Shown here piece after piece: positions 1-64,000 of a DNA stretch of 64,000 bases. Position 1 is the stretch's first letter; every line of letters begins with the position of its first letter. The position numbers and the translations under genes were made by a program. Source of the DNA: Geodermatophilus obscurus DSM 43160 (lineage in GTDB: Bacteria > Actinomycetota > Actinomycetes > Mycobacteriales > Geodermatophilaceae); assembly GCF_000025345.1 (NCBI RefSeq), contig NC_013757.1, positions 3,720,001-3,784,000 of the forward strand. Reading direction: 5' to 3'. The notes under the pieces are model-generated. The model saw only the letters and a program-made list of their open reading frames with translations, was not told the origin of the DNA and did no database searches.

Positions 1-174
1 CGGCGTGCTCCTCCCTATGTCGTGGCCTGGGCCCTGGCTGAGGTGATCGCGCCCTGCCCGCCGCTCGAGCAGGACTTGACTGCCGCCAACGCACTCCCGT
101 CGGCGGACCACCTCCTCGGCACCGACGCCATTGGCCGGGACGTCCTCAGCCGGCTCCTGCACAGCGGCGCCCCC
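1..174 (+). pseudogene. DppC/OppC-type ABC permease, N-terminal fragment
   Basis: The open frame starts before the window. It reads like the start of a dipeptide/oligopeptide ABC transporter inner-membrane permease of the DppC class: an IAP..PLEQDL stretch followed by the diagnostic PSADHLLGTDAIGRDVLSRL motif. The similarity stops abruptly near 174, before any transmembrane core, and the frame then runs into sequence belonging to an opposite-strand aldolase gene. No partner permease, ATPase or binding protein is adjacent. I read this as a recombination scar, a gene fragment that cannot make a functional transporter. The family assignment rests on the short motif only. Confidence 0.6.
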
Positions 175-717
175 GACGGCCAGGCACAGGTCCGACGGGC
201 CCACGTAGACATCGTCGACTCCGGGGGTGGCGCAGATTTTGCGCACGTTGGCCAGGCCCGAGGGGTTTCGATCATGATGATGACGAGCCGCGTGGCGTGG
301 GAGTCCGCCGGCGTCGGGCCGCCCCGTAGACCGGAGCGCATGGGTCCATAGGAGCGGCGCCCGGCCGGTGGGTACGTCGCCGCGGCGACCGTCGCAGCGG
401 CCTGCGTCTCGTCGTCCACGAGCGGGACGACGACCCCGCCCGCCCCCACGTCGAGCACCTTTCCGATGTAGGTGGGGTCGTTGGCCTCGACCCGCACCAT
501 GCCCACCGGACTGCCCGCCGGCGTCGATCGCGGTCAGTCCGGCGAGCACACCCAAATAGCCCAGCAGCCCGTGCTGGGCGTCGAAAGCGCTGTAGTTGTA
601 GCCGACACGGGCGAGCCGCTCGGGCGAGACAGGCGAGTCCAGCTTCACCCAGTAGCCGAGCATCCGTTCACGAGCTGGGAACCTGGCGGCGAAGGCGGTG
701 AAGTGTGGGTCGGGCAC
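172..717 (-). pseudogene. HpcH/HpaI-type aldolase, frameshifted and truncated
   Basis: Reads as a class II 2-oxo-acid aldolase (HpcH/HpaI family; cleavage of 4-hydroxy-2-oxo acids). The frame starts at a GTG 15 nt behind the aldo/keto reductase, with GGAG just upstream, and gives MLGYWVKLDSPVSPERLA and a QHGLLGY stretch near the active site. A one-base insertion near 510 shifts the frame to SPVGMVRVEANDPTYIGKVL and GAGGVVVPLV. A one-base loss near 273 shifts it back to GLANVRKIC and DVYVGPSDLCLAVG. It ends at the dppC fragment, so the C-terminal third is missing. With two frameshifts and truncation the gene is dead. It was probably cotranscribed with the reductase. Confidence 0.7.
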
Positions 718-732
718 GGATCTCCGATGAGG

Positions 733-1725
733 TCAACGGTTGTAGGCAGGCATCGGGCCGCGCAGCGAGGTCCCGACTTCATTGCAGGCGGCGACGACGT
801 CCACCGGGAGGGGTCCCGCTGCGGCCGCGGCGATGTTCTGCTGCAACTGCTCGACCCGCGAGCCACCGAGCAGGACCGCACCGATGTCGGGCGAGCTCAG
901 CAGCCAGCGCAGGGACAGTTCCGGCAGGGCCACACCGGCGTCGTCGGCGATCCTGGCAAGCCGCTCGACGGCCGCGAAGATCCCCGGGGTCCAGTAGCGG
1001 TCCCGGTACATCCGGGCGAGCCGTGACTCCCCGAAGCGGCCGGTGCCGGCAGCGGTGAACGAGTGCTTGCCGGTGAGCAGTCCTCCACCGAGGGGGTTGT
1101 AGACCATCGTCAGGAGCCCGCTGACGCGGGCGAACTCCAGGTACTCCTCCTCGATCCGGCGGGCGACGAGGTTGTACACCTGCTGCGCGACGACCGGTCG
1201 CGGGCAGCCGACCACGTCGGCTGTGGCGTTGAGCTCGGCGATCTGCCAGGCCGCGTAGTTGGAGACACCCAGTGCTCCGATCTCCCCGCGGTCCATCGCC
1301 TCCTTGACCGCCGTGAGCGTCTCGTGGATGGGCGTCGCCCGGTCAGGCTGGTGCAGGTAGAAGATGTCCACACGCTCCACCTGGAGCCGCCGCAACGAGC
1401 CCTCGAGGGACGCACGTAGGCCCGCGGCCGACAACGGTGCGGATTCCCCGGCGTCGGGATGCGGGATCCCGGCCTTGGTCGCCAGGACCATCCGGTCGCG
1501 TCGGGTCGCCATGAGGGATCCGAGGATGACCTCGCTCTGACCGCCGGCGTACCCGTTGGCTGTGTCCACGCCGGTGAGCCCGGCGTCGAGGGCCGCGTCG
1601 AGCATCGCCGCCGCTCCTTCGGCGTGCACCGTGTCGCCGAAGGTCATGGTGCCGAGCACCAGCCGAGACAGCGGAACCGGTGCGCCGGGCACCTCGACGG
1701 CGGCGGGGTCGGGAACGGCCATCAT
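733..1725 (-). CDS. Aldo/keto reductase
   Basis: NAD(P)H-dependent cytoplasmic oxidoreductase of the AKR superfamily, 330 aa, full length with a TIM-barrel pattern. The catalytic tetrad is visible: Asp54 and Tyr59 in DTANGYAGG, Lys84 in LATKAG, and His125 in YLHQPD. The C-terminal cofactor region is LLGGSRVEQLQQN. The start is the first of two consecutive ATG codons, preceded by AAGGAGG at about 10 nt. The aldolase pseudogene follows 15 nt downstream in the same direction, which suggests a former two-gene sugar-acid or aldehyde catabolic operon. The substrate cannot be told from sequence. Confidence 0.9.
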   Translation of the reverse strand: MMAVPDPAAVEVPGAPVPLSRLVLGTMTFGDTVHAEGAAAMLDAALDAGLTGVDTANGYAGGQSEVILGSLMATRRDRMVLATKAGIPHPDAGESAPLSAAGLRASLEGSLRRLQVERVDIFYLHQPDRATPIHETLTAVKEAMDRGEIGALGVSNYAAWQIAELNATADVVGCPRPVVAQQVYNLVARRIEEEYLEFARVSGLLTMVYNPLGGGLLTGKHSFTAAGTGRFGESRLARMYRDRYWTPGIFAAVERLARIADDAGVALPELSLRWLLSSPDIGAVLLGGSRVEQLQQNIAAAAAGPLPVDVVAACNEVGTSLRGPMPAYNR

Positions 1726-2313
1726 GTGGACGCTGCCTCCTTGGTCACCGGCTCAACACTCGTCACCGCTGCTGTCGCCTCCGGGCCCTGACGGCACAGA
1801 CGGGATGCCCAGGTGACCCGAGTGCATCCCTCCGAGACCTGGACCGGCAGGTCGGCGAGGTCGGCAGCGAGGCCGCACACCGGGACGTGCAGACACGGCA
1901 GTTGCTCATCAGGGCCACCACCGGCAGCACGGTGGCTGAGCTCTTGGCGGTGATCCTGATCGGCGCGGGATCGATCTTAAGCCTCTGGGCCTGATCACCG
2001 AGGCTTGCTGGCGCCCGCCGTAGTTGGCGGACGACTTCACAGTTATCAATAGGATTGTTGGTAGGTTGATCTGAGCTCATCTGGGTCTCGGCGGTTCTGC
2101 CGCCTGACCTGGGTTTCTCCGGCAACCGCGGTCCGCGCTGCCGCACCGATACCATTCAGCGTCAACTTCCGAGCAATCCTTTCAGTAGTACTGCAACGGC
2201 ACTTCCTCGTGTCGACGCTTCTGATTTTGCGTCTCGGCGGTGTGTCGTCCCAGGGATCATGCGATCGGACCGGGCACGTCAGAGGGAAGTGCCGTTGCAG
2301 TACTCGTGCCGCG
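1726..2313. other. Intergenic region, no supported gene
   Basis: Short open frames exist on both strands, but none shows a recognisable protein, ribosome binding site or convincing composition. The only clear structure is a pair of 20-bp inverted repeats at 2187-2206 and 2285-2304. The promoter of the aldo/keto reductase should lie at the left edge of this interval, reading leftwards. Confidence 0.5.
2187..2304. repeat. 20-bp inverted repeat flanking 78 bp
   Basis: AGTACTGCAACGGCACTTCC at 2187-2206 recurs as its exact reverse complement at 2285-2304. The 78 bp between them has no open frame of note. The unit sits beside the broken 3' end of the pyruvate carboxylase remnant, so it could be the trace of a small mobile element. 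No target duplication was recognised. Confidence 0.6.
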
Positions 2314-4017
2314 TTACATAACGCCTGCCATAGGGCCCAGGCACCGCGCCAACACACACATGGTCCGTCCGGAGCTCACCTCCAATGGTGGGCGGCAGGT
2401 CATGCCCGGGCCGGACCAGCGCACGACCACCAGGAGATCTCCACCTTCGACCTGCGTCACCTGGCCGATGGCGGCGCGGTTGACGGTGCCGGCGACCGGG
2501 GCGGTGATGGCGGCCTCCATCTTCATCGCCTCGATGGTGGCGATCGCCTGCCCGGACTCCACCGGGTCGCCCTCCTTGACCTGCAGGGTGACCACGCCGG
2601 CGAACGGTGCGGCGACCTGGCCGGGGTCGCTGCGGTCGGCCTTCTCGGCGGCCTTGACCTGCGCGTCGACCGGGCGGTCGCGCACCGAGACCGGTCGCAG
2701 CTGGCCGTTGAGGGTGCACATGACCGTGCGCATGCCGCGCTCGTCGGGATCGGAGACGGCCTCCACCCCCACGAGCAGGGTGACCCCGGGCTCCAGGTCG
2801 ACCGCGTGCTCGTCGCCGGGCCGCAGCCCGTAGAGGAACTCCTTGGTCGGCAGCACCGAGACGTCGCCGTAGGAGTCGACGTGCGCCTCGTACTCGCGCG
2901 TGGGTCCCGGGAAGAGCAGCCGGTTGAGGGTCTGCCGGGGCTGCTCGGCCAGCCCTCGCTCGTCCTCCGCCGACAGCTCCGCCGGCGGCTCGGCAAGACG
3001 GCGGCCCTCCAGCGCACGGCTGCGGAACGGCTCGGGCCAGCCGCCGGGCGGGTCGCCCAGCTCGCCGCGCAGGAAGCCGATCACCGAGTCGGGCAGGTCG
3101 TACTTCCCGGGCTCAGCGGCGAAGTCCTCGACGCTGACGCCGGAACCGACCAGCTGCAGTGCCAGGTCGCCGACGACCTTGGACGACGGGGTGACCTTGA
3201 CCAGCCGGCCCAGCAGCCGGTCGGCGGCGGCGTAGGCGTCCTCGACCTCCTCGAAGCGCTGTCCCAGCCCCAGGGCGATGGCCTGCTGGCGCAGGTTGGA
3301 CAGCTGCCCGCCGGGGATCTCGTGCCGGTAGACACGCCCCGTGGGCGCGGCCAGGCCGGACTCGAACGGCGCGTAGACCCGTCGGACGGCCTCCCAGTAC
3401 GGCTCCAGGTCGTTGACCGCGGCGAGGTCCAGGCCGGTGGCCCGCTCGGTGGCGTCGGTCGCGGCGACGATCGCCGACAGCGGCGGCTGGCTCGTGGTGC
3501 CGGCCATGGAGGCGACCGCGCCGTCGACGGCGTCGACCCCGGCGTTCCAGGCCGCCAGCAGGGTGGCGAGCTGGCCGCCGGCGGTGTCGTGGGTGTGCAG
3601 GTGCACCGGTGCGTCGAAGCGCTCGCGCAGCGCGGACACCAGCGTCGCGGCCGCCGGCGGGCGCAGCAGGCCGGCCATGTCCTTGATCGCCAGCACGTGC
3701 GCGCCGGCGTCGACGATCTGCTCGGCCAGCCGCAGGTAGTAGTCCAGCGTGTAGAGGTCCTCGCCGGGGTCGGAGAGGTCGCCGGTGTAGCACAGCGCAA
3801 CCTCCGCGACCGCCGTTCCCGTCTCCCGGACCGCGTCGATCGCCGGGCGCATCTGGGCGACGTCGTTGAGTGCGTCGAAGACCCGGAAGACGTCGAGGCC
3901 GGTGGCGGCGGCCTCCCGGACGAAGGCGTCGGTGACCGCCTCCGGGTAGGGGGTGTAGCCGACGGTGTTGCGGCCGCGCAGCAGCATCTGCAGGCAGATG
4001 TTGGGCGCTCCTCGACC
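2314..4017 (-). pseudogene. pyc: Pyruvate carboxylase remnant (carboxyltransferase and biotin carrier domains)
   Basis: Pyruvate carboxylase normally has about 1,100 residues: biotin carboxylase, carboxyltransferase and biotin carrier. Here the homology begins at PNICLQMLLRGRNTVGYTPYP in mid-carboxyltransferase, directly after a TAA codon at 4018-4020. It continues through the metal-site helix HLHTHDTAGG, the PYC/OADA conserved region and the biotin attachment motif EAMKMEA. The whole biotin carboxylase half is missing. At the other end the family stop is lost and the frame runs about 34 extra residues after GGDLLVVV. Both ends look like recombination breakpoints. The domains are well preserved in frame, so decay is recent. 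A stand-alone function is unlikely. Confidence 0.8.
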
Positions 4018-4682
4018 TTATCCACCGGTGGGCGGGCAAACAGCAGCTTCGGCATGGTCGATCACCACCACGGCGCCAAGCTCGGGGTGTCTATTCAACC
4101 CCTCGTTGAGGAACGCAGCACTACATGCGTCCGCGCGCTCGCCGCCCCCGACGCGATGACAAGCCCCCTATCCCCCGCCCCGGCACTCATCCTCGGACGC
4201 TCCGCCACAGCTGACGGAGTAACGTCCAGTGTTGTCGGTTCCTTTCCGCATCGCCCGCAACGCGGTGCGGTATCCGACAGCCCTCTATCCCCGTCGTCCG
4301 TCGGCGGAGTCAGGCTGTTGCCACCATGACCCTCTTGGCCCCAACGATTTCGAGCGGAACCATCCCCGACGCCCGAGCCACTGCCCCGTGCGGAAAGGAC
4401 GTCGGGTGCGACGTCTGTCAACACTCGTTGGCCTGTCACGACGCGATCGGTTTGAGATTCTGCCGCGCCACCCTTAACGGCGCCATCACCAGGGGCTGCG
4501 TCTGCCGGCCGTCGTGACGCCGACGCACCGCAACGAGCTGCCTGCCCGATGGGAGAACTGCGCAAGGAGCACCGACACCCCCCTGGGCGCGACGACGTGC
4601 GGTCACGGCACCACGTCGAGGCTGATGCCGGCTACGTCGCACGCCTCCTGATCGTGCGGCTGTCAGGCAGGGAGGGCTGAGC
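4018..4682. other. Intergenic region, no recognised gene
   Basis: About 665 bases without a supported gene. An open stretch on the minus strand (about 4170-4020) reads LNEGLNRHPELGAVVVIDH and could be a piece of a lost protein, but I cannot name the family. The other open frames here have composition typical of random GC-rich DNA. Confidence 0.4.
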
Positions 4683-5027
4683 ATGGAGAAGATTTCGCTC
4701 ACGGCCCTGGCGCGTCAGCAAGTGGAACTCGCGGGAAGCGCGTCGAGCGGCCGCAGCGCATCTACCGTGTACGGCGGTCACGAGCACAGCCTCCGTCAGA
4801 CGGTGATTGCGCTGGCCGCCGGACGGTTGCTGGAAGAACATGCGAATCCCGGAGAAGCCACCGTCCATGTGCTGCACGGGCGGGTCCGCATGGCCGCCGG
4901 CGAAGATTCCTGGGAGGGCTCCCCTGGCGACTTGTTGATCGTTCCGGACGCTCGGCACAGCCTCGAGGCTCTAGAAGACTCAGCAGTCCTACTGACGGTG
5001 GTCATGAACCGCTCACGCGGCAGCTGA
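4683..5027 (+). CDS. Cupin-domain protein
   Basis: A 114-aa single-domain cupin (RmlC-like beta barrel). The two cupin motifs are degenerate but present: the region around LLEEHANPGEATVHVLHGRVR and the second motif GDLLIVPDARHSLEA with its conserved PxxxxH pattern. Such small cupins bind a metal or a small ligand; this subtype is often annotated as a hypothetical stress or sensor cupin. The ATG is preceded by GGGAGGG at a good distance. It stands alone between decayed sequence and an opposite-strand SRPBCC gene. Catalytic activity is not established. Confidence 0.8.
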   Translation: MEKISLTALARQQVELAGSASSGRSASTVYGGHEHSLRQTVIALAAGRLLEEHANPGEATVHVLHGRVRMAAGEDSWEGSPGDLLIVPDARHSLEALEDSAVLLTVVMNRSRGS

Positions 5028-5155
5028 TCACCGGGGAGCCGACCTCAGCATCACGTCTGGCCAGAAGTCGGTCCCCTGTGCAGACAGGGGGACGGCCCCC
5101 AGTCCGGTTGACTCCTCGGGAGGGTCGTCATGGTCCGCCGCGTTGGCGGCACCGG

Positions 5156-5614
5156 TCACGGCACGACCGGCCCCGCCGCGTGAGCGGAGTGGGCGACGGC
5201 TCGGTCTCGGAGTGCTGTGTTCATCGCGGCGAAGCCGGTGGCGGTGTCGTCGAGGATGCGGGGCATCATCGGGACAAGCAGGCCGGTGAAGGTCTCGCGC
5301 TGGACGAAGCGGGTGCTGCCGTCGGGGATGGGCTCGAGGCGCAGTTCGTGCTCGCCGTCGAAGAGGCCGGGCACCCCGAGCCGTCCGCGCCAACGAATGA
5401 GCGTGCCGTCTTCGACCGCGAGCACGGTGGGGCGGAAGGTCATCGTGCGCGTCCCGGGGCGGACAGTGAGCGTCAGGCGCTGGCCGGGGGCGAGCCGGCC
5501 GGATAGCCGGGGCATGAACGGGTTCCAGTCCTGGTACCGGTCGGTGTCGGTCAGGAGCTGCCAGACCGTGGCGGCAGGCGCCTGGATGTCGACGGTGTGC
5601 TCGATGGTCCTCAT
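5156..5614 (-). CDS. SRPBCC-family protein
   Basis: A 152-aa protein of the START/Bet v1-like (SRPBCC) superfamily, a hydrophobic ligand-binding fold found in polyketide cyclases and uncharacterised lipid-binding proteins. Typical features are the N-terminal strand MRTIEHTVDIQAPAATVWQLL, DWNPF after helix 1, and the final long helix with GFAAMNTALRDRA. The ATG at 5614 is chosen over longer starts because homology begins exactly there and GAGAGGA precedes it; the upstream frame is Arg-rich non-family sequence. It lies 140 nt downstream of the MDR oxidoreductase on the same strand, so cotranscription is possible. Confidence 0.85.
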   Translation of the reverse strand: MRTIEHTVDIQAPAATVWQLLTDTDRYQDWNPFMPRLSGRLAPGQRLTLTVRPGTRTMTFRPTVLAVEDGTLIRWRGRLGVPGLFDGEHELRLEPIPDGSTRFVQRETFTGLLVPMMPRILDDTATGFAAMNTALRDRAVAHSAHAAGPVVP

Positions 5615-5754
5615 GGTTTCGGTCCTCTCAGTGGCGGGTTGCCGGGGTGAGCCGCGCTGGATTGGTGGGGTGTCATGGGTCCGGCGCGGAGGGCGGCGAT
5701 GCCGGCCGCCCAGGCGGCGTCGACGTCGCGAGGGCTCCACGACGGCTGCCCGGC

Positions 5755-6738
5755 TCAGGTGACGGTGATGACGACCTTGCCGCGCGCGTGTCCCTCTTCC
5801 AGGTAGCGCAGGCCTGCAGCCGTGTCGGCCAGCGGATATGTCCGGCCGACGACCGGGGTGAGCTTTTCGGCGTCGATGAGCTCGGTGACGGCGAGGAGGT
5901 GTTCGCGCGTCCAGGTGGCCGGGAGCGGTCGGAGCCGCTGGCCGACCACAGCGTTGAGGGCGAGCACGCGGAGGATCACTCCTATCGGGCCGAAGACGTG
6001 GCCGGGTGAGCCGCCGGCGTTGGAGACGAGGGTCCCGGTGGGGGTGAGCGCCCGGCGCAGTCGGCGCAGCGGCTGGTTGCCCACGTTGTCGTGGATCACG
6101 TCGTGCTGGGTGCGTCCGTTGGTGAAGTCGTCCTTGGTGTAGTCGATGACGTGTGCGGCGCCCAGCGACCGGACGAGCTCGACGTTGCGGGTGCTGCGCA
6201 CCCCGGTGACCTCTGCGCCCAGCGCCGCTGCGATCTGGACGGCGAAGCTGCCGACGCCGCCGGCGGCCCCGTTGATCAGCACCCGGTGCCCGGCCCGCAC
6301 CTGTCCGACGTCGCGGATCGCGCGCAGGGCGGTCTCCCCCGCCATGGTGACGCCGGCCGCCTGTTCGAAGGTCAGCCGCGCCGGCTTGAGCACCACCCGG
6401 TCCGCTGCGGCGCGGGCGTACTCGGCGAACGAGCCTCGCAACCAGCCGAGCACCTCGTCCCCGGGCCGCAGCCCGCGCACGTTCGCGCCGACCGCTTCCA
6501 CGACCCCGGTGCCGTCGGCCCCGGCGATCCGGTTTTTCTGCCTGGGCTTGGTCACACCGACTTCCCCCATAAGCCGCGCGACGTACGGGGCGCCGCGCAC
6601 CATGTGCCAGTCGTGGGGGTTGAGTGCGGCGGCGTGCACGCGGACCAGCACGTCGTCGGGCCCGATCTCTGGGAGGTCCGTGTCGACGAACTGCAGGACG
6701 TCCGGGGAGCCGAACCGCTCCTGAACGATCGCCTTCAT
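5755..6738 (-). CDS. NAD(P)-dependent alcohol dehydrogenase/quinone reductase (zinc-free MDR)
   Basis: Medium-chain dehydrogenase/reductase, 327 aa, of the zeta-crystallin/quinone oxidoreductase type. The N-terminal GroES-like fold carries the substrate-side motif NPHDWHMVRG; the Rossmann fold has GAAGGVGSFAVQ near residue 150; the C-terminus ends TYPLADTAAGLRYLEEGHARGKVVI. No structural or catalytic zinc cysteines are visible, so an NADPH-dependent reductase acting on quinones or enones is likely. A near paralogue lies at 11438-12520, on the other side of the ABC/TetR genes; both may belong to one detoxification island. Confidence 0.88.
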   Translation of the reverse strand: MKAIVQERFGSPDVLQFVDTDLPEIGPDDVLVRVHAAALNPHDWHMVRGAPYVARLMGEVGVTKPRQKNRIAGADGTGVVEAVGANVRGLRPGDEVLGWLRGSFAEYARAAADRVVLKPARLTFEQAAGVTMAGETALRAIRDVGQVRAGHRVLINGAAGGVGSFAVQIAAALGAEVTGVRSTRNVELVRSLGAAHVIDYTKDDFTNGRTQHDVIHDNVGNQPLRRLRRALTPTGTLVSNAGGSPGHVFGPIGVILRVLALNAVVGQRLRPLPATWTREHLLAVTELIDAEKLTPVVGRTYPLADTAAGLRYLEEGHARGKVVITVT

Positions 6739-6829
6739 CGCTGCTCCTTCGTTGCTGGTGTGTGGTGGCTGTCGGAGCCGGACCCGGCCGTCCCGCGAGG
6801 GCGGGGCGGCCGGGTCCGGGCGTGCGCTC

Positions 6830-7597
6830 TCAGGCCGGCGACAGTTCGGAGTCCCGGTCAGTCGAGGTGAGCGCGGCGACGGCGGCGGGGTTGAAGCCCT
6901 TGACGGTTAGGTAGACGCCGAGCGACAGCTCCCACAGGGCGATCGGGGCGGCCGCGATCACGTGCTGCCCGGCAGCCAGGTCGTGTGTGCCGAAGACGAC
7001 CCCGAGCACGGATGCAAGCAGCAGGGGCGCTCCGATGAGTCCCATGAGGGGGATGGCACGTGGCACGAGGCCGGACCGGTACATCAGGGTGCCCAGCAAC
7101 AGCGCGTTCACGGCCGCCAGGACGTTGGGCCCGAACAGGAACGTCCATTCGTAGACCGCGACGAGGGCCGCCCCGACGGGAACCAGCGAGGCTTCGTCTG
7201 CTCCGGCGGTTCCGGCCAGGTCCTGCCGCAGGGTCACGACGGCAAAAAGGCTCACGACGCCGATGGAGATGATGGCGGCTTCCAGGAGCCGGGAGGCGAC
7301 GAAGCCGAGCGCCAGGGTCTGGCTCTGGCGCTTGACCACCGTGAACAGCACGACTGCAGTCGCGATGCAGGCGAGGGCGTTGACCATGTCGAGCAGGCCC
7401 CCGACGAGGACGCGCGTGTCGGCGCCCGAGCCGACGATGTAGCCGGAGTCGCTCAGGACGGGGTCCAGGAAGAAGAACCGGGCGGGGATCGAGGCGGCGA
7501 ACGTGACCAGGTACAGCCCGCCCGCAAGCATCGCCGTCTTCCTCAGCCGGTCCATCGGAACTCGTGCGGTTGCCGCGGGTCGGTCGGTCAGTGTCAT
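6830..7597 (-). CDS. DUF4386-family membrane protein
   Basis: A 255-aa integral membrane protein with about six hydrophobic helices, beginning KTAMLAGGLYLVTFAASIPARFFF and containing YEWTFLFGPNVLAAVNALLLG and MGLIGAPLLLAS, the pattern of DUF4386 proteins. The start is the ATG at 7597 with AAGGGG upstream. It overlaps the stop of the preceding small gene by ATGA, indicating translational coupling. The biochemical role of the family is unknown. It shares an orientation with the SRPBCC and MDR genes downstream. Confidence 0.85.
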   Translation of the reverse strand: MTLTDRPAATARVPMDRLRKTAMLAGGLYLVTFAASIPARFFFLDPVLSDSGYIVGSGADTRVLVGGLLDMVNALACIATAVVLFTVVKRQSQTLALGFVASRLLEAAIISIGVVSLFAVVTLRQDLAGTAGADEASLVPVGAALVAVYEWTFLFGPNVLAAVNALLLGTLMYRSGLVPRAIPLMGLIGAPLLLASVLGVVFGTHDLAAGQHVIAAAPIALWELSLGVYLTVKGFNPAAVAALTSTDRDSELSPA

Positions 7598-7875
7598 GCC
7601 GGTTCCCCTTCTGCGGATCGATGGTCGATCACGGGGACGTCGGGGCGGTCGGGTTCCACCTGGGCGACGGAGACCAGTGACAGGCCCGTGTCGCGCAGCG
7701 TGTGCAGCAGGCCGTGCAGGGCGGCCTGGTCGACGACCGGACCGCAGATGTTCGTGGTGCCGTCGGTCTCGTGAGTGAGGCGCATCCCGTCGAACCAGGC
7801 GGCCCAGCGGGACTCGAGATGCCCCTTGACTCGGATCTGGTACTGCCTGGGCTCGTGGTACTGGCCTGTTGACAT
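7594..7875 (-). CDS. Conserved actinobacterial hypothetical protein
   Basis: A 93-aa soluble protein. The segment YQIRVKGHLESRWAAWFDGM followed by GPVVDQAALHGLLHTLRDTGL is a recurrent pattern in actinobacterial small proteins of unknown function, commonly found near membrane or transport genes. Its stop codon overlaps the start of the DUF4386 gene (ATGA), so the two are translated together. The ATG has a GGAAGGAG-like ribosome binding site. No catalytic motif is visible. Confidence 0.8.
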   Translation of the reverse strand: MSTGQYHEPRQYQIRVKGHLESRWAAWFDGMRLTHETDGTTNICGPVVDQAALHGLLHTLRDTGLSLVSVAQVEPDRPDVPVIDHRSAEGEPA

Positions 7876-8046
7876 GTCGGCTCATCTCCTTCCGCGGTGC
7901 GAGCGAAAGGTAGGAGCGGATGTGATGAGACCGGATCACCATGTGTGGTGATTGATGTGGTGACCTCGCCGACCACCACGCCGTAAGGGCAGTTCAGGAC
8001 GCAGCGCCAGCTTGGTGGGGCAAACTGCTGATCCCGCGAACCCGAC

Positions 8047-8883
8047 TCAGTCCGTGTCGCGCCGGTACAGCAGCACCGATCCCACGATCAGCGCGACGGC
8101 GGTGTACCCGGCGAAGACCAGAGCGCTCTCGGGTCGGGTGAGCGCCACGGCGATCGCCTCGGGGGTGTCGAAGTCGTTGGCGTAGGCGAGCAGCTTGTTG
8201 CCGGCGAAGAAGGGCAGGAAGCGGGAAATCTCCACGGGCAGGAAGAGGTTAAACAGGTTTTCCAGGACGAATCCCTATACCAGCACGCCGGCGATGGCCG
8301 CCGTGCTGTGCCGGATGATCATGCCGATCCCCAGCCCCAGCACCGCCGACAGCGTGGTGAACAGCAGGGCCCACGCGACCGTTGCCGGCAGTGCCGACGT
8401 CTCTCCCATGTCGAGGCCGGCGAGGGCGGCGCCACCGAAGCCGGCGGCCAGGCCGGCTGCTCCGACGAGCAGGCCGAAGGCGGCGGCGGTCAGCGTCTTG
8501 GACAGCGCGATGATCCAACGCGCCGGTCGCGCGGCCACCGCGCCCGCCAGGGTGCCGTGCTGTACCTCGGAGCCGAACAGCAGAACTCCACCGATCGCGG
8601 CCAGCATCGAGGTGACGCTGGTCCAGTAGAAGCCGACCTCGGAGACGAACAGCACCTCGTCGGTCACGAACATCGCGACCGCCCACGAGACGAGCAGACC
8701 TCCGACGAGCGCCAGCAGGAGAATCGCCCGGTTGACCCGGACCGTCGAGGCCTTGATCCAGTCGCTCCTCAGCGCCGCGAGAACAGCCCGGGCGTCACCG
8801 CCCGCGGAACGTGTGGCGGGGCGGTACTCGGGGATCGTGGTGGCCGCCGATGTCTGGTCCGCGCCCGCACCTGTGATGGTCAT
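8047..8883 (-). pseudogene. ABC transporter permease interrupted by one amber codon
   Basis: ABC-2-type membrane permease partner of the adjacent ATPase. The first 202 codons give a cytoplasmic N-terminus followed by hydrophobic segments typical of this class, with the EVQHGTLAGAVAARPARW signature. At 8275-8277 a TAG stops the frame. The same frame continues without shift (GFVLENLFNLFLPVEISRF) through two more membrane segments to a natural stop at 8047. A single base change explains the interruption. It is either a recent pseudogene, a sequencing error or, less likely, a read-through gene. The ATG at 8883 lies 33 nt after the ATPase stop, in the same operon. Confidence 0.75.
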
Positions 8884-8916
8884 GTCGTGTCCTCTGGGTC
8901 AGTAGTCGGTGGCGGA

Positions 8917-9810
8917 TCAGGTAGAGGCGAACTCGGCGGACGTCCTGGTCATGTCGAGCAGGCTGTCCTCGAGCGAGCGAGACGTCTCGGTGAGCTCGAG
9001 CACGCGGATGCCGCTGTCGAACGCGATCTGCGAGACCACGGTTCGGGTGGTTCCCCGGACGATGAGCCAGTCGGCCGCGGCTTCAACGACGAAGCCGTAC
9101 GCGGCGAGAAGTGCGACGAGTTCAACTGGCTGCGGGGTCTCGACGATCACGGCGACGTCGTGGCGCCCGGTGATCGCCTCAACCGACTCAGCAGCGAGCA
9201 ACCGTCCGCCGCCGATCACAACGAGGTCGTCGGCGAACATGCTGAGCTCGCTGATGAGGTGGCTGGACACGAAGACCGTGCCGCCTCGAGCGGCGAAGTC
9301 GCTGAGATAGTTGCGCAGCCAGCGGATGCCGTCGGGGTCCAGACCGTTGGACGGTTCGTCCAGCAGCAGGATTTGGGGGTCGCCCAGCAGGGCTGCCGCC
9401 AGCGCCAGGCGCTGCCGCATACCAAGAGAGAACTGGCCCGCCCGCTGATTCGCTGCCGTCTCCAGGCCGACCTCGGCTAGGACCTGCTCGGCCCGGCCGG
9501 CCGGGACACGGCTGATGGCGGCGGTGGCCCGGAGGTGGTTCAGAGCCGTGCGGCCGGGATGCACACGGGCGTCGAGGACGCATCCGACGGACCGAGCCGG
9601 CCACTTGAGGTCCTGGTAGTGAACGCCGTGATAGCGGACCTCACCGCTGTCGGGTCGGGTGAGCCCCACCATCATCCGCATGGTGGTCGACTTCCCGGCG
9701 CCGTTCGGGCCGACGAACCCTGTGACGCGGCCGGCCGCCACGTCGAAGGTCATGTCGTCGACGGCCAGCCGCTTGCCGTACTGCCTGGTGAGGCCTGAGA
9801 CCGTGATCAT
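8917..9810 (-). CDS. ABC transporter ATP-binding protein
   Basis: A 297-aa nucleotide-binding subunit of the drug/lipid export (DrrA-like) class. Visible motifs are Walker A GPNGAGKST near residue 35, an ABC signature in variant form FSLGMRQRL, Walker B LLLDEPSNGLDPDG and the switch histidine in SSHLISE. The C-terminal 80 residues resemble the regulatory extension seen in exporters. It precedes the permease in one operon. A palindrome at 9980-9994, about 170 nt upstream, matches one in front of the TetR gene, so repression by that regulator is plausible. Its permease is broken, so export may be lost. Confidence 0.92.
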   Translation of the reverse strand: MITVSGLTRQYGKRLAVDDMTFDVAAGRVTGFVGPNGAGKSTTMRMMVGLTRPDSGEVRYHGVHYQDLKWPARSVGCVLDARVHPGRTALNHLRATAAISRVPAGRAEQVLAEVGLETAANQRAGQFSLGMRQRLALAAALLGDPQILLLDEPSNGLDPDGIRWLRNYLSDFAARGGTVFVSSHLISELSMFADDLVVIGGGRLLAAESVEAITGRHDVAVIVETPQPVELVALLAAYGFVVEAAADWLIVRGTTRTVVSQIAFDSGIRVLELTETSRSLEDSLLDMTRTSAEFAST

Positions 9811-10454
9811 GAGCGCACTCCGTACCTGTCGGTGTGGTCAGGGCTAATCGGCCGCGCTGCTCGCTCCGACCGGGGGTCGAAGTTCTGCATCGCGATGGCC
9901 GTACTCGGGAGCGCGCTCATGCCGCCTTTGACCGATGCCCGGATACGCGAATGGGGTGACACACCCATCCTTGGACGTCGTACAATATTTGTACGGCGTG
10001 CACAGACCATCTGCCCGGGCAGAGGCGGCGTCAAGGGGCGCGGTCGACTCGCGGTCGGAACCAGCCGGGAACGCGTTGGGACGCGGCGTGCCCTCACTGG
10101 AAAGAAGACACCCGTAACGCGTCGCTGAACCGCTCCTGCCTTGCCGAGCCCGAACAAAGACTCAAGGCCCTAGTCGCACCGCGGTGCGCACTCGGTTAGT
10201 CATTCGGCCCGTGCGAGACCGATCCGCTTCAGGCGAAGGTAACCCGCCAGTGCTCCGCGGCCGCCTCTGGACTATCGAGCGGCCGCTCCGCTGCCGCGGC
10301 GCGAACCGCAAGGTGTCACTACGTCGTCCCGTCGTCCCCTCGTCGCGGCCCGAGGGCAGGTCGCTGTCGCAGATGACCATGTCGTCCAAGTCGTCGCGGA
10401 GGCTCCTGCCGACAGAGCGATGACACCCAAGCGGCACCCCTGGCCGACTCGGTC
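9811..10454. other. Intergenic region with putative TetR operator
   Basis: About 640 bases with no supported gene. The left part should hold the promoter of the leftward ABC operon and contains the palindrome at 9980-9994. The right part has short open frames on both strands without family similarity. Confidence 0.45.
9980..9994. promoter_or_regulatory. Putative TetR-family operator, site 1
   Basis: GTACAATATTTGTAC has perfectly complementary 6-bp arms (GTACAA/TTGTAC) around a central TAT. It is flanked on the left by CGTC, as is site 2. It lies upstream of the leftward ABC transporter genes. The similarity to the site in front of the TetR gene suggests a shared regulator. Inference from sequence only. 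Confidence 0.5.
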
Positions 10455-11231
10455 CTAGCGTGCCCGTCGGGTGGACGAGTCGGCGCCCTGCGCCACCACC
10501 AAGTTCCCTCGGGGGTTCGCAGCAGTCGACGACACCCATGCGGTGAGGCCATCGAGTATCCGGCGAAGGCGCCAGAGGTACTGCTCGGTGGAGATGTAGC
10601 CGGCTCTCGTGGCTGCCGCCGCCGCGCTCAGGGGGAAGCGGTCGGTCGGTGTCGCCGAGAACGTGACCTGCCGGGTAGCGACCCGTTCCGACTCCGGTGA
10701 CAGGCGCCCGGGCTGGCGCGCATCCGAGACTTCCAGGGCGATCGAGCCGACCACATAGGCGAACAGCAGGTAGGCCGCGCGCGCGGCGTCGCCCGGGTTG
10801 AGCCCGGCGTCGGCCAGCAGCTGCAGGAGTCGTTCGTTGATGGCGAGTGCGTGGGGCCCGTTCAGCGGGCCGCCGACGAGCAGGGGGACCGCGCCCGGAT
10901 GTGCGGACAGTCGCTCCCGGAGCTCCAGGGCCAGCGCTTCCACGCGTTCGCGCCAGGGCCGGCTCCGGTCGGCGAAGGCGTCGTGGTCCACCTCGCCGAG
11001 CAGTCGCTCGACGAGCGCCTCGAACACGGCGGCCTTGCCCGGGAAGTAGGTGTAGACCGCGTTCGGGGCCACGCCGACCCGTGCGGCGATGCCGCGGACG
11101 GAGGCGGCGTCGAGGCCGCCCTGGTCGAGCAGAGTCGTTGCTGCGTCGAGGATCTCGTCCTCAGTGAGGGCTCGGCGGGGTCCAGGGCGCCGTCGCCTGG
11201 CTGGTTCTGATGTCGTTTCGACCGTCTCCAT
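10455..11231 (-). CDS. TetR/AcrR-family transcriptional regulator
   Basis: A 258-aa one-domain repressor. The DNA-binding HTH lies at about residues 25-70 (ALTEDEILDAATTLLDQGG ... VRGIAARVGVAPNAVYTYFPGK), followed by a long helical ligand domain of the TetR_C type. The ATG at 11231 is chosen because the upstream in-frame extension overlaps the operator palindrome and because GGAG lies about 7 nt before this ATG. The gene is divergent from the MDR gene at 11438. A palindrome 40 nt upstream of the start suggests autoregulation and joint control of the divergent genes and the ABC operon. Confidence 0.9.
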   Translation of the reverse strand: METVETTSEPARRRRPGPRRALTEDEILDAATTLLDQGGLDAASVRGIAARVGVAPNAVYTYFPGKAAVFEALVERLLGEVDHDAFADRSRPWRERVEALALELRERLSAHPGAVPLLVGGPLNGPHALAINERLLQLLADAGLNPGDAARAAYLLFAYVVGSIALEVSDARQPGRLSPESERVATRQVTFSATPTDRFPLSAAAAATRAGYISTEQYLWRLRRILDGLTAWVSSTAANPRGNLVVAQGADSSTRRAR

Positions 11232-11270
11232 TGACGTCACTCCGCCGAGGGTAGAGGGTTCCTGTACGTC

Positions 11271-11285
11271 GTACAAATCGTGTAC
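11271..11285. promoter_or_regulatory. Putative TetR-family operator, site 2
   Basis: GTACAAATCGTGTAC matches site 1 (9980-9994) in both arms apart from one arm base and the centre, and carries the same CGTC on its left. It sits in the divergent promoter region between the TetR gene and the rightward MDR-DUF4389 operon, the usual position for a TetR operator. Confidence 0.55.
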
Positions 11286-11437
11286 TTCGTCCAGGGTGGG
11301 GACGCGAGCACAACCGTAATCACGAACCACGGCCTTCGCCGGACGACTGGGGACTGTTCGTGGCGGGCGCGCTCGCGTTCGCCGTCCACCGCTCCACCTC
11401 CTGACCCCGAAGCCGACGACGAGAGCGGAAGGTTCCG

Positions 11438-12520
11438 ATGTCCACCACGCAGCTCAAGAATTTGAGGGGGCCGCCTGCGGCGACCCCCGGCAGACAGACG
11501 ATGAGGGCGGTCCTACAGGACCGCTACGGCCCCGGGCCCGAGGAAGTCCTGCGGCTCGCGGAGATCGACCGGCCCGCCGTCACCGACGACGAGGTCCTGG
11601 TGCGGGTGCGCGCGGCCAGCGTGGACCGGGGCACCTGGCACGTCATGGCCGGCCTGCCCTACCCCATCCGGCTCGCCGGCTTTGGGCTGCGCCGGCCGAA
11701 GTACGCCAACCCCGGCCGGAACCTCGCCGGCACGGTCGAGGCCGTCGGCGCCGACGTGACCGGCTTCGCGCCGGGCGACGCGGTGTTCGGGACGTCCACC
11801 AGCACCTTCGCCGAGTACGCGACCGCCCGACCGGCCAAGCTGGCCCCCAAGCCGGCGAACCTCTCGTTCGACCAGGCGGCATCCGTCCCGGTCTCCGGCA
11901 GCACCGCCCTGCAGGCCGTCCGCGACCACGGACGCGTCCGGGCCGGTGAGCAGGTGCTGGTCATCGGCGCCTCGGGAGGCGTGGGCAGCTTCGCGGTGCA
12001 GCTCGCGAAGGCGGCGGGAGCCGAGGTCACCGGCGTGTGCAGCACCGCCAAGATGGACCTGGTCCGCGCCCTGGGCGCCGACCACGTCGTCGACCACACC
12101 CGCGCGGACTTCGCCGACGGCGGGTCCCGCTACGACGTCGTCATCGACACCGGCGGCAACGCCCGGCTGTCCCGTCTCCGCCGCGCCCTCACCGCCAGGG
12201 GGCGACTGGTGATCGTCGGCGGGGAGACCGACGGACGGCTGCTCGGCGGCAGCGACCGCGGAATCCGGGCTACCGTGCTGTCCCTGTTCGTCGGTCAGCA
12301 GATGGGCACGTTCGTGGCCTCGGACAGGGCCGCCGACCTGATCGCCCTGGCCGAGCTCATCGAGGCCGGAAAGCTCACCCCCGCGATCGACCGCACCTAC
12401 CCCCTCAGCGAGGTCGCCGCGGCGATCCGCTACCTCCTGGACGGGAGGGCCCGAGGCAAGCTCGCCGTCTCCGTCTCCCCCGGCCGCACGCAGACACCAG
12501 CCACAGGGAGCACGCCATGA
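11438..12520 (+). CDS. NAD(P)-dependent alcohol dehydrogenase/quinone reductase (MDR)
   Basis: A 360-aa medium-chain dehydrogenase of the zinc-free quinone reductase type, similar to the one at 5755-6738. The substrate-side motif is VDRGTWHVMAGLPYP, the Rossmann glycine motif is GASGGVGSFAVQ near residue 180, and the C-terminus is TYPLSEVAAAIRYLLDGRARGK. The first 20 residues before MRAVLQDRYG are unusual for the family, so translation might start at that internal ATG, but GGAAGG precedes the ATG at 11438. It is coupled by an ATGA overlap to the DUF4389 gene and is divergent from the TetR gene, which probably regulates it. Confidence 0.88.
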   Translation: MSTTQLKNLRGPPAATPGRQTMRAVLQDRYGPGPEEVLRLAEIDRPAVTDDEVLVRVRAASVDRGTWHVMAGLPYPIRLAGFGLRRPKYANPGRNLAGTVEAVGADVTGFAPGDAVFGTSTSTFAEYATARPAKLAPKPANLSFDQAASVPVSGSTALQAVRDHGRVRAGEQVLVIGASGGVGSFAVQLAKAAGAEVTGVCSTAKMDLVRALGADHVVDHTRADFADGGSRYDVVIDTGGNARLSRLRRALTARGRLVIVGGETDGRLLGGSDRGIRATVLSLFVGQQMGTFVASDRAADLIALAELIEAGKLTPAIDRTYPLSEVAAAIRYLLDGRARGKLAVSVSPGRTQTPATGSTP

Positions 12521-13278
12521 CCGATCCCCGCACGCCCTATCCGGTTCGCGTCGACGCGGCACTCGACCCGTCACTGTCCCGCTGGTTGTGGCTGGTCAAA
12601 TGGCTGCTGCTGATCCCCCACGTGGTCGTGTTGTTCTTCCTGTGGGTGGCGTTTGTCGTCGTCACGGTGATCGCGTTCTTCGCGATCCTGTTCACCGGGC
12701 GCTATCCACGGTCGCTGTTCGACTTCAACGTCGGGGTCATGCGCTGGTCCTGGCGGGTGCACTACTACGGCTACTGGGCCCTGGGCACCGACCGCTATCC
12801 GCCCTTCACCCTCGCCGACGTGCCGGACTACCCCGCGCACCTGGACGTCACCTACCCCGAACGGCTGTCCCGCGGCCTGATTTTCGTGAAGTGGCTGCTG
12901 GCCATCCCGCACTACCTCGTCCTCGCCGTCTTCGTCGGCGGCGGGCTGTGGCTGGGCACCCGAGCCGGCGACACGAACGACGCCTGGGACGACGCCGCGA
13001 ACGCCGGCATCTCCCTGGTCGGCCTGCTCGTCCTGATCGCCGCCATCGTGCTGTTGTTCACCGGCCGCTACCCCAAGCCGCTCTACGACTTCGTCATGGG
13101 CATGGACCGCTGGGCGCTCCGGGTCGGGCCCTACGCGGCGCTGATGACCGACCGCTATCCGCCGTTCCGCCTCGACACCGGCGGCACCGACCCCGGCACG
13201 GTGTCCGCCGGCCCCGTCCCGCCGTCGCCCTCCGGGGCGCCGACCGCAGGGCCGCCGACCCCGGCCGCCGCGAGATGA
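12517..13278 (+). CDS. DUF4389-domain membrane protein
   Basis: A 253-aa integral membrane protein. Two internal copies of the same unit can be seen: a hydrophobic helix containing WLLLIPHVVVL or WLLAIPHYLVL, a second helix ending FTGRYP, and a FDFNVGVMRWSWRV or YDFVMGMDRWALRV segment followed by TDRYPPF. This is the DUF4389 pattern. The C-terminal 40 residues are Pro/Ala-rich and probably disordered. The start overlaps the end of the MDR gene (ATGA). The function of the family is unknown; the coupling suggests a membrane partner for the oxidoreductase. Confidence 0.88.
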   Translation: MTDPRTPYPVRVDAALDPSLSRWLWLVKWLLLIPHVVVLFFLWVAFVVVTVIAFFAILFTGRYPRSLFDFNVGVMRWSWRVHYYGYWALGTDRYPPFTLADVPDYPAHLDVTYPERLSRGLIFVKWLLAIPHYLVLAVFVGGGLWLGTRAGDTNDAWDDAANAGISLVGLLVLIAAIVLLFTGRYPKPLYDFVMGMDRWALRVGPYAALMTDRYPPFRLDTGGTDPGTVSAGPVPPSPSGAPTAGPPTPAAAR

Positions 13279-13378
13279 CCCCTGGCTGCCCCGGGTATGA
13301 CGCAGGCCCCGGGGCGGCCAGGACCACCCGACGCCGTCCATGGCGGCCAGGACGCTGATCCGACCAAGGGGCAGCACG

Positions 13379-14731
13379 ATGACACACATCCACCGCGGGA
13401 CTGTCACTCCGGCGACGCCCACCCCCAAGAACGAGGCCCAGGAGCGTCCGTACCGCCCTGATTCCGGGTCGAGGGGACACATCGGTTGGATCGTGGCTGG
13501 CTCGTTGGCCACAGGACTCCTCGCTGCGGCGCTCCTCGTCGCTGCCCCGTTCATCGCGCCAACGGAAACCGGGGTCACTGGCGCATTCCTATGCGGACTG
13601 GCGCTGGGCTGGGCGATGCTGGCGGTGCTCTCGGTGCGGTTCACCGATCAGCCACAGCGTTGGGCTGCAGCTCCTGCACTGTTCATGGCACTGAGCGGTC
13701 TCCTTCTGGTGGCGCTCGGCTCCTCGGTGCACGAGGTCCTCACCTGGGTGTGGCCGCCCGCCCTGCTGGCGCTGGTGATCTGGTTGCTCGTCCGCGCCCA
13801 TCGGCAGCTTCGCAGCCCGAGCAGACGCTGGCTGCTCTACCCAGTGATCGCGGTGCTGGCTCTCGCCTCGATCAGCGGCGGCTACGAGACCGTGCGCGCA
13901 GCAGCGGCTGCCAAGGCCCCCATGCCGGGTCAGTTGATCGACGTCGGCGGACACCGCCTGCACCTGAACTGCACTGGCTCTGGCAGCCCCACCGTCGTGC
14001 TCGAACCGGGTGCGGGCGGGACGTCCTCGGACCTCGGGTGGATAACCCCGGCCGTCGCTCGTGACACCCGAGTCTGCGTCTACGACCGTGCGGGCCGCGG
14101 GTGGAGCGAGCCCGCTGATACCCCTCAGGACGGCACGCAGATAGCAACCGACCTGCACACGCTGCTGCACCGCGGACAGGTTCCCGGACCGTATGTGCTG
14201 GCGGGCCACTCCTACGGGGGCCTCTATGCGCTCACCTTCGCCGCCCGCTACCCCGACGAGGTCGCCGGAATGGTGCTGGTGGACTCCACCGCACCGGCCT
14301 CGGCGGCGAAGCCGAGGGCAACACCGTCTGGTGACGGGGGCTCCTACGACCTCATGGGCCGTGTCTCGACACTGGTCTCGACCTCAGCTCGATTTGGTCT
14401 GCACCGCCTGGTCGGCTTCCAGACCGCAAGCGATGTCCGCAGCACGATCGACGAGTACGTGCAGACGAATTCCTCCGTGGAGCAAGCGGCATCATTGCGC
14501 AACTTCGCCGACAAGCCGGTGGTCGTCCTGACGGCCGGCAGCGGAGGTGCCGCCGACTGGTCGGCGAAGCAGGACGCTCTGGCCACCTTGTCGACCGACA
14601 GCGTCCACCGCGTCATCGAGGGCACCGACCACGCAACGCTGATCGAGGACGGCAAGGGCGCAGCCGCCACCACTCGAGCGATCTTCGACGTCGTCTCCTC
14701 GGTCCAGAGCGCACGGCCGCTGGCCAGGTGA
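13379..14731 (+). CDS. Membrane-anchored alpha/beta hydrolase
   Basis: A 450-aa protein with about five N-terminal transmembrane segments (residues about 30-180) and a C-terminal alpha/beta hydrolase domain. Oxyanion-region HLNCTGSGSPTVVLEPG, nucleophile elbow GHSYGG (Ser) and a late GTDHATLIED (His) are visible, so the Ser-His pair of a catalytic triad is present. Likely an esterase, lipase or peptidase acting at the membrane. The ATG at 13379 is chosen over an ATG at 13340 because AAGGGG precedes it at about 7 nt. The 100-nt gap to the DUF4389 gene makes cotranscription possible. Confidence 0.85.
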   Translation: MTHIHRGTVTPATPTPKNEAQERPYRPDSGSRGHIGWIVAGSLATGLLAAALLVAAPFIAPTETGVTGAFLCGLALGWAMLAVLSVRFTDQPQRWAAAPALFMALSGLLLVALGSSVHEVLTWVWPPALLALVIWLLVRAHRQLRSPSRRWLLYPVIAVLALASISGGYETVRAAAAAKAPMPGQLIDVGGHRLHLNCTGSGSPTVVLEPGAGGTSSDLGWITPAVARDTRVCVYDRAGRGWSEPADTPQDGTQIATDLHTLLHRGQVPGPYVLAGHSYGGLYALTFAARYPDEVAGMVLVDSTAPASAAKPRATPSGDGGSYDLMGRVSTLVSTSARFGLHRLVGFQTASDVRSTIDEYVQTNSSVEQAASLRNFADKPVVVLTAGSGGAADWSAKQDALATLSTDSVHRVIEGTDHATLIEDGKGAAATTRAIFDVVSSVQSARPLAR

Positions 14732-15051
14732 TCCGCGGACGTCCTACCGGGAAGCACGATGAGCACGACCCGCGGAGGACGGACAAGCTGAGCGAACGCA
14801 ACGTCCGCTCAGCCGCTGAGCCCTCACTCTGAGCGCCGGGATGGCGGCCTGAATACCAACCTTAGCCATCGTCAGTGGTCGGCGAGGGCGACGGTGACGG
14901 CGTAGGTGGCGTTGCGGCCCAAGTTGCCGCGCGGCCAAAATGCAACATCTACAAAGGCGAAACCATGAACACCACCATTGCGCGCGCAAGTCAGCGCTAG
15001 GCTCGGCAAGAACGCCCAGCGAGCCGGTATATCTCGATCGCGGCAGCCATT
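14732..15051. other. Intergenic region left of the insertion sequence
   Basis: About 320 bases with no supported gene. Composition is lower in GC than the surroundings. The continuation of the SRPBCC gene broken at the other side of the IS was looked for here and not found. Confidence 0.4.
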
Positions 15052-16071
15052 GAGCCATTCTCAGTAACGACTCAGCCCGGTTGATCATCATGTGGTCCGG
15101 TCGTGCTCACGGTGCAGCAGGACAAGGGCGGCGGCGGTGCTGGCGCCGATGCGCCAGGGGCAGAGGCTGACCCGGCGCAGCGCCTTGAAGGTGGTCTTGA
15201 GCAGCGAGTTGCCGCGTTCGGCCGGCGCCCGGGTGGCCGCGTGCAGCAGATTGACGGTGTGCTGGTCGGCGGTCAACCGATGACCGGCGCGGTGCTTGAT
15301 CGGCGTGGTCAGCGCCGCCCGCTCGCCTTCGTAGCCCAGGTCGGCCAGCACAGCGTGGACCTGGTCGGTCCACTCGGCCAGCAGCGGCAGCGCCTGGGCG
15401 TGGGCGCGCAGCGCGGTGGTGTCGTGCTCGCGGCCAGGCCGGACCGCAGACGTCCACAGCGGCCAGCCGTCCGGGGCGGCGATGACCTGCACGTTGCCGC
15501 CGTGGGCGGTGTGCTTGCCCGACCACCACAGGTCCACCCGCCGCTCCGGCCGGTCGCCGCGTGCGGTCGGACCCGGGGTATGGCAGCGGTCGGTGCGGAT
15601 CAGGGTGCCGTCCACGGTGACGTGCGCATGCCCGGCGGCGCGGGCGGCCAGCAGCGCTCCGCGCAGCCCCGGTGCCGCCGTGGCGAGGACGTCGATGCCC
15701 TTGTGCAGATACCGGTAGGCCGTCGAGCGGCCGATCCGGTTGTCGACGGCCAGCTGGGCCAGCCGGGTGCCGTCGAGAAACCAGCGCAGCACCAGCACCG
15801 CCTGCCGGCAGCAGCCCAGCGCCCGCCGCCGGCCTCGCGTGCCTCGGCGACGGCGCTCAGCGGCCAGCAGACCGGACACAAACAACACGGTGGACTCCCT
15901 GACCGGGAGCACGGCGGTGTAGCTGACAGGATCGGACACGCCCACGACCTCGGTGCGGCTGGACATCTGTGGAAGGACGTCCCTCCTACCGAGGTCCTGC
16001 GCCCCCTTCCGGCCATCTCGCCACCCTCGGCGTGTCCCTGACCTGCCCGCCTCGGCTACTGGGAATGGCTC
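15052..16071 (-). mobile_element. IS5-family (ISL2-like) insertion sequence
   Basis: The ends are near-perfect terminal inverted repeats: TGAGCCATTCTCAGTA at 15051-15066 and, in inverse orientation, TACTGGGAATGGCTCA at 16057-16072 (15 of 16 match). With GAGCC as the outer end the element is 1,020 bp and encodes one transposase on the minus strand. The flanking triplets are ATT on the left and ACT on the right. Both fit the ANT target rule I recall for the ISL2 group, but they are not identical, so a simple insertion is not supported. An SRPBCC gene is cut at the right end. Confidence 0.75.
15088..15966 (-). CDS. IS5-family DDE transposase
   Basis: A 292-aa transposase of the DDE_Tnp_4 / HARBI1-like type. 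An N-terminal helix-turn-helix (NRIGRSTAYRYLHKGIDVL) is followed by the catalytic core: first Asp in VTVDGTLIRTD, second Asp in VLADLGYEGE, and the late Glu in PAERGNSLLKTTFKALR. The frame is intact. The ATG at 15966 is chosen because AGGAGG lies upstream inside the element; a GTG at 15939 is an alternative. The longer open frame to 16182 crosses the terminal repeat into the disrupted SRPBCC gene and is not real. The element is probably active or recently so. Confidence 0.85.
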   Translation of the reverse strand: MSSRTEVVGVSDPVSYTAVLPVRESTVLFVSGLLAAERRRRGTRGRRRALGCCRQAVLVLRWFLDGTRLAQLAVDNRIGRSTAYRYLHKGIDVLATAAPGLRGALLAARAAGHAHVTVDGTLIRTDRCHTPGPTARGDRPERRVDLWWSGKHTAHGGNVQVIAAPDGWPLWTSAVRPGREHDTTALRAHAQALPLLAEWTDQVHAVLADLGYEGERAALTTPIKHRAGHRLTADQHTVNLLHAATRAPAERGNSLLKTTFKALRRVSLCPWRIGASTAAALVLLHREHDRTT

Positions 16072-16072
16072 A

Positions 16073-16254
16073 CTCGGTCGGGGGATCCGGGGCTGCTCCA
16101 ACTGGACCCAGGACCTGACGGCGAGAAGCCCGTCGTCCAGGCGTCGAACCGAGGTCACCGTCGGCGCCCACTCCGGCCACATCTCGACCTCGCGCAGTAC
16201 CTCCCAGACCTGCTCGACCGAGGCATCGACCTCGATCCTGGTGCGCTACTCCAC
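16073..16254 (-). pseudogene. SRPBCC-family gene fragment cut by the IS
   Basis: The frame reads RIEVDASVEQVWEVLREVEM, then WPEWAPTVTSVRRLDDG and QPRIPRPSEPFP, the first half of a SRPBCC/polyketide-cyclase-like protein, and then enters the IS terminal repeat. The possible GTG start at 16254 is followed two codons later by TAG, so the 5' end is also damaged. The second half of the gene does not appear left of the IS, which implies a deletion adjacent to the element. Confidence 0.6.
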
Positions 16255-16377
16255 CGGGCCATCCTGCTCCTCATCGCTACTGGAGATAGCCAAGATCAAG
16301 TGCCACACACCTCTTGCACCTCGGGTCAGCGATCTCGTTGTGACGTGTTACAGGAGGTCGGTCCGGACGCTGGGGAC

Positions 16378-16893
16378 ATGGCAAGCGGAGGCAGCGCCGA
16401 CGCCAGGGCACGCCGGCGAGAACGCGAGCGTCAACGTCGCCAGCGCTCTGAACGCGAGGGAGCGAGGGACGTCCCAACGACGCCGAGCAAGGCCACTCCC
16501 GTGGCGGCAGACGGCAGTGCTCGACGGGCAGCCGCTACATCCTGTGCCTGGTGCGGCGGCGTAATCACGCCGCGGTCGCGGGGACCGATACCGAAGTGGT
16601 GCTCAGCCAGCTGCCGCCACCGCGCCTGGGAGCAGACGCGGGCCGCAGCGTCCGGCCGCTCGGCCGTCCAGGTCGTCGAGCGCCGAGTCGAGATCCCGAC
16701 CCCTACGGCGCCGATGCGTCGGGACTGGGGACCGCTCCTCACCGAGCTGGCCCGCCAACTGGAGGACGGCCGCGTCTACGACCGTGACCTCGTTGCACTC
16801 GCCACGGCGCTGAACACCGTCCTCGATGCCTACAGCCGACACCCCTACGTCCGGGACCGGAGCCGCACAGGAGGCCTCCCCCATCTGCGATGA
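16378..16893 (+). CDS. Hypothetical protein with a treble-cysteine zinc motif
   Basis: A 171-aa protein. A strongly basic N-terminus (ARARRRERERQRRQRSERE) precedes a likely zinc site, CAWCGG ... WCSASCRHRAWEQ, and a helical C-terminus (LLTELARQLEDGRVYDRDLVALATALNTVL). Proteins with this layout are scattered in actinobacteria without a known role; the basic tail and zinc site suggest nucleic acid contact. The ATG at 16378 starts shortly before the basic segment. It is followed 270 nt later by another small hypothetical gene. Confidence 0.65.
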   Translation: MASGGSADARARRRERERQRRQRSEREGARDVPTTPSKATPVAADGSARRAAATSCAWCGGVITPRSRGPIPKWCSASCRHRAWEQTRAAASGRSAVQVVERRVEIPTPTAPMRRDWGPLLTELARQLEDGRVYDRDLVALATALNTVLDAYSRHPYVRDRSRTGGLPHLR

Positions 16894-17160
16894 GCGCCCC
16901 AGGCCCAGTTCAGCTCTGGAGCATTCGGCCTGCGCGGCAGGCCCTGGACCCTGAGCGCAGCCCGGAGTCTCCAGTTGTCCTGCAGTGGAGACGACACCGG
17001 AAGGACCGGAGCGCCATTCGCCGCGGCCGCCGGATGTCCGGAGTCCGCGTCGTGGGGAGTGTGGACGAACAGGGGTCTGCAGTCCCGCTCGATCAAGGGC
17101 CTCCATGCGGGGGCTGCCTTGCTGGAGATGAACTGGAGAAGCGAACGCAGCCTCGTCTCC

Positions 17161-17457
17161 ATGACGGCCGACCGCTCCCTGATCGCGCGGCTGGCCGCGC
17201 ACGAGTCGTGGGCCAACACGGCCGATCCCAGTGCGCGGACCGCGCCGGCACGTCGCGCGCTGCTGGATCGCTTCGAGCGCCGCGTCGACCCCGACGGGCT
17301 GCTGTCGCCGGCCGAGCGGGCACGCCGAGCCGGGCACGCTCGCAAGGCCTACTTCACGCGCCTCGCGCTGCGGTCGGCACAGGCGCGGCGCAAGACGCCA
17401 TCCGTAGCGGATGTGGACGGCGGACCGAAGGGGTCGGACGAGGATCAGCCGCAGTAG
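17161..17457 (+). CDS. Conserved actinobacterial hypothetical protein
   Basis: A 98-aa helical, basic protein. The segment IARLAAHESWANTADPSARTAPAR and the later RAGHARKAYFTRLALRSAQARR match a small protein family very common in actinobacterial genomes (SWANT motif), often plasmid- or element-borne, function unknown. The ATG at 17161 is chosen because family similarity begins there; longer in-frame starts at 17128 and 16975 exist. Confidence 0.7.
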   Translation: MTADRSLIARLAAHESWANTADPSARTAPARRALLDRFERRVDPDGLLSPAERARRAGHARKAYFTRLALRSAQARRKTPSVADVDGGPKGSDEDQPQ

Positions 17458-17679
17458 TCCGGCGCACCGACGTCGTCGGTGTCTCCCTCAACTCTGAAGC
17501 CGTGCTGCGCCGCGCCGCTGTCGTGCTGGTTGAGGTCCACGACAAGTAGCACGTCTCGGACCGCCGCCACCTCTCCGAAGAGTCCCCGGCCCAGCCCGAC
17601 CAACCGGCCAAGGAGATGGCGCAGTCAGCCCTGATCGCGTCATGGTCACCCCACCACTCACCAACACGTTGAGGGCTAC

Positions 17680-17817
17680 ATGCACCACTCAGCGGACGTC
17701 ACCACGGCCGCATCTTCAGTCCAGGATATTTCCATGCACACCGCTTCTCACCTGCAGGCTTGCCTGCTGGCAGTGCACACCGTTCAGGCGTTCCTAGTGC
17801 GCGACTACCTCGACTGA
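17680..17817 (+). CDS. Possible 45-aa small protein
   Basis: ATG preceded by GAGGG at about 5 nt. The product begins MHHSADVTTAASSVQD and ends with a Leu/Val-rich helix, LQACLLAVHTVQAFLVRDYL. It stops just before a hairpin repeat that could terminate transcription. No homologue is recalled. Support comes only from the ribosome binding site, the terminator-like repeat and the amphipathic C-terminus. Confidence 0.25.
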   Translation: MHHSADVTTAASSVQDISMHTASHLQACLLAVHTVQAFLVRDYLD

Positions 17818-17818
17818 G

Positions 17819-17881
17819 AGAGGCCCCTCCGCCCCCCACCGCTCGCAGGCTCGCGGCGGGGCCCTGAAGAGGGGCCGTTCC
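17819..17881. repeat. GC-rich intergenic hairpin repeat (family copy a)
   Basis: Starts with a GGCCCCTCC-type arm, contains the family core CACCGCTCGCAGGCTCGCGG, and ends with GGGGCC, giving an imperfect hairpin. Similar copies lie at nine other places in the window. Typically found just after gene ends, so termination is a likely side role. Confidence 0.6.
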
Positions 17882-18418
17882 AGCCGGCAGGGTCACGACG
17901 GCCCCCGACCGCACCGGTCGGGGGCCGTCGCCCTGTCGGCACCCGGGGCCCGCCGGGGAGTGCCACGGGGTCCGAGCGGCTCCCCGGGAGCCGGGACGCA
18001 CGTGGCCGCGGCGCGGTCCGGAGGACCGCGGTGCCATCGCAGTGCCGGCCGGCCGACGATGTGCTCGGTGTTTCGGCGAGGTCACGATCTCACCCCTATG
18101 AGCCGGTCGATCGGTGTACGCCGTCACGCGCCGGGTAGACGGCGTAGCGTGGGGGTTGTCAAGACAGCAGCGGACCCACCAGCCGGACGATGACCGGCGC
18201 ACGTGAACGACGAAGACAGCACGACACGACAGACCGGCACGAACCAGTGACGTCCCTGCTGACCCGCACCACCCGCACCACCGGCACCACCGGCACCGGC
18301 CTCACCGTCCACGGCGAGTCCGACGTCGGATCGGGGGGAACGGGAACACAGGGGGACATCCTGGCGCTGTGCAGGAGGCCGATCCGCAGCCGCGGGTCCG
18401 TGCGGTAGAGAGCGAGTG

Positions 18419-18643
18419 ATGACCCAGATGACCCAGACGCTGACGACGACCCCGCCCGCCGACGACCTCGTCGTTCCCTTCCACTGTGACCGCTGTGGCG
18501 CACTGGCCAAGGTGCGGGTGGTCCTCGCCAGCGGTAGCGACCTCGTCTTCTGCGGGCACCACGCCCGTGAGTACGAGGGCAAGCTCCGCGACATCGCCGT
18601 CGACATCATCGAGACTGACGGCGAGCAGCGCCTCAGCCACTGA
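18419..18643 (+). CDS. DUF7455-like small zinc-binding protein
   Basis: A 74-aa protein with a compact metal site: FHCDRCGALAKVRV in the first half and LVFCGHHAREY in the second, the CxxC ... CxHH pattern of the actinobacterial DUF7455 group. The N-terminus is Thr/Gln-rich. A GTG (18416) and the ATG (18419) are adjacent; the ATG is used. The family usually sits near sigma factor genes, which fits this locus. Function unknown; a zinc-ribbon regulatory or RNA polymerase-associated role is only a guess. Confidence 0.8.
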   Translation: MTQMTQTLTTTPPADDLVVPFHCDRCGALAKVRVVLASGSDLVFCGHHAREYEGKLRDIAVDIIETDGEQRLSH

Positions 18644-18669
18644 CGGAGGCGCTATCGTCGCGGACAGCG

Positions 18670-21033
18670 ATGAAGCCCTCACCCGACGCCGCCGCCGGCG
18701 TCCCGTTCCCGCCTGAGGGGGACAGGGCGCCGGCGGCTTCGTCGTTCCCGGGATCTCCCGGTCGACGACTACCCGGAGATCCCGCGATGCCCCCGCAGAC
18801 CCCTGCGCCCCACGCCCAGCAGTCGCCCACCGGGCAGACGCCGGAGCAGCCGGACCACACCGCCCCGATCGGGGACGCCGAGGGCCTGTCCGACGAGACC
18901 CGGCCGGTGCCGCGCGACCGGGGTCCGATCGGCCCCGACGTCCCCGGCCCGGCCACCGGCACCCCGCCGCCCGCCACCCGGACGCCCGCCACCCGGACGC
19001 CCGCCACGCCGGCTGCCGGTGCCGACGGCCCGGCGACGGCCGGGGCCACCCCGGGGCCGGCCGTCGAGGACGGCGAGACCCAGGACATCCGTCTCGCGCC
19101 CGACGAGGCCCCCGGGCAGCTCCCGCCGCCCGCCGCGGACGCCGACGACCGCACCGGCGTCCTGCCGCCGGTGCCGGCGGACGGTCCGGCGGAGACCCCC
19201 GCCCCTCCCACCCCATCCGGTTCCGACGACTCCGGCGGTGACGGCAGCGGTCCGGACGACGGCGTCGGGCAGCCCCACCGTCCCTGGTGGCGCCGCCCGG
19301 CCGTGGTGACCCCCGTCGCGGCGGTGAGCGTCCTGGCCGCCGCGTACGGGGCGGACCTCCTGGTCGCCGGCAGCGACGTCCCCCGCAACACCGTCGTGGC
19401 CGGCGTCGACCTCGGCGGCCTCTCCCCCGCCGCGGCCACCGAGCGGCTGGAGACCGAGCTCGCGCCGCGCGTGGTCGCCGACCACGTGGTCCTGGCCGAC
19501 GACGTGGAAGGCACCCTCTCCCCCGCCACCGCCGGCATCACCCTCGACGTCGAGGGCACCGTCGAGGCTGCCACCGAGCAGCCGCTGAACCCCTGGACCC
19601 GCCTGGTCACCCTCGTCTCCGACCGCGAGGTCGCCCCGGTCATCACCGGCGAGGACACCGCGCTGGCCGCCCAGATCGACGGGATCGCCGAACAGGTCGA
19701 CCGCGCCCCGGCCGACGCCACCATCGCCATCGAGGGGACGACGGCCAGCGTCGTCGAGCCGGTGCCCGGACGCACCCTGGACCGCAAGGGTGCCGCCGAG
19801 GCGGTCACCGCCGCGCTGGCCTCCGGCGGCGACCCCAGCACCCCCATCGAGCTGCCCGTCGACGTCACCGAGGTGTCGGTGGACGTCGCGGCGGCGCAGC
19901 GGGTCCTGGACGAGACGGTCACCCCGGGGCTGGCGGCTTCGGTCACGGTGTCCAGCCAGGACGGCGCCACCTCCGTCGAGGTGCCCGAGACCGCGATCGC
20001 GGCGTCGCTGACCTTCACGCCGCAGGAGGACGGCGAGCTCGCCGTCGCCGTCGACCCGGCGGCGCTGGAGGAGGCGATGGGCGACGACTTCGCCGAGTTC
20101 GGCACCCCGGCCGAGGACGCCCGCTTCGAGCTGTCCGGCGACTCCGTCTCGATCGTCCCGTCGGTCGACGGCACCGGCGTCGACCCGGCCGCGCTCGCGA
20201 CCCACCTGCTGGAGGTCCTGCCGCAGCCGGCGCCCCGCACGGTCACCGCCGACCTGGGTCCGGTGCCGGCGGAGTTCAGCACCGCCGAGGCGGAGGCGCT
20301 GGGCATCCGCGAGGAGATCAGCAGCTTCACCACGAACTTCACCAGCGCGGCCAGCGGCACCAACATCCGGGTGGCCGCCGCCGAGCTCGACGGCGCGCTG
20401 GTGCGGCCCGGCGACACCTTCAGCCTCAACGACCACACCGGCCCGCGCGGCACCGCGCAGGGCTACGTCGAGGCCGGCGTCATCAGCAACGGCGCGTTCA
20501 CCACCGGCGTCGGCGGTGGCGTCAGCCAGGTCGCCACCACGATGTTCAACGCCGTCTTCTTCGCCGGCCTCGAGGACGTCTACCACAAGCCGCACAGCTA
20601 CTACATCAGCCGCTACCCGGCCGGCCGCGAGGCGACGGTGTACTACGACTCGATCGACCTGCAGTGGCGCAACGACAGCGACACCGGCGTCTACGTGGAC
20701 ACCCAGTGGACGCCGAACTCGCTCACGGTCACCTTCTACGGGACCAAGCGGTACGACGTCGAGTCGATCAGCAGCGACCGCTACAACCTCCGCCAGCCGG
20801 TCGTGCAGGAGAAGCCGGACGACGGCAGCTGCAGCCCCCAGGGCGGCTCCACCGGGTTCGACATCACCGTCACCCGGGTGTTCAAGGACCCGGCCAGCGG
20901 CGCGGAGGTCAAGCGCGAGGACTTCCGCACCCGGTACGCCGCCGAGCCGGTGATCCGGTGCGTGCCGGTGGCCGCCCCGGCCACTCCGCCGGCACCCGAC
21001 GGCGCCGCCCCGGTCCCGGCGCCCGGCGGCTGA
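18670..21033 (+). CDS. VanW-family protein with YoaR-like domains
   Basis: A 787-aa membrane-anchored wall-associated protein. Residues 1-205 are Pro/Thr/Asp-rich and disordered; one transmembrane helix lies at about 208-233 (VVTPVAAVSVLAAAYGADLLV). It is followed by repeated YoaR-like peptidoglycan-binding-type modules, with N-terminal GVDLGGLSPAAATERL as a marker. The VanW domain lies at about 555-690 (GDTFSLNDHTGPRG, GVGGGVSQVATTMFNAVFFAGL). The extracellular part is predicted outside the cell. VanW was first described in vancomycin-resistance clusters, but its biochemical role is unproven. An internal ATG at 18787 is an alternative start. Confidence 0.9.
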   Translation: MKPSPDAAAGVPFPPEGDRAPAASSFPGSPGRRLPGDPAMPPQTPAPHAQQSPTGQTPEQPDHTAPIGDAEGLSDETRPVPRDRGPIGPDVPGPATGTPPPATRTPATRTPATPAAGADGPATAGATPGPAVEDGETQDIRLAPDEAPGQLPPPAADADDRTGVLPPVPADGPAETPAPPTPSGSDDSGGDGSGPDDGVGQPHRPWWRRPAVVTPVAAVSVLAAAYGADLLVAGSDVPRNTVVAGVDLGGLSPAAATERLETELAPRVVADHVVLADDVEGTLSPATAGITLDVEGTVEAATEQPLNPWTRLVTLVSDREVAPVITGEDTALAAQIDGIAEQVDRAPADATIAIEGTTASVVEPVPGRTLDRKGAAEAVTAALASGGDPSTPIELPVDVTEVSVDVAAAQRVLDETVTPGLAASVTVSSQDGATSVEVPETAIAASLTFTPQEDGELAVAVDPAALEEAMGDDFAEFGTPAEDARFELSGDSVSIVPSVDGTGVDPAALATHLLEVLPQPAPRTVTADLGPVPAEFSTAEAEALGIREEISSFTTNFTSAASGTNIRVAAAELDGALVRPGDTFSLNDHTGPRGTAQGYVEAGVISNGAFTTGVGGGVSQVATTMFNAVFFAGLEDVYHKPHSYYISRYPAGREATVYYDSIDLQWRNDSDTGVYVDTQWTPNSLTVTFYGTKRYDVESISSDRYNLRQPVVQEKPDDGSCSPQGGSTGFDITVTRVFKDPASGAEVKREDFRTRYAAEPVIRCVPVAAPATPPAPDGAAPVPAPGG

Positions 21034-21035
21034 GG

Positions 21036-21118
21036 AAGGACCCCTTGCCCCCCGCCATGGAAGGACCCCGTCCCCCTCACCCCTCGCAACCTCGGGGCGA
21101 GCCTCGAGACGGGGCCGG
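21036..21118. repeat. GC-rich intergenic hairpin repeat (family copy b)
   Basis: AAGGACCCC arm, then CCCCTCACCCCTCGCAACCTCG and a closing GGGGCC. It follows the VanW stop directly, in the position of a terminator. Confidence 0.6.
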
Positions 21119-21175
21119 CGGCGGGTCCCTGCAGGCGGGCCGACCTGCGCGCTGACCTGCGTGCACACTGGGGCG

Positions 21176-22240
21176 GTGCGCACCGTCCTGCCCGGGGGCC
21201 GACCGGCCGACGCCGGACACCCCGAGGACGGCGCCGACGACGCCCCGGCCGGAGCGACCGCCGTCCCCGCGGAGTACGGCACGCGTGTGCGCGGACGGCT
21301 GGCCCGCTGGCCGGCTCCGCTGCGGGTACCGCTGCAGGTGCTCGGTCGGACGGTGGCCAAGGCCTGGCACGACCGCATCCTGGGGCTCTCCGCCGAGGCG
21401 GCGTTCTGGCAGATCCTCTCGGTGCCGCCGCTGCTGATCGGTCTGCTCGGCACGCTGGGCTACCTCGGCACCTTCATCGGCGACGCCTCGGTCGCCCGCA
21501 TCGAGGCCGAGCTGGTCCGCGCCTCCACCGAGGTGCTCACGCCGGACGTCGTCGAGGGGCTGGTGCAGCCCACGCTCGACGACATCCTCGGCTCCGGGCG
21601 GCTGGACCTGGTGAGCGTCGGCTTCCTGCTCTCGCTGTGGGCGGGCTCCTCGGCCACGGCGACGTTCATGAACACCGTCGTCATCGCCTACGACCAGCGC
21701 GACGTGCGCGGCCCGATCCGCACGCGGCTCAAGGCGCTGTGGCTGTTCGTCGTCGGACTGCTGCTGGCGGTGGTCACGTTGCCGCTGCTGGTGCTCGGCC
21801 GGGGGGTGCTGGTCTCCCTGTTGCCGGCCGACTGGCGGGGCACCGCGACCGTGCTGGTCAACGCCGTGTACTGGCCGGTGGTGCTCGTCGGCCTGCTGCT
21901 GGCGCTGACCAGCTTCTACCACGTGGTGCTGCCACGGCGGCTGCCCTGGCACCGGCACCTGCCGGGGACCGTGCTGGCCGTCGCCTTCTTCGTCGTCACC
22001 GCGCTGGCCACCCGCACCTACGTGGCCGACATCCTCACCACCACGCTGCCCTACGGGGCACTGGCCACCCCGATCGCCGTGCTGCTGTTCTGCTTCTTCT
22101 TCGGGATGTCGGTGCTGCTGGGCGCGGAGCTCAACGCGACCATCCAGGCCCGCTGGCCCGCCCCGCTGCGCCGGCACCAACGGCGCAGCCAGGACCGCCG
22201 GGCCGCCAAGCTCGAGCGCGCCAGAGCAGCCCAGGGCTGA
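21176..22240 (+). CDS. YihY/virulence factor BrkB-family membrane protein
   Basis: A 354-aa inner-membrane protein with six predicted helices. The family hallmark is present: AAFWQILSVPPLLIGLLGTLGY near residue 75, then FLLSLWAGSSATATFMNTVVIAYD, and a final WGAELNA-type motif here as LLGAELNATIQARW. The C-terminus is basic and cytoplasmic. The GTG at 21176 is preceded at about 7 nt by CACACT, compatible with a leaderless transcript; an in-frame GTG at 21161 is also possible. The family was once named RNase BN but is not a nuclease; its function is unsettled. Confidence 0.9.
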   Translation: MRTVLPGGRPADAGHPEDGADDAPAGATAVPAEYGTRVRGRLARWPAPLRVPLQVLGRTVAKAWHDRILGLSAEAAFWQILSVPPLLIGLLGTLGYLGTFIGDASVARIEAELVRASTEVLTPDVVEGLVQPTLDDILGSGRLDLVSVGFLLSLWAGSSATATFMNTVVIAYDQRDVRGPIRTRLKALWLFVVGLLLAVVTLPLLVLGRGVLVSLLPADWRGTATVLVNAVYWPVVLVGLLLALTSFYHVVLPRRLPWHRHLPGTVLAVAFFVVTALATRTYVADILTTTLPYGALATPIAVLLFCFFFGMSVLLGAELNATIQARWPAPLRRHQRRSQDRRAAKLERARAAQG

Positions 22241-22335
22241 GCACGTCATCGACCTCCCGGCCGATCCCGCGGCCAGGTCCCGTCCCCCACCGGCGCCGAG
22301 CTCGCCCGGCCGCCCATCGGGCACCCCGGACCGGC

Positions 22336-22414
22336 ATCGCGACGATCATGGAGTTGCGGTGGCGACACCCGGTTCCGGATGGCGTGTCGCCACCCGGGCT
22401 CCATGATCGTCGCG
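22336..22414. repeat. 79-bp near-perfect palindrome
   Basis: The outer arms TCGCGACGATCATGGAG and CTCCATGATCGTCGCGA are exact complements. The inner arms GGTGGCGACAC and GTGTCGCCACC are also complementary, around a loop near GGTTCCGGAT. It lies between convergent genes (YihY and DUF3039) and could act as a bidirectional terminator, but the length and symmetry suggest a REP-like mobile repeat. Confidence 0.7.
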
Positions 22415-22460
22415 ACATGGGCCCGTCTCGAGCTCCTGAGGCGCGGCGGACGGGGTCCTG

Positions 22461-22688
22461 CTACTTGCGCAGCTGCTCGTAGACCTCCTTGCAGGCCGGG
22501 CACACCGGGCTGCCGGGCTTCGGGCTCTTGGTCACCGGGAAGACCTCGCCGCACAGGGCCTCGACCATCGTGCCCATGACCGCGCTCTCGGCGATCTTGT
22601 TCTTGCGCACGTAGTGGAAGACCTCGTTGGCGTTGCCGGTGTCGCCCTCGCGGACGTCGGGCTTCTCGAGGATGTCGGTGCTGCTCAC
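22461..22688 (-). CDS. DUF3039-family protein
   Basis: A 75-aa soluble protein matching the actinobacterial DUF3039 pattern: TDILEKPDVREGDTGNANEVFHYV, then the ALCGEVFPVTKSPKPGSPVCPAC segment with a CxxC-type metal site formed with the earlier cysteine. The GTG at 22688 has GGGAG upstream. It is convergent with the YihY gene, and the palindrome lies between. In Mycobacterium a DUF3039 gene also lies close to sigB, which supports conserved synteny. No function is known. Confidence 0.88.
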   Translation of the reverse strand: MSSTDILEKPDVREGDTGNANEVFHYVRKNKIAESAVMGTMVEALCGEVFPVTKSPKPGSPVCPACKEVYEQLRK

Positions 22689-22764
22689 GCGGTGCTCCCT
22701 CAGGTCGAGGACGGGGCCGGGAGGCGCCCGCCGGGCGCGACTCCTCCGCCACCATGATGGCAGG

Positions 22765-23715
22765 GTGCTGCCCTCCCGCCCCGGTCCGCCCGCCGTCCTG
22801 CCCTCCCCGGCGCCCGTGCTGTCCTCCGAGGTCGCCGACGCGCTGACCACCGGCCGGCCGGTCGTGGCGTTGGAGAGCACGCTGCTCGCCCACGGCCTGC
22901 CCCGGCCGGACAACCGCGCCGCGGCCGACGAGGTGGAGGCGGCCGTGCGCGCCGGCGGGGCGGTCCCCGCGACCATCGCCGTCCTGGACGGCGTCCCGCA
23001 CGTCGGCCTGACCGCGGAGCAGGTCGACCGGGTGTGCGCCGACCCGGACCTGGACAAGCTCGCCGTCCGCGACCTGCCGGTCGCCCTGGCACTGGGCCGC
23101 AGCGGGGCGACGACGGTCTCGAGCACCGCGCTGCTGGCCGCCGCCGCCGGCATCGGCGTGTTCGCCACCGGCGGGCTCGGCGGCGTGCACCGGGAGGCGG
23201 CCGACACCTTCGACGAGTCCGCCGACCTCACCACGCTGTCGCGCACCCCGCTGCTGGTGGTGTGTGCCGGGGTGAAGTCGATCCTCGACGTGCCCGCGAC
23301 GCTGGAGCGGATGGAGTCGCTGTCGGTCACCGTGGTCGGTTACCGGACGACGACCTTCCCCGGCTTCTACATCGCCGACTCCGGCTCGACGGTGGACTGG
23401 GCGGTGTCCTCGCCGGAGGAGGCCGCCGCCGTCCTCGCCGCGCGGCGCGGCCTGGCCCCCGGCGGCGTGGTGGTGGCCAACCCGCTGCCCGACGACGAGC
23501 AGCTGGACCCCGGGCTGCACGACCGGGTGATCGCCGACGCGCTGGCCGCGGCCGCGCAGGCCGGGGTGCGCGGCAAGGCCGTGACGCCGTTCGTGCTCGA
23601 CCACCTGCACCGGGTCAGCGAGGGCGCCACGCTGGCGGTCAACGTCCGGCTGGTGCTGCGCAACGCCGAGCTGGCCGGCCGGATCGCCGCGGCCCTGGCC
23701 GCCGTCCCCCGCTGA
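22765..23715 (+). CDS. psuG: Pseudouridine-5'-phosphate glycosidase
   Basis: A 316-aa enzyme that reversibly cleaves the C-C glycosidic bond of pseudouridine 5'-phosphate to uracil and ribose 5-phosphate in the cytosol. Family motifs are clear: VALESTLLAHGLPRPDN at the start, ATIAVLDG with HVGLTAEQ, the catalytic lysine region KLAVRDL, ATGGLGGVHREA, and YRTTTFPGFY followed by NPLPDDEQLD. The GTG at 22765 has a CATGAT box at about 7 nt, suggesting a leaderless transcript. The next gene, a PfkB kinase, begins 2 nt after its stop, the usual PsuK-PsuG pairing. Confidence 0.93.
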   Translation: MLPSRPGPPAVLPSPAPVLSSEVADALTTGRPVVALESTLLAHGLPRPDNRAAADEVEAAVRAGGAVPATIAVLDGVPHVGLTAEQVDRVCADPDLDKLAVRDLPVALALGRSGATTVSSTALLAAAAGIGVFATGGLGGVHREAADTFDESADLTTLSRTPLLVVCAGVKSILDVPATLERMESLSVTVVGYRTTTFPGFYIADSGSTVDWAVSSPEEAAAVLAARRGLAPGGVVVANPLPDDEQLDPGLHDRVIADALAAAAQAGVRGKAVTPFVLDHLHRVSEGATLAVNVRLVLRNAELAGRIAAALAAVPR

Positions 23716-23717
23716 CC

Positions 23718-24581
23718 GTGCCCGACGTCGTGGTGGTCGGCGACCTGGCCACCGACGTCGTCGTGCTCCTCGACGGCGCCCCGGCGCCCGGCTCGGACCG
23801 GCCGGCCGCCATCCGGAGCCACGGTGGAGGCGCCGGGGCGAACGTCGCCGTCCACCTGGCCCGGCTGGGCACGCCGGTCACCTTCGCCGCATGCGTGGGG
23901 GACGACGCCGCCGGGACCGGTCTGGTGGCCGAGCTGGCCGCCGCGGGGGTGACCCCGGCCGTGCGCACCGTCGCGGGTGCGGCCTCCGGCACGATCGTCA
24001 GCCTGGTCGAGCCCGGCGGGCAGCGCAGCATGCTGGCCGACCGCGGCGCCAACCTCGCGCTGGGGGCAGCAGACGTGCCGGTGCCTCGCCGCCACCTGCA
24101 CCTGTCCGGCTACACCCTCTTCGCGCCCGGCCCGCGCGCCGCCGGGCTGGCCGCGCTGGCCGCCGCCCGCGCGGCCGGGTGCACCGTCTCGGTGGACCCG
24201 GCGTCCACCGGCCCGCTGGCCGCTCGCGGCGTCGACCGGTGGCTGGCCGACACGGCGGCGGCCACGCTGGTGCTGCCCAACGCGGACGAGGCGCGGCTGC
24301 TCACCGGCTGCGCCGACCCGGCGACGGCCGCCCGCGCGCTCGCGGCCCGCCACGCGGGAGCCGTCGTGACGCTGGGCGCCGACGGCGCGCTGTGGGCCGC
24401 GGGCGACGTGCTGGTGCACCGCCCGGCGCACGCGGTGGAGGTGGTCGACACGACCGGGGCCGGCGACGCCTTCACCGCCGGGTTCCTGTCGGTCTGGCTG
24501 GCCGACCGGAACCCGGTGCGGGCGCTGGAGGCGGGCCTGACCCAGGCGGCGGTCGTGGTCGCCCGGCCGGGCGCCCGCTGA
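23718..24581 (+). CDS. PfkB-family carbohydrate kinase, probable pseudouridine kinase
   Basis: A 287-aa ribokinase-fold kinase. The N-terminal PfkB signature is GGGAGANVAVHLARLG and the C-terminal one is DTTGAGDAFTAGFL with the catalytic Asp. The ATP-side region VVTLGADGALW is present. Placement 2 nt behind psuG makes pseudouridine the likely substrate: the kinase makes pseudouridine 5'-phosphate, which PsuG then cleaves. The substrate is inferred from context only; ribokinase-like specificity cannot be excluded. Confidence 0.88.
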   Translation: MPDVVVVGDLATDVVVLLDGAPAPGSDRPAAIRSHGGGAGANVAVHLARLGTPVTFAACVGDDAAGTGLVAELAAAGVTPAVRTVAGAASGTIVSLVEPGGQRSMLADRGANLALGAADVPVPRRHLHLSGYTLFAPGPRAAGLAALAAARAAGCTVSVDPASTGPLAARGVDRWLADTAAATLVLPNADEARLLTGCADPATAARALAARHAGAVVTLGADGALWAAGDVLVHRPAHAVEVVDTTGAGDAFTAGFLSVWLADRNPVRALEAGLTQAAVVVARPGAR

Positions 24582-24629
24582 GCCCCTTCTCCGACGCCCG
24601 CCACGAGCCTGGTGAGGTGCTGGAACGGC

Positions 24630-24710
24630 CACCCTCCAGGGGCCCGCCGGCCTCGCCCCGGGGGCCGCACTGAGCCCGCGAAGGGTGGGGAGGACGGGGC
24701 CCTTCCACGG
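24630..24710. repeat. GC-rich intergenic hairpin repeat (family copy c)
   Basis: Contains CCTCCAGGGGCCCGCCGG and the complementary-orientation segment GAGCCCGCGAAGGGTGGGGA followed by GGACGGGGCCCTTCC. It lies between convergent genes and probably acts as their terminator. Confidence 0.6.
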
Positions 24711-24737
24711 GGCGCGGTGGGCAGGGTGGCCCCTCGT

Positions 24738-25079
24738 TCAGTGGTCGATGACCCGCCCCGGGCGCACCGGGTTCTCCAGGATCCGGTCCGGTCGCGGCGG
24801 TGTGTAGCGGTTGACGTCGACCTTCTTCTTCGGCGGCCGGTCGTTGGCCATCATCACCGCGACCCAGGGCAGCACGGTGCCCAGCACGGCGAAGATGAGC
24901 GCCAGCCACAGGACCTGGTAGAAGACCGCCGCCAGCACGAGGCTCACGCCACGGACGAGCATGGTGAGCACATAGCGCCGCTTCCGGGCGGCGTGCTGCT
25001 CGGCCAGGCTCGGTTCGGCCTCAGTGATGAGCACCGGCTCCGGCCGGCGGGGTCGCGCGGGCTGCTGGCTCGAGGCCAC
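24738..25079 (-). CDS. DUF3099-family membrane protein
   Basis: A 113-aa protein with two closely spaced transmembrane helices (VRGVSLVLAAVFYQVLWLALI and FAVLGTVLPWVAVMMA) after a basic N-terminus containing PVLITEAEPSLAEQHAARKRRY, the DUF3099 signature. The C-terminal tail after NDRPPKKKVDVNRYTPP is cytoplasmic. The GTG at 25079 has GGAGGGGAGGAAG upstream. A DUF3099 gene also lies in the sigB neighbourhood of mycobacteria as I recall it. Function unknown. Confidence 0.88.
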   Translation of the reverse strand: MASSQQPARPRRPEPVLITEAEPSLAEQHAARKRRYVLTMLVRGVSLVLAAVFYQVLWLALIFAVLGTVLPWVAVMMANDRPPKKKVDVNRYTPPRPDRILENPVRPGRVIDH

Positions 25080-25239
25080 GGGCTTCCTCCCCTCCGCCGT
25101 CCCTGCGCGGGTCCGGCGGATCCCCTCATGAGCTGCGGTGCCCGGCGTCCCGACGGCGCCCGGGTCCCCGTACAGCCCGGGGTCTGCCGCCCATGGTGCC
25201 ACCGGATCGCGCACGATGCAGGCACCCCGGCGTTGCATC

Positions 25240-25824
25240 TCAGGAGGTCACAGCCGCCTTCGCCGCCCGCTTGGCCTCCTGCTTGAACGCCCGCACCTCG
25301 GCCAGCGACTCGGGGCCGGTGACGTCGGCGACCGAGCGCCGGGCCCCCTCCCGGCCGTAGTCGCCGGCGGCCTCCCGCCAGCCCGGCGGGGTGACGCCGT
25401 ACTGCTTGCCGAGCAGCGCGACGAGGATCTTCGCCTTCTGCGCGCCGAAGCCGGGCAGCTGCCCGATCCGCTGCAGCAGGGTGGCGCCGTCCGGCACGTC
25501 GGCCCAGAGCCGCTCGGCACGGCCGTCGTAGCGCTCCACGAGCAGCCGGCACACCGCCTGGGTGCGGGCGGCCATCGAGCCCGGGTAGCGGTGGATCGCC
25601 GGCGGGCCCTGGAAGGCCTTCGCGAGCTGCTCGGGGTCGGCGTCGGCCAGATCGGCGGCGGAGAGGGTGTCGACGCCCATCCGGTCGGCCAGCAGCCGGG
25701 GCCCGGCGAAGGCGCGCTCCATGGGGAACTGTTGGTCGAACAGCATGCCCAGCAGCAGCGCGAGCGGGTCCCGGCCGAGCAGTTCGTCGGCCGCCGGGTC
25801 CTGGGCGATGGTCACGATGGGCAC
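25240..25824 (-). CDS. HhH-GPD-type base excision DNA repair protein
   Basis: A 194-aa protein of the actinobacterial HhH-GPD-like DNA glycosylase group. Features are TIAQDPAADELLGRDPLALLLGMLFDQQFPME at the start, a helix-hairpin-helix region at LLQRIGQLPGFGAQKAKILVALLGKQYG, and a C-terminal Lys/Ala-rich helix. Conserved lysine or aspartate catalytic residues of classic glycosylases are not obvious, so activity is uncertain. The start is ambiguous: GTG 25824 is used because AGGAT precedes it; GTG 25851 is in frame too. Confidence 0.8.
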   Translation of the reverse strand: MPIVTIAQDPAADELLGRDPLALLLGMLFDQQFPMERAFAGPRLLADRMGVDTLSAADLADADPEQLAKAFQGPPAIHRYPGSMAARTQAVCRLLVERYDGRAERLWADVPDGATLLQRIGQLPGFGAQKAKILVALLGKQYGVTPPGWREAAGDYGREGARRSVADVTGPESLAEVRAFKQEAKRAAKAAVTS

Positions 25825-25863
25825 CCGGTAGATCCTGCCCGACCGGCGCACGGGACCCTCGGC

Positions 25864-26295
25864 TCACGAGGTGGATGCACCCGGATGGGCAGGCTGCAGG
25901 GTCAGGCTGACCGCCCGGAAGCCGTGCAGCGCCCGGTCGCGGGCACCGGCCGGTGACGGCGAGCGGGATCTATCAGCGCGCCGACTGCCGCGAGCACGCC
26001 GCGGACCGCTGTGGCCGCGCGCGAGGACACCTCCCGGCCGGAGCCGCCGCTCCTGCAGGGCGTCGACCTCTCGGGGCAGGTCACTGGTCGACGCGCGGGG
26101 CTCGACCTCCGAGCGGCCGGTGCTGCACTCCTCCGCGTGGGGAACGACCAGGATCGCTGTGGCGGTGATGGCCTGCAGGGTGCTCCCGACGTCGCCGTGG
26201 TCCTCCCGGAGTCGCCGGGCGGTGCGGGCCATCAGGTCGGCCAGGTCGTGCGTCGGACCGACCCCCTCACCCGCGTCGTCCTCGGGAGCGGCCAT
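25864..26295 (-). pseudogene. GAF/ANTAR-type regulator, truncated remnant
   Basis: The N-terminus reads like GAF-domain ANTAR regulators: LADLMARTARRLREDHGDVGSTLQAI, then TATAILVVPHAEECS and ASTSDLPREVDALQER. After that the frame loses similarity, and no rest of GAF and no ANTAR RNA-binding helices are present. The length is about 143 codons against about 240 for the family. I read this as a shortened and partly frameshifted regulator. It is divergent from dtd. Confidence 0.5.
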
Positions 26296-26464
26296 GCGCC
26301 CAACCTGGTGCGTCGGACAGCAGCAGCCTGCCCTCCGGTGAGCGGTGCCCGTGTCGACGCAGGGGCCATCAGCGCGTCCTGCTCGCCATCCCGTGGACCT
26401 GGGCCGGGTCGCGGCCGAGCGGGGTCGGCACGCCGCCGTACCCGTCCGGCCGGAGGATGGCCGG

Positions 26465-26896
26465 GTGCGCGCGGTGGTGAGCAGGGTCGGTACGGCAGCC
26501 GTGACCGTGGAGGGCGCGGTCGTCGGCGAGATCGGCCGCGGGCTGCTGGCGCTGGTCGGGGTGGGCCGTGAGGACGACGCGGAGCGGGCCCGGACGCTGG
26601 CGCGCAAGGTGCACGAGCTGCGGGTCTTCCCCACCGACGACGGCGCCCGGTCGGTGGGCGACCTCGGCCTGCCGGTGCTCGTCGTCAGCCAGTTCACGCT
26701 GTACGCCGACACGCGCCGGGGACGGCGTCCCTCCTGGGCCGACGCCGCTCCCGGCGAGACGGCCGAGCCGCTGGTCGAGGAGGTGGTCGCCGAGCTGCGC
26801 CGCCGCGGCAGCGAGGTCGCCACGGGGGTCTTCGGAGCGCGCATGCTGGTGTCGTCGGTCAACGAGGGACCGATGACCTTGCTCCTGGAAGTCTGA
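26465..26896 (+). CDS. dtd: D-aminoacyl-tRNA deacylase
   Basis: A 143-aa cytosolic homodimeric enzyme that hydrolyses D-amino acids mischarged on tRNA, using tRNA-based catalysis. The diagnostic motifs are SQFTLYAD near residue 78 and NEGPMT near 135 (the Gly-Pro of the chiral-proofreading site). The rest aligns without gaps to the family (RAVVSRVGTAAVTVEG at the start). The GTG at 26465 has GGAGGAT about 7 nt upstream. It precedes sigB with 248 nt between. Confidence 0.95.
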   Translation: MRAVVSRVGTAAVTVEGAVVGEIGRGLLALVGVGREDDAERARTLARKVHELRVFPTDDGARSVGDLGLPVLVVSQFTLYADTRRGRRPSWADAAPGETAEPLVEEVVAELRRRGSEVATGVFGARMLVSSVNEGPMTLLLEV

Positions 26897-26969
26897 GCGC
26901 CGGCCGAGCCGGGTACCCAGACGTGACGCGACACACGTCCTGTGCGTTGGCTGGGAAACGGGCATCCGT

Positions 26970-26998
26970 GGAACACCTGACCCCATCCGAGCCGTTGG
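26970..26998 (+). promoter_or_regulatory. Possible ECF sigma (SigE/SigH-type) promoter of sigB
   Basis: GGAAC at 26970-26974 and GTTGG at 26994-26998 are separated by 19 nt, matching the GGAA/GTT layout of SigH and SigE promoters. Mycobacterial sigB is known to be transcribed from such promoters. The start codon lies about 147 nt downstream. Motif match only. Confidence 0.35.
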
Positions 26999-27144
26999 AC
27001 AGGGCGTACCACACGGACACCGAGCAGGGGCTCACCGGCTGACCAGGCCGGCCGAGCAGCCCCACCCCCGACGCCCGGGTGCACCGTCGCCCATCGACGA
27101 CCGACGGTGTGCATCCGACCCGAAGGCAAGGACGAAGACAGATC

Positions 27145-28128
<984 letters not shown>

Positions 28129-28138
28129 TCCCGGACAG

Positions 28139-28180
28139 ACAGCGAGAGCCGGTCACCGTGTGGTGACCGGCTCTCGCTGT
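28139..28180 (+). terminator. Hairpin terminator after sigB
   Basis: ACAGCGAGAGCCGGTCACC at 28139-28157 and its exact complement at 28162-28180 form a 19-bp stem with a 4-nt loop (GTGT), beginning 11 nt after the sigB stop. There is no U-tract, as is common in high-GC actinobacteria. Confidence 0.85.
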
Positions 28181-28347
28181 GTCTGCAGGCGGTGACCACG
28201 GCCGCCTCGGCCGGTGAGCGGCTCGGCGGGAGAAGGCGCCGTGACGCGGGGCCGGACCTCCCGGCGCGGTGCCGTGGACACGCTGCGCGCAGGCCGGGGA
28301 CGGCACCTGGCCGCGGTGTCGTCCGGGAGGACGACAGATCGCACAGC

Positions 28348-31056
28348 TCACATGGGTGCCCGCATCCGGCGGGGGCCGGGGTCGACGCGGGCGGTGGGTG
28401 GGCCGACGCGGGCGCTGGCGCCGGCGACCACCAGCGATCGGCCGCCGTGCCAGGGATTGGGCGGGCCGACGATCACCGGCTCCAGGGTCAGCTGCAGCAC
28501 CTCGGGCAGGTCGTCGGCCAGCCGGGCGACCCGCAGCAGCAGGTTCTCCAGCGCCGCGACGTCGGCCGGCTCGGAGCCGCGGTAGCCGTTGAGCAGCGGC
28601 CACGCCCGCGGCGCGCGCACCAGCTCGGCGGCGTCCCGGTCGGTCAGCGGCAGGGGCCGGTAGGCGCGGTCGCCGAGCAGGTCGGTGGCGACACCGCCCA
28701 GACCGAAGCTGACCAGCGCGCCGAACGACGGGTCGTCGACGATCCCCACGACCGTGGCCACCCCGGGTGCGGCCATCTCCTGCACGATCACCGGGTCGCC
28801 GGACGGGATCGCCGCGAACGCCGCGCGCACCGCGTCGGCGTCGCCGACGTCCAGCCGCACCCCGCCCAGGTCGGAGCGGTGCTGCAGCCACGGTGCCGTC
28901 GACTTGAGCACGACCGGGTAGCCGACCTCCTCGGCCGCGGCGACCGCGGCCTCGGCGTCCGTGACCGTGCGGGTTCCCAGCAGCGGGATGCCGTAGGCGG
29001 CCAGCAGCGCGATGAGCTCCTCGTCGGTGAGCGGCCGCCCGCCGGGTGCCGAGGCCAGCGCCGGCAGGACCACGTCACGCGCGGCCCGCTCGTCGATCCC
29101 CTCGAGCTCCGGCACCTCACCGACCGGGCGGCGTCGCCAGGCGGCGTACTGCGCCACCTTGGCCAGCGCGATCACCCCACGCTCGGGCGTGGAGAACGAC
29201 GGCACCGAGCCGCGCGCCGGCGTCCCGTCCTCCCCGGGGACGGCCGTCTCGGCCGGGATGCCCTCGGCGGACAGGAACGTCGCCACGATGGGCTTGTCCG
29301 CACCGGTGGCGACCTCGCGCAGGGCGCGGCCGAACTCGGCCGAGACACGGCTGAGCGGGGGCAGGAAGACCGCCACCACGGCGTCCACCCCGTCGTCGTC
29401 CACGGCCTCCTGCAGCGCGGCGCGCCACTCCTCGACCGAGCCTCCGGCGCCGATGTCGGTCGGCGCATCGTGCGCCAGCTCCAGTCCGTACTCGAGGACG
29501 GAGTCGGAGACCAGCGCCCCCATCGCCGTGGAGTTGCCGACGACCGCGACCCGGTCACCGGACGGCAGGGGCTGGTGGGCCAGCAGCGTGCCGACGTCGA
29601 ACAGCTGCGCCAGGGTCTCCACCCGGATCACACCGGCCGAGGCGAACAGCGCCGCCACCGACTCCTCCGGCACCGCCACCGAGGTGCCGGCCAGGCCCTC
29701 GGTCATCCGCACGTGCCGGCCGCTCTTGACCGCCACCACCGGCTTGGTGCGGCCGACCTGGCGCGCGAGGCGGGCGAACTTGCGCGGGTTGCCGAAGCTC
29801 TCCAGGTGCAGCAGCACGACCTCGGTACCGGGGTCGGTCGCCCAGTACTGCAGCAGGTCGTTGCCGCTGACGTCGGCACGGTTGCCGGCGGAGACGAAGG
29901 TGGACAGGCCGAGGTTGCGGGTGCGCGCCTGCTCCAGCAGCGCCGATCCCAGCGCACCGGACTGCGCGAAGAAGCCCACCCGTCCGCGGCCGGGGACCCG
30001 GGGTGCCAGGCTGGCGTTGAGCCGCACCGCAGGATCGGTGTTCACGATGCCCAGGCAGTTGGGGCCCACGACCCGCATCCCCGAGGCGCGGGCGGCGGCC
30101 ACGAGCGCGCGCTCGCGGGCCCGCCCCTCGGCTCCGGACTCGCCGAACCCGCCGGTGATCACCACCAGGCCGCGCACCTTCTTGCGCCGCGCGGCCTCGA
30201 CCACCGCGGCGACCTCCTCGGCGGGCACAGCGACGATCGCGAGGTCGACGTCGTCCGGGACCTCCTCGATGCCGGCGTAGGCGGGGACACCGCGCACGTG
30301 CCGGCTGCCGGGGTTGACCGGGTAGATCGGGCCCTGGAAGCCGTAGTCGAGCAGGTGCCGCAGGGCGGCGTGGCCGAGCTTGCCCTCGTCGTTGCTCGCC
30401 CCCACCACGGCGACCGACGACGGCGTGAGCAGCCGTGCGATCGATCGCGACTCGCTGCGCTGTTCCCGCTCGTAGGCGACCTGCAGGGCACTCTCGGTCT
30501 GCGCGATGGGGAACGTCAGGTGGACGACGCCCTCCTCGTAGGACCGGGTCGGGGTGTACCCCGCGTCGAGGAAGACCCGCACCATCCGGTTGTTCTGCGC
30601 CAGCACCTCGGCGACGAAGCGCTGGATGCCCCGCTCCCGCGCGGCAGCGGCCAGGTGCTCGAGGAGCACCGAGCCCAGTCCGCGGCCCTGGTGGGCGTCC
30701 TCGACGAGGAAGGCGATCTCGGCATCGTCGGTGCCGGGATACCGGTCGTAGCGGCCCACCGCGATGATCTGGTCACCCAGCAGCACCACGAAGGCGACCC
30801 GGTCGACGTGGTCGACGTGGGTGAAGCGGTGCAGGTCCTTGTCCGACAGCCGCCTCATCGGCCCGAAGAACCGGTAGTAGCGGGTCTGGTCGGAGCTGCG
30901 GTCCATCAGCCCGACCAGGCCCTCGTCGTCCTCGGGACAGATCGGGCGCAGGTGCACCGTGCCGCCGTCGGCGGCGACGATGTCGGCCTCCCAGTGCGCG
31001 GGCGGCTGCGGCGGGGCGTCCTCCGCCGGCGGGGTCTCGGTGCTCTGCTCAGTCAC
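28348..31056 (-). CDS. GNAT acetyltransferase fused to NDP-forming acyl-CoA synthetase-like domains (Pat-type)
   Basis: A 902-aa protein with three parts: an N-terminal GNAT domain (about 30-180, acetyl-CoA loop QGRGLGSVLLEHL), a CoA-binding Rossmann domain starting SVAVVGASNDEGKLG near 213 with succinyl-CoA-ligase-like modules to about 670, and a C-terminal ATP-grasp domain (about 680-880). Proteins of this kind acetylate lysines of acyl-CoA synthetases to switch them off. The N-terminal position of the GNAT domain matches the arrangement I recall for Streptomyces PatA rather than Salmonella Pat. The start overlaps the acuC stop by 8 nt, so writer and eraser are coexpressed. Confidence 0.9.
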   Translation of the reverse strand: MTEQSTETPPAEDAPPQPPAHWEADIVAADGGTVHLRPICPEDDEGLVGLMDRSSDQTRYYRFFGPMRRLSDKDLHRFTHVDHVDRVAFVVLLGDQIIAVGRYDRYPGTDDAEIAFLVEDAHQGRGLGSVLLEHLAAAARERGIQRFVAEVLAQNNRMVRVFLDAGYTPTRSYEEGVVHLTFPIAQTESALQVAYEREQRSESRSIARLLTPSSVAVVGASNDEGKLGHAALRHLLDYGFQGPIYPVNPGSRHVRGVPAYAGIEEVPDDVDLAIVAVPAEEVAAVVEAARRKKVRGLVVITGGFGESGAEGRARERALVAAARASGMRVVGPNCLGIVNTDPAVRLNASLAPRVPGRGRVGFFAQSGALGSALLEQARTRNLGLSTFVSAGNRADVSGNDLLQYWATDPGTEVVLLHLESFGNPRKFARLARQVGRTKPVVAVKSGRHVRMTEGLAGTSVAVPEESVAALFASAGVIRVETLAQLFDVGTLLAHQPLPSGDRVAVVGNSTAMGALVSDSVLEYGLELAHDAPTDIGAGGSVEEWRAALQEAVDDDGVDAVVAVFLPPLSRVSAEFGRALREVATGADKPIVATFLSAEGIPAETAVPGEDGTPARGSVPSFSTPERGVIALAKVAQYAAWRRRPVGEVPELEGIDERAARDVVLPALASAPGGRPLTDEELIALLAAYGIPLLGTRTVTDAEAAVAAAEEVGYPVVLKSTAPWLQHRSDLGGVRLDVGDADAVRAAFAAIPSGDPVIVQEMAAPGVATVVGIVDDPSFGALVSFGLGGVATDLLGDRAYRPLPLTDRDAAELVRAPRAWPLLNGYRGSEPADVAALENLLLRVARLADDLPEVLQLTLEPVIVGPPNPWHGGRSLVVAGASARVGPPTARVDPGPRRMRAPM

Positions 31057-32230
31057 GGGGGTCGTCCGGGTCCAGGCCGAAGTAGGGGAACGCGGCGTTG
31101 CGGGTGCGGCCGATGGCCCGGTCCACGCGGGACTCGGTGAACGGATCCCAGTGCGCGAAGCCGGTGTAGCCGCCCTCGGTCATGTGCGTCGGTGGCCGGG
31201 CGCGGAGCCCGCGGCGGACGACGTCCTCCCGCCAGGACTCGGGGATCTCGGTGGCCGGGTCCAGCCGGGCGCCGGCCGCCTCGGCGATCAGGTGCGTCCA
31301 GGCCCGCGGCACGCAGCGCACCAGGCCGTAGCCGCCACCGCCGAGGGCGATCCAGCGGCCGTCGCAGATCTCGTGGGCGAGGTCGTGCACCGCGCGGTAG
31401 CTGACCCGCTGCCCGTCGATGGTGAGCCCGAGGTCGGCGAGCGGGTCCTCGTGGTGGGCGTCGCAGCCGCACTGGGTCACCAGGATCTCCGGCTGGAACG
31501 CCTTGAGGACGCTGGGCACGACCGCGTGGAAGGCCCGCAGCCAGCCGGTGTCGTCGGTGCCGTTGGGCAGGGCGAGGTTGACCGCGCTGCCCAGCGCCTT
31601 GTCCGGGTCGCCGGTCTCCTCGGGGAAGCCGGTGCCGGGGAACAGCGTCAGCGGCGTCTGGTGGATGCTCACGGTCAGCACCCGCGGGTCGTCGTAGAAG
31701 ACGGCCTGCACGCCGTCGCCGTGGTGGACGTCGAGGTCGACGTAGGCGATGCGCTGGTGGCCCTGGTCCAGCAGCCACTGGATCGCCACCGCGGCGTCGT
31801 TGAAGACGCAGAAGCCCGACGCGCGATCGCGCATCGCGTGGTGCAGCCCGCCGGAGATGTTGACCGCGTGCTGCGCCCGGCCGCTGTGCACCTGCTCGGC
31901 GGCGAGCACGCTGCCGCCGGTGATCAGTGCAGCGGCGTCGTACATGCCGTCGAAGACGGGGTTGTCCGCCGTCCCGAGACCATGGCCGACGCCGGGGTCG
32001 ACCGGGGCGCGCTTGACCGCGTCCAGGTAGGCCGGGTCGTGCACCCGGGTGAGCAGGTCGACGTCGGCCGGCGTGGGCCGCAGCACCTGCAGCCGGTCGG
32101 TGGACAGGACGCCGAGGCCGTCGGCCAGCCGCATCGTGAGGTCCAGCCGGACCGGGTGCAGCGGATGGTCCCCGCCCATCGTGTAGCCGAGCAACGCGTC
32201 GTCCCAGACGACTGCGACCGAGTCACTCAC
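31049..32230 (-). CDS. acuC: Acetoin utilisation protein AcuC, histone-deacetylase-family lysine deacetylase
   Basis: A 393-aa class I HDAC-like zinc hydrolase. The active-site pieces are all present: NISGGLHHAMRDRASGF with the His-His pair, YVDLDVHHGDGVQAVF with the zinc Asp and His, CGCDAHHEDPLADL with the second zinc Asp, and GGGGYGLVR with the catalytic Tyr. AcuC removes acetyl groups from acetyl-CoA synthetase and so reactivates it. The GTG at 32230 has GGGAGGGT upstream. It overlaps the acetyltransferase gene downstream, a compact reversible acetylation switch, and it is divergent from ideR. Confidence 0.92.
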   Translation of the reverse strand: MSDSVAVVWDDALLGYTMGGDHPLHPVRLDLTMRLADGLGVLSTDRLQVLRPTPADVDLLTRVHDPAYLDAVKRAPVDPGVGHGLGTADNPVFDGMYDAAALITGGSVLAAEQVHSGRAQHAVNISGGLHHAMRDRASGFCVFNDAAVAIQWLLDQGHQRIAYVDLDVHHGDGVQAVFYDDPRVLTVSIHQTPLTLFPGTGFPEETGDPDKALGSAVNLALPNGTDDTGWLRAFHAVVPSVLKAFQPEILVTQCGCDAHHEDPLADLGLTIDGQRVSYRAVHDLAHEICDGRWIALGGGGYGLVRCVPRAWTHLIAEAAGARLDPATEIPESWREDVVRRGLRARPPTHMTEGGYTGFAHWDPFTESRVDRAIGRTRNAAFPYFGLDPDDPRD

Positions 32231-32370
32231 GGGACCCTCCCGACGTCGACGGCGGTGTCGCGGGCGACGCTACCGTCGGTACCGCCGCGGCGTGCCTCGA
32301 GCGGTGCCGTCGCGCGAGCGGGCGCGCGCGCTCTCCCCCCGTACCATTCGGGACGACACGGAGGAGACCT

Positions 32371-33078
32371 GTGAACGACCTCATCGACACCACCGAGATG
32401 TACCTCCGGACGATCTTCGAGCTGGAGGAGGAGGGGATCGTCCCCCTCCGAGCCCGCATCGCCGAGCGGCTGCACCAGAGCGGTCCGACGGTGAGCCAGA
32501 CGGTCGCCCGGATGGAGCGCGACGGCCTGCTGACCGTCGAGGGCGACCGGCACCTGCAGCTGTCCGAGTCCGGGCGGCAGCTGGCCACCGCGGTGATGCG
32601 CAAGCACCGGCTCGCGGAGTGCCTGCTGGTCGACGTCATCGGCCTGGACTACGCCGACGTCCACGAGGAGGCGTGCCGCTGGGAGCACGTCATGAGCGAG
32701 GCCGTGGAGCGCAAGCTGCTGACCCTCCTCGGCAACCCGACGGTGTCGCCCTTCGGCAACCCGATCCCCGGTCTCGACGCCCTGGGCGGCGAGACCTCCG
32801 CGGTCCTCGACTCGCTGACCCTGCTGTCCACCACTGCGAGCCCCGAGGGACGCCGCGTGGAGATCAAGCGGATCAGCGAGCAGCTGCAGGAGGACACCCA
32901 GCTCATGCGCCAGCTGGCCGCCCAGGGCCTGCGGCCGGGCATGACCGCCGTCGCCCAGCTGACCGCCGGTTCGGTCAGCCTCGACGGCAACGTGCTGCCC
33001 ATGGGCGTGGCTCAGCACGTGTTCGTCAGCGCCCTGGACGAGGAGCTCACCCCGGCCGAGGCGGCTCCCCGCCGCTGA
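32371..33078 (+). CDS. ideR: Iron-dependent repressor IdeR (DtxR family)
   Basis: A 235-aa Fe(II)-activated repressor of iron uptake and activator of storage genes. The N-terminal winged helix (LHQSGPTVSQTVARMERDGLL) binds DNA. The metal ligands fall at canonical positions: Met10, Cys102, Glu105 and His106 for the primary site, and His79, Glu83 and His98 for the ancillary site. The C-terminal SH3-like domain ends FVSALDEEL. The GTG at 32371 has GAGGAG at 6 nt. It is divergent from acuC and lies in the sigB-ideR neighbourhood known from mycobacteria. Confidence 0.95.
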   Translation: MNDLIDTTEMYLRTIFELEEEGIVPLRARIAERLHQSGPTVSQTVARMERDGLLTVEGDRHLQLSESGRQLATAVMRKHRLAECLLVDVIGLDYADVHEEACRWEHVMSEAVERKLLTLLGNPTVSPFGNPIPGLDALGGETSAVLDSLTLLSTTASPEGRRVEIKRISEQLQEDTQLMRQLAAQGLRPGMTAVAQLTAGSVSLDGNVLPMGVAQHVFVSALDEELTPAEAAPRR

Positions 33079-33080
33079 GG

Positions 33081-33165
33081 GAGGTCCCCGTCCTCCTCGC
33101 CGCGGAAGGACCCCGTCCTCCCCACCCTCCGCGAGCTCGGGGCGGTGCCCGGGACGGGGCCGCGG
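33081..33165. repeat. GC-rich intergenic hairpin repeat (family copy d)
   Basis: AAGGACCCCGTCCTCCCCACC, then CCGCGAGCTCGGGG and a closing GGGACGGGGCC. It follows ideR directly, and a tandem partial copy precedes it (GGTCCCCGTCCTCC). Confidence 0.6.
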
Positions 33166-33249
33166 CGAGCGTCTGGACGGGGCCTGTCCGGGACGGGTCG
33201 GCGGGACCCTGAGGGGGGCCACGCTGCGCCGGCTCCTACCGTGGGCCCG

Positions 33250-35328
33250 GTGAGCGAGCCCTCCGACGCCCCCGCCACCTCCTCCCCCTCCGGATCCCCC
33301 TTCGCCGACCTGGCGGCCTTCGTCGCCCTGCCGCGGGTCGGCGGCCTGGCCCTGTCGCCGGACGGCCGGCGGCTGGCGATCGCGGTGCAGACCCTGGACC
33401 GCGAGAAGACCGCGTGGCAGTCGGCGCTGTGGGAGGTCGACCCCGAGGGACGGCGGCCGGCCCGCCGGCTGACCCGCAGCGCACCGGGCGAGTCCTCGCC
33501 GGTGTGGGCGCCCGACGGCTCGCTGCTGTTCACCTCCGCCCGCCCCGATCCGGGGGCCGGCGACGGAACGGAGGAGCCGAAGCCGGCGCTCTGGAGCCTG
33601 CCCGCCGACGGCGGTGAGGCGCGGCCGGTGCTGACCCACCCGGGCGGGATCTCGGGTGTCGCCCTCGCCGCGGACTCCGGCGAGGTGGTCGTCACCGCGT
33701 CCGCCATGCCGGGAGCGGGCGACGCCGAGGCCGACGCGGAGCGGCGGAAGCGGCGCAAGGAGGCCGGGGTCACCGCGATCCTCCACGAGGCCTACCCGGT
33801 GCGGTACTGGGACAGCGACCTCGGCCCGGCCACCCCGCACCTGTTCTGGGCCGGCGGACTCCCCGCCGAGCCGCACGCCGGTGCCGAGCGCCCGCCGGTC
33901 GAGCTGCGCGACCTGACCCCCGACGCCGTCCCGCCCTCCGGCGCCGGTGGCGACCTGACTCTCTCCCCCGACGGCCGGCTCCTCGTGCGCGTGGAGTCCG
34001 TCCCCGACGGCCCGGCGGGCCGGCGGGACCGGCTGGTCCTCCTCGAGACCGCCACCGGGGAGGCCCGAGCCCTGGTCGACGACCCGCTCGCCGACCTGGG
34101 CGCGCCGCGCTTCTCCCCGGACGGCAGCGCCGTCGTCTGCGTGCGGGAGTCGATGTCGAGCCACGACGAGCCGCCGGACTACACGCTGTTGCACGTCGAC
34201 GTCGCCACCGGCGCGGCACGGGAGCTCACCCCGGGCTTCGACCGCTGGCCGTCCGCGCCGCAGTTCAACGCCGACAGGACGGCGGTGTACTTCCTGGCCG
34301 ACGACGACGGCCGGCACGCGCTCTTCCGGGTGCCCACGGACGGCGGGGAGCCGGTCCGCATGACCACCGACGGCGCCTACAGCGACCTGCAGGTGGCCCG
34401 TGACGGCAGCGCCCTCTACGCGTTGCGCTCGGCCTACGACGAGCCGCCGGCGCCGGTGCGGCTGGACCCGGAGGCGACCGGCCAGCACCCCGACCCGCTG
34501 CCGAACCCGGGGACCCTCGCCGGGTTGCCCGGCACCCTGCAGGAGGTCGAGGCCACCGCCGCCGACGGGACGCCGGTGCACTGCTGGCTGGTGCTGCCCG
34601 AGGGCGCGTCGGCGGAGCGCCCGGCGCCGCTGGTGCTGTGGGTCCACGGCGGGCCGTTGATGAGCTGGAACTCGTGGTCCTGGCGCTGGTGCCCGTGGGT
34701 GCTGGCCGCCCGCGGCTACGCCGTCCTGCTGCCCGACCCGGCGCTGTCGCAGGGGTACGGGCAGGACTTCGTCCGCCGCGGCTGGGGCGCCTGGGGCGAG
34801 GCGCCCTACACCGACCTGATGGCGGCGGTCGACGCCGTGGAGCAGCGGCCGGAGATCGACGAGTCGCGCACCGCCGCGATGGGCGGCTCGTTCGGCGGCT
34901 ACATGGCCAACTGGATCGCCACCCAGACCGACCGGTTCCGGGCGATCGTCACCCACGCCAGCCTGTGGGACGTGGACTCCTTCATCGGCACCACCGATGC
35001 GGCCTACTACTGGGAGAAGGAGTGGGGCGACCCGCTGCGCCAGCCCAAGCGCTACGAGCAGAACTCGCCGCACCGCTACGCCGACGCCATCCGCACCCCG
35101 GTGCTCGTGATCCACGGTGACCGCGACTACCGGGTGCCGATCGGCGAGGCGCTGCGGCTCTGGTACGACCTGCAGAAGCGCGGCGTCCCCTCCCGGTTCC
35201 TCTATTTCCCGAACGAGAACCACTGGGTGCTGACGCCCGGGAACGCGGGGGTATTCTGGGAGACAGTTCTCGCCTTCCTGGCGGAGCATGTACTCGACCA
35301 GGGGTGGCGACGCCCGGACCTGTTGTGA
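33250..35328 (+). CDS. S9-family prolyl oligopeptidase-like serine peptidase
   Basis: A 692-aa cytosolic peptidase of the acylaminoacyl-peptidase/DPP type. An N-terminal beta-propeller (LSPDGRRLAIAV, WAPDGSLLFTSA, FSPDGSAVV repeats) covers about 1-420, followed by an alpha/beta hydrolase domain with WVHGGPLMSW, the nucleophile GGSFGGYM, Asp in HGDRDYRVP and His in NENHWVL. The GTG at 33250 has a TACCGT box 7 nt upstream and may be leaderless. The last 26 codons are encoded by the integrated element: the native C-terminal coding sequence is displaced to 51.9 kb. All catalytic residues lie before the junction. Confidence 0.92.
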   Translation: MSEPSDAPATSSPSGSPFADLAAFVALPRVGGLALSPDGRRLAIAVQTLDREKTAWQSALWEVDPEGRRPARRLTRSAPGESSPVWAPDGSLLFTSARPDPGAGDGTEEPKPALWSLPADGGEARPVLTHPGGISGVALAADSGEVVVTASAMPGAGDAEADAERRKRRKEAGVTAILHEAYPVRYWDSDLGPATPHLFWAGGLPAEPHAGAERPPVELRDLTPDAVPPSGAGGDLTLSPDGRLLVRVESVPDGPAGRRDRLVLLETATGEARALVDDPLADLGAPRFSPDGSAVVCVRESMSSHDEPPDYTLLHVDVATGAARELTPGFDRWPSAPQFNADRTAVYFLADDDGRHALFRVPTDGGEPVRMTTDGAYSDLQVARDGSALYALRSAYDEPPAPVRLDPEATGQHPDPLPNPGTLAGLPGTLQEVEATAADGTPVHCWLVLPEGASAERPAPLVLWVHGGPLMSWNSWSWRWCPWVLAARGYAVLLPDPALSQGYGQDFVRRGWGAWGEAPYTDLMAAVDAVEQRPEIDESRTAAMGGSFGGYMANWIATQTDRFRAIVTHASLWDVDSFIGTTDAAYYWEKEWGDPLRQPKRYEQNSPHRYADAIRTPVLVIHGDRDYRVPIGEALRLWYDLQKRGVPSRFLYFPNENHWVLTPGNAGVFWETVLAFLAEHVLDQGWRRPDLL
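35242..35247. other. attL core of the integrative element
   Basis: AACGCG, in frame within the peptidase codons for PGNA, is shared with attR at 51892-51897. Left of it the sequence belongs to the host gene; right of it the codons encode a variant C-terminus (VFWETVLAFLAEHVL) that matches the displaced native end in 17 of 26 residues. The exact crossover dinucleotide cannot be fixed. Confidence 0.55.
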
Positions 35329-35340
35329 CCAGGGGGACAC

Positions 35341-36795
35341 ATGGCAGGCAAGACTCCGCAGCGGGCCGCGATCTACGTCCGCATCTCGGACGACCGGGAG
35401 GGTCAGGGCCTCGGCGTCACGCGGCAGGAGCAGGACTGCCGGGCGCTCACGGAGCGGCTGGAGTGGACGCTGCACCCGCACCGGCCCGTCTACTCGGACA
35501 ACGACATCGGCGCGAGCACCAAGAGCCGGAAGGCCCGCCCGGAGTTCGCCGAGCTGCTGGCCGCGGTCCGGGCCGGGACCGTGGACGGCATCCTCTACTA
35601 CTCCACGTCCCGTCTGACCCGGCGGCCGATGGAGTACGAGGGGATCAAGGCCCTGGTGGAGGACACCGGGGTCCGCCTCGCGTCGGTGGTGTCGGGGCAG
35701 GTGGACCTGACCACCGCCGACGGGCGGCTGTTGGGCGGGATCATGGCGCAGTTCGACGCCGCCGAGGCCGAGCGCATCAGCGAGAGAGTGCGGCGGACGT
35801 TCGTGCAGCACCGGGAGGCCGGGAGGCCGCACACGACCGGCACCCGCCCGTTCGGGTACAAGCCAGGCGGGATCAAGGTGGACGCCGTCGAGGCCGCCGC
35901 GATCCGCGACGCCGTCGAGTGGATCACCGACGAGAACGTCCAGGCGAGCCTGGGAGACGTGGTCCGGGCCTGGACCGCCGCCGGGCTGGAGACCGTGACC
36001 GGCCGCCCCTGGTCGCGGGTGATGGTGTCGAAGGTCCTCACCCGGCCGCGGAACGCCGGGCTGGTCGAGTACCTCGGGGAGATCGTCGGCCGCGGCAGCT
36101 TCGACGCGATCCTGACCGAGGACGAGCTGCGCGCCGTCCGCGAGGCCCTGGCCGCCCGGTCGGGGCTGGTGACCGCGCGCTACAGCCGCCGCCAGCATCT
36201 CCTGTCCGGGCTCATCTACTGCGGGGTCTGCGGCGGCCGGATGAAGGTGTCCGCGCGGCGGGACGCGGAGGGCGCGGTGCGCGCCGACTCGTTCGTCTCG
36301 TGCGTCAAGGACAACGGCGGGTGCGGGCACGTCAAGCGCAACCTACGGCTGGCGGAGGCGTTCATCCTCGGCGCGGTCGAGCGCCGACTGGCCGACGCCA
36401 CGGCCTTCGCTGACCCGGACGACGACTCCGAGGCCGCGCAGGAGGCCGCGCGGCTGACCGCCGAGCGCGACACCCTGCGGGCCAAGGTCGAGCGGCTCCA
36501 GAAGCTGATGCTGGACGACCCGGACTTCACCGCCGAGGACTTCGTGCCGATGATCCGGAAGCTGCGGGACCGCATCCGCGAGGTGGAGGCGCTGCTGGCC
36601 GACGTGGAGCTGCCCGCCCGCCGCGACGCCCTGGGGGAGGACCCGCTGGCCGACTGGCAGGCCGGTGGGTTCGATGAGCGCCGGGAGGTCCTGGAGGCGC
36701 TGGTGGCGCAGATCGTGCTGCACCCGATCGGGAAGGTGGGCCCGGCGCGGTCGCGGGCGATGGTGCCGGAGACGACGCAGATCATCTGGCGGTAG
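35341..36795 (+). CDS. int: Large serine recombinase (integrase)
   Basis: A 484-aa site-specific integrase. The N-terminal resolvase domain carries YVRISDDREG with the catalytic Ser16 and neighbouring Arg14, plus the second arginine region STSRLTRRP. A recombinase domain follows (FGYKPGGIKVDAVEAAAIRDAVEW), then a zinc ribbon with CGVCGGRMK and SCVKDNGGCGH, and a coiled-coil segment (TAERDTLRAKVERLQKL) expected to control directionality. GGGGGA precedes the ATG. It starts 12 nt after the peptidase stop, so after integration it can be transcribed from the host promoter. It should integrate the element at the adjacent peptidase site. Confidence 0.95.
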   Translation: MAGKTPQRAAIYVRISDDREGQGLGVTRQEQDCRALTERLEWTLHPHRPVYSDNDIGASTKSRKARPEFAELLAAVRAGTVDGILYYSTSRLTRRPMEYEGIKALVEDTGVRLASVVSGQVDLTTADGRLLGGIMAQFDAAEAERISERVRRTFVQHREAGRPHTTGTRPFGYKPGGIKVDAVEAAAIRDAVEWITDENVQASLGDVVRAWTAAGLETVTGRPWSRVMVSKVLTRPRNAGLVEYLGEIVGRGSFDAILTEDELRAVREALAARSGLVTARYSRRQHLLSGLIYCGVCGGRMKVSARRDAEGAVRADSFVSCVKDNGGCGHVKRNLRLAEAFILGAVERRLADATAFADPDDDSEAAQEAARLTAERDTLRAKVERLQKLMLDDPDFTAEDFVPMIRKLRDRIREVEALLADVELPARRDALGEDPLADWQAGGFDERREVLEALVAQIVLHPIGKVGPARSRAMVPETTQIIWR

Positions 36796-36811
36796 CCGGA
36801 CAGCTCGGCCC

Positions 36812-36850
36812 GGCGGCCCCGACCCCTCCTTGCGTGGGGGGCGGGGCCGT
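36812..36850 (+). terminator. Hairpin terminator after the integrase
   Basis: GGCCCCGACCCCTCC pairs with GGGGGGCGGGGCC around TTGCGT, followed by GTTTCG. It starts about 20 nt after the integrase stop. Confidence 0.7.
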
Positions 36851-36890
36851 TTCGCTGTCTCCGGGGTGAACTTTTTTACCGGCTTTCAGC

Positions 36891-36930
36891 GGCCTGTGGC
36901 GGCCTGTGGCGGCCTGTGGCGGCCTGTGGC
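36891..36930. repeat. Four tandem copies of a 10-bp unit
   Basis: GGCCTGTGGC is repeated four times without change (36891-36930) and flanked by degenerate copies at 36881 and 36931. It lies in a non-coding stretch between the integrase terminator and the first small gene. The 10-bp period equals about one helical turn, so a protein-binding array is possible, for example an excisionase or accessory site. Confidence 0.6.
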
Positions 36931-37036
36931 GGCCTTTCGGAATAAGGGGCCCGATAGGTCTCCGTAGCGCTTGTCGGCCTTTCTGCGGACAATGGATGTA
37001 GCCCGCTCACCAGCACGGATGTGGAGACAACCTCCG

Positions 37037-37225
37037 ATGGAAACCCCCCGCAACGCTCGGCCGACGGCATTCGCCGGACACGTCGGTAGGCGCGTCCACT
37101 CCGCCGAGAGAAGCGTCCAGAAATGGACGTCTACTTATCCGCCAATCCCGCGAGCGGTCCGGGAAAGGCTCGCCGACATGCTCCTCGCCGAGGACCCGGC
37201 CGACCCCACCGAGGTCGGGCAGTGA
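37037..37225 (+). CDS. Small element-borne protein
   Basis: A 62-aa basic protein with a C-terminal helix, PPIPRAVRERLADMLLAEDPADPTE, of a kind often seen at the start of actinophage or element operons. The start is uncertain (in-frame ATG codons at 36992 and 37019 too). The stop overlaps the next GTG start by GTGA, indicating translational coupling and supporting that both genes are real. No known function. Confidence 0.45.
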   Translation: METPRNARPTAFAGHVGRRVHSAERSVQKWTSTYPPIPRAVRERLADMLLAEDPADPTEVGQ

Positions 37226-37392
37226 GCACCGACGACCACCTCGCCGAGCTGTACGCCTCCGGCGCGGTCTACGCCGCCGCGTCCGCCCCGATCAGCCCGG
37301 CCACCGCCCGCGAGGCCCTGACCCTGCTGCGCGCCCAGCGCCTCGATCGGGACCGCCGCCGCCAGGGACGCCGCAACCGAGGGGCCGCGTAA
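37222..37392 (+). CDS. Small element-borne helical protein
   Basis: A 56-aa protein, acidic at the start and very basic at the end (AREALTLLRAQRLDRDRRRQ). It is coupled to the previous gene by a GTGA overlap. The basic C-terminus suggests nucleic acid binding, but the gene is not recognised. It could be an excisionase-like accessory factor by position and size; that is a guess. Confidence 0.45.
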   Translation: MSTDDHLAELYASGAVYAAASAPISPATAREALTLLRAQRLDRDRRRQGRRNRGAA

Positions 37393-37416
37393 TGAACGAG
37401 GACTACTCCGACCGGC

Positions 37417-37566
37417 ATGGCGGTGCTCCGGAACATGCGGGGCGGAGCCGCCGCGGGTGCCGCCGCCGGGCCGACCGGGATGGCCGCCGTCGCCGCCACG
37501 TCCGCCGCCAAGGGCAGCGTCGGCACCCCTCCCCCGCCCGCTCCTGCCGCGAAGGACGCTGCCTGA
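37417..37566 (+). CDS. Possible 49-aa Ala/Gly-rich protein
   Basis: The frame reads MAVLRNMRGGAAAGAAAGP and ends PPPPAPAAKDAA. The low-complexity composition could arise from GC-rich DNA alone. It fills the gap before the HTH gene, and an overlapping frame beginning at 37392 (TAATGA junction) competes with it. Weak evidence. Confidence 0.25.
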   Translation: MAVLRNMRGGAAAGAAAGPTGMAAVAATSAAKGSVGTPPPPAPAAKDAA

Positions 37567-37651
37567 CCATGCACGACAAGCAGAAGCCCCGGGCCGGTCG
37601 GTATCCGGCCCGGGGCTGCACCCCAAGTCTAGGACTAGGCGGGTGGGTTCG

Positions 37652-38578
37652 GTGAGCGTCGCCGCCTCCCGCTGGGTGTTCCGGCACATCGCCGACTACG
37701 GCATCCGCCCCGACGAGGACCGGGCCGACTTCGGGCCATACCGCCTCGCGCTACTGCTCGCCGACTACACGAACCCTAAGGACCCGGGGGAGGGTGCCTG
37801 GCCGTCGCGGGACACGCTGGCCGTCGACCTCAGGACGACGCCCCGGACCGTCACCCGCTGGCTGGCGCGCCTCATTGCCGCCGGGGTAGTCGAGGTCCAC
37901 GAACAGGAGGCTCCGCCGACCGGGAGACGCGGTCGGCGGTCACACCGCTATCTGCTGCCCGGCTTCCTCGCCGCCGAGTTGCTGGACAAGCCGAGCGTGT
38001 CCGTGTCCCGCAACTCCTCAGACTTGGAAGACACGCTACGCGGGAACGTGTCCCGCAACTCCGCCGATTTGCGGGACACGGACGCCAAATTGCGGGACAC
38101 GGACGGGGGAATTGCGAGACACGGACACGCTCACGATGACCCCCGAGGGAGATATCTAGAAGTGAAGGAGGGGAAGGACCCCCTCCCCCCCACTCCTTGG
38201 TTCCCTCGTCAGTGCTCCCAGCACCAGGACGCTGAGAACGACCGGCCGTGCGTCCCGTGCAAGCGAGCCCGCCAAGATCACGACGCCGCGGCCGACGAGA
38301 AGCTGACCCGGCAGCAGGTCGAGGACATCCTCGGGGTCGACTACTGGCAGCCTCCGCCCCCGCCCGCCAACATCTGGGATGACGACCGCGCCAGCCAGGC
38401 GTGGGCTCGTGAGCAGGTCGAGGCTCACCGCGCCGACCGGATGCGGCAGGCCAAGCTCCGCCTCAGCAAGAGCGAGACGGGGGGGCCAGCCGTGGATGTG
38501 ACCCGACTCCCGGCCCCCGCATCGACCGGCGGCCGGGAACAAACCCCACCCCCTCCCCACTCCTCCGTAACTGCGTAG
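37652..38578 (+). CDS. Winged-helix replication-initiator-like protein
   Basis: A 308-aa element protein. The N-terminal domain (about 1-100) has the layout of Rep/phage-initiator helix-turn-helix domains: FGPYRLALLLADYTN, then WPSRDTLAVDLRTTPRTVTRWLARLI and AAGVVEVHE. A linker (about 115-160) is encoded by DNA carrying five iteron-like sites. The C-terminal half has a CSQHQDAENDRPCVPCKRAR segment with possible zinc cysteines and a charged tail. An initiator gene that contains its own origin resembles gene O of phage lambda. No polymerase or helicase domain is seen. The start could also be GTG 37643. Confidence 0.65.
   Translation: MSVAASRWVFRHIADYGIRPDEDRADFGPYRLALLLADYTNPKDPGEGAWPSRDTLAVDLRTTPRTVTRWLARLIAAGVVEVHEQEAPPTGRRGRRSHRYLLPGFLAAELLDKPSVSVSRNSSDLEDTLRGNVSRNSADLRDTDAKLRDTDGGIARHGHAHDDPRGRYLEVKEGKDPLPPTPWFPRQCSQHQDAENDRPCVPCKRARQDHDAAADEKLTRQQVEDILGVDYWQPPPPPANIWDDDRASQAWAREQVEAHRADRMRQAKLRLSKSETGGPAVDVTRLPAPASTGGREQTPPPPHSSVTA
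37993..38132. other. Putative replication origin: five iteron-like sites inside the initiator gene
   Basis: The motif TTGCGGGACAC (or its complement) occurs at 38003-38013, 38048-38058, 38069-38079, 38090-38100 and, with one mismatch, 38112-38122. The last three are spaced 21 and 22 bp, two helical turns. The outer copies extend to a 21-bp inverted repeat (37993-38013 and 38112-38132). Copies lie on both strands and in different reading frames, so the repetition is selected in DNA, not in protein. Interpreted as an origin by analogy with initiator genes that hold their own iterons. Confidence 0.55.
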
Positions 38579-38770
38579 TTGTCTCCCGCGCCCAGGCACC
38601 CGCGGGACACGGGGACGCCGGTGGGGGACGGCTCCGGGCTCTCCGCCTGCCGTCCCCGGCCGCCGCCGACCCCACGAATGCCCGATACCGGTCTAGGGCG
38701 GCTGGTGATGGAGAGCAAGGAGCCGGACCGGTGGCGTGCCCGGCGCACGTCAGGAGGGGGAGACCGCCCC

Positions 38771-39167
38771 ATGACGGTTCCCGGTCAACTCCCGATGTGG
38801 GACGACCTAGCTGCTGCGGTGCGGGGGGAGGTCCGGCCCTACGGGACGGTGTCAATGCCAGGCCTGCTGCCGCCGGTGCTGCCACCGGGTGTGGCCCTCA
38901 ACCCGGGTGTCGGGGACGGGGGCCCGGCGACCCTGCTGTACCGCGCGTACTGCCGGTGCGGGGTCCTCGCCTACGTCGGGGTCACCAACAACCTCCTGTC
39001 GCGGATCGGCGGGCACGCCGCCTCCCCCAGCTACCGGTGGGTGTGCCGGGTGGCCCGGTGGGAGTGAGAGGTCTACCCGACCCGCCGCGCCGCGCTGGCC
39101 GCCGAGCGGCAGGCGATCCGCACCGAGCGGCCGATGCACAACCTCGTGCACGCCGTCGAGCGGGTGA
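38771..39167 (+). pseudogene. GIY-YIG nuclease interrupted by a nonsense codon
   Basis: The domain is recognisable from LLYRAYCRCGVLAYVGVTNN (the GIY-YIG-like strand pair) and LLSRIGGHAASPSYRWVCRVARWE. A TGA at 39065-39067 stops the frame, yet the same frame goes on as EVYPTRRAALAAERQAIRTE and RPMHNLVHAVER, which is the expected continuation of the family. One substitution explains the break. The N-terminal 60 residues are not family-like. In phages such proteins are homing or repair nucleases. Probably inactive. Confidence 0.6.
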
Positions 39168-39239
39168 CCACCCCCGGTGCCGGTGCCCGCAGCCCGAGGA
39201 GACACCCCCGGGGGGAGTCCCCGGGGACGATGGGGTGCC

Positions 39240-39896
39240 ATGACCGAGCCGACGCCCGACTCCCCAGCCGAGCCCCCCGCCGACGAGGGGCCACCGACGG
39301 TCATCACCCGCTGGGCCACCACCGCCGACGTGCCCCCCGCCGCGTGGGCCGCGATGTCCTCCGACATGCGGGACGTCCTGGCCGTGACCGCCGCGGGCGG
39401 GGCGACGGTGACCCATCCGGACGACCCGGCCGGGCCGCCGCTGTTCACCCCGGCCACCATCGCGTTCCGGGTGACCACCCCGGACGGGCCGCCGCTGACG
39501 GTAGAGGTCAAGCGCGCCGCGGGCTCCGGGCGGGTGGAGACGTCGGCGACCCGCACGACCGGCCTGGTCCACCTGACGATGACGAGAGCGGCTCAGCATT
39601 GGGGTGCCCTGGTGCGGACCGACTCCGGCGCGGACACCCGCGCCCGGGCATTCGCGGACGCCCTCGGCGAGACGCTGTTCGGGGCTGCGGATCGGGCCGT
39701 CGGCGGCGGCATCCCCCTCCCCCCGGTGGAGACCGCCCGGGGGATCACCCGCGCCGCCTACGAGCGCGCCGCAGCAGATGCCCCCCCGGGGGGAGACGTC
39801 GTCGGCTATCTGAACGCGGCCATCGCCGAGCTGACCGAGGAGCGGGACGGCCGGGCCCTGGCCGCCGCCGCGCTCCCCCCGCCTGACCGCCGCTGA
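39240..39896 (+). CDS. Element-borne hypothetical protein
   Basis: A 218-aa protein, not recognised. The N-terminus is Pro/Glu-rich; the middle (AFRVTTPDGPPLTVEVKRAA ... LVHLTMTRAAQHWGALVRT) has a beta-rich pattern; the C-terminus is helical (GDVVGYLNAAIAELTEERDGR). Codon use is regular, and an ATG follows GATGGGG. It lies just downstream of the GIY-YIG remnant. It could be a phage regulatory or structural accessory protein; nothing decides. Confidence 0.5.
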   Translation: MTEPTPDSPAEPPADEGPPTVITRWATTADVPPAAWAAMSSDMRDVLAVTAAGGATVTHPDDPAGPPLFTPATIAFRVTTPDGPPLTVEVKRAAGSGRVETSATRTTGLVHLTMTRAAQHWGALVRTDSGADTRARAFADALGETLFGAADRAVGGGIPLPPVETARGITRAAYERAAADAPPGGDVVGYLNAAIAELTEERDGRALAAAALPPPDRR

Positions 39897-41216
39897 CGAG
39901 GACACCCCGCCCTGCCTCATCCCGTCGGTGCCCGCTTGTGCCCGACCCCGGACCCCCTGGACGTGGACACCCCCCGGAGGAGAGCTCCACCCCCAGGTCA
40001 CGACCCCCTCAGCGCCCCCGTACCGACAGCCCTAGCCCGGAGACGCCAGGCCCCCAGCGTTCGGCCGGTGCGCGTCGACTGGTGGCACGCACGGTCCGCG
40101 CTGGCTCCCGAGCACGAGGGGACCGGCACGGGGTCGACCCCCTGAGTTGCCGTGTGCCGCCTCCGATGAGGGGCCGCGGTCTCCTCGACTCCAGCACGTT
40201 CGGCTCAGGCCGTCCTGCGGCAACTGACGGGGTCGATCTCACGAGGACCACCAGCACGAGGGACACCACCAGCGCGAGAGGCACGAGGACAGCGGGCACG
40301 ACGGCATCGGCACGACGACATCGGGACAGCGTGGTCACGACGACGGCATCGGCCAGCGTGGACAACAGGACGTGGACAGCAGGACGTCGACAGCACCACG
40401 GCATCCGCACCGCATGGGCAGCAGAGCAGAGACACGGCGAGCAGGGAGGCAGGGCAGCAGGGAGGCAGGGCAAGGCAGGGCAAGGCAGGGCCAGCACGAG
40501 GCAGCGGACACGGCTACACCTCACGAGCACGAGCAGATGAGCGCGAGCCATCGAACAGCACGAGCAACCATGATCGACAACGCCCGAGTACGAAGATCAC
40601 ATGAGCAACGCGTGAGCTGACGCGTGATTACGTGACCTGCGATGACGCGTGCATCGTGAGCAGCGTGAGCTAGAGCCAGCACACGACGACAGCACGAGCA
40701 GCGAGACCGACAGCGCCGAGCACGGCGACGACAGGGTCAGCACGACGGGCACGAGCACGGGCACGGGCACGACGGGCACCGCACCACCCACCGACCGGAT
40801 CCGGAGGCGATCCGGCACCGTCTCCGCGCCACCTCCGCAGGCGGTGAGGGTCCACTCGTGGATCGCCCGTGCTGGTGGATCATGGGCATGTCGTCTCGCT
40901 CGGCGGTGAGCGCCCCGGGCCGCACTGGAGCGCCACGCCTCCTGCACACCGCAGGGCGAGGCGACGCACTACGCCTGAGCCATCGAGGGAGCCGCGGAGA
41001 CCATCGGCCGAGCTACGATTTACTCAGACAGTAAGCGAATAACTGCGCAGGGTAGGGGGCTTTGCGATCCCCTCTCCGTCGGCGCTGGCGACCCCCGGCC
41101 GGTAGTCGTATCCCTCCCCACCGGACGCTAGGAAGGGGGGAGAGGTGTCTACGATGGGTGTAACCGCAGGTCAGCCGCGCATTATCGGCTCTGACTGGTA
41201 GCCGAACGGAGGCACC
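39897..41216. other. Long non-coding, T-poor low-complexity region
   Basis: About 1.3 kb without a credible gene. From about 40,240 to 40,530 the plus strand is almost devoid of T and consists of degenerate CACGAG, GACAGC and GGCAGGG units, including tandem CAAGGCAGGG at 40471-40490. At 40611-40675 CGTGA occurs five times within about 65 bp. The long opposite-strand open frame here is an artefact of this composition. The segment from 40,960 has a more normal composition and leads to the small-gene operon at 41217. Confidence 0.55.
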
Positions 41217-41519
41217 GTGGCGCGTAAGCCGGACACCCCGTGCGCCGGAGGCTGTGGACGTCTCCTCTGGGGCACGTCCACGTCGCTGCCCCCGGGGGAG
41301 CGGGTGTGCCAGCGGTGCCGCCGGGCCCGGAAGAATGCGGAGCCGGACGAGGCCCGGCCGGAGGCGTGCGGCTACTGCGCCGAGCCGTTCACGTCCAAGC
41401 GGCGGGGTGTCGGGTTGTGGTCGTGGTGCTGCTCCCGGACGTGCGCGCGGCGTCTGCGGATCGCCGAGGGTGACGACCCGTTCATGGTCGCCGCCGCCCT
41501 GCGGAGGGAGACCCGGTGA
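41217..41519 (+). CDS. Phage-type zinc-finger protein
   Basis: A 100-aa protein with three cysteine pairs: CAGGCGRLLW, CQRCRRARKN, and CGYCAEPFTSKRRG ... CCSRTCARRLR. The third unit is of the kind found at the N-terminus of phage HNH-like or zinc-ribbon proteins. The GTG at 41217 has GGAGG at 5 nt. It starts a set of four overlapping or closely spaced small genes upstream of the capsid gene. Likely DNA or RNA contact; function unknown. Confidence 0.65.
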   Translation: MARKPDTPCAGGCGRLLWGTSTSLPPGERVCQRCRRARKNAEPDEARPEACGYCAEPFTSKRRGVGLWSWCCSRTCARRLRIAEGDDPFMVAAALRRETR

Positions 41520-41764
41520 GCCCCGAAGACGAACCGATCACCCCCGAGGACATCACCCGCGGGGAGCTGGACGCGATCTCCGCGGAGCTACGCGGTGCAC
41601 GGCGGGAGCTGGACGCCGCCCTCGTCGTCGCCAGCTTCTACGTCCGGTCTCACGCGGAGAGCTGCCCGGCGGCGTCCGCGCTGACCGACCGAATCGCCGC
41701 CGCCTACGACAGGTTGGCGCTGGCCAACATCGCCGCGACGACCGCGGTCGACGGCCATGGATGA
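41516..41764 (+). CDS. Small phage-type helical protein
   Basis: An 82-aa helical protein (DAISAELRGARRELDAALVVAS, then DRIAAAYDRLALANIAATTA). It overlaps the preceding gene by GTGA and the next one by 8 nt, so it is part of a translationally coupled set. Not recognised; the coiled-coil character would suit a small structural or regulatory phage protein. Confidence 0.55.
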   Translation: MSPEDEPITPEDITRGELDAISAELRGARRELDAALVVASFYVRSHAESCPAASALTDRIAAAYDRLALANIAATTAVDGHG

Positions 41765-42008
41765 GGCCGCCGCCGCGCTGCTGACCGCCGCGCTGGGCCG
41801 CCGGATCGTGCCCGCCGACGTCCAGCACACCCACGGGTCATGGGTCCTGCTGCTGCCGGAGCACCCCCGCGACCCCGCCTGCCAGGTGCTCCCCGCGCAC
41901 GGCCGCCGCTATCAGGTGCACCCCGACGGGGCGGTGTACGACGTGGCCGCCGCTGTGTGGTGGCGGGACGGGCGACGCATCCCCCAAGGCCAGACCCGCA
42001 CCGCGTAG
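41757..42008 (+). CDS. Small phage-type protein, paralogue 1
   Basis: An 83-aa protein. It shares its layout with the product of 42038-42286: an MDE...AALGRRIVPADVQHT start matching MDE...AAIGRKIDPAEVEHV, a WVLLLP/FVILRP strand and a WWRDGR/WWRNGR end. The two arose by tandem duplication and diverged. The start overlaps the previous gene. No known domain. Confidence 0.55.
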   Translation: MDEAAAALLTAALGRRIVPADVQHTHGSWVLLLPEHPRDPACQVLPAHGRRYQVHPDGAVYDVAAAVWWRDGRRIPQGQTRTA

Positions 42009-42037
42009 CCGCGGGTACTGCGAATCGAGGAGACCCC

Positions 42038-42286
42038 ATGGATGAGACGACCGCCGCCGCCCGCCTGTCCGCCGCCATCGGCCGCAAGATCGACCCCGCC
42101 GAGGTGGAGCACGTCGAGGGCGCGTTTGTGATCTTGCGGCCGTTGCCGAGGCGTATCTACCAGCTCCACGCCGGGAACGTGGCCTATGAGGGGGACGCGG
42201 CGATGTGGTGGCGCAACGGCCGCCCGTGGGAACGCGCCGGGGACGAACGGAACACTCCCCGCCCCCTGGAGCTGGGGGCGGAGTAG
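42038..42286 (+). CDS. Small phage-type protein, paralogue 2
   Basis: An 82-aa paralogue of the preceding gene product (see there for the shared motifs). It has its own strong ribosome binding site (GAGGAG at 6 nt), unlike its overlapping neighbour, so it can be translated independently. It ends 20 nt before the putative promoter of the capsid gene. Confidence 0.6.
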   Translation: MDETTAAARLSAAIGRKIDPAEVEHVEGAFVILRPLPRRIYQLHAGNVAYEGDAAMWWRNGRPWERAGDERNTPRPLELGAE

Positions 42287-42303
42287 TCGTCGCACCCAGC
42301 GGG

Positions 42304-42309
42304 TATACT
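42304..42309 (+). promoter_or_regulatory. Possible -10 box of the capsid gene promoter
   Basis: TATACT stands out in a GC-rich context about 170 nt before the capsid ATG. No clear -35 box is seen. The leader between contains a GGCCCGCTAGAGGACCGGG hairpin-like stretch and two similar CATAGACGCC / CATAGAACGCC words. Confidence 0.35.
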
Positions 42310-42481
42310 CCTGCGGTCGGCATAGACGCCCCGGCCCGCTAGAGGACCGGGTGGCCTCGCCGCCCGACACCCGCAACACCTCGCGTTCGCCATAGAACGC
42401 CCGCCGCCCCGAGATCGAGGCGCGGTCACCGCCGTAGCACCCCCATGCGTGGGTCCGGCGCGTTTCTAAGGCGAACCCCCG

Positions 42482-43717
42482 ATGCACGTCGCCATCACCA
42501 CTCCCGAGCACGCCCGCCAGGCTTTGGACCGGGCCGACCAGCTCGCCTCCGCCGCCCGCAAGTCCGGGCGACCCCTCACCGATGCCGAGCACGCCGAAGT
42601 GCGTGACCTCCTCGCCGGTGTCCAGCAGCACAGGGACGAAACCGAGATGCGGGACCGCATCGAGGGCATGCGGCGACCCGGTGCAAAGGCCGTGTACGGC
42701 TCCCGGAGCACCGGCGGCACCGCCGGTGAGGCGTTCACCAGCAGCACCGCTTTCCAGTCGCTGCAGATGGCGTTCAAGTCCGGCGCGCTCACCGGCCGGT
42801 GGACCTCCGGCCCCGTCGAGGTGCCGGACTACTTCACCGGCCGCAAGGCCACCCTCCTCACCGGCGACTTCCCGTTCGAGCCGGACGTGCGCCCCGGCAT
42901 CCAGCCGATCCTCCAGCGCCCGATCGTGGTCACCGACCTGTTCGCGCCGGGCACCACCGACTCCGCCCTGGTCCGGTACGTCGAGGAGACCCTGTTCACC
43001 AACGGCGCTACCACCGTCGGCGAGGGCGGGCTCAAGCCCGAGAGTGCGCTCGCGTTCGACTCCGTGGACGAGCCCGTGAGAAAGATTGCGCACCACCTGC
43101 CGGTGAGCGACGAAATGCTCGAAGATTCGAGCCAGATGAGGTCATATATCGATTCTCGTCTGCGGCTCGGTGTGCAACTGGTCGAGGAGACCCAGCTCCT
43201 CTCCGGTGACGGCACCGGCACCAACCTCCGCGGCCTACTCAACCGCACCGGCCTGCAGAACCTCACCCTGACCGCCCCGACGACGGGGACGAACCCGTCC
43301 ATCGCCGAGACGCTGTACCAGGCGATCACGAACGTCCGCGTCAACGCCCTCGTCGAACCCGACGGCGTCGTCATGCACCCGTCCGACTACGCCGCCCTGC
43401 GGCTGGCCAAGGACTCCGGTGGGGAGTTCAACGCCGGAGGCCCGTTCGGCGCGCTCGCCGGGACCACCGTGTGGGGCCTGCCCGTGGCCCTGTCCATGGC
43501 GCTGCCGGTCAACACCGCGATCGTGGGCGCGTTCCGCTCCCAGGCTCAGGTGTTCCGCCGCAGCGGGCTCGTCGTGGAGGCAAGCAACTCGCACGCTGAC
43601 TACTGGACGCACAACCTGACTTCCATCCGCGCTGAGCTGAGAGTTGCGCTGGCGGTGTTCAGGCCGTCGGCGTTCGTGCGGTTGGCCGGACTCCAGCACG
43701 CAGGCGTCAGCGCCTGA
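42482..43717 (+). CDS. HK97-family phage major capsid protein
   Basis: A 411-aa capsid subunit. The N-terminal 110 residues form a helical, charged delta-like region (LDRADQLASAARKSGR ... QQHRDETEMRDRIEGM), followed by the HK97 core: YVEETLFTNGATTVGEGG, KIAHHLPVSDEMLEDSSQMRS, LGVQLVEETQLLSGDGTGTN, MHPSDYAALRLAKDSGGEF and the final FRPSAFVRL. It is full length and intact. No protease, portal, terminase or tail genes are near, so assembly would depend on a helper phage or the gene serves another use. The delta-like region suggests a scaffold fused to the subunit. Confidence 0.92.
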   Translation: MHVAITTPEHARQALDRADQLASAARKSGRPLTDAEHAEVRDLLAGVQQHRDETEMRDRIEGMRRPGAKAVYGSRSTGGTAGEAFTSSTAFQSLQMAFKSGALTGRWTSGPVEVPDYFTGRKATLLTGDFPFEPDVRPGIQPILQRPIVVTDLFAPGTTDSALVRYVEETLFTNGATTVGEGGLKPESALAFDSVDEPVRKIAHHLPVSDEMLEDSSQMRSYIDSRLRLGVQLVEETQLLSGDGTGTNLRGLLNRTGLQNLTLTAPTTGTNPSIAETLYQAITNVRVNALVEPDGVVMHPSDYAALRLAKDSGGEFNAGGPFGALAGTTVWGLPVALSMALPVNTAIVGAFRSQAQVFRRSGLVVEASNSHADYWTHNLTSIRAELRVALAVFRPSAFVRLAGLQHAGVSA

Positions 43718-44518
43718 CCCCACAGGCCGATCCTCCGCCCGCGTGTTCGGCGACTCCGCGGGTGAAGGGCCGCACCAACCGGGGCGTCAAAGTCACCGGC
43801 CCACTTGGTCATGCGGGTGGGACCCGGATCCATGGCCGGTGAGGGGCGTCTCCTATGCGCCCCGCAGACCCGACCAGCGCCCCGGTCACAGCTCCCGGCC
43901 GGTGGCGTCCTCGCCAGGCCCGCCACCGGCCGGGAGTCGACCACCAGGAAAGGACCCCGACGTGGGTGACGCACAGGCCCCGGTGATCTTCGCGCCGCGG
44001 AGACGCCTCAACACCGGATCGGCGATCTCCGGACGCAGGTAGCGCACCTGCACCGGGAGCTTGACCTCATCGCCCTCGGCTTGCGCTCCGTCGCCGCCGG
44101 GCTGGACGAGCTGGCCGCCGAGCACGACGAGCAGGAGCAGTAGCCGTGGCCTCCTCCGCCGCCGGTGCCACCGGGCTCGTGCCCGCCGCTGAGGTTGGTC
44201 GTGGTCCGGCTCCCGGGTACAGACCCGATTAGTACCGCGGCCGCCAACCTTCGCCCTGAGCGGCCCACTCAGGGACACGCAGCCCCGTCGGCTTGGCGGC
44301 TGACACCCTCGGATCGACCGCTCGGCGGGATGGTGATCGTGGTCGTCCTGGCAACATATGCCATCCCGAAGGGGGGAGCTTGTACGAATCGATTCGTGAC
44401 CTGACGAGGTCCTGTTTCTAGTCTTACGAAGACATCTAGCCGGGCCGCGGATGATCCGTTGGGCAGCGGGCTCTCAAGATCAATTCGCGCCACTCAAGTC
44501 ATCGACGGGGGATCCTCC
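43718..44518. other. Gap after the capsid gene with gene debris
   Basis: About 800 bases without a sound gene. A 26-codon frame from GTG 43962, with AGGAAAGGA upstream, ends at 44042. An overlapping frame without a start codon then reads HLHRELDLIALGLRSVAAGL and DELAAEHDEQEQ, a plausible coiled coil, so a small frameshifted gene may lie here. A dispersed 50-bp repeat copy is at 44229-44279. Confidence 0.4.
44229..44279 (+). repeat. Element-specific dispersed repeat 1, copy A
   Basis: Contains AGTACCGCGG, AACCTTCGCCCTGAGCGGCC and CAGGGACAC in that order. The same order of words occurs at 49333-49385 and, inverted, at 50157-50209. Non-coding in all three places. Confidence 0.6.
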
Positions 44519-45160
44519 ATGTCACAGCCCACTCCGCCTGCGCCTCCGCAGTTCGCAGATCCCAAGAGCGCGAAGGCCCAGGCGAAGGCCGAGAAGGCGT
44601 ATCGCAAGGCCAGCCGCCCCTTCTTCAAGAAGAAGCGCTTCATCCTTCTCGCGGTCATCGCCCTCATCCTCATCATCGCCATCGCCCAGGGCGGCGATGA
44701 CGACAGCGGCTCGTCCTCGACTTCGTCCGGCGGCGGTTCCTCGTCCGGCGATATCGCCAAGGCCGTGGGCCTGAACCAGGCCGTTCAGGACGGCAAGTTC
44801 GAGTTCACCGTCACCGGCGTGGACTGCTCCAAGAACACTCTCGGAGCCGACCCCGTTTCCACCCAGGCGGCCGGCGTCTTCTGTCTGGTGAACGTGAACG
44901 TGGCGAACATCGGGGACGAGGCCCAGACCCTCGACTCCACCAGCCAGTACGGCTACGACGCTGCAGGCAAGAAGTTCTCTACGGACACCGAGGCCGCGTT
45001 CTACCTGGAGAACGGCGGCGACACGCTGTTCGAGCAGTTGAACCCCGGTACGTCCGTGGACGGTGTGCTTGTCTTCGACGTGCCTGCCGAAACGCAGCTG
45101 ACCAAGCTGGAGCTGCACGATTCGCCGTTTTCCGGGGGCGTGACGGTCAACCTCGGCTGA
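44519..45160 (+). CDS. Membrane-anchored DUF4352-type protein
   Basis: A 213-aa protein. A short basic cytoplasmic part is followed by one transmembrane helix (FILLAVIALILIIAIA, about 41-57), a Ser/Gly linker and an extracellular Ig-like domain with the DUF4352 pattern: KFEFTVTGVDCSKN, FCLVNVNVANIGDEAQTL, FEQLNPGTSVDGVLVFDVP. Such proteins are frequent on actinobacterial prophages and elements. A role at the cell surface, for example exclusion of other phages, is possible but unproven. A strong terminator follows. A second protein of similar build is next. Confidence 0.8.
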   Translation: MSQPTPPAPPQFADPKSAKAQAKAEKAYRKASRPFFKKKRFILLAVIALILIIAIAQGGDDDSGSSSTSSGGGSSSGDIAKAVGLNQAVQDGKFEFTVTGVDCSKNTLGADPVSTQAAGVFCLVNVNVANIGDEAQTLDSTSQYGYDAAGKKFSTDTEAAFYLENGGDTLFEQLNPGTSVDGVLVFDVPAETQLTKLELHDSPFSGGVTVNLG

Positions 45161-45175
45161 TAGCTCGAACGACGT

Positions 45176-45215
45176 ACGAAGCCCCTGTCCCGGTCAGCTG
45201 GGGCGGGGGCTTCGT
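45176..45215 (+). terminator. Hairpin terminator after the DUF4352-type gene
   Basis: ACGAAGCCCC pairs with GGGGGCTTCGT around an internal CCGGTCAGCTGGGG, followed by CATTTC. It begins 15 nt after the stop. Confidence 0.8.
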
Positions 45216-45298
45216 CATTTCAGGCCGCCTTAGCGGGGCTGCCACGGGCGGTCCCAGCGCGACACAACCACACTTAAGCTCACGTTAGGAATGACACC

Positions 45299-46048
45299 GT
45301 GGCCGAGGACACGACCACCGAGCCGCTCGAGGACGAGACCGCGCCCGAGCCTACGCCTGCGCCGACGCGCACGCCCCTCTGGCAGCGTGGACCCGTCCGA
45401 GTGGCCGCAGGAGCCGCTGCGCTGCTCCTGGCCGCTGGCCTGGGCGCGACCGCCGTCGCCGCGAGCCAGCAAATGAATGAGCCGATAGCCGCAACGCCGA
45501 CGCTGCCTCCCACCCCGACGCCCACGCCCGCACCCACCACGAGCGCCGCGCCGGACCCGGACCTGAGCCCACGCGGTCACATCATGAAGGACCTCGGAGA
45601 GGTCGATGGGCTCGCCCACCCGGACGACCTCACGCCGTCACTTGAGGAGCTCGTCCTCTCGTTCTCCATCGACGCGATCCGGGTGGACGCGCCCTGCACG
45701 AGCGAGTACGCCGAGGACCCGGAGAACGGGCACTTCGTGGCGCTCGACATCCGCGCCTCCACGACCGAGAACTACCCGACGGACGCCTACTACTTCCAGA
45801 TGAACCCGACATCCTTCTCCTTCGTGGGGTCGGACGGTGTGTTCGTGCAGAACATCGCGACGACGCCGACCTACGGGTGCATGGACTACGACGACCCGAA
45901 CCTCTTCCCGTCCGCGACGTTCACGCCGGCGAGCTCGTACCGCGGGACCGTGATCCTGGATATCCCGGAGACGAGCGGCACGCTCATCTGGACTCCCATG
46001 GGCGGCACCTCCGGCTGGGAGTGGCAGATCGGGGGCCCCGCCCAGTAG
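45299..46048 (+). CDS. Membrane-anchored extracytoplasmic protein
   Basis: A 249-aa protein: acidic N-terminus, one transmembrane helix (VRVAAGAAALLLAAGLGATAVAA, about 33-55), a long Pro/Thr linker (TPTLPPTPTPTPAP) and an extracellular beta-rich domain (VLSFSIDAIRVDAP ... HFVALDIRASTTENY ... GTVILDIPETSGTLIW) resembling the DUF4352 fold of its upstream neighbour. The GTG at 45299 has AGGAA upstream. The independent terminator before it suggests its own promoter. Probably another surface-displayed cargo protein. Confidence 0.7.
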   Translation: MAEDTTTEPLEDETAPEPTPAPTRTPLWQRGPVRVAAGAAALLLAAGLGATAVAASQQMNEPIAATPTLPPTPTPTPAPTTSAAPDPDLSPRGHIMKDLGEVDGLAHPDDLTPSLEELVLSFSIDAIRVDAPCTSEYAEDPENGHFVALDIRASTTENYPTDAYYFQMNPTSFSFVGSDGVFVQNIATTPTYGCMDYDDPNLFPSATFTPASSYRGTVILDIPETSGTLIWTPMGGTSGWEWQIGGPAQ

Positions 46049-46057
46049 GACCGGCCG

Positions 46058-46314
46058 GTGCCCGGCGCGGCGTACCCGTCCGAGAGGATCGCCCTGGTGG
46101 CGTTCGTCCCGGCCCGGCAGGAGCCCCCCGGCCGCGCCGGTCACGATCGGCGACCTGCCGCGGCATCGGGTCCTCACGATGCAGGCCGACTCCACCGGCC
46201 GGTGGCAGGTGTGCACGCTGGGGGACGAGCGGAGCACGTTCGGCCCATACGGGGGTCGCGGGACGGCCCCCCGGGCCTCATCACCCGCTCACCGTGGACG
46301 AGGTGGACCGGTGA
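46058..46314 (+). pseudogene. Decayed phage-type gene (two frameshifts)
   Basis: Three frames each give a sensible stretch in order: ERIALVAFVPARQEPP, then IGDLPRHRVLTMQADSTGRW with CTLGDERSTFGPYGG, then HPLTVDEVDR and a stop that overlaps the next start by GTGA. The gene was probably one protein of about 85 residues. No family was recognised. Confidence 0.35.
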
Positions 46315-46591
46315 CCGCCGTCTGCCCGGAGTGCGCGGGGCCGCAGCTCCCCGGTCACCCAAGGGGCACCTGGTGTTCAACCACAACCGGGCCACCTGCT
46401 CCCTGGGCCGCGCCGAGGACGCCACCGCCGACGCCGACCTACGCCGTGCGGCCGGGTAGCTGGGGCCGTTCGCCCGGCCGGTCACCGACGTCGAGAGGAC
46501 CTTGCTGGGCGCCGTCGGGATCGACCCGGCCGTCATCGAGCCGTGGAGCCACGTCATCCCCGTGTCGCCGGGCGTGATCCGGCGGCACTGA
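46311..46591 (+). pseudogene. Decayed phage-type gene (frameshift and amber codon)
   Basis: Starts VTAVCPECAGPQLPGHPRGT, shifts frame to LVFNHNRATCSLGRAEDATADADL, then meets a TAG, after which the same frame continues as VTDVERTLLGAVGIDP and ends normally. The CPxC...FNHNRATCSL arrangement recurs in small actinophage proteins that I recall only as hypothetical. Two lesions make it inactive. Confidence 0.5.
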
Positions 46592-46614
46592 ACGGAGAGG
46601 AGGGAGATCGCAGC

Positions 46615-46791
46615 ATGACCGAGAACGCCATGACCGAGACCGCCGAGTGCGACGCGGACGTCTCGACCCCAGACCGTCCGGGACCAGCCCGGGCGACCGG
46701 GGAGAACTACGACGACGACCCGCCAGGCCGTCAGGCGGGCCGCCGACCAGGGCAGCGGCGTCACCTGGGGTGCGGTCTTGCGGGGACGTGA
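46615..46791 (+). CDS. Small phage-type protein, possibly frameshifted
   Basis: A 58-codon ORF with a very strong ribosome binding site (GAGGAGGGAGA). The first 35 residues are acidic (MTENAMTETAECDADV). Near 46715 another frame gives RQAVRRAADQGSGVTWGAVL, more protein-like than the actual C-terminus (Arg/Gly-rich), so a frameshift is likely. It completes a run of three damaged small genes. Confidence 0.4.
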   Translation: MTENAMTETAECDADVSTPDRPGPARATGENYDDDPPGRQAGRRPGQRRHLGCGLAGT

Positions 46792-46924
46792 TTGATTGCC
46801 TAAGTGCGCCTTGTTTCATCATCACCCCCGCGCCAAGAGGCCTTGCTGATCCGGCTGATCAAGCTGAGACTCCCTAGTGCAACGCCGTCTCCTCCGCCGC
46901 GCGGGTCACTCGGAGGCAGGAACC

Positions 46925-47863
46925 ATGGGTACTTCATACCAGTCACCGCTTACTGAGTCCGAGAACGTGGTCACGCAGGTTGCCGAGGCCCAGGCTCGTC
47001 GCGATTATGCGCAGACACCGGAAGGTCAACGGAAGGCAAACCTGCGGCGCTACTTGAACATGTTTGGTGTAGCTTCGAGTGCAGCCGCAGTCTTCGCCGT
47101 AATTTTGGGCCCCTTTGCGTTCCAGTGGCCAGGTCGAATAACAGGAGCGGTTGCCGCCTCGTGCCTCTTCTTGGCAGCGTTTCTACCGTTTGTCGGTTAC
47201 AGGACTTATGAGAAGGGGCTAGGCGCCTGGAATCCTCGCGCCAGAGCTGAGGCCCTCCAGGACTTACAGGCTAAAAAGGAGAAGTTTCTGGCGGAGTCCA
47301 GCCTTGAGGCCCTACTGATTTTCAACCGCGAGGACATGTATCGGTACCATGACATCGCTACAACGGTCGCTCGTCGGGCCTCTCGTCTGAGCGCTTTCGC
47401 TATGACCGTGGGATTCTTGGTCCTGGTCGCGGGAGCAATTTCTGTCGTCATAATACAGAACAACACCAGTAAGATTGTCATCGCGGCGCTGACTGCGTTG
47501 GGTGGCCTCTTCTCCGGATACATCACCAAGACATTCTTTACAGCCGAAGAAAAGGCCGTCAATCAGCTGTATAAGTATTGGCAGCAGCCGCGTGAGGCGA
47601 GCTATCTACTGGCGGCCGAGCGCGTAGCCAGAGAACTCAACGATCCGGCGAAGGAGCGTGCATACACAGACGTGATCACAAAGGCGCTGTCCATCGTGCT
47701 GATCAAGGAGCAGCTCGATCTCGAGGCGGACAACGTAGCTGGCAATGGCGCGCTGACGTCAAAGCCTCGCACCCGTCGGCCACGTGGATCCACGCGAGTC
47801 CAGCCAAATAATCCACCGGCGCAACCCAACGGTCAGGGCTCAGCCGCGGCCGACACAGCATAA
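46925..47863 (+). CDS. Four-TM protein with TRADD-N-associated-type membrane domain
   Basis: A 312-aa protein with two pairs of transmembrane helices: about 45-65 and 72-92 (FGVASSAAAVFAVILGPF, ITGAVAASCLFLAAFLPF), and about 160-182 and 188-205 (SAFAMTVGFLVLVAGAISVV, IVIAALTALGGLFSGYI). The second pair is followed by KTFFTAEEKAVNQLYKYWQQ and SYLLAAERVARELND. This segment matches the pattern I recall for the TRADD-N-associated two-TM domain (CyanoTRADDas_TM), predicted in bacterial conflict systems. The gene is clearly lower in GC than its neighbours, so it was acquired separately. GGAGG lies 8 nt before the ATG. No fused death-like or NTPase domain is present. Confidence 0.65.
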   Translation: MGTSYQSPLTESENVVTQVAEAQARRDYAQTPEGQRKANLRRYLNMFGVASSAAAVFAVILGPFAFQWPGRITGAVAASCLFLAAFLPFVGYRTYEKGLGAWNPRARAEALQDLQAKKEKFLAESSLEALLIFNREDMYRYHDIATTVARRASRLSAFAMTVGFLVLVAGAISVVIIQNNTSKIVIAALTALGGLFSGYITKTFFTAEEKAVNQLYKYWQQPREASYLLAAERVARELNDPAKERAYTDVITKALSIVLIKEQLDLEADNVAGNGALTSKPRTRRPRGSTRVQPNNPPAQPNGQGSAAADTA

Positions 47864-48045
47864 GCTGAGAGGCCAAGACTCCTGATGCAAAGGGGTGGTG
47901 GAAAATGCCTAATCACCTGGTGGCGTATAGCGGTGTCTGAGATGGCCTGCTGCGCCCAGCAATAAGCGCCAGCAGCGCACCCGTCGGGTCAGCGGCCCGA
48001 GGGATCACCCATCCGTACCGGGGCTGACTCTCGGAGCCAGCGCGC

Positions 48046-48341
48046 ATGACCCTGACCACCGGCACCGCCGGATCCCTCCTGACCCCCGAGCAGGTCGAAG
48101 ACCTGTTCACCAAGCCCGTCCTGGCCGCCTCGGTGGCGCTCAACCCGCTGTGCTCGCGGGTGCTGCGGCCGACCGCTCCCTCCGTCCGGCTGCCCGCCGT
48201 CACCGCCGACCCCACGGTCGCGTGGGTCGCCGAGCGGTGTTCTTCATCAGTGACCGGGTCGCCGTCCGGGCCACCTGCCGGGTCGGCTTCGGCTTCCCGC
48301 ACACCGCCGCCCTGGTCCGCATCCGGCTCGCCGCAAGCTGA
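48046..48341 (+). pseudogene. Second major capsid gene, internal deletion remnant
   Basis: The 5' part reads TGTAGSLLTPEQVEDLFTKP, then VLRPTAPSVRLPAVTADPTVAWVAE, the N-terminus of HK97-type capsid proteins of another subfamily than the intact one at 42482. Right after VAE the frame shifts, and another frame gives VFFISDRVAVRATCRVGFGF and PHTAALVRI, the C-terminus of the same protein type. About 200 central codons are gone. The two ends join at about 48235-48240. Confidence 0.65.
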
Positions 48342-48358
48342 CCGACGGATGAAGCCGG

Positions 48359-48385
48359 GGCCCCCTGCCCGGTCGGACAGGGGCC
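48359..48385. terminator. Bidirectional hairpin between convergent genes
   Basis: GGCCCCCTG and CAGGGGCC form a GC-rich stem around CCCGGTCGGA, between the capsid remnant and the leftward Ltp-type gene. Confidence 0.6.
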
Positions 48386-48397
48386 TCGTTCGGTGCG

Positions 48398-49189
<792 letters not shown>

Positions 49190-49332
49190 GGTGGTGCTCC
49201 GCTCGGTCGTGGGCTGAGAAGCGAGGACGACGAACCGTTGGGGTCCCGCACCTCCGGTCGCCTTGTCGCTCATCCGGGCGCACCGCCTCGTTGCTGTATC
49301 GGCAGTCTGGCAGTGGCCCCGGCAGCGGCAAG

Positions 49333-49385
49333 CTAGTGCCGCGTCCGGCAACGTTCGCCCTGAGCGGTCCAGCCAGGGACACCTG
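49333..49385 (+). repeat. Element-specific dispersed repeat 1, copy B
   Basis: CTAGTGCCGCG, ACGTTCGCCCTGAGCGG and CCAGGGACAC in the same order as copies A and C. It ends exactly where the TMEM175-like gene begins. Confidence 0.6.
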
Positions 49386-49387
49386 TG

Positions 49388-50143
49388 ATGACAGGCGGCA
49401 CACCGTCGCGCCGCACCGCGCGCCGGGACGAGGCGCCCCGACCCGGACCGCCGCACCCGCCGCCGTCCGGCGCGAACTGCGACCCTGCGGGTGTGGCTTC
49501 GCTCCAACCGAACCCGGGAGCACCGCGATTCGCTCGGGAGACATCGGAGTTCGACCGCGCGCTCGCGTTCTTCGACGGGACCTACGCCGTCGCGCTCACC
49601 CTGCTGGTCACCACGCTGGACGCCAAGGACACGCCGGAGGCCTGGACCGACCCTGCCGCCCTGTGGGCGGCATACGGAAGCGAGATCCTGGCCTTCCTGC
49701 TGGCCTTCACCATCGTCGCCCTCTACTGGCGTGCCAACCACGCCTTCGTCGGGGGGCTGCACCACCTCAGCGGACGCTTCATCACCGTGAACCTCGTGGT
49801 ACTCGTGTTCGTGGTGCTGCTGCCGTTCAGCACCGACGCGCTGGGGCAGTACCGAGAGCCGCTGACGACGGCCGTCTTCGCCGGGAACGTCGCGGTGATC
49901 TCCTCGACGGAGGCGGTGATGTTCCTGGTGGCGTGGCGGGACGGGCTGATGAACGAGCCGCCGTCACCCCGGCGGATACGGCTTCTGCTGGTGCCCCAGC
50001 TCGTCCCCCCGGCGGTGTTTCTCGCGTCGATCCCGGTGGCGTACCTGGCCTCCTCTGCCGCCGCCCGGCTGTCTTGGCTCGCGCTCGTGGTCCTCAACCC
50101 GGTGGTCGGCGTCCTGGTCCAGCGCCGCGCCCCTATGGTGTGA
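49388..50143 (+). CDS. TMEM175-like (DUF1211) membrane protein
   Basis: A 251-aa protein with an N-terminal hydrophilic stretch of about 55 residues and five to six transmembrane helices. The segment FDRALAFFDGTYAVALTLLV corresponds to the R...FSDG pore motif of TMEM175 potassium channels (here FFDG). FTIVALYWRANHAFVGGL and LVVLVFVVLLPFSTDALG match the conserved second and third helices. Bacterial TMEM175 proteins form ion channels. Only one such unit is present, so it would oligomerise. An in-frame GTG at 49493 may be the true start. Placed among membrane cargo genes of the element. Confidence 0.75.
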   Translation: MTGGTPSRRTARRDEAPRPGPPHPPPSGANCDPAGVASLQPNPGAPRFARETSEFDRALAFFDGTYAVALTLLVTTLDAKDTPEAWTDPAALWAAYGSEILAFLLAFTIVALYWRANHAFVGGLHHLSGRFITVNLVVLVFVVLLPFSTDALGQYREPLTTAVFAGNVAVISSTEAVMFLVAWRDGLMNEPPSPRRIRLLLVPQLVPPAVFLASIPVAYLASSAAARLSWLALVVLNPVVGVLVQRRAPMV

Positions 50144-50156
50144 CCGAGCGGCGCGT

Positions 50157-50209
50157 GTGTCTCTGGGCCGTCTTTAGGGCGAAGGTTGCCTGCCGCGGTA
50201 CTAGACATG
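50157..50209 (-). repeat. Element-specific dispersed repeat 1, copy C (inverted)
   Basis: Reverse complement gives CTAGTACCGCGG, GGCAACCTTCGCCCT and AGAGACACA, matching copies A and B. It directly follows the TMEM175-like gene, so copies B and C flank that gene as inverted repeats. Confidence 0.6.
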
Positions 50210-50223
50210 GTTTGCCGGGGGTG

Positions 50224-50262
50224 TGCTCGGCTAGACGGGTGTCCTTCGGGTCGCCTGGCGTC
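50224..50262 (+). repeat. Element-specific dispersed repeat 2, copy A
   Basis: CGGCTAGACGGGTGTCCTTC followed by GGGTCGC; degenerate match to copies at 51017-51060 and 51577-51625. Confidence 0.4.
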
Positions 50263-50348
50263 TGGCGGTGCCCGTCCTCGGGCGGTGGGAAGTCGCCGCG
50301 GTCGATACCGTTCGACTTCGCAGCCCCTGAATCCGTGCGGAGCCCAGC

Positions 50349-50978
50349 ATGTCGCATGTCCCGCCACCACCCCCCGGCCGCCGGACGCATCCTCTGTTGC
50401 TCGCGGTGGCGGGATCCCTCGTCGGCGGGATCTTCGCTGTGGCGGTCGTCTACATCGGACAGTCCAAGGGAGCGTTCCCCACTCCTAGCGGACCATCTAC
50501 GGCGACAGGATCGACGGCGACGACGGCCCAGGAAACGACTGCGGCTCCGAGCACGTCAGCAGGCACGACCGCCGTCCCGACTGCAGGGACCGCGACGGGG
50601 TCAGCGCACTCCGTGCTGTACGGGCCCGGAGAGATACGGCTTGGTAGAGCGAACTTGGACACCGTGCCGCCGGATGCCACCGCAGGCATGAACTACATGG
50701 ATATCGGTGCTGAGTTGGTCACGGGATCCTCCGCCGACATGTATTCCGTGCCCTTCGGTGTACGTCCCATCGTTGCGTGGGAAGGAGCGGGGCCCCCCAC
50801 TCCGGAAGGATGTGACGACCGGCTTACCCGACTGCCGGAGCGCAGCGTGACTGTGGGCGTAGGTGACACCGTCTGTGTACGCAGCGATGGGGGGGAAGTT
50901 GTCGCAGCGGCCACTGTCGCCACCTTGGAGCCGGACGATGGCACCGTTCTTGTATCGGTGATCGTCTGGTCTGACTGA
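50349..50978 (+). CDS. Single-pass membrane protein with extracytoplasmic domain
   Basis: A 209-aa protein: Pro-rich start, one transmembrane helix (LLLAVAGSLVGGIFAVAVVYI, about 16-36), a Thr/Ser/Ala linker of 45 residues, and a C-terminal beta-rich domain (EIRLGRANLDTVPP ... MDIGAELVTGSSADMYSV ... VTVGVGDTVCVRSDGGEVV ... VLVSVIVW). Two cysteines (in EGCDD and TVCVR) could pair outside the cell. The architecture copies that of the other cargo proteins at 44519 and 45299, but the domain is not recognised. Confidence 0.6.
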   Translation: MSHVPPPPPGRRTHPLLLAVAGSLVGGIFAVAVVYIGQSKGAFPTPSGPSTATGSTATTAQETTAAPSTSAGTTAVPTAGTATGSAHSVLYGPGEIRLGRANLDTVPPDATAGMNYMDIGAELVTGSSADMYSVPFGVRPIVAWEGAGPPTPEGCDDRLTRLPERSVTVGVGDTVCVRSDGGEVVAAATVATLEPDDGTVLVSVIVWSD

Positions 50979-51016
50979 TCTCCCTCCAACGACGCAAGAC
51001 GATGGACTAGCGTCGG

Positions 51017-51060
51017 ATTTGGGGCTACTTCGGCTAGACCGTTGTCCTGCGGATTGCGTG
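51017..51060 (+). repeat. Element-specific dispersed repeat 2, copy B
   Basis: CTTCGGCTAGACCGTTGTCC followed by TGCGGATTGCGTGAACCC; close match to copy C. Confidence 0.5.
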
Positions 51061-51203
51061 AACCCCATCGAACGGTGGACGGCTGGACGCCTGCAGCCCC
51101 TTGTCGCAGTCACCAGCCCCAGGGCCGCCACTCCCCGAGGGGGCGCTCGGCGCCCTCGCGTCGTGTCCTTCCGTGGCTGCTCACGGTGGGAGCTCGGCGG
51201 AGA

Positions 51204-51374
51204 TCACGAACTCTGTTCAGGGTCGGACAGCCGCCGAACGGTGATCTGCCGGTCGCCACGTGGGGTGGGATAGAACAGGTCCACCAGCACTGTCTGGGGT
51301 GAGTGCTCGTCGGTGGCGAGCAGATCCGTCAGGGACACCTGGTTGAGGTCTTCGGCCCGATGCCGGGCGCTCAT
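51204..51374 (-). CDS. Possible small hypothetical protein
   Basis: A 56-aa frame: EDLNQVSLTDLLATDEHSPQ, VLVDLFYPTPRGDRQITVRR. The composition is protein-like (balanced acidic and hydrophobic residues), unlike shadow frames nearby, but there is no clear ribosome binding site and no known family. It could be a gene fragment. Confidence 0.3.
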   Translation of the reverse strand: MSARHRAEDLNQVSLTDLLATDEHSPQTVLVDLFYPTPRGDRQITVRRLSDPEQSS

Positions 51375-51576
51375 CGGACCACCACGCCCGCTGAGCGAAG
51401 CAGCGCCGCTCGACGTGCCGCCTCTGCGTCGGCGCGGCCAGTAGTTCGCCAACGCCTTTGTATAGGGATTCCAGCGCCGATTCATGCCGTCGAGGGAACG
51501 CCCATAGGGCTAGGGAGAGGGGCTACGGAGAGGTCCGCTCTTGTGAGCATTCGGGAAACACTACCCAGCCGTCATG

Positions 51577-51625
51577 TATGAGCAACCTTCGCTAGGCCGT
51601 TGTCCTCCGCGTCGCGTGGACCCTG
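51577..51625 (+). repeat. Element-specific dispersed repeat 2, copy C
   Basis: AACCTTCGCTAGGCCGTTGT followed by CCTCCGCGTCGCGTGGACCC, the closest match to copy B. Confidence 0.5.
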
Positions 51626-51891
51626 GCCGACCTGGGCGGGCCCACAGTACCCGGTGCCGACGACGTGGCCGAGGCCCTCGGTTTGCGGTTGCAGCGGGCG
51701 GCGGCGTGAGCGCGCTGTCCTCGTCGTGGACGTCGGTACCGTGGAGCATGGGTCGTTCGCGTCCTGCGTGGCGTTCGATCAAGCGACCGTCTCGGACCCA
51801 CATCCGGGGCGGTCGCGTTCTTGTGTGGTGCTGTACCCCGCGTCTCGACCATCCCCCGCCGAAGCGAAGTGGTCCGTTCGTTACCCCGGGC

Positions 51892-51978
51892 AACGCGCAG
51901 GTCTGGTACGAGACGGTACTGTCCTTCCTGGCCGAGCACGTCCACGGCCAGGACTGGCAGCGCCCCGAGCTGCTCTGA
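51892..51978 (+). other. attR and displaced native 3' end of the S9 peptidase gene
   Basis: Core AACGCG at 51892-51897, then codons for QVWYETVLSFLAEHVHG and QDWQRPELL with a stop at 51976-51978. This is the natural C-terminus of the peptidase at 33250, cut off by the element. It is followed by an intergenic hairpin repeat of the kind that normally ends host genes, which confirms that the host chromosome resumes here. Confidence 0.75.
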
Positions 51979-51980
51979 GG

Positions 51981-52064
51981 AAGGACCTGTCCCCACCCTC
52001 CGGTGGAGGACCCCGTCCTCCCCACCCTTCCCGAGCTCAGGGCGGCGCCTGGGACGGGGCCTGG
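51981..52064. repeat. GC-rich intergenic hairpin repeat (family copy e)
   Basis: GGAGGACCCCGTCCTCCCC, CCGAGCTCAGGG and GGGACGGGGCC; nearly the same as copy d at 33081. It is the original downstream terminator-like repeat of the peptidase gene. Confidence 0.6.
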
Positions 52065-52099
52065 GTTCCGCGGCCTCGCTCGCAGCGGCGGACCCGCAC

Positions 52100-53173
52100 T
52101 CACCCCGCGGCCCACACCTCGTCGGGGTCGGCGGTCACGGTGACGAGCATGGCCCGCAGCTCGGCCGGGGGCAGGCAGGCGGCAAGCCCGTCGGCCAGCA
52201 GCCTCGCCAGCGTGTAGGCGGGGCGGCTGTCGAGCGCTCGCTGCAGCGCGACGTTCGCCATCGCGCCGTCCCCGCGCAGCCACGCGCTGACCGCCAGCAG
52301 CGTGGCCGGGGCGGCGTCCATGGGCGCCGGGGCGCGGCGGGTGCACTCGGTCCACAGCAGCTCGGCCGCGGCGGCGTCGTCCCCCAGCGCCAGGGTGAGC
52401 GCGCGGTCGCGCACCCGGACGTCGGCCAGCGCCCACAGCACGCCGGCCACCTCGCGGTCGGGGAGCCGGCCGACCGCTCGCGGCCGGCAGCGCCGCACGG
52501 CCCGCAGCACCGCGTCCCACGAGCGGCGGGCCTCCGCGTCCGGGTCCTCGCGCGCGGGCCGGGCACGGCGGTCCACCAGCCGCCAGGTGACCTCCTCCAT
52601 CGCGGCCCGGGCCGGGCCGTCGAGCGGCGCGATCCGTGCCTCCAGGGCCGTGCGGTCGCGGGCGACGACCTGCCCGGCGGCCGCCGAGGCGGTCGCCAGC
52701 ACGGACACGCCGCCGGGCAGCGGCTCGCCGGCCCCGGGGGCGCAGCAGGCCTCGGGGCAGTCGTAGGACCACCACCGGCCGCCCCGCACGAGCAGGGTGT
52801 CCCGCACCGGGATGTCCAGCGCGGCCAGCGTGACGACGGCGTCGTGCACGACGTCGCGGTGCGGCAGGCCCGGGACGTCGTCACCGTCGGGCAGTCGACC
52901 GCGGTCGTCGGGTGCCTCGGACACCACCGCGACGACGACACCGGCCGGGTCGTCGGTCGCGACGCTGCGCGCCAGCGCCGTCGTGACCGCGGCGGAGGCG
53001 GCCCGGGCCGGCAGGTCGGCGCGGACGGTGAGGCCCACCCGGTTGCCGGTCGGCCCACCGAGTGCCACCAGGACGACCGACTCGTGCGGGTGGAACCCGA
53101 CGAGGTAGGGCAGCGCGGCGGCGACGTCGGCGGAGTCGGTGAGGGACACCAGAGGGCGTGTGGAGTCGTCCAT
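52100..53173 (-). CDS. DUF4192-domain protein
   Basis: A 357-aa actinobacterial protein. The signature start LTDSADVAAALPYLVGFHPHESVVLVALGG is the DUF4192 hallmark. A CPEACCAPG segment in the middle has three cysteines that may hold a metal, and the C-terminal half has TPR-like helices ending LARLLADGLAACLPPAELR. The ATG at 53173 is used. Function is unknown, and the family is nearly restricted to actinobacteria. It is the first core gene right of the element and lies on the opposite strand to the peptidase. Confidence 0.9.
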   Translation of the reverse strand: MDDSTRPLVSLTDSADVAAALPYLVGFHPHESVVLVALGGPTGNRVGLTVRADLPARAASAAVTTALARSVATDDPAGVVVAVVSEAPDDRGRLPDGDDVPGLPHRDVVHDAVVTLAALDIPVRDTLLVRGGRWWSYDCPEACCAPGAGEPLPGGVSVLATASAAAGQVVARDRTALEARIAPLDGPARAAMEEVTWRLVDRRARPAREDPDAEARRSWDAVLRAVRRCRPRAVGRLPDREVAGVLWALADVRVRDRALTLALGDDAAAAELLWTECTRRAPAPMDAAPATLLAVSAWLRGDGAMANVALQRALDSRPAYTLARLLADGLAACLPPAELRAMLVTVTADPDEVWAAG

Positions 53174-53267
53174 GCCGGCGACCCTCGCCGCCGCACGTGC
53201 CCGGACGGGCCGCGCGGGGACATCTGTGGACCGGCCGGACGGCTGTGGACGCCCGGCCGGGAGGGTG

Positions 53268-54071
53268 TCAGTCCGGAGCGGCCTGCGTGTCGTACGCCTG
53301 CTCGAGCAGCGCGGTGAACGCCGCGCGATCGGGCTGGGCGCCTCCGCGGTCGCCGGTGGCCAGCGTGACCACCCGATCGCCGTCGCGCACCAGCCCGACC
53401 AGGCCGGAGGCCTCCCGCTGGGCGCCGCCGGGCTGCGTGACCACGACCTCCACCGACACCCCCACCGCGGCGTCGCCCAGGTCGGGCACGTCGAACGTCG
53501 CCAGGTCGACCGTGGCGTTGCCGTGCTCCGGGGAGCTGACCGTCGCCTGCGGGCACCGGGCGACCAGATCGGGCACCCGGCCGACGAGCTCGGCCGCGGG
53601 TCCGGCCACGGCCAGCAGCTCGGCGGTGTACGTCGTCCCCCGGACGGCGACCTGCGCGGCGAGGTCGTCGGCGGCCGGCGGCTGGTGCACCGGCAGCGCC
53701 TGGAGGGCCGCGGTGCACGACCCGGGCGTGACCTCGACGCCGGCCGGCGAGCCCATGCCGGCCAGCGTGCCCCGGGACAGCTGCTCGCCCGGCAGCGGGA
53801 GCACCCGGGCGCCGGGGCCGAACGCTTCGGCGGGCAGCAGCCCGGCGGCCAGGTCGGGAGCGGCGGACGTCGCCGCCGTGGCTCCGGCGGACGGCGAGGG
53901 CGCTGCGGTGGACGCCGCCTCGCGGACGTCGGCGCCCGACGCACAGCCGGTCAGGACCGCGCCGGCGACCAAGCCCGTGGCGAGCAGGGCGGTGCGACGG
54001 GCGCGCCGGCCCTCCTGCAGGGTCCCGCCGCGAGCTGGCGAGTGGCGGTGGGCAGGAGGGTCCTTCCTCAT
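53268..54071 (-). CDS. Lipoprotein with repeat-derived N-terminus
   Basis: A 267-aa exported lipoprotein. The lipobox is AVLTGC after the hydrophobic segment LLATGLVAGAVLTGC, so Cys at about 44 is lipidated. The mature part is an extracytoplasmic domain (LLPAEAFGPGARVLPLPGEQL ... ATVDLATFDVPDLGDAAVGVSV ... LVRDGDRVVTLATGDRGG) resembling sensor or PknH-like extracellular domains, without firm family. The first 24 residues (MRKDPPAHRHSPARGG...) are encoded by a copy of the GC-rich intergenic repeat and supply the positive n-region. A start after the repeat would leave a shorter n-region; GTG or ATG options are lacking there. Confidence 0.75.
   Translation of the reverse strand: MRKDPPAHRHSPARGGTLQEGRRARRTALLATGLVAGAVLTGCASGADVREAASTAAPSPSAGATAATSAAPDLAAGLLPAEAFGPGARVLPLPGEQLSRGTLAGMGSPAGVEVTPGSCTAALQALPVHQPPAADDLAAQVAVRGTTYTAELLAVAGPAAELVGRVPDLVARCPQATVSSPEHGNATVDLATFDVPDLGDAAVGVSVEVVVTQPGGAQREASGLVGLVRDGDRVVTLATGDRGGAQPDRAAFTALLEQAYDTQAAPD
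54009..54065. repeat. GC-rich hairpin repeat (copy f) inside a coding N-terminus
   Basis: CTGCAGGGTCCCGCCGCGAG, CTGGCGAGTGGCGGTGGGCA and GGAGGGTCCTTCC. It covers codons 3 to 22 of the lipoprotein gene, in the orientation opposite to copies d and e. Confidence 0.6.
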
Positions 54072-54116
54072 GCCGCCGACGGTAACCCCGTGCGGGGCCT
54101 GATGAGGTGGTGCAAC

Positions 54117-54275
54117 GGCCCCCGTGCAGGGTCCCGCCGCGAGCTCGGTGACGTACTGGAACAGCCTTCCTGCAGGGTCCCCGCCGCGAGCTCGCGAGTG
54201 GCGGTGCCCTGGAGGCGGCCCCTCCAGGGTCCCGCCCCGAGCCTGCGAGGGGTGGGGAGGAGGGGGTCCTTCTTC
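54117..54275. repeat. GC-rich hairpin repeats, tandem (copy g)
   Basis: Three partial copies in a row, each with GCAGGGTCCC or CCAGGGTCCC, CGCGAGCTCG or CGAGCCTGCG, the last closed by GGGGAGGAGGGGGTCCTTC. It lies between the lipoprotein and Dabb genes. Confidence 0.6.
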
Positions 54276-54567
54276 AGACCTCGTACTGGACGGCGCTGCG
54301 CGCGGCGAGGATCGGCTTAACGTGGTCGGCGATCACCTGCAGGTGCACGGGGTGGTCGGCGTAGCGCCGCCAGGCCTCGACGTCGGGGAAGTCGGCGACG
54401 AGCGCGGTGTGCGCGTTGCCCTCGCGCAGCCCGGCGTCGGGGCCGACGGCGAAGGAGGTCATCCCGCCCACCTCCTCGGGCAGCCGGCGCAGGGCGGCCA
54501 GGGTCTGCTCCCGGCGCTCCTCGTCGGCGTCGTCGGACCAGGTGAACAGGACGACGTGGCGCAGCAC
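54274..54567 (-). CDS. Dabb-family (stress-responsive A/B barrel) protein
   Basis: A 97-aa dimeric alpha-beta barrel protein. It starts MLRHVVLFTWSDDADEERREQTL, has the loop LPEEVGGMTSFAVGPDAGL and ends with HTALVADFPDVEAWRRY, YADHPVHLQVIADHVKPI, which cover the Dabb fold. Homologues bind hydrophobic ligands or act as polyketide cyclases; in bacteria their role is mostly unknown. The GTG at 54567 is used because homology begins there. It is divergent from the glycosyltransferase operon. Confidence 0.9.
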   Translation of the reverse strand: MLRHVVLFTWSDDADEERREQTLAALRRLPEEVGGMTSFAVGPDAGLREGNAHTALVADFPDVEAWRRYADHPVHLQVIADHVKPILAARSAVQYEV

Positions 54568-54655
54568 GGACGCGATCCTGTCAGCACCCCGACGACGCCG
54601 CAGCGCAGGGCTCCCCGCAACGGTCGGTGACCAGGGCTGGTTAGAGTCGCCGACC

Positions 54656-55906
54656 ATGGGACGGCTGTTGCGCATCGCACTGCTGTCCTACCGCAGCAAG
54701 CCGCACAGCGGCGGCCAGGGCGTCTACGTCCGGGCCCTCTCCCGCGAACTCACCGCCCTCGGTCACGGGGTCACCGTGTTCAGCGGCCAGCCCTACCCCG
54801 AGCTGGACGACGGCGTGCCGCTCACCCGCGTGCCGAGCCTGGACCTGTACCGGGAGCCCGACCCGTTCCGCACCCCGCGGCCATCGGAGTTCCGCGACCG
54901 GATCGACGTCCTCGAGTACGCCACGATGTGCACGGCCGGCTTCCCCGAACCCCTGACGTTCAGCCTGCGGGCGGCCCGGCTGCTGCTGCCCCGCGCTGCC
55001 GAGTTCGACCTCGTGCACGACAACCAGAGCCTGGGCACGGGCCTGCTGCAGCTCACCCGCGCCGGCGTGCCGACCGTGGCCACCGTGCACCACCCGGTCG
55101 CCATCGACCGCGACCTGGAGCTCGCCGCCGCACCCTCGCTGCGCCGCCGGCTGACGCTGCGCCGCTGGTACGGCTTCACCCGCATGCAGGCCCGCGTGGC
55201 CCCGCAGCTGGACGGCGTCACCACCGTCTCGGAGAACTCCCGCCGCGACATCGAGACCCACCTCGGCGTCCCGGCGGACGCCATCCGGATCGTCCCGGTG
55301 GGCATCGACCCCGACGTCTTCACCCCGCCGCCGGCCGACCGCTCCCGCGACCCGGACTCCATCGTGGTCACCACCAGCGCCGACGTCCCGCTTAAGGGGC
55401 TGGTGCACCTGCTCGAGGCGGTCGCGAAGCTGCGCACCGAGCGGCCGGTGCGGCTGACCGTCGTCGGCACCGCGCGCCCGGGCGGCCCGGCGGAGGCCGC
55501 CCTCGACCGGCTGGCGCTGCGCGACGCCGTCCGCTTCACCGGCCCGCTGCCCGAGGCCGACCTCGTGCGGCTACTGCAGGGTGCCGCCGTCGTCGCCATC
55601 CCCTCGCTCTACGAGGGCTTCTCGTTGCCGGCGATCGAGGCGATGGCCTGCGGCACCGCGCTGGTCACGACCGACGCCGGGGCGCTGCCGGAGGTCGTGG
55701 GCAGCAAGGCCGGCCTGCGGGTGCGCGCCGGGGACGTCGGCGAGCTCACCGCGGCGCTGCAGCTGGTCCTGGACTCGCCGTCCTTCGCCGACCAGCTGGG
55801 CCGGGCCGGCCGGCGGCGGGTGCTGGCCTCCTACACCTGGCGGTCGGCCGCCGAGCGGACGGCGGAGTGGTACCGCGAGGTGCTGGAACGGAAGGCGCGC
55901 CCGTGA
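54656..55906 (+). CDS. Glycosyltransferase family 4
   Basis: A 416-aa GT-B-fold retaining glycosyltransferase. The N-terminal acceptor domain has SYRSKPHSGGQGVYVRALSR; the donor domain has VPVGIDPDVFTPP, the EX7E region LYEGFSLPAIEAMACGTALV and TDAGALPEVVG. It would transfer a nucleotide-activated sugar to a lipid or polysaccharide acceptor at the cytoplasmic membrane face. TTAGAGT lies 7 nt before the ATG, compatible with a leaderless transcript. It leads a five-gene cluster (GT4, methyltransferase, alpha/alpha-barrel protein, two GT2). Confidence 0.92.
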   Translation: MGRLLRIALLSYRSKPHSGGQGVYVRALSRELTALGHGVTVFSGQPYPELDDGVPLTRVPSLDLYREPDPFRTPRPSEFRDRIDVLEYATMCTAGFPEPLTFSLRAARLLLPRAAEFDLVHDNQSLGTGLLQLTRAGVPTVATVHHPVAIDRDLELAAAPSLRRRLTLRRWYGFTRMQARVAPQLDGVTTVSENSRRDIETHLGVPADAIRIVPVGIDPDVFTPPPADRSRDPDSIVVTTSADVPLKGLVHLLEAVAKLRTERPVRLTVVGTARPGGPAEAALDRLALRDAVRFTGPLPEADLVRLLQGAAVVAIPSLYEGFSLPAIEAMACGTALVTTDAGALPEVVGSKAGLRVRAGDVGELTAALQLVLDSPSFADQLGRAGRRRVLASYTWRSAAERTAEWYREVLERKARP

Positions 55907-56009
55907 GGACGACGGGCGAGGGAGCACCGCCGCGTGCTGGGGGCACCTCCCGCTCGCGGGGGACGGCGACCGAGGAGCGGATCGGGTCCGGGGTCGAACC
56001 GGGGACACC

Positions 56010-56765
56010 GTGCTGACCGTCGACTACGACCTGCTCGACCTGCGGCCGGGGATGACCGTCCTGGACCTGGGTTGCGGCGAGGGCCGGCACGCGTTCGAGG
56101 CCTACCGGCGCGGCGCGCGGGTGGTCGCCGTCGACCGGGGCGTGTCCGAGGTCGGGACGACGAAGCGCTGGCTGGGCGCGATCGCGGAGGCCGGCGAGGC
56201 CCCGGCGGGGGCGGCCTACGAGGTGGTGCGCGGCGACCTGCTGGCGCTGCCCTTCCCCGATGAGAGCGTCGACCGGGTGATCGCCTCGGAGGTGCTCGAG
56301 CACATCCCCGACGACGGGACCGCGATGGCCGAGATCGCCCGGGTGCTCAGACCCGGCGGCACGGTCGCGGTGACGGTGCCGAGGTACGGGCCGGAGCGGG
56401 TCTGCTGGGCGCTGTCGGACGCCTACCACGCCAACGAGGGCGGCCACATCCGGATCTACCGCGGCGACGTGCTGCGCGCCCGCCTCGCCGCCGCGGGGCT
56501 GGTGCCCGGCGAGCAGCACCACGCGCACGCGCTGCACGCGCCGTTCTGGTGGCTCAAGTGCGCCGTCGGCGTCGACCGGGACCCCGCCGCCGTGCGCGCC
56601 TACCACCGGCTGCTGGTGTGGGACCTGACGGAGCGGCCGTGGCTCACCCGCACCGCCGAGCGGCTGCTCGACCCGGTGATCGGCAAGAGCCTGGTCGTCT
56701 ACGCGGAGAAGCCGGCGGGCGCGGCCACGGCCGGCGAGACCGAGCTGGAGCGGACCGCTGTCTGA
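56010..56765 (+). CDS. Class I SAM-dependent methyltransferase
   Basis: A 251-aa methyltransferase with all canonical motifs: motif I VLDLGCGEGRHAFEA, motif II VVAVDRG, the post-motif RVIASEVLEHIPDD and the ARVLRPGG helix-strand. The C-terminal region has a YHANEGGHIRIYRGDVLRARL segment seen in methyltransferases linked to glycosyltransferase clusters. The GTG at 56010 begins shortly before motif I. A 34-codon frame that overlaps the GT4 stop lies between and is probably not a gene. It likely methylates a sugar or lipid intermediate made by the cluster. Confidence 0.88.
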   Translation: MLTVDYDLLDLRPGMTVLDLGCGEGRHAFEAYRRGARVVAVDRGVSEVGTTKRWLGAIAEAGEAPAGAAYEVVRGDLLALPFPDESVDRVIASEVLEHIPDDGTAMAEIARVLRPGGTVAVTVPRYGPERVCWALSDAYHANEGGHIRIYRGDVLRARLAAAGLVPGEQHHAHALHAPFWWLKCAVGVDRDPAAVRAYHRLLVWDLTERPWLTRTAERLLDPVIGKSLVVYAEKPAGAATAGETELERTAV

Positions 56766-56787
56766 GCTGCTCCCCGAGCTGCCCGGT

Positions 56788-57852
56788 GTGCTGAGCGGGG
56801 AGCAGGTGCGCGCCACGGTGGCGGCGATCGCCGTCGAGCAGGAGGCCGACGGCGCGCTGCCCTGGTTCCGCGGTGGCCGGCTGGACCCCTGGGACATGGT
56901 GGAAGCGGCGATGGCCCTCGACGTCGGCGGCGAGCACGCCCGGGCGCGGGCGGCCTACCGCTGGCTGGCCCGCCGGCAGCGGCCGGACGGGTCGTGGGCG
57001 GCCGAGTACCGGGGCGGCGTCGAGGTCTCCCCCGCCGCGGAGAGCAACCACGCCGGCTACCTGGCGGTCGGCGTCTGGCACAGCTGGCTGCTCACCGGCG
57101 ACGAGGAGCTGGTCGTCACGCTGTGGCCGGTCGTGCGCCGCGGCCTGGACCTGGTGACCCGCATGCAGCTGCCCGGCGGCGCGGTCGGCTGGGCGCTGCG
57201 CCCCGACGGCACGGCCGACGACACCGCGCTGCTCACCGGCAACGCCAGCCTGTTCCAGGCGCTGCGCTGCGGCGTCGCCCTGGCCGCCCTGGCCGGCCGG
57301 CCGCAGCCGGACTGGGAGCTCGCCGTCGCCGACCTGGGCACCGCGCTGCGCACCCGGCCGGACGCGTTCGCGGACCGGTCGCGCTACTCGATGGACTGGT
57401 ACTACCCGGTGCTCGGCGGAGCGGTCACCGGCGCCGCGGCCGACGCCCGGCTGGCCACCGGCTGGGACCGCTTCGTCGTCCCCGGACTGGGCGCGCGCTG
57501 CGTCGCCGACCGGCCGTGGGTCACCGGCGCGGAGACCTGCGAGCTGGCGCTCGCGCTGGCCGCCGCCGGCCGGCCGGACGCCGCGCTGGAACAGGTGGCC
57601 GCCATGCAGCACCTGCGGGCGGACGACGGGTCGTACTGGACCGGCTACGTCTACCCCGACGACGCCCGCTGGCCGGTCGAGCGGACGACGTGGACCGCGG
57701 CGGCCGTCGTCCTCGCCGCCGATGCCCTCTCCGGCGCCAGCGCGGCGTCCGGCCTGTTCACCGACCCGGGCGCGCTGTCGGAGGCCGGGACGGAGGCGTC
57801 ACAGGAGACCGCCGGTTGGCTGCCCGGCGGCGCGGGCAGGGGGAGGCCGTGA
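56788..57852 (+). CDS. Prenyltransferase/squalene-oxidase-like alpha/alpha-barrel protein
   Basis: A 354-aa protein predicted to form an alpha/alpha barrel. Repeated QW-like units can be seen: WLARRQRPDGSWAAEYRGG, HLRADDGSYWTGYVYPDD, and helices such as VEAAMALDVGG and AGYLAVGVWHSWLLTGDEEL. It resembles the terpene cyclase/prenyltransferase superfamily or glycoside-hydrolase-like six-hairpin proteins. Catalytic DxDD or zinc motifs of true cyclases and prenyltransferases are not evident. It lies between a methyltransferase and two glycosyltransferases; a glycan-processing role is as likely as lipid chemistry. It overlaps the next gene by GTGA. Confidence 0.7.
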   Translation: MLSGEQVRATVAAIAVEQEADGALPWFRGGRLDPWDMVEAAMALDVGGEHARARAAYRWLARRQRPDGSWAAEYRGGVEVSPAAESNHAGYLAVGVWHSWLLTGDEELVVTLWPVVRRGLDLVTRMQLPGGAVGWALRPDGTADDTALLTGNASLFQALRCGVALAALAGRPQPDWELAVADLGTALRTRPDAFADRSRYSMDWYYPVLGGAVTGAAADARLATGWDRFVVPGLGARCVADRPWVTGAETCELALALAAAGRPDAALEQVAAMQHLRADDGSYWTGYVYPDDARWPVERTTWTAAAVVLAADALSGASAASGLFTDPGALSEAGTEASQETAGWLPGGAGRGRP

Positions 57853-58721
57853 GCAGCTCCGCCCGTCCCGGCGACCCCATCCCTGGCGACGTCGCCGTCG
57901 TCGTCATGAGCCAGAACCGCCGCGAGGACCTCCTCGCCACCCTGCCGCGTCACGAGGCGCCGGTCGTGCTGGTCGACAACGCCTCCACCGACGGCACCGT
58001 CGAGGCGGTGCGGGCGGCCCTGCCCGAGGTCACCGTCGTCCCGCTGGAGAGCAACGTCGGGTCCTACGCGCGCACCCTCGGCGTCGAGCGCGCCGGCACC
58101 GAGTTCGTGGCCTTCGCCGACGACGACTCGTGGTGGGCGCCGGGCGACCTCGCCCGCGCCGTGGAGGTCATGCGCGCGCACCCCCGGCTGGCGGTGCTCA
58201 ACGCGCGGATCCTGGTCGGGCCCGAGGAGCGGCTCGACTCCTTCTGCACCGAGCTGGCCCGCAGCCCGCTGGGGACGCCGGAGGACCTGCCCGGCCCGGC
58301 GCTGCTGGGCTTCATCGCCTGCGGTGCGATGGTGCGCACCGAGGCCTTCCTGGCCGTGGGCGGCTTCGACCCCGTCGTCCGCTTCCCCGGCGAGGAGGAG
58401 CGGCTGTCGCTGGACCTGGCCGCGGCCGGCTGGGGCATCGCCTACGTCGACGGGGTCACCGTGCACCACCACCCCTCGACCAGGCGGCACGCACCGGAAC
58501 AGCGGCGGACGGCGATCTGGCGCAGCCGGCTGCTCACCGCGGTGATGCGCCGACCGTGGCCCGAAGTGGGCCGCCTGGTGCTGACTGCGGTGCGCACCGG
58601 GCCCGAGCGGCGGGGACTGCTGCGCGCGCTGCGCGAGCTGCCGGCCGCCCTGCGCCGCCGGGAGCCGATCCCGGAGAGCGTCCGCGCCGACCTGCGCGTG
58701 CTGGCCGAGGCCGCGGCGTGA
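57849..58721 (+). CDS. Glycosyltransferase family 2
   Basis: A 290-aa GT-A-fold inverting glycosyltransferase. The nucleotide-binding strand VVLVDNASTDGTVEAV, the metal-binding DXD in FVAFADDDSWWAPG, the acceptor loop FIACGAMVRTEAFLAVGGFD and the catalytic-base region GEEERLSLDLAAAGW are present. The C-terminal helix is amphipathic. It overlaps both neighbours (GTGA at each end), so it is tightly coupled. It is about 45 percent alike by eye to the next gene product, suggesting duplication. Confidence 0.9.
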   Translation: MSSSARPGDPIPGDVAVVVMSQNRREDLLATLPRHEAPVVLVDNASTDGTVEAVRAALPEVTVVPLESNVGSYARTLGVERAGTEFVAFADDDSWWAPGDLARAVEVMRAHPRLAVLNARILVGPEERLDSFCTELARSPLGTPEDLPGPALLGFIACGAMVRTEAFLAVGGFDPVVRFPGEEERLSLDLAAAGWGIAYVDGVTVHHHPSTRRHAPEQRRTAIWRSRLLTAVMRRPWPEVGRLVLTAVRTGPERRGLLRALRELPAALRRREPIPESVRADLRVLAEAAA

Positions 58722-59713
58722 CGGACGAGCGCCCATCCAACCCCCGGCCCCGTCCCGGGCCCCACCCTGAGCTTGCAAAGGGTGGGGAGGACGGGGTCCT
58801 TCTACTGCAGGAGGGCCGGCGGGACCCGCGGGTGTCCGTCGTCGTCATCACCCACCAGCGCCGCGACGAGGTGCTGCTGGCGCTGTCCCGGCTGATCGCG
58901 CTCCCCGAGCGGCCGCACGTCGTCGTCGTCGACAACGGCTCCACCGACGGGACGGCGGAGGCGATCGCCGAACGGTTCCCGCAGGTGGAGCTGGTCGCGA
59001 GCCCCGAGAACCTCGGCGCGATCGGCCGCAACGTCGGCGTCGCCCGGGTGGACACCCCCTACGTCGCCTTCTGCGACGACGACACCTGGTGGGACCCCGG
59101 CTCGCTGCGCACCGCGGCCGACGTGTTCGACGGCCACCCGCGCCTGGCGGTGGTGACCGCGCGCATCCTGGTCGAGCCGGGCGGCCGCGAGGACCCCATC
59201 GTGCCCGAGCTGCGCGACTCCCCCGTCCGCGGCGCCGACTGGCTGCCCGGGCCGGCGCTGGGCTCCTTCCTCGCCGGCGCCTCGGTGCTGCGCCGGGAGG
59301 CGTTCACCGAGGTCGGCGGCTTCTCCGAGCGGCTGTGGCTGGGCGGCGAGGAGGAGCTGATGGCCGGCGACCTGGCCGCCGCCGGGTGGGAGCTGTGCTA
59401 CCTGCCCGCGCTGACGGTGCACCACCAGGCGTCCAAGGCGCGGGACTCCCACCGCCGGCGCCGCGACGGCATCCGCAACACCCTCTGGACGACGTGGCTG
59501 CGCCGTCCCGCCCGCCCGGCACTGCGCCGCACCGCACACCTGCTGCGCACCCTGCCCCGCGACCGGGTGACCGCCCAGGGCCTGTGGGCCGCCGCGCGCG
59601 GGATCCACTGGGTGGTGCGCGAGCGTCGGGTGCTGCCGCCGCACGCGGAGGCCCGTTTCGCCGCGCTCGAGCACGCCCAGCGGACCTCCACCGCCCGCCG
59701 CTACGTCTCCTGA
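58718..59713 (+). CDS. Glycosyltransferase family 2, with repeat-derived N-terminus
   Basis: A 331-aa GT2 enzyme: VVVDNGSTDGTAEAI, DXD in VAFCDDDTWWDPG, FLAGASVLRREAFTEVGGFS and GGEEELMAGDLAAAGWELCY. Residues 8-32 (NPRPRPGPHPELAKGG...) come from a copy of the GC-rich intergenic repeat that reads through in frame; the family fold starts only at RVSVVVITHQRR. The GTG overlaps the previous stop, so the extension is translated unless an internal start is used. It ends the cluster. Confidence 0.88.
   Translation: MTDERPSNPRPRPGPHPELAKGGEDGVLLLQEGRRDPRVSVVVITHQRRDEVLLALSRLIALPERPHVVVVDNGSTDGTAEAIAERFPQVELVASPENLGAIGRNVGVARVDTPYVAFCDDDTWWDPGSLRTAADVFDGHPRLAVVTARILVEPGGREDPIVPELRDSPVRGADWLPGPALGSFLAGASVLRREAFTEVGGFSERLWLGGEEELMAGDLAAAGWELCYLPALTVHHQASKARDSHRRRRDGIRNTLWTTWLRRPARPALRRTAHLLRTLPRDRVTAQGLWAAARGIHWVVRERRVLPPHAEARFAALEHAQRTSTARRYVS
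58744..58806. repeat. GC-rich hairpin repeat (copy h) inside a coding N-terminus
   Basis: GGCCCCGTCCCGGGCCCCAC, GAGCTTGCAAAGGGTGGGGA and GGACGGGGTCCTTC. It is read in frame by the GT2 gene at 58718. Confidence 0.65.
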
Positions 59714-59777
59714 GAGAGGACCCCCTGCCCCCCACCGCTCGGGAGCTCGCGAGCGGGACCCTGCAAGGGGGCCGTCA
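59714..59777. repeat. GC-rich intergenic hairpin repeat (copy i)
   Basis: GAGGACCCCCTGCCCCCCAC, GCTCGGGAGCTCGCGAGCGG and GACCCTGCAAGGGGGCC. It lies between convergent operons, in terminator position. Confidence 0.65.
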
Positions 59778-60101
59778 GGTGGCGCAGGTGATGCAGGTGC
59801 GCGCGGCGGGACGGGCGGCCAGCCGCTCGGGTGCGATCGGCCGGCCGCAGGTCTGGCAGACGCCGTAGCCGCCCTCGGCCCGGCGGGTGAGCGCCGCGTC
59901 GACGTCGGCGAGCCGGCGCTGCGCCGCCTCCAGCAGGGCGGCCACCTGCTGCCGCTCGAAGGCGATCGTGGCGCCCTCGGGGTCGTGCTCGTCGTCGGCG
60001 TTGGACTGCCTCGACGCGTCGACGACCTGGTCGAACTCCCGCGTGAGCGCCGCGATCTGCCTCCGGGCCGCGTCCCGCTCCGCTTCCAGCGGATCGGTCA
60101 C
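59775..60101 (-). CDS. TraR/DksA-family zinc-finger protein
   Basis: A 108-aa protein: a coiled-coil N-terminal half (ARRQIAALTREFDQVVDASR and RQQVAALLEAAQRRLADVDAALT) and a C-terminal C4 zinc finger, GVCQTCGRPIAPERL ... RTCITCAT. DksA-type proteins enter the RNA polymerase secondary channel. This short actinobacterial type lacks the DxxDxA tip motif in clear form. The GTG start overlaps the stop of the upstream methyltransferase (GTGA). Last gene of the YibE/F operon. Confidence 0.88.
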   Translation of the reverse strand: MTDPLEAERDAARRQIAALTREFDQVVDASRQSNADDEHDPEGATIAFERQQVAALLEAAQRRLADVDAALTRRAEGGYGVCQTCGRPIAPERLAARPAARTCITCAT

Positions 60102-60805
60102 CGCAGCCTGCGCAGCAGCCGCAGCGAGCCCGTGCCGGGTAGCTCCTCGAAGTCACCCGAGGCCAGCACCCGCCGGTAGACGCCGTAGGGCGCCTGCCCG
60201 CCGTCGGCGGGGTCGGGGAAGACGTCGTGGATGGCCAACGTCCCGCCGACGGCGAGCTTGGCCACCCAGGCGTCCTGGTCGCGGCGCGCGGACTCCTCGG
60301 TGTGGCTGCCGTCGAGGAACAGCAGCGCCAGCGGTGTGGTCCACAGCGGGGCGAGCGTCTCGGAGCGGGCGACGACGGCGACCACGACGTCCTCGGCGCC
60401 GGCGTCGGCGATCGTGCGGCGGAAGCGCGGCAGCGTGTCGACCAGCCCGACGGCCGGGTCGACCAGCGACGGGTCGTGGTACTCCCAGCCGGGCTGGTGC
60501 TCCTCGGACCCGCGGTGGTGGTCGACGGTGACGACCAGCCGGCCGGTCTCCCGGGCCGCCGCGGCCAGGTAGAGCGCCGACCTCCCCATCCACGTGCCCA
60601 CCTCGAGCAGCGGCCCGGGGACGGCGACCGAGCGGGCCGCCTCGTACAGCGCCGTCCCCTCGTCGTCGGGCATGAAGCCGGGGGCGGCGCGGGCGGCGCT
60701 GAGCAGTGCAAGGACCCCGTCCCGTTCGGCCCCCTGCAGGGGCCCGCCGCGCGCGTGCGAGCGGTGGGGGGCAGGGGGTCCTTCCTGGGGCCGATCCGCG
60801 CTCAT
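60098..60805 (-). CDS. Class I SAM-dependent methyltransferase, with repeat-derived N-terminus
   Basis: A 235-aa Methyltransf_24-type enzyme: motif I LLEVGTWMGRSALYLA, VVTVDHHRG, LALLFLDGSHTEE and LAVGGTLAIHDVFPD. The first 30 codons (MSADRPQEGPPAPHRSHARGG) are read from a copy of the GC-rich intergenic repeat; the family fold starts at VLALLSAARAAPGF. The ATG overlaps the YibE/F stop by ATGA, so the repeat is translated. The substrate is unknown; relatives act on sugars or cephalosporin-like compounds. Confidence 0.85.
   Translation of the reverse strand: MSADRPQEGPPAPHRSHARGGPLQGAERDGVLALLSAARAAPGFMPDDEGTALYEAARSVAVPGPLLEVGTWMGRSALYLAAAARETGRLVVTVDHHRGSEEHQPGWEYHDPSLVDPAVGLVDTLPRFRRTIADAGAEDVVVAVVARSETLAPLWTTPLALLFLDGSHTEESARRDQDAWVAKLAVGGTLAIHDVFPDPADGGQAPYGVYRRVLASGDFEELPGTGSLRLLRRLR
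60709..60790. repeat. GC-rich hairpin repeat (copy j) inside a coding N-terminus
   Basis: CAAGGACCCCGTCCC at one end and GGCAGGGGGTCCTTCC at the other are complementary; GGCCCCCTGCAGGGGCC and GCGTGCGAGCGG lie inside. It is read on the minus strand by the methyltransferase at 60805. Confidence 0.65.
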
Positions 60806-62088
60806 CGGGCGAACCGGGCCCGCAGGGCGGTCATCCGCTGCTCGGTGGCCGCGCCGGCCGCGGTGCTGGCGGCCTTGGCGAAGAACGCGCCGGCCGCCGT
60901 CGTCACCGGGACGGCGAGCACCAGCGCGATGGAGCCGACCAGCGTGCGGATCACCTCCTCCGCCAGGTTGGACGTGGTCAGCACGACGTCCCAGGGCTGG
61001 GCGTAGACCTCGAAGAGCATCAGCAGCGGCAGCGAGGCGCCGGCGTAGGCGAAGACGATCGTGTAGACCGTCGAGGCGATGTGGTCGCGGCCGACGACCA
61101 TCCCGCGGCGGTACAGCTCGCGCCAGGTCATCCCCGGGTCGACCTCGTGCAGCTGCCAGATCGCCGAGGCCTGGGTGATCGTCACGTCGTTGAGCACGCC
61201 GAGCCCCGCGACGACGACACCGGCGAGCACCAGGCCGGAGAAGTCCAGCGCCGGGTCGAAGGTCTGCAGCTGCGTGGTCTCCTCGCTGGTGAGGCCGGTC
61301 AGCCGCGCCGTGGCCACCGACACCGCGCCGAGGACGGCGACCAGTGCCAGGCCGAAGAGGGTGCCCACCAGCGCCGTCGTCGTCCGCGCGGAGAAGCCGT
61401 GCGCCAGGTAGAGGACGACGAACATGATCGCCGCCGAGCCGACCAGGCTGATCAGCGTCGGCGAGGAGTCGCCGAGCAGGCCGGGCAGCAGGAACTGCAG
61501 CATCACGAAGAAGGCGAACGCGAGCCCGAACAGGGCCGCCAGCCCGCGCAGCCGGGCCACGGCGACGGTCACGACGGCGAAGAGGACGGTCAGCGCGACC
61601 ATCGGGAAGTCGCGGTCGTAGTCGTAGAACCCGTACCCGCCACCGCCCTCGGCGGCGGCGTCCCGGGTGAGCACCAGGACGTCGCCCTCGGAGATGCCTG
61701 CGGCGTAGATCTCGGCCGGGAGCGTCAGTTGCTGGAACTCCCCCGCGCCGTCCCCGTCGAGCACCTGCACGACGACGGTGGCGCAGGTCAGCTGCTGCGC
61801 CACCTGGCCCTGGCCGCCGGGCACCGAGCAGTCGAACGGCTCGACGCCGGACACCCGCCCCTCGGGGTAGGTGGTGCCCGGCGGGAGGAACAGCTCGGCT
61901 GCCTGCTCGGCGCGGGTCGGCTCGTCGCCGGGCCAGAGCACCACCAGCCCGACGACCGTGGCCAGGCCCACCGGCACGAGCAGCAGGAGCATGAGCCAGA
62001 CCGCGCGCCGTCTGCGGGTCAGGACCTCCGGGGTCGGCGGCGGCGCGTCCGGGTCGGGACCGTGGCTGTGGGAGTGGCTCGGCGGCAC
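60802..62088 (-). CDS. YibE/F-family membrane protein
   Basis: A 428-aa protein with a His-rich start (HSHSHG), one N-terminal helix, an extracytoplasmic domain (about 60-150) and seven further helices. The YibE/F signature is in FSGLVLAGVVVAGLGVLNDVTITQASAIWQL and EVIRTLVGSIALVLAVPVTT. Proposed as a transporter in the family literature, without proven substrate. It is the first gene of an operon with the methyltransferase and the DksA-like gene, each overlapping the next. The GTG at 62088 is used. Confidence 0.9.
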   Translation of the reverse strand: MPPSHSHSHGPDPDAPPPTPEVLTRRRRAVWLMLLLLVPVGLATVVGLVVLWPGDEPTRAEQAAELFLPPGTTYPEGRVSGVEPFDCSVPGGQGQVAQQLTCATVVVQVLDGDGAGEFQQLTLPAEIYAAGISEGDVLVLTRDAAAEGGGGYGFYDYDRDFPMVALTVLFAVVTVAVARLRGLAALFGLAFAFFVMLQFLLPGLLGDSSPTLISLVGSAAIMFVVLYLAHGFSARTTTALVGTLFGLALVAVLGAVSVATARLTGLTSEETTQLQTFDPALDFSGLVLAGVVVAGLGVLNDVTITQASAIWQLHEVDPGMTWRELYRRGMVVGRDHIASTVYTIVFAYAGASLPLLMLFEVYAQPWDVVLTTSNLAEEVIRTLVGSIALVLAVPVTTAAGAFFAKAASTAAGAATEQRMTALRARFAR

Positions 62089-62138
62089 CTGGTCAGGCTA
62101 GGAGCTGCACCGCGGCGCGCCCTCCGCGACACCGGTCC

Positions 62139-62564
62139 TCAGCCGGGACCGCCCTCCCGGTCCACGCGGTCGTCCTCCACCGCCTGGTCCTCCTCGATCG
62201 GGAAGCGCAGCCACAGGCCGGACAGCTGCAGCGGCCGGGCCACCGCCACCGGCGGCGCCACCAGCGCGACGTCCACACCCCGCGGCTGGCCGAGCTTCTG
62301 CAGCTGCACCAGCACGGCCATGCCGGCCGAGTTCAGGTAGGTGGCCGCGCGGAGGTCCAGACGCACCCGCCGCAGGTGCGGTCGACCCAGCATGAGGTCG
62401 GTCATCGTCCGGACCAGGGGCCGGCGGGCCCCCTCGGTCAGCTCGCCGCCCAGGGTCAGCGTCGCCACGTCGCCGTCCAGGTCGGTGGTCACCTCCGGTT
62501 CCGCGTCGCCGTTCCGCTGCCGCTCCGGTTCCCCCTGCGCTGGGGAGGCACTGGTGTCGTCCAC
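62139..62564 (-). CDS. STAS-domain protein, anti-sigma factor antagonist-like
   Basis: A 141-aa protein with a single STAS domain: VATLTLGGELTEGARRPLVRTM, then VRLDLRAATYLNSAGMAVLV, where the serine in LNSAGM is the site phosphorylated in SpoIIAA-type antagonists. A disordered acidic start and tail flank it. It would bind an anti-sigma kinase and release a stress sigma factor; no partner kinase is in the window. The GTG at 62564 has AGGAGA at 6 nt; the upstream ATG at 62597 is less likely. Confidence 0.85.
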   Translation of the reverse strand: MDDTSASPAQGEPERQRNGDAEPEVTTDLDGDVATLTLGGELTEGARRPLVRTMTDLMLGRPHLRRVRLDLRAATYLNSAGMAVLVQLQKLGQPRGVDVALVAPPVAVARPLQLSGLWLRFPIEEDQAVEDDRVDREGGPG

Positions 62565-62810
62565 GGTCGTCTCCTGCCCCGGGAGGCCGCAGATCACGCG
62601 TGGGCATCCGCATCCCGCCCGTCAGCTGCGGGAGGCCCGGCAGCAGGCACCGGCGTGGTCCTGTCGTGCCGACCGCTCGACGGACAGCCGAACAAAGCCG
62701 CGCGATGGATGTTTACTCCAGTGCCCGTACGAGGTAATCTCAAGTCGCCGCTAGAGGTTCACCTCGGGCAGCGAACTCGCCAGCACGACATCCAGGAGGT
62801 TGACACAGCC

Positions 62811-63308
62811 ATGGCCATGCTGACCGCCTACGACCCGTTCGCCGCCACGAACGCCGCCTTCCGGGCGCTCGACCAGCTGACCGGCCGGGGCGGCGGGCTG
62901 ACCGCCCGCCCGCTGTCGGGCATGCCGATGGACGCCTACCGCGTCGGCGACAACTTCGTCGCCCACTTCGACCTGCCCGGCGTGGACCCCGGCTCGATCG
63001 ATCTGCAGGTCGAGGGCACCACGCTGACCGTCACCGCGGAGCGCTCGGTGCCGCAGCTGGAGAACGCCGAGTGGGCGATCGCCGAGCGGCCGTACGGCAG
63101 CTACACCCGGCAGCTCGTCCTCGGCCGCAGCCTGGACACCGACCGGCTCGAGGCCCACTACCACGACGGCGTGCTCACGCTGAGCATCCCGGTCGCCGAG
63201 AAGGCGCGGGCCCGCAAGATCAGCGTCACCCGCGCCGACACCCCGACCGCCGTCGAGGGGCGCACCATCGAGGGCGAGTCGTCCGAGCGCAGGTCCGTCG
63301 AGAGCTGA
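62811..63308 (+). CDS. Small heat-shock protein Hsp20 (alpha-crystallin)
   Basis: A 165-aa cytosolic holdase chaperone. The alpha-crystallin domain (about 38-135) runs from PMDAYRVGDNFVAHFDLPGVD, through LQVEGTTLTVTAER, the RPYGSYTRQLVLG strand, and the GVLTLSIPVAE edge with the C-terminal anchoring-type motif. AGGAGG lies 11 nt before the ATG. A MerR-type regulator follows after a strong terminator, a common heat-shock arrangement. Confidence 0.93.
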   Translation: MAMLTAYDPFAATNAAFRALDQLTGRGGGLTARPLSGMPMDAYRVGDNFVAHFDLPGVDPGSIDLQVEGTTLTVTAERSVPQLENAEWAIAERPYGSYTRQLVLGRSLDTDRLEAHYHDGVLTLSIPVAEKARARKISVTRADTPTAVEGRTIEGESSERRSVES

Positions 63309-63323
63309 TCGGCGGCGAGTCCC

Positions 63324-63353
63324 CGAGGGCCGGGTCCAGGCGGACCCGGCCCT
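63324..63353 (+). terminator. Hairpin terminator after hsp20
   Basis: GAGGGCCGGGTCC at 63324-63336 and its exact complement at 63341-63353 give a 13-bp stem and a 4-nt loop, starting 16 nt after the stop. Confidence 0.85.
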
Positions 63354-63381
63354 CGTGCCATCTGAGACCCGGAGGACCGCC

Positions 63382-63750
63382 ATGACCGCACCCGGCACCC
63401 GGGACGGGGACCCGGCAGGAGGGCGGGTCGAGCGCATGGACGACCCGGACTTCCCCGTGCTGACCATGAGCCAGGCCGCCGCGCTGCTCGGTGTCCAAGC
63501 GGCCTTCCTGCGCAGCCTCGACACCGCCGGCGTCCTCCAGCCGCACCGCTCCCCCGGGGGGCACCGCCGCTACTCCCGCCACCAGCTCACCCTGGCCGCC
63601 CGGCTGCGCGGCCTGCTCGACGAGGGGCACACGCTGGCGTCCGCCGAGGTGATCCTCGGGCTGCAGGACGAACTGGCCGACGCCCGGGCCGACAGCGAGC
63701 GGCTGCAGGCCACCGTGGACCGGCTGCGGGACCGGGGCACACGCGAGTGA
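63382..63750 (+). CDS. MerR-family transcriptional regulator (HspR-like)
   Basis: A 122-aa regulator. The winged helix is MSQAAALLGVQAAFLRSLDTAGVLQPHRS, followed by GGHRRYSRHQL, the MerR wing signature, and a C-terminal coiled coil (ELADARADSERLQATVDRLRD). No metal-binding cysteines are present, as in HspR-like heat-shock repressors. GGAGG lies 8 nt before the ATG. Its position behind hsp20 suggests control of that gene, although no HAIR-like inverted repeat was recognised upstream of hsp20. Confidence 0.85.
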   Translation: MTAPGTRDGDPAGGRVERMDDPDFPVLTMSQAAALLGVQAAFLRSLDTAGVLQPHRSPGGHRRYSRHQLTLAARLRGLLDEGHTLASAEVILGLQDELADARADSERLQATVDRLRDRGTRE

Positions 63751-63772
63751 CGGACGGCGCACTGCGCGAAAT

Positions 63773-63787
63773 GCCCTAGGGGGGTAT
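63773..63787. promoter_or_regulatory. Putative copper-type CsoR operator
   Basis: CCCTAGGGGGGTAT fits the GTAnCCCnnnnGGGGTAn-like pattern of CsoR operators (reverse complement ATACCCCCCTAGGG). It lies 46 nt before the csoR start. Confidence 0.6.
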
Positions 63788-63832
63788 GGTTCTTCTCGAG
63801 CGCCCCACCGCGACGCGTCGGGAGGACACCCG

Positions 63833-64000
63833 TTGGAGAGCACCGGAGCCGGCCAGCACGGCTACATCCACCGCAAGGACGACTACCTCAAGCGGCTGCG
63901 CCGCATCGAAGGTCAGGCCCGCGGGCTGCAGCGGATGGTCGAGGACGAGAAGTACTGCATCGACATCCTCACCCAGGTCTCGGCGATGACGAAGGCGCTG
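63833..64000 (+). CDS. csoR: CsoR-family metal-sensing repressor, partial
   Basis: The first 56 residues of a four-helix-bundle repressor; the gene runs off the window. GYIHRKDDYLKRLRRIEGQARGL is the DNA-contacting helix, and EDEKYCIDILTQVSAMTKAL contains the conserved Cys of the copper site. The His-Cys partner lies beyond the end. A TTG start with GGAGG 7 nt upstream is the only good choice. A CsoR-type operator precedes it, so autoregulation by Cu(I) is likely. Confidence 0.88.
   Translation, partial: MESTGAGQHGYIHRKDDYLKRLRRIEGQARGLQRMVEDEKYCIDILTQVSAMTKAL

Follow-up and report, generated by a model that had tools for sequence, protein, structure and literature searches.

A putative lambda-O-type replication origin inside the initiator-like gene of an integrated element in Geodermatophilus obscurus

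The stretch of the Geodermatophilus obscurus DSM 43160 genome analysed here (NC_013757.1, positions 3,720,001 to 3,784,000; 64,000 nucleotides, below called the window) contains an integrated element in which a large serine integrase gene, a winged-helix replication-initiator-like gene and a gene for an HK97-type major capsid protein follow one another (Table 1). The empty insertion site was found in two other genomes (L050 in G011 and L051 in G009, with a left flank about 95-96% identical), in which the sequence corresponding to window positions ~35302-35322 joins that at ~51884, and a third genome (L052, 90% identity) agrees with this empty site. At the right junction the original end of the host's S9 peptidase gene is found at ~51885-51978, and the left junction (35236-35328) holds a diverged version of the final ~90 bp, supplied by the element, with 19 mismatches plus gaps in 97 alignment columns. 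Given that the right junction keeps the original gene end and the left one is a copy brought by the element, the length of the insert was set at ~16.65 kb. Because the element supplies its own copy of the last ~90 bp, the reading frame of the host gene remains uninterrupted up to its end.

Table 1. Features of the integrated element and of the array inside its initiator-like gene (window coordinates).
Feature	Position	Strand	Remarks
Integrated element	35236-51884	.	~16.65 kb, in 3' end of S9-type peptidase gene
Large serine integrase	35341-36795	+	PF00239, PF07508, PF13408; phrog_95 E=3.9e-88
Winged-helix replication-initiator-like gene	37652-38578	+	GTG start at 37652, 308 aa
Iteron-like site	37979-37989	+	degenerate, 2 mismatches; matrix rank 24 among 33050; in step with array
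Iteron-like site	38003-38013	-	exact TTGCGGGACAC
Iteron-like site	38024-38034	+	degenerate, 3 mismatches; matrix rank 10 among 33050; fills 45-bp gap
Iteron-like site	38048-38058	-	exact TTGCGGGACAC
Iteron-like site	38069-38079	+	exact TTGCGGGACAC
Iteron-like site	38090-38100	+	exact TTGCGGGACAC
Iteron-like site	38112-38122	+	1 mismatch (TTGCGAGACAC); frame differs from other + copies
Candidate DNA-unwinding element	38130-38169	.	least stable 40 bp of the gene, -53.6 kcal/mol
HK97-type major capsid protein	42482-43717	+	PF05065 E=3.9e-42, phrog_10 E=2e-59

Besides these genes the element contains small ORFs, a cut GIY-YIG-like frame, several unassigned ORFs and others. Of the element ORFs scanned, none but the capsid gene was recognised as a virion gene, and it gives the sole PF05065 match in the genome. 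Genome-wide there was no match to the portal families PF04860 and PF05133 or to the large-terminase families PF03354, PF20441 and PF03237, these five being the families covered by searches whose controls were positive in 2-6 of 14 genomes. Ten further element ORFs had no match among the PHROGs, the ORFs scanned included no recognisable TerS or other helper-hijacking gene, and PADLOC reported no known defence gene among six element ORFs. Likewise, neither a P-like helicase loader nor a primase could be recognised when 23 of the element's ORFs other than the shortest were compared with PHROGs and 15 with Pfam, many of them giving no match at all. On the five families searched and the ORFs scanned, the element is thus without the full packaging and virion gene set, as phage satellites are, and we regard it as a candidate satellite or decayed prophage. 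Candidate PICIs of Mycobacterium, one of which has a serine integrase, are described as integrated regions with an integrase and a major capsid protein (PMC10654092); by this rule the present element is a candidate PICI as well, and it resembles these and the phiRv1-like elements in its integrase and capsid genes while the hosts differ.

Other features of the element were recorded in passing. Four tandem 10-bp copies of CGGCCTGTGG lie at 36890-36930, shortly 3' of the integrase gene. The GIY-YIG-like endonuclease frame (38732-39067; weak Pfam match, E=0.0033) is stopped by a TGA at 39065, and the sequence past this codon still looked plausible as protein when read by eye. The ORF at 44519-45160 encodes a DUF4352 protein whose PHROG matches, to superinfection exclusion, are weak (E ~1e-3), and a TMEM175-like potassium channel protein (PF06736, E=1.5e-17) is encoded at 49388-50143.

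The protein encoded by the winged-helix gene gave weak PHROG matches to replication initiation (phrog_270, E=5.2e-7) and to an O-like group (phrog_391, E=5.7e-6). In Pfam its HTH matches (HTH_36) were all below the cut-off, and there was no match up to E=0.1 to Phage_rep_O, the family of phage replication O proteins. Because no match to this family was obtained, our claim is that the protein may work like lambda O, not that it is a member of the Pfam family. Given nine aligned sequences, AlphaFold2 predicts a winged helix spanning about residues 1-104 and a separate C-terminal region with helices at 201-226 and 245-277 (mean pLDDT 65, pTM 0.37). Most of residues 108-186, modelled with very low confidence, was taken as a disordered linker, and this low-confidence stretch is encoded by most of the repeats described below together with the unstable tract. 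When the model was compared with PDB structures no match was found at E<=0.001 (the DnaD N-terminal domain was at 0.088) and the matches were mostly generic winged helices of the MarR and ArsR kinds; a search of viral models gave 29 matches at E<=0.001, the majority of them HTH proteins or proteins without a name, and one to a replication protein O at 1.5e-3.

An earlier note on this DNA had described five copies of a short word within 120 bp of the gene, in both orientations, and this was confirmed: TTGCGGGACAC occurs as four exact copies and one copy with a single mismatch between 38003 and 38122. The steps between these five clear sites are 45, 21, 21 and 22 bp, so that the last three (starts at 38069, 38090 and 38112) are spaced as the note had stated. 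A weight matrix was built from the five clear sites and used to score 33050 positions in the element, and two degenerate copies were added from it, one of them within the 45-bp gap and the other, at 37979, lengthening the array by one step. This gives a seven-site array with steps of 24, 21, 24, 21, 21 and 22 bp. The five clear sites occupy gene nt 352-471 and the repeat cluster gene nt 342-481. The helical phasing of the five sites is not significant taken alone, as 1330 of 20000 random placements match or beat it. The inverted repeat formed by the outer pair also exists, not with the length of 21 bp first given to it but with arms of 25 nt (37993-38017 and 38108-38132) that are 92% complementary.

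The word itself is not enriched in the window. When up to 2 mismatches were allowed, 28 matches to TTGCGGGACAC were counted in the whole 64-kb window against 26.4 expected, and given this chance-level count it is the clustering of the sites, not their frequency, that is non-random. The 15-mer TTGCGGGACACGGAC occurs three times among 26 Geodermatophilus genomes, each time at the window locus, and the two-site pattern had no occurrence in the viral contigs searched. The clustering was examined by synonymous shuffling, in which codons are permuted within the gene so that both protein and codon usage are kept. The gene has 58 clustered 8-mer repeat pairs, whereas the shuffled sequences average 6.7 and never exceed 35 (z ~15), so that none of 1000 shuffles reproduced the clustering; the test was also run with another seed. 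Given that the shuffled genes keep the peptide and yet fail to reach the observed count, the peptide alone does not explain the repeats. The earlier statement that a protein repeat could not account for the sites was thus upheld, but the change of reading frame between copies that had been offered in its support applies to the fifth copy only: the four exact copies are in a single codon phase and read VSRN when inverted or LRDT when direct. Real frame changes are found in several relatives.

The least stable 40 bp of the gene (38130-38169) begins 8 nt beyond the end of the last site, at gene nt 479-518. Within the element, 152 of 16501 windows of 40 bp are at least as unstable, placing the tract in the lowest 0.9%.

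No close homologue of the gene was present in the collections searched. With the single protein as query, 26 genomes of the genus yielded one distant relative, in G. amargosae, and 397 genomes of the order also one, in Blastococcus sp. CCUG 61487; the latter search scored five candidates per genome, and the G. amargosae relative was absent from its matches. The same query gave one weak match in a Bifidobacterium phage (E=8e-3) and found nothing among viral contigs or genome contigs. An alignment of the DNA-binding domain outperformed the single protein as query and gave seven viral contigs, one of which was the Blastococcus contig again. In genomes it gave 22 places, of which three were kept, namely the window gene and the relatives in G. 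amargosae and Blastococcus; the remaining places (E 1.5e-8 to 8.9e-4) were dismissed as other HTH proteins on their E-values and on reading of the translations. A fourth member of the group, in a third Geodermatophilus (genome G013), was found beside a weak match (L016, then L049). A home-made profile of the domain detected no relative among 1689 ORFs in 19 regions around other capsid genes, and this survey, drawn from 23 capsid places in 20 of the 112 genomes of the family (the other four places belong to loci described above or below), added no further member of the initiator group.

The relatives have repeats of their own. Those of the G. amargosae and Blastococcus genes are in the same place in the gene and of different sequence; in G. 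amargosae there are three copies of GGTTATGTCCC, spaced by steps of 22 bp and read in frames 0, 1 and 2, and in G013 GAACACCGGCA recurs at 22-bp steps, again in frames 0, 1 and 2. One viral contig (L032) carries six copies of AAACCCTGAA in two frames with steps of 21-33 bp, and the O gene of a Bordetella phage six copies of AAAGGGTGCA, also in two frames, the last five of them at 21-22-bp steps. In the genes of five Arthrobacter phages of Laroyevirus the winged helix and the C terminus are conserved and the linker holds one of two repeat words, a CGTCAGCGGG-type word in Salgado and Laroye and a GGGTACCC-centred palindrome in Waltz, Shrooms and Edmundo, where the copies are mostly 24 bp apart and all in one frame. 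Thus the layout is kept among the relatives while both the motif and the linker peptide differ. The earlier note had proposed that homologues conserving the peptide but not the DNA motif would speak against its reading. Since it is the layout that is kept, with motif and linker peptide both changing, this objection fails. Nor was its second objection, a lack of the sites in close relatives, borne out by the genes available, as 22 of the 24 tested below have repeats, although with other words.

The gene order integrase, initiator, capsid was found again in the G. amargosae and G013 elements, whose sequences are different. The G. amargosae element also encodes a small terminase subunit (L004, reverse strand 12771-13124; phrog_1496, E=7.8e-18), and no large terminase or portal was noticed when its translations were read by eye. 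In the Blastococcus relative, a contig of 42.7 kb, a large terminase (phrog_9, 2.3e-32) and a portal (phrog_12, 8.8e-85) are encoded downstream of the initiator and a capsid gene is present as well, which indicates that this type of initiator is common to phages and satellite-like elements.

The repeat and stability tests were applied to 24 initiator-type genes: the window gene, lambda O, nine genome or viral relatives, the genes of Salgado and of a Vibrio phage, and 11 more genes from phages. Lambda O aside, the phage genes, 13 in number, were hand-picked for diversity among the listed hits (45, 19 and 88 records matched) and none was discarded after the test; the 24 are not independent, as five belong to Laroyevirus. 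Significant in-gene repeats (p<=0.014) were present in 22 of the 24, including the window gene and lambda O, and in the Laroyevirus initiators and the RepA-like initiator of Kovu the strong repeats lie within gene nt ~280-500. Two clear relatives, L030 (p=0.15) and L035 (p=0.30), failed this localised test; in an earlier version of the test their values were 0.037 and 0.033. Among 20 control genes two fell below p=0.05 (the window capsid gene, 0.003, and the ORF at 44519, 0.022). A first version of the shuffle, with 300 shuffles of 18 genes (from 12 of the 22 genome places and 6 of the 7 viral loci), was weakly significant for L009 (p=0.007) and L012 (p=0.013) and not significant for L010, L011, L013, L015, L018, L021 and L025.

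In 17 of the 24 initiator-type genes, compared with 2 of the 20 controls, no more than 60 nt separate the repeat end from the start of the AT minimum; the exceptions are L035, L032, Vibrio D77, Waltz, Shrooms, Altadena and Klevey. Unlike in the window element, where weaker places exist, the tract that follows the repeats on the 3' side is the least or second least stable of the stretch examined for G. amargosae, G013, Salgado and lambda; it ranks sixth among 16218 windows for L029 and 75th among 12206 for L031, and in L032 the weakest tract sits among the repeats.

In lambda and the Stx phages, iterons and an AT-rich tract are described in the middle of gene O, whose protein consists of an N-terminal DNA-binding domain, a flexible linker and a C-terminal domain that binds P (PMC7466680, PMC6022878). 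The lambda O gene, used as a positive control, gave a shuffle z of 12 with the cluster at a like position: in the lambda record the annotated iterons occupy gene nt 349-433 and the AT minimum gene nt 437-476, compared with 352-471 and 479-518 in the window gene. The two share a winged helix at the N terminus, which in the window protein goes with the weak matches to replication-initiation and O-like groups, repeats placed directly after the DNA-binding domain with the least stable DNA just 3' of them, and, in the window protein, a low-confidence linker over repeats and tract followed by a separate helical C-terminal region. Unlike in lambda, the window sites are in both orientations, at 21-24-bp steps and of unrelated sequence; the window DNA is 72% G+C, its AT tract is weaker, and none of the element ORFs scanned could be recognised as a P-like loader. 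The parallel to lambda gene O drawn in the earlier note is therefore supported at the level of the shared layout points.

We consider it likely, from the layout of sequence and predicted protein, that the 140-bp segment holds the iterons of a replication origin of the lambda O type, lying within the gene that codes for its initiator. The N-terminal winged helix (about residues 1-104) would bind the 11-15-bp sites, which are ~22 bp apart, and the resulting nucleoprotein complex would strain the neighbouring AT-richer tract (38130-38169) and open it. A replicative helicase could then be recruited by the C-terminal region (about residues 200-277), and after excision driven by the integrase the element would replicate as a circle. 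We infer each of these steps, from protein binding to excision and replication, and the element can probably copy itself besides inserting itself.

The same array could be imagined as an operator, at which a winged-helix regulator would bind within its own gene for control of transcription and which would have no part in an origin. The generic winged-helix folds (MarR, ArsR) that dominate the PDB matches and the RefSeq label of transcriptional repressor on the related Salgado gp88 fit such a role, but the five clear sites lie far 3' of the start codon, in most of the genes compared (17 of 24) the array ends close to where the least stable tract begins, and the PHROG matches of the window gene and its relatives are mainly to replication initiation. 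Moreover, the Kovu homologue is annotated as an initiator and precedes a gene annotated as helicase loader, and lambda O shows the same layout, which together make an operator improbable. It is more improbable still, to the point of being nearly negligible, that the repeats are a coding feature without a function in the DNA, such as a short peptide repeat or a low-complexity linker. Some peptide repetition does exist, given that the exact copies share one codon phase and the direct ones read L-R-D-T, and in three Laroyevirus genes (Waltz, Shrooms and Edmundo) the repeats are likewise in one frame; however, the inverted copies give another peptide, the fifth copy is in another frame, shuffles that preserve the peptide fail to reproduce the repeats, and several relatives read one DNA word in two or three frames. 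Partition (parS-like) and excision-accessory systems also have clustered inverted and direct sites. An array of this kind instead of an origin is very unlikely here, as no ParA/ParB-type gene was recognised among the 23 element ORFs compared with PHROGs and the array lies ~2.7 kb from the left end, inside a gene of initiator type.

More weight has to be given to the possibility that the origin layout is real but belongs to a prophage in decay, with mobility and replication both lost, which we regard as possible, if rather unlikely. In favour of decay are the lack of genome matches to the five portal and terminase families, the TGA that cuts the GIY-YIG-like frame and the lack of a recognised TerS in the window element, and in one survey 47% of actinobacterial prophage predictions were classed as remnants (PMC10023795). 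Against it, the integrase, initiator and capsid frames are all open, and the order of these genes is repeated in two other Geodermatophilus elements, one of them with a TerS; recurrence of the order in elements of different sequence argues for a maintained type of element.

Several known systems come close to the proposed in-gene origin in one respect or another. Classical PICIs are described as having the origin 3' of rep, with two sets of iterons flanking an AT-rich region (PMC6092414). The window element is like them (SaPI, EcCI) in its own initiator, iterons and AT-rich region, some PICIs also carrying terS, and unlike them in that array and AT tract are inside the gene and not 3' of it. 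The initiators of Laroyevirus (Salgado gp88, Laroye, Waltz, Shrooms and Edmundo) and of Kovu share the winged-helix N terminus and the in-gene repeats, whereas the window gene is only distantly related to them and has other repeat words, and those phage records are ~58-60 kb long. In Kovu the next gene after the initiator carries a helicase-loader annotation, unlike in the window element, where no loader was recognised among the ORFs scanned. For mycobacteriophage prophages of the RepA type, an origin just upstream of or within repA has been suggested, and no repeated motifs were identified in the region examined in that work (PMC7157519). In-gene iterons in actinobacterial phages were not reported in the titles and abstracts covered, subscription papers being mostly outside the search. 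This kind of origin is thus already known, and in the literature searched we found no description of its satellite-like setting in Geodermatophilus or of the turnover of repeat words among relatives.

For this small actinobacterial element the analysis provides a specific candidate origin and initiator, and shifts its description from merely integrated to probably replicating. The layout is detectable from sequence alone by the synonymous-shuffle test and the stability minimum, and the same two tests could locate origins in actinobacterial phages and satellites whose initiators are labelled as generic HTH proteins or repressors. If functional alone, the 0.9-kb unit of origin plus initiator would be a handy starting point for plasmids for Geodermatophilaceae. 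A wider reading, which we offer tentatively as quite possible, is that Geodermatophilus harbours a family of satellites with a serine integrase, an initiator with built-in origin, sometimes a small terminase and a single capsid gene, in which the replicon would be one gene of ~0.9 kb without a dedicated loader. The cassette would then recur in actinobacterial phages and satellites, with the iteron words in the linker swapped wholesale and the DNA-binding and C-terminal domains kept, and many genes labelled HTH or repressor would be initiators. On this wider reading, replacement of the linker words while the domains stay would leave in every initiator gene a record of how its origin specificity has changed.

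Further genes and arrays of possibly similar kind were seen among the loci collected. Two initiator-like genes with a different N terminus have in-gene repeats, L071 (G253:C13, 12058-13083, + strand; z 18.1) and L067 (G017:C14, 12466-13029, + strand; z 6.8). By eye, the L071 gene has a GCRxCGTN-type cysteine motif in common with the Blastococcus relative, which suggests that DNA-binding domains have been exchanged over a shared C terminus. In another serine-recombinase element (L066, G021:C125), repeats of ACGTTTCCCC in both orientations were seen by eye at 4000-4121, just past a P-loop ATPase-like frame, so that the origin-like array there is outside the ATPase-like gene. Salgado gp88 (L073:2354-3298), the gene with the RefSeq repressor label, has in-gene repeats with z ~25 and matches phrog_270 at E=9e-25, and is likely a replication initiator.
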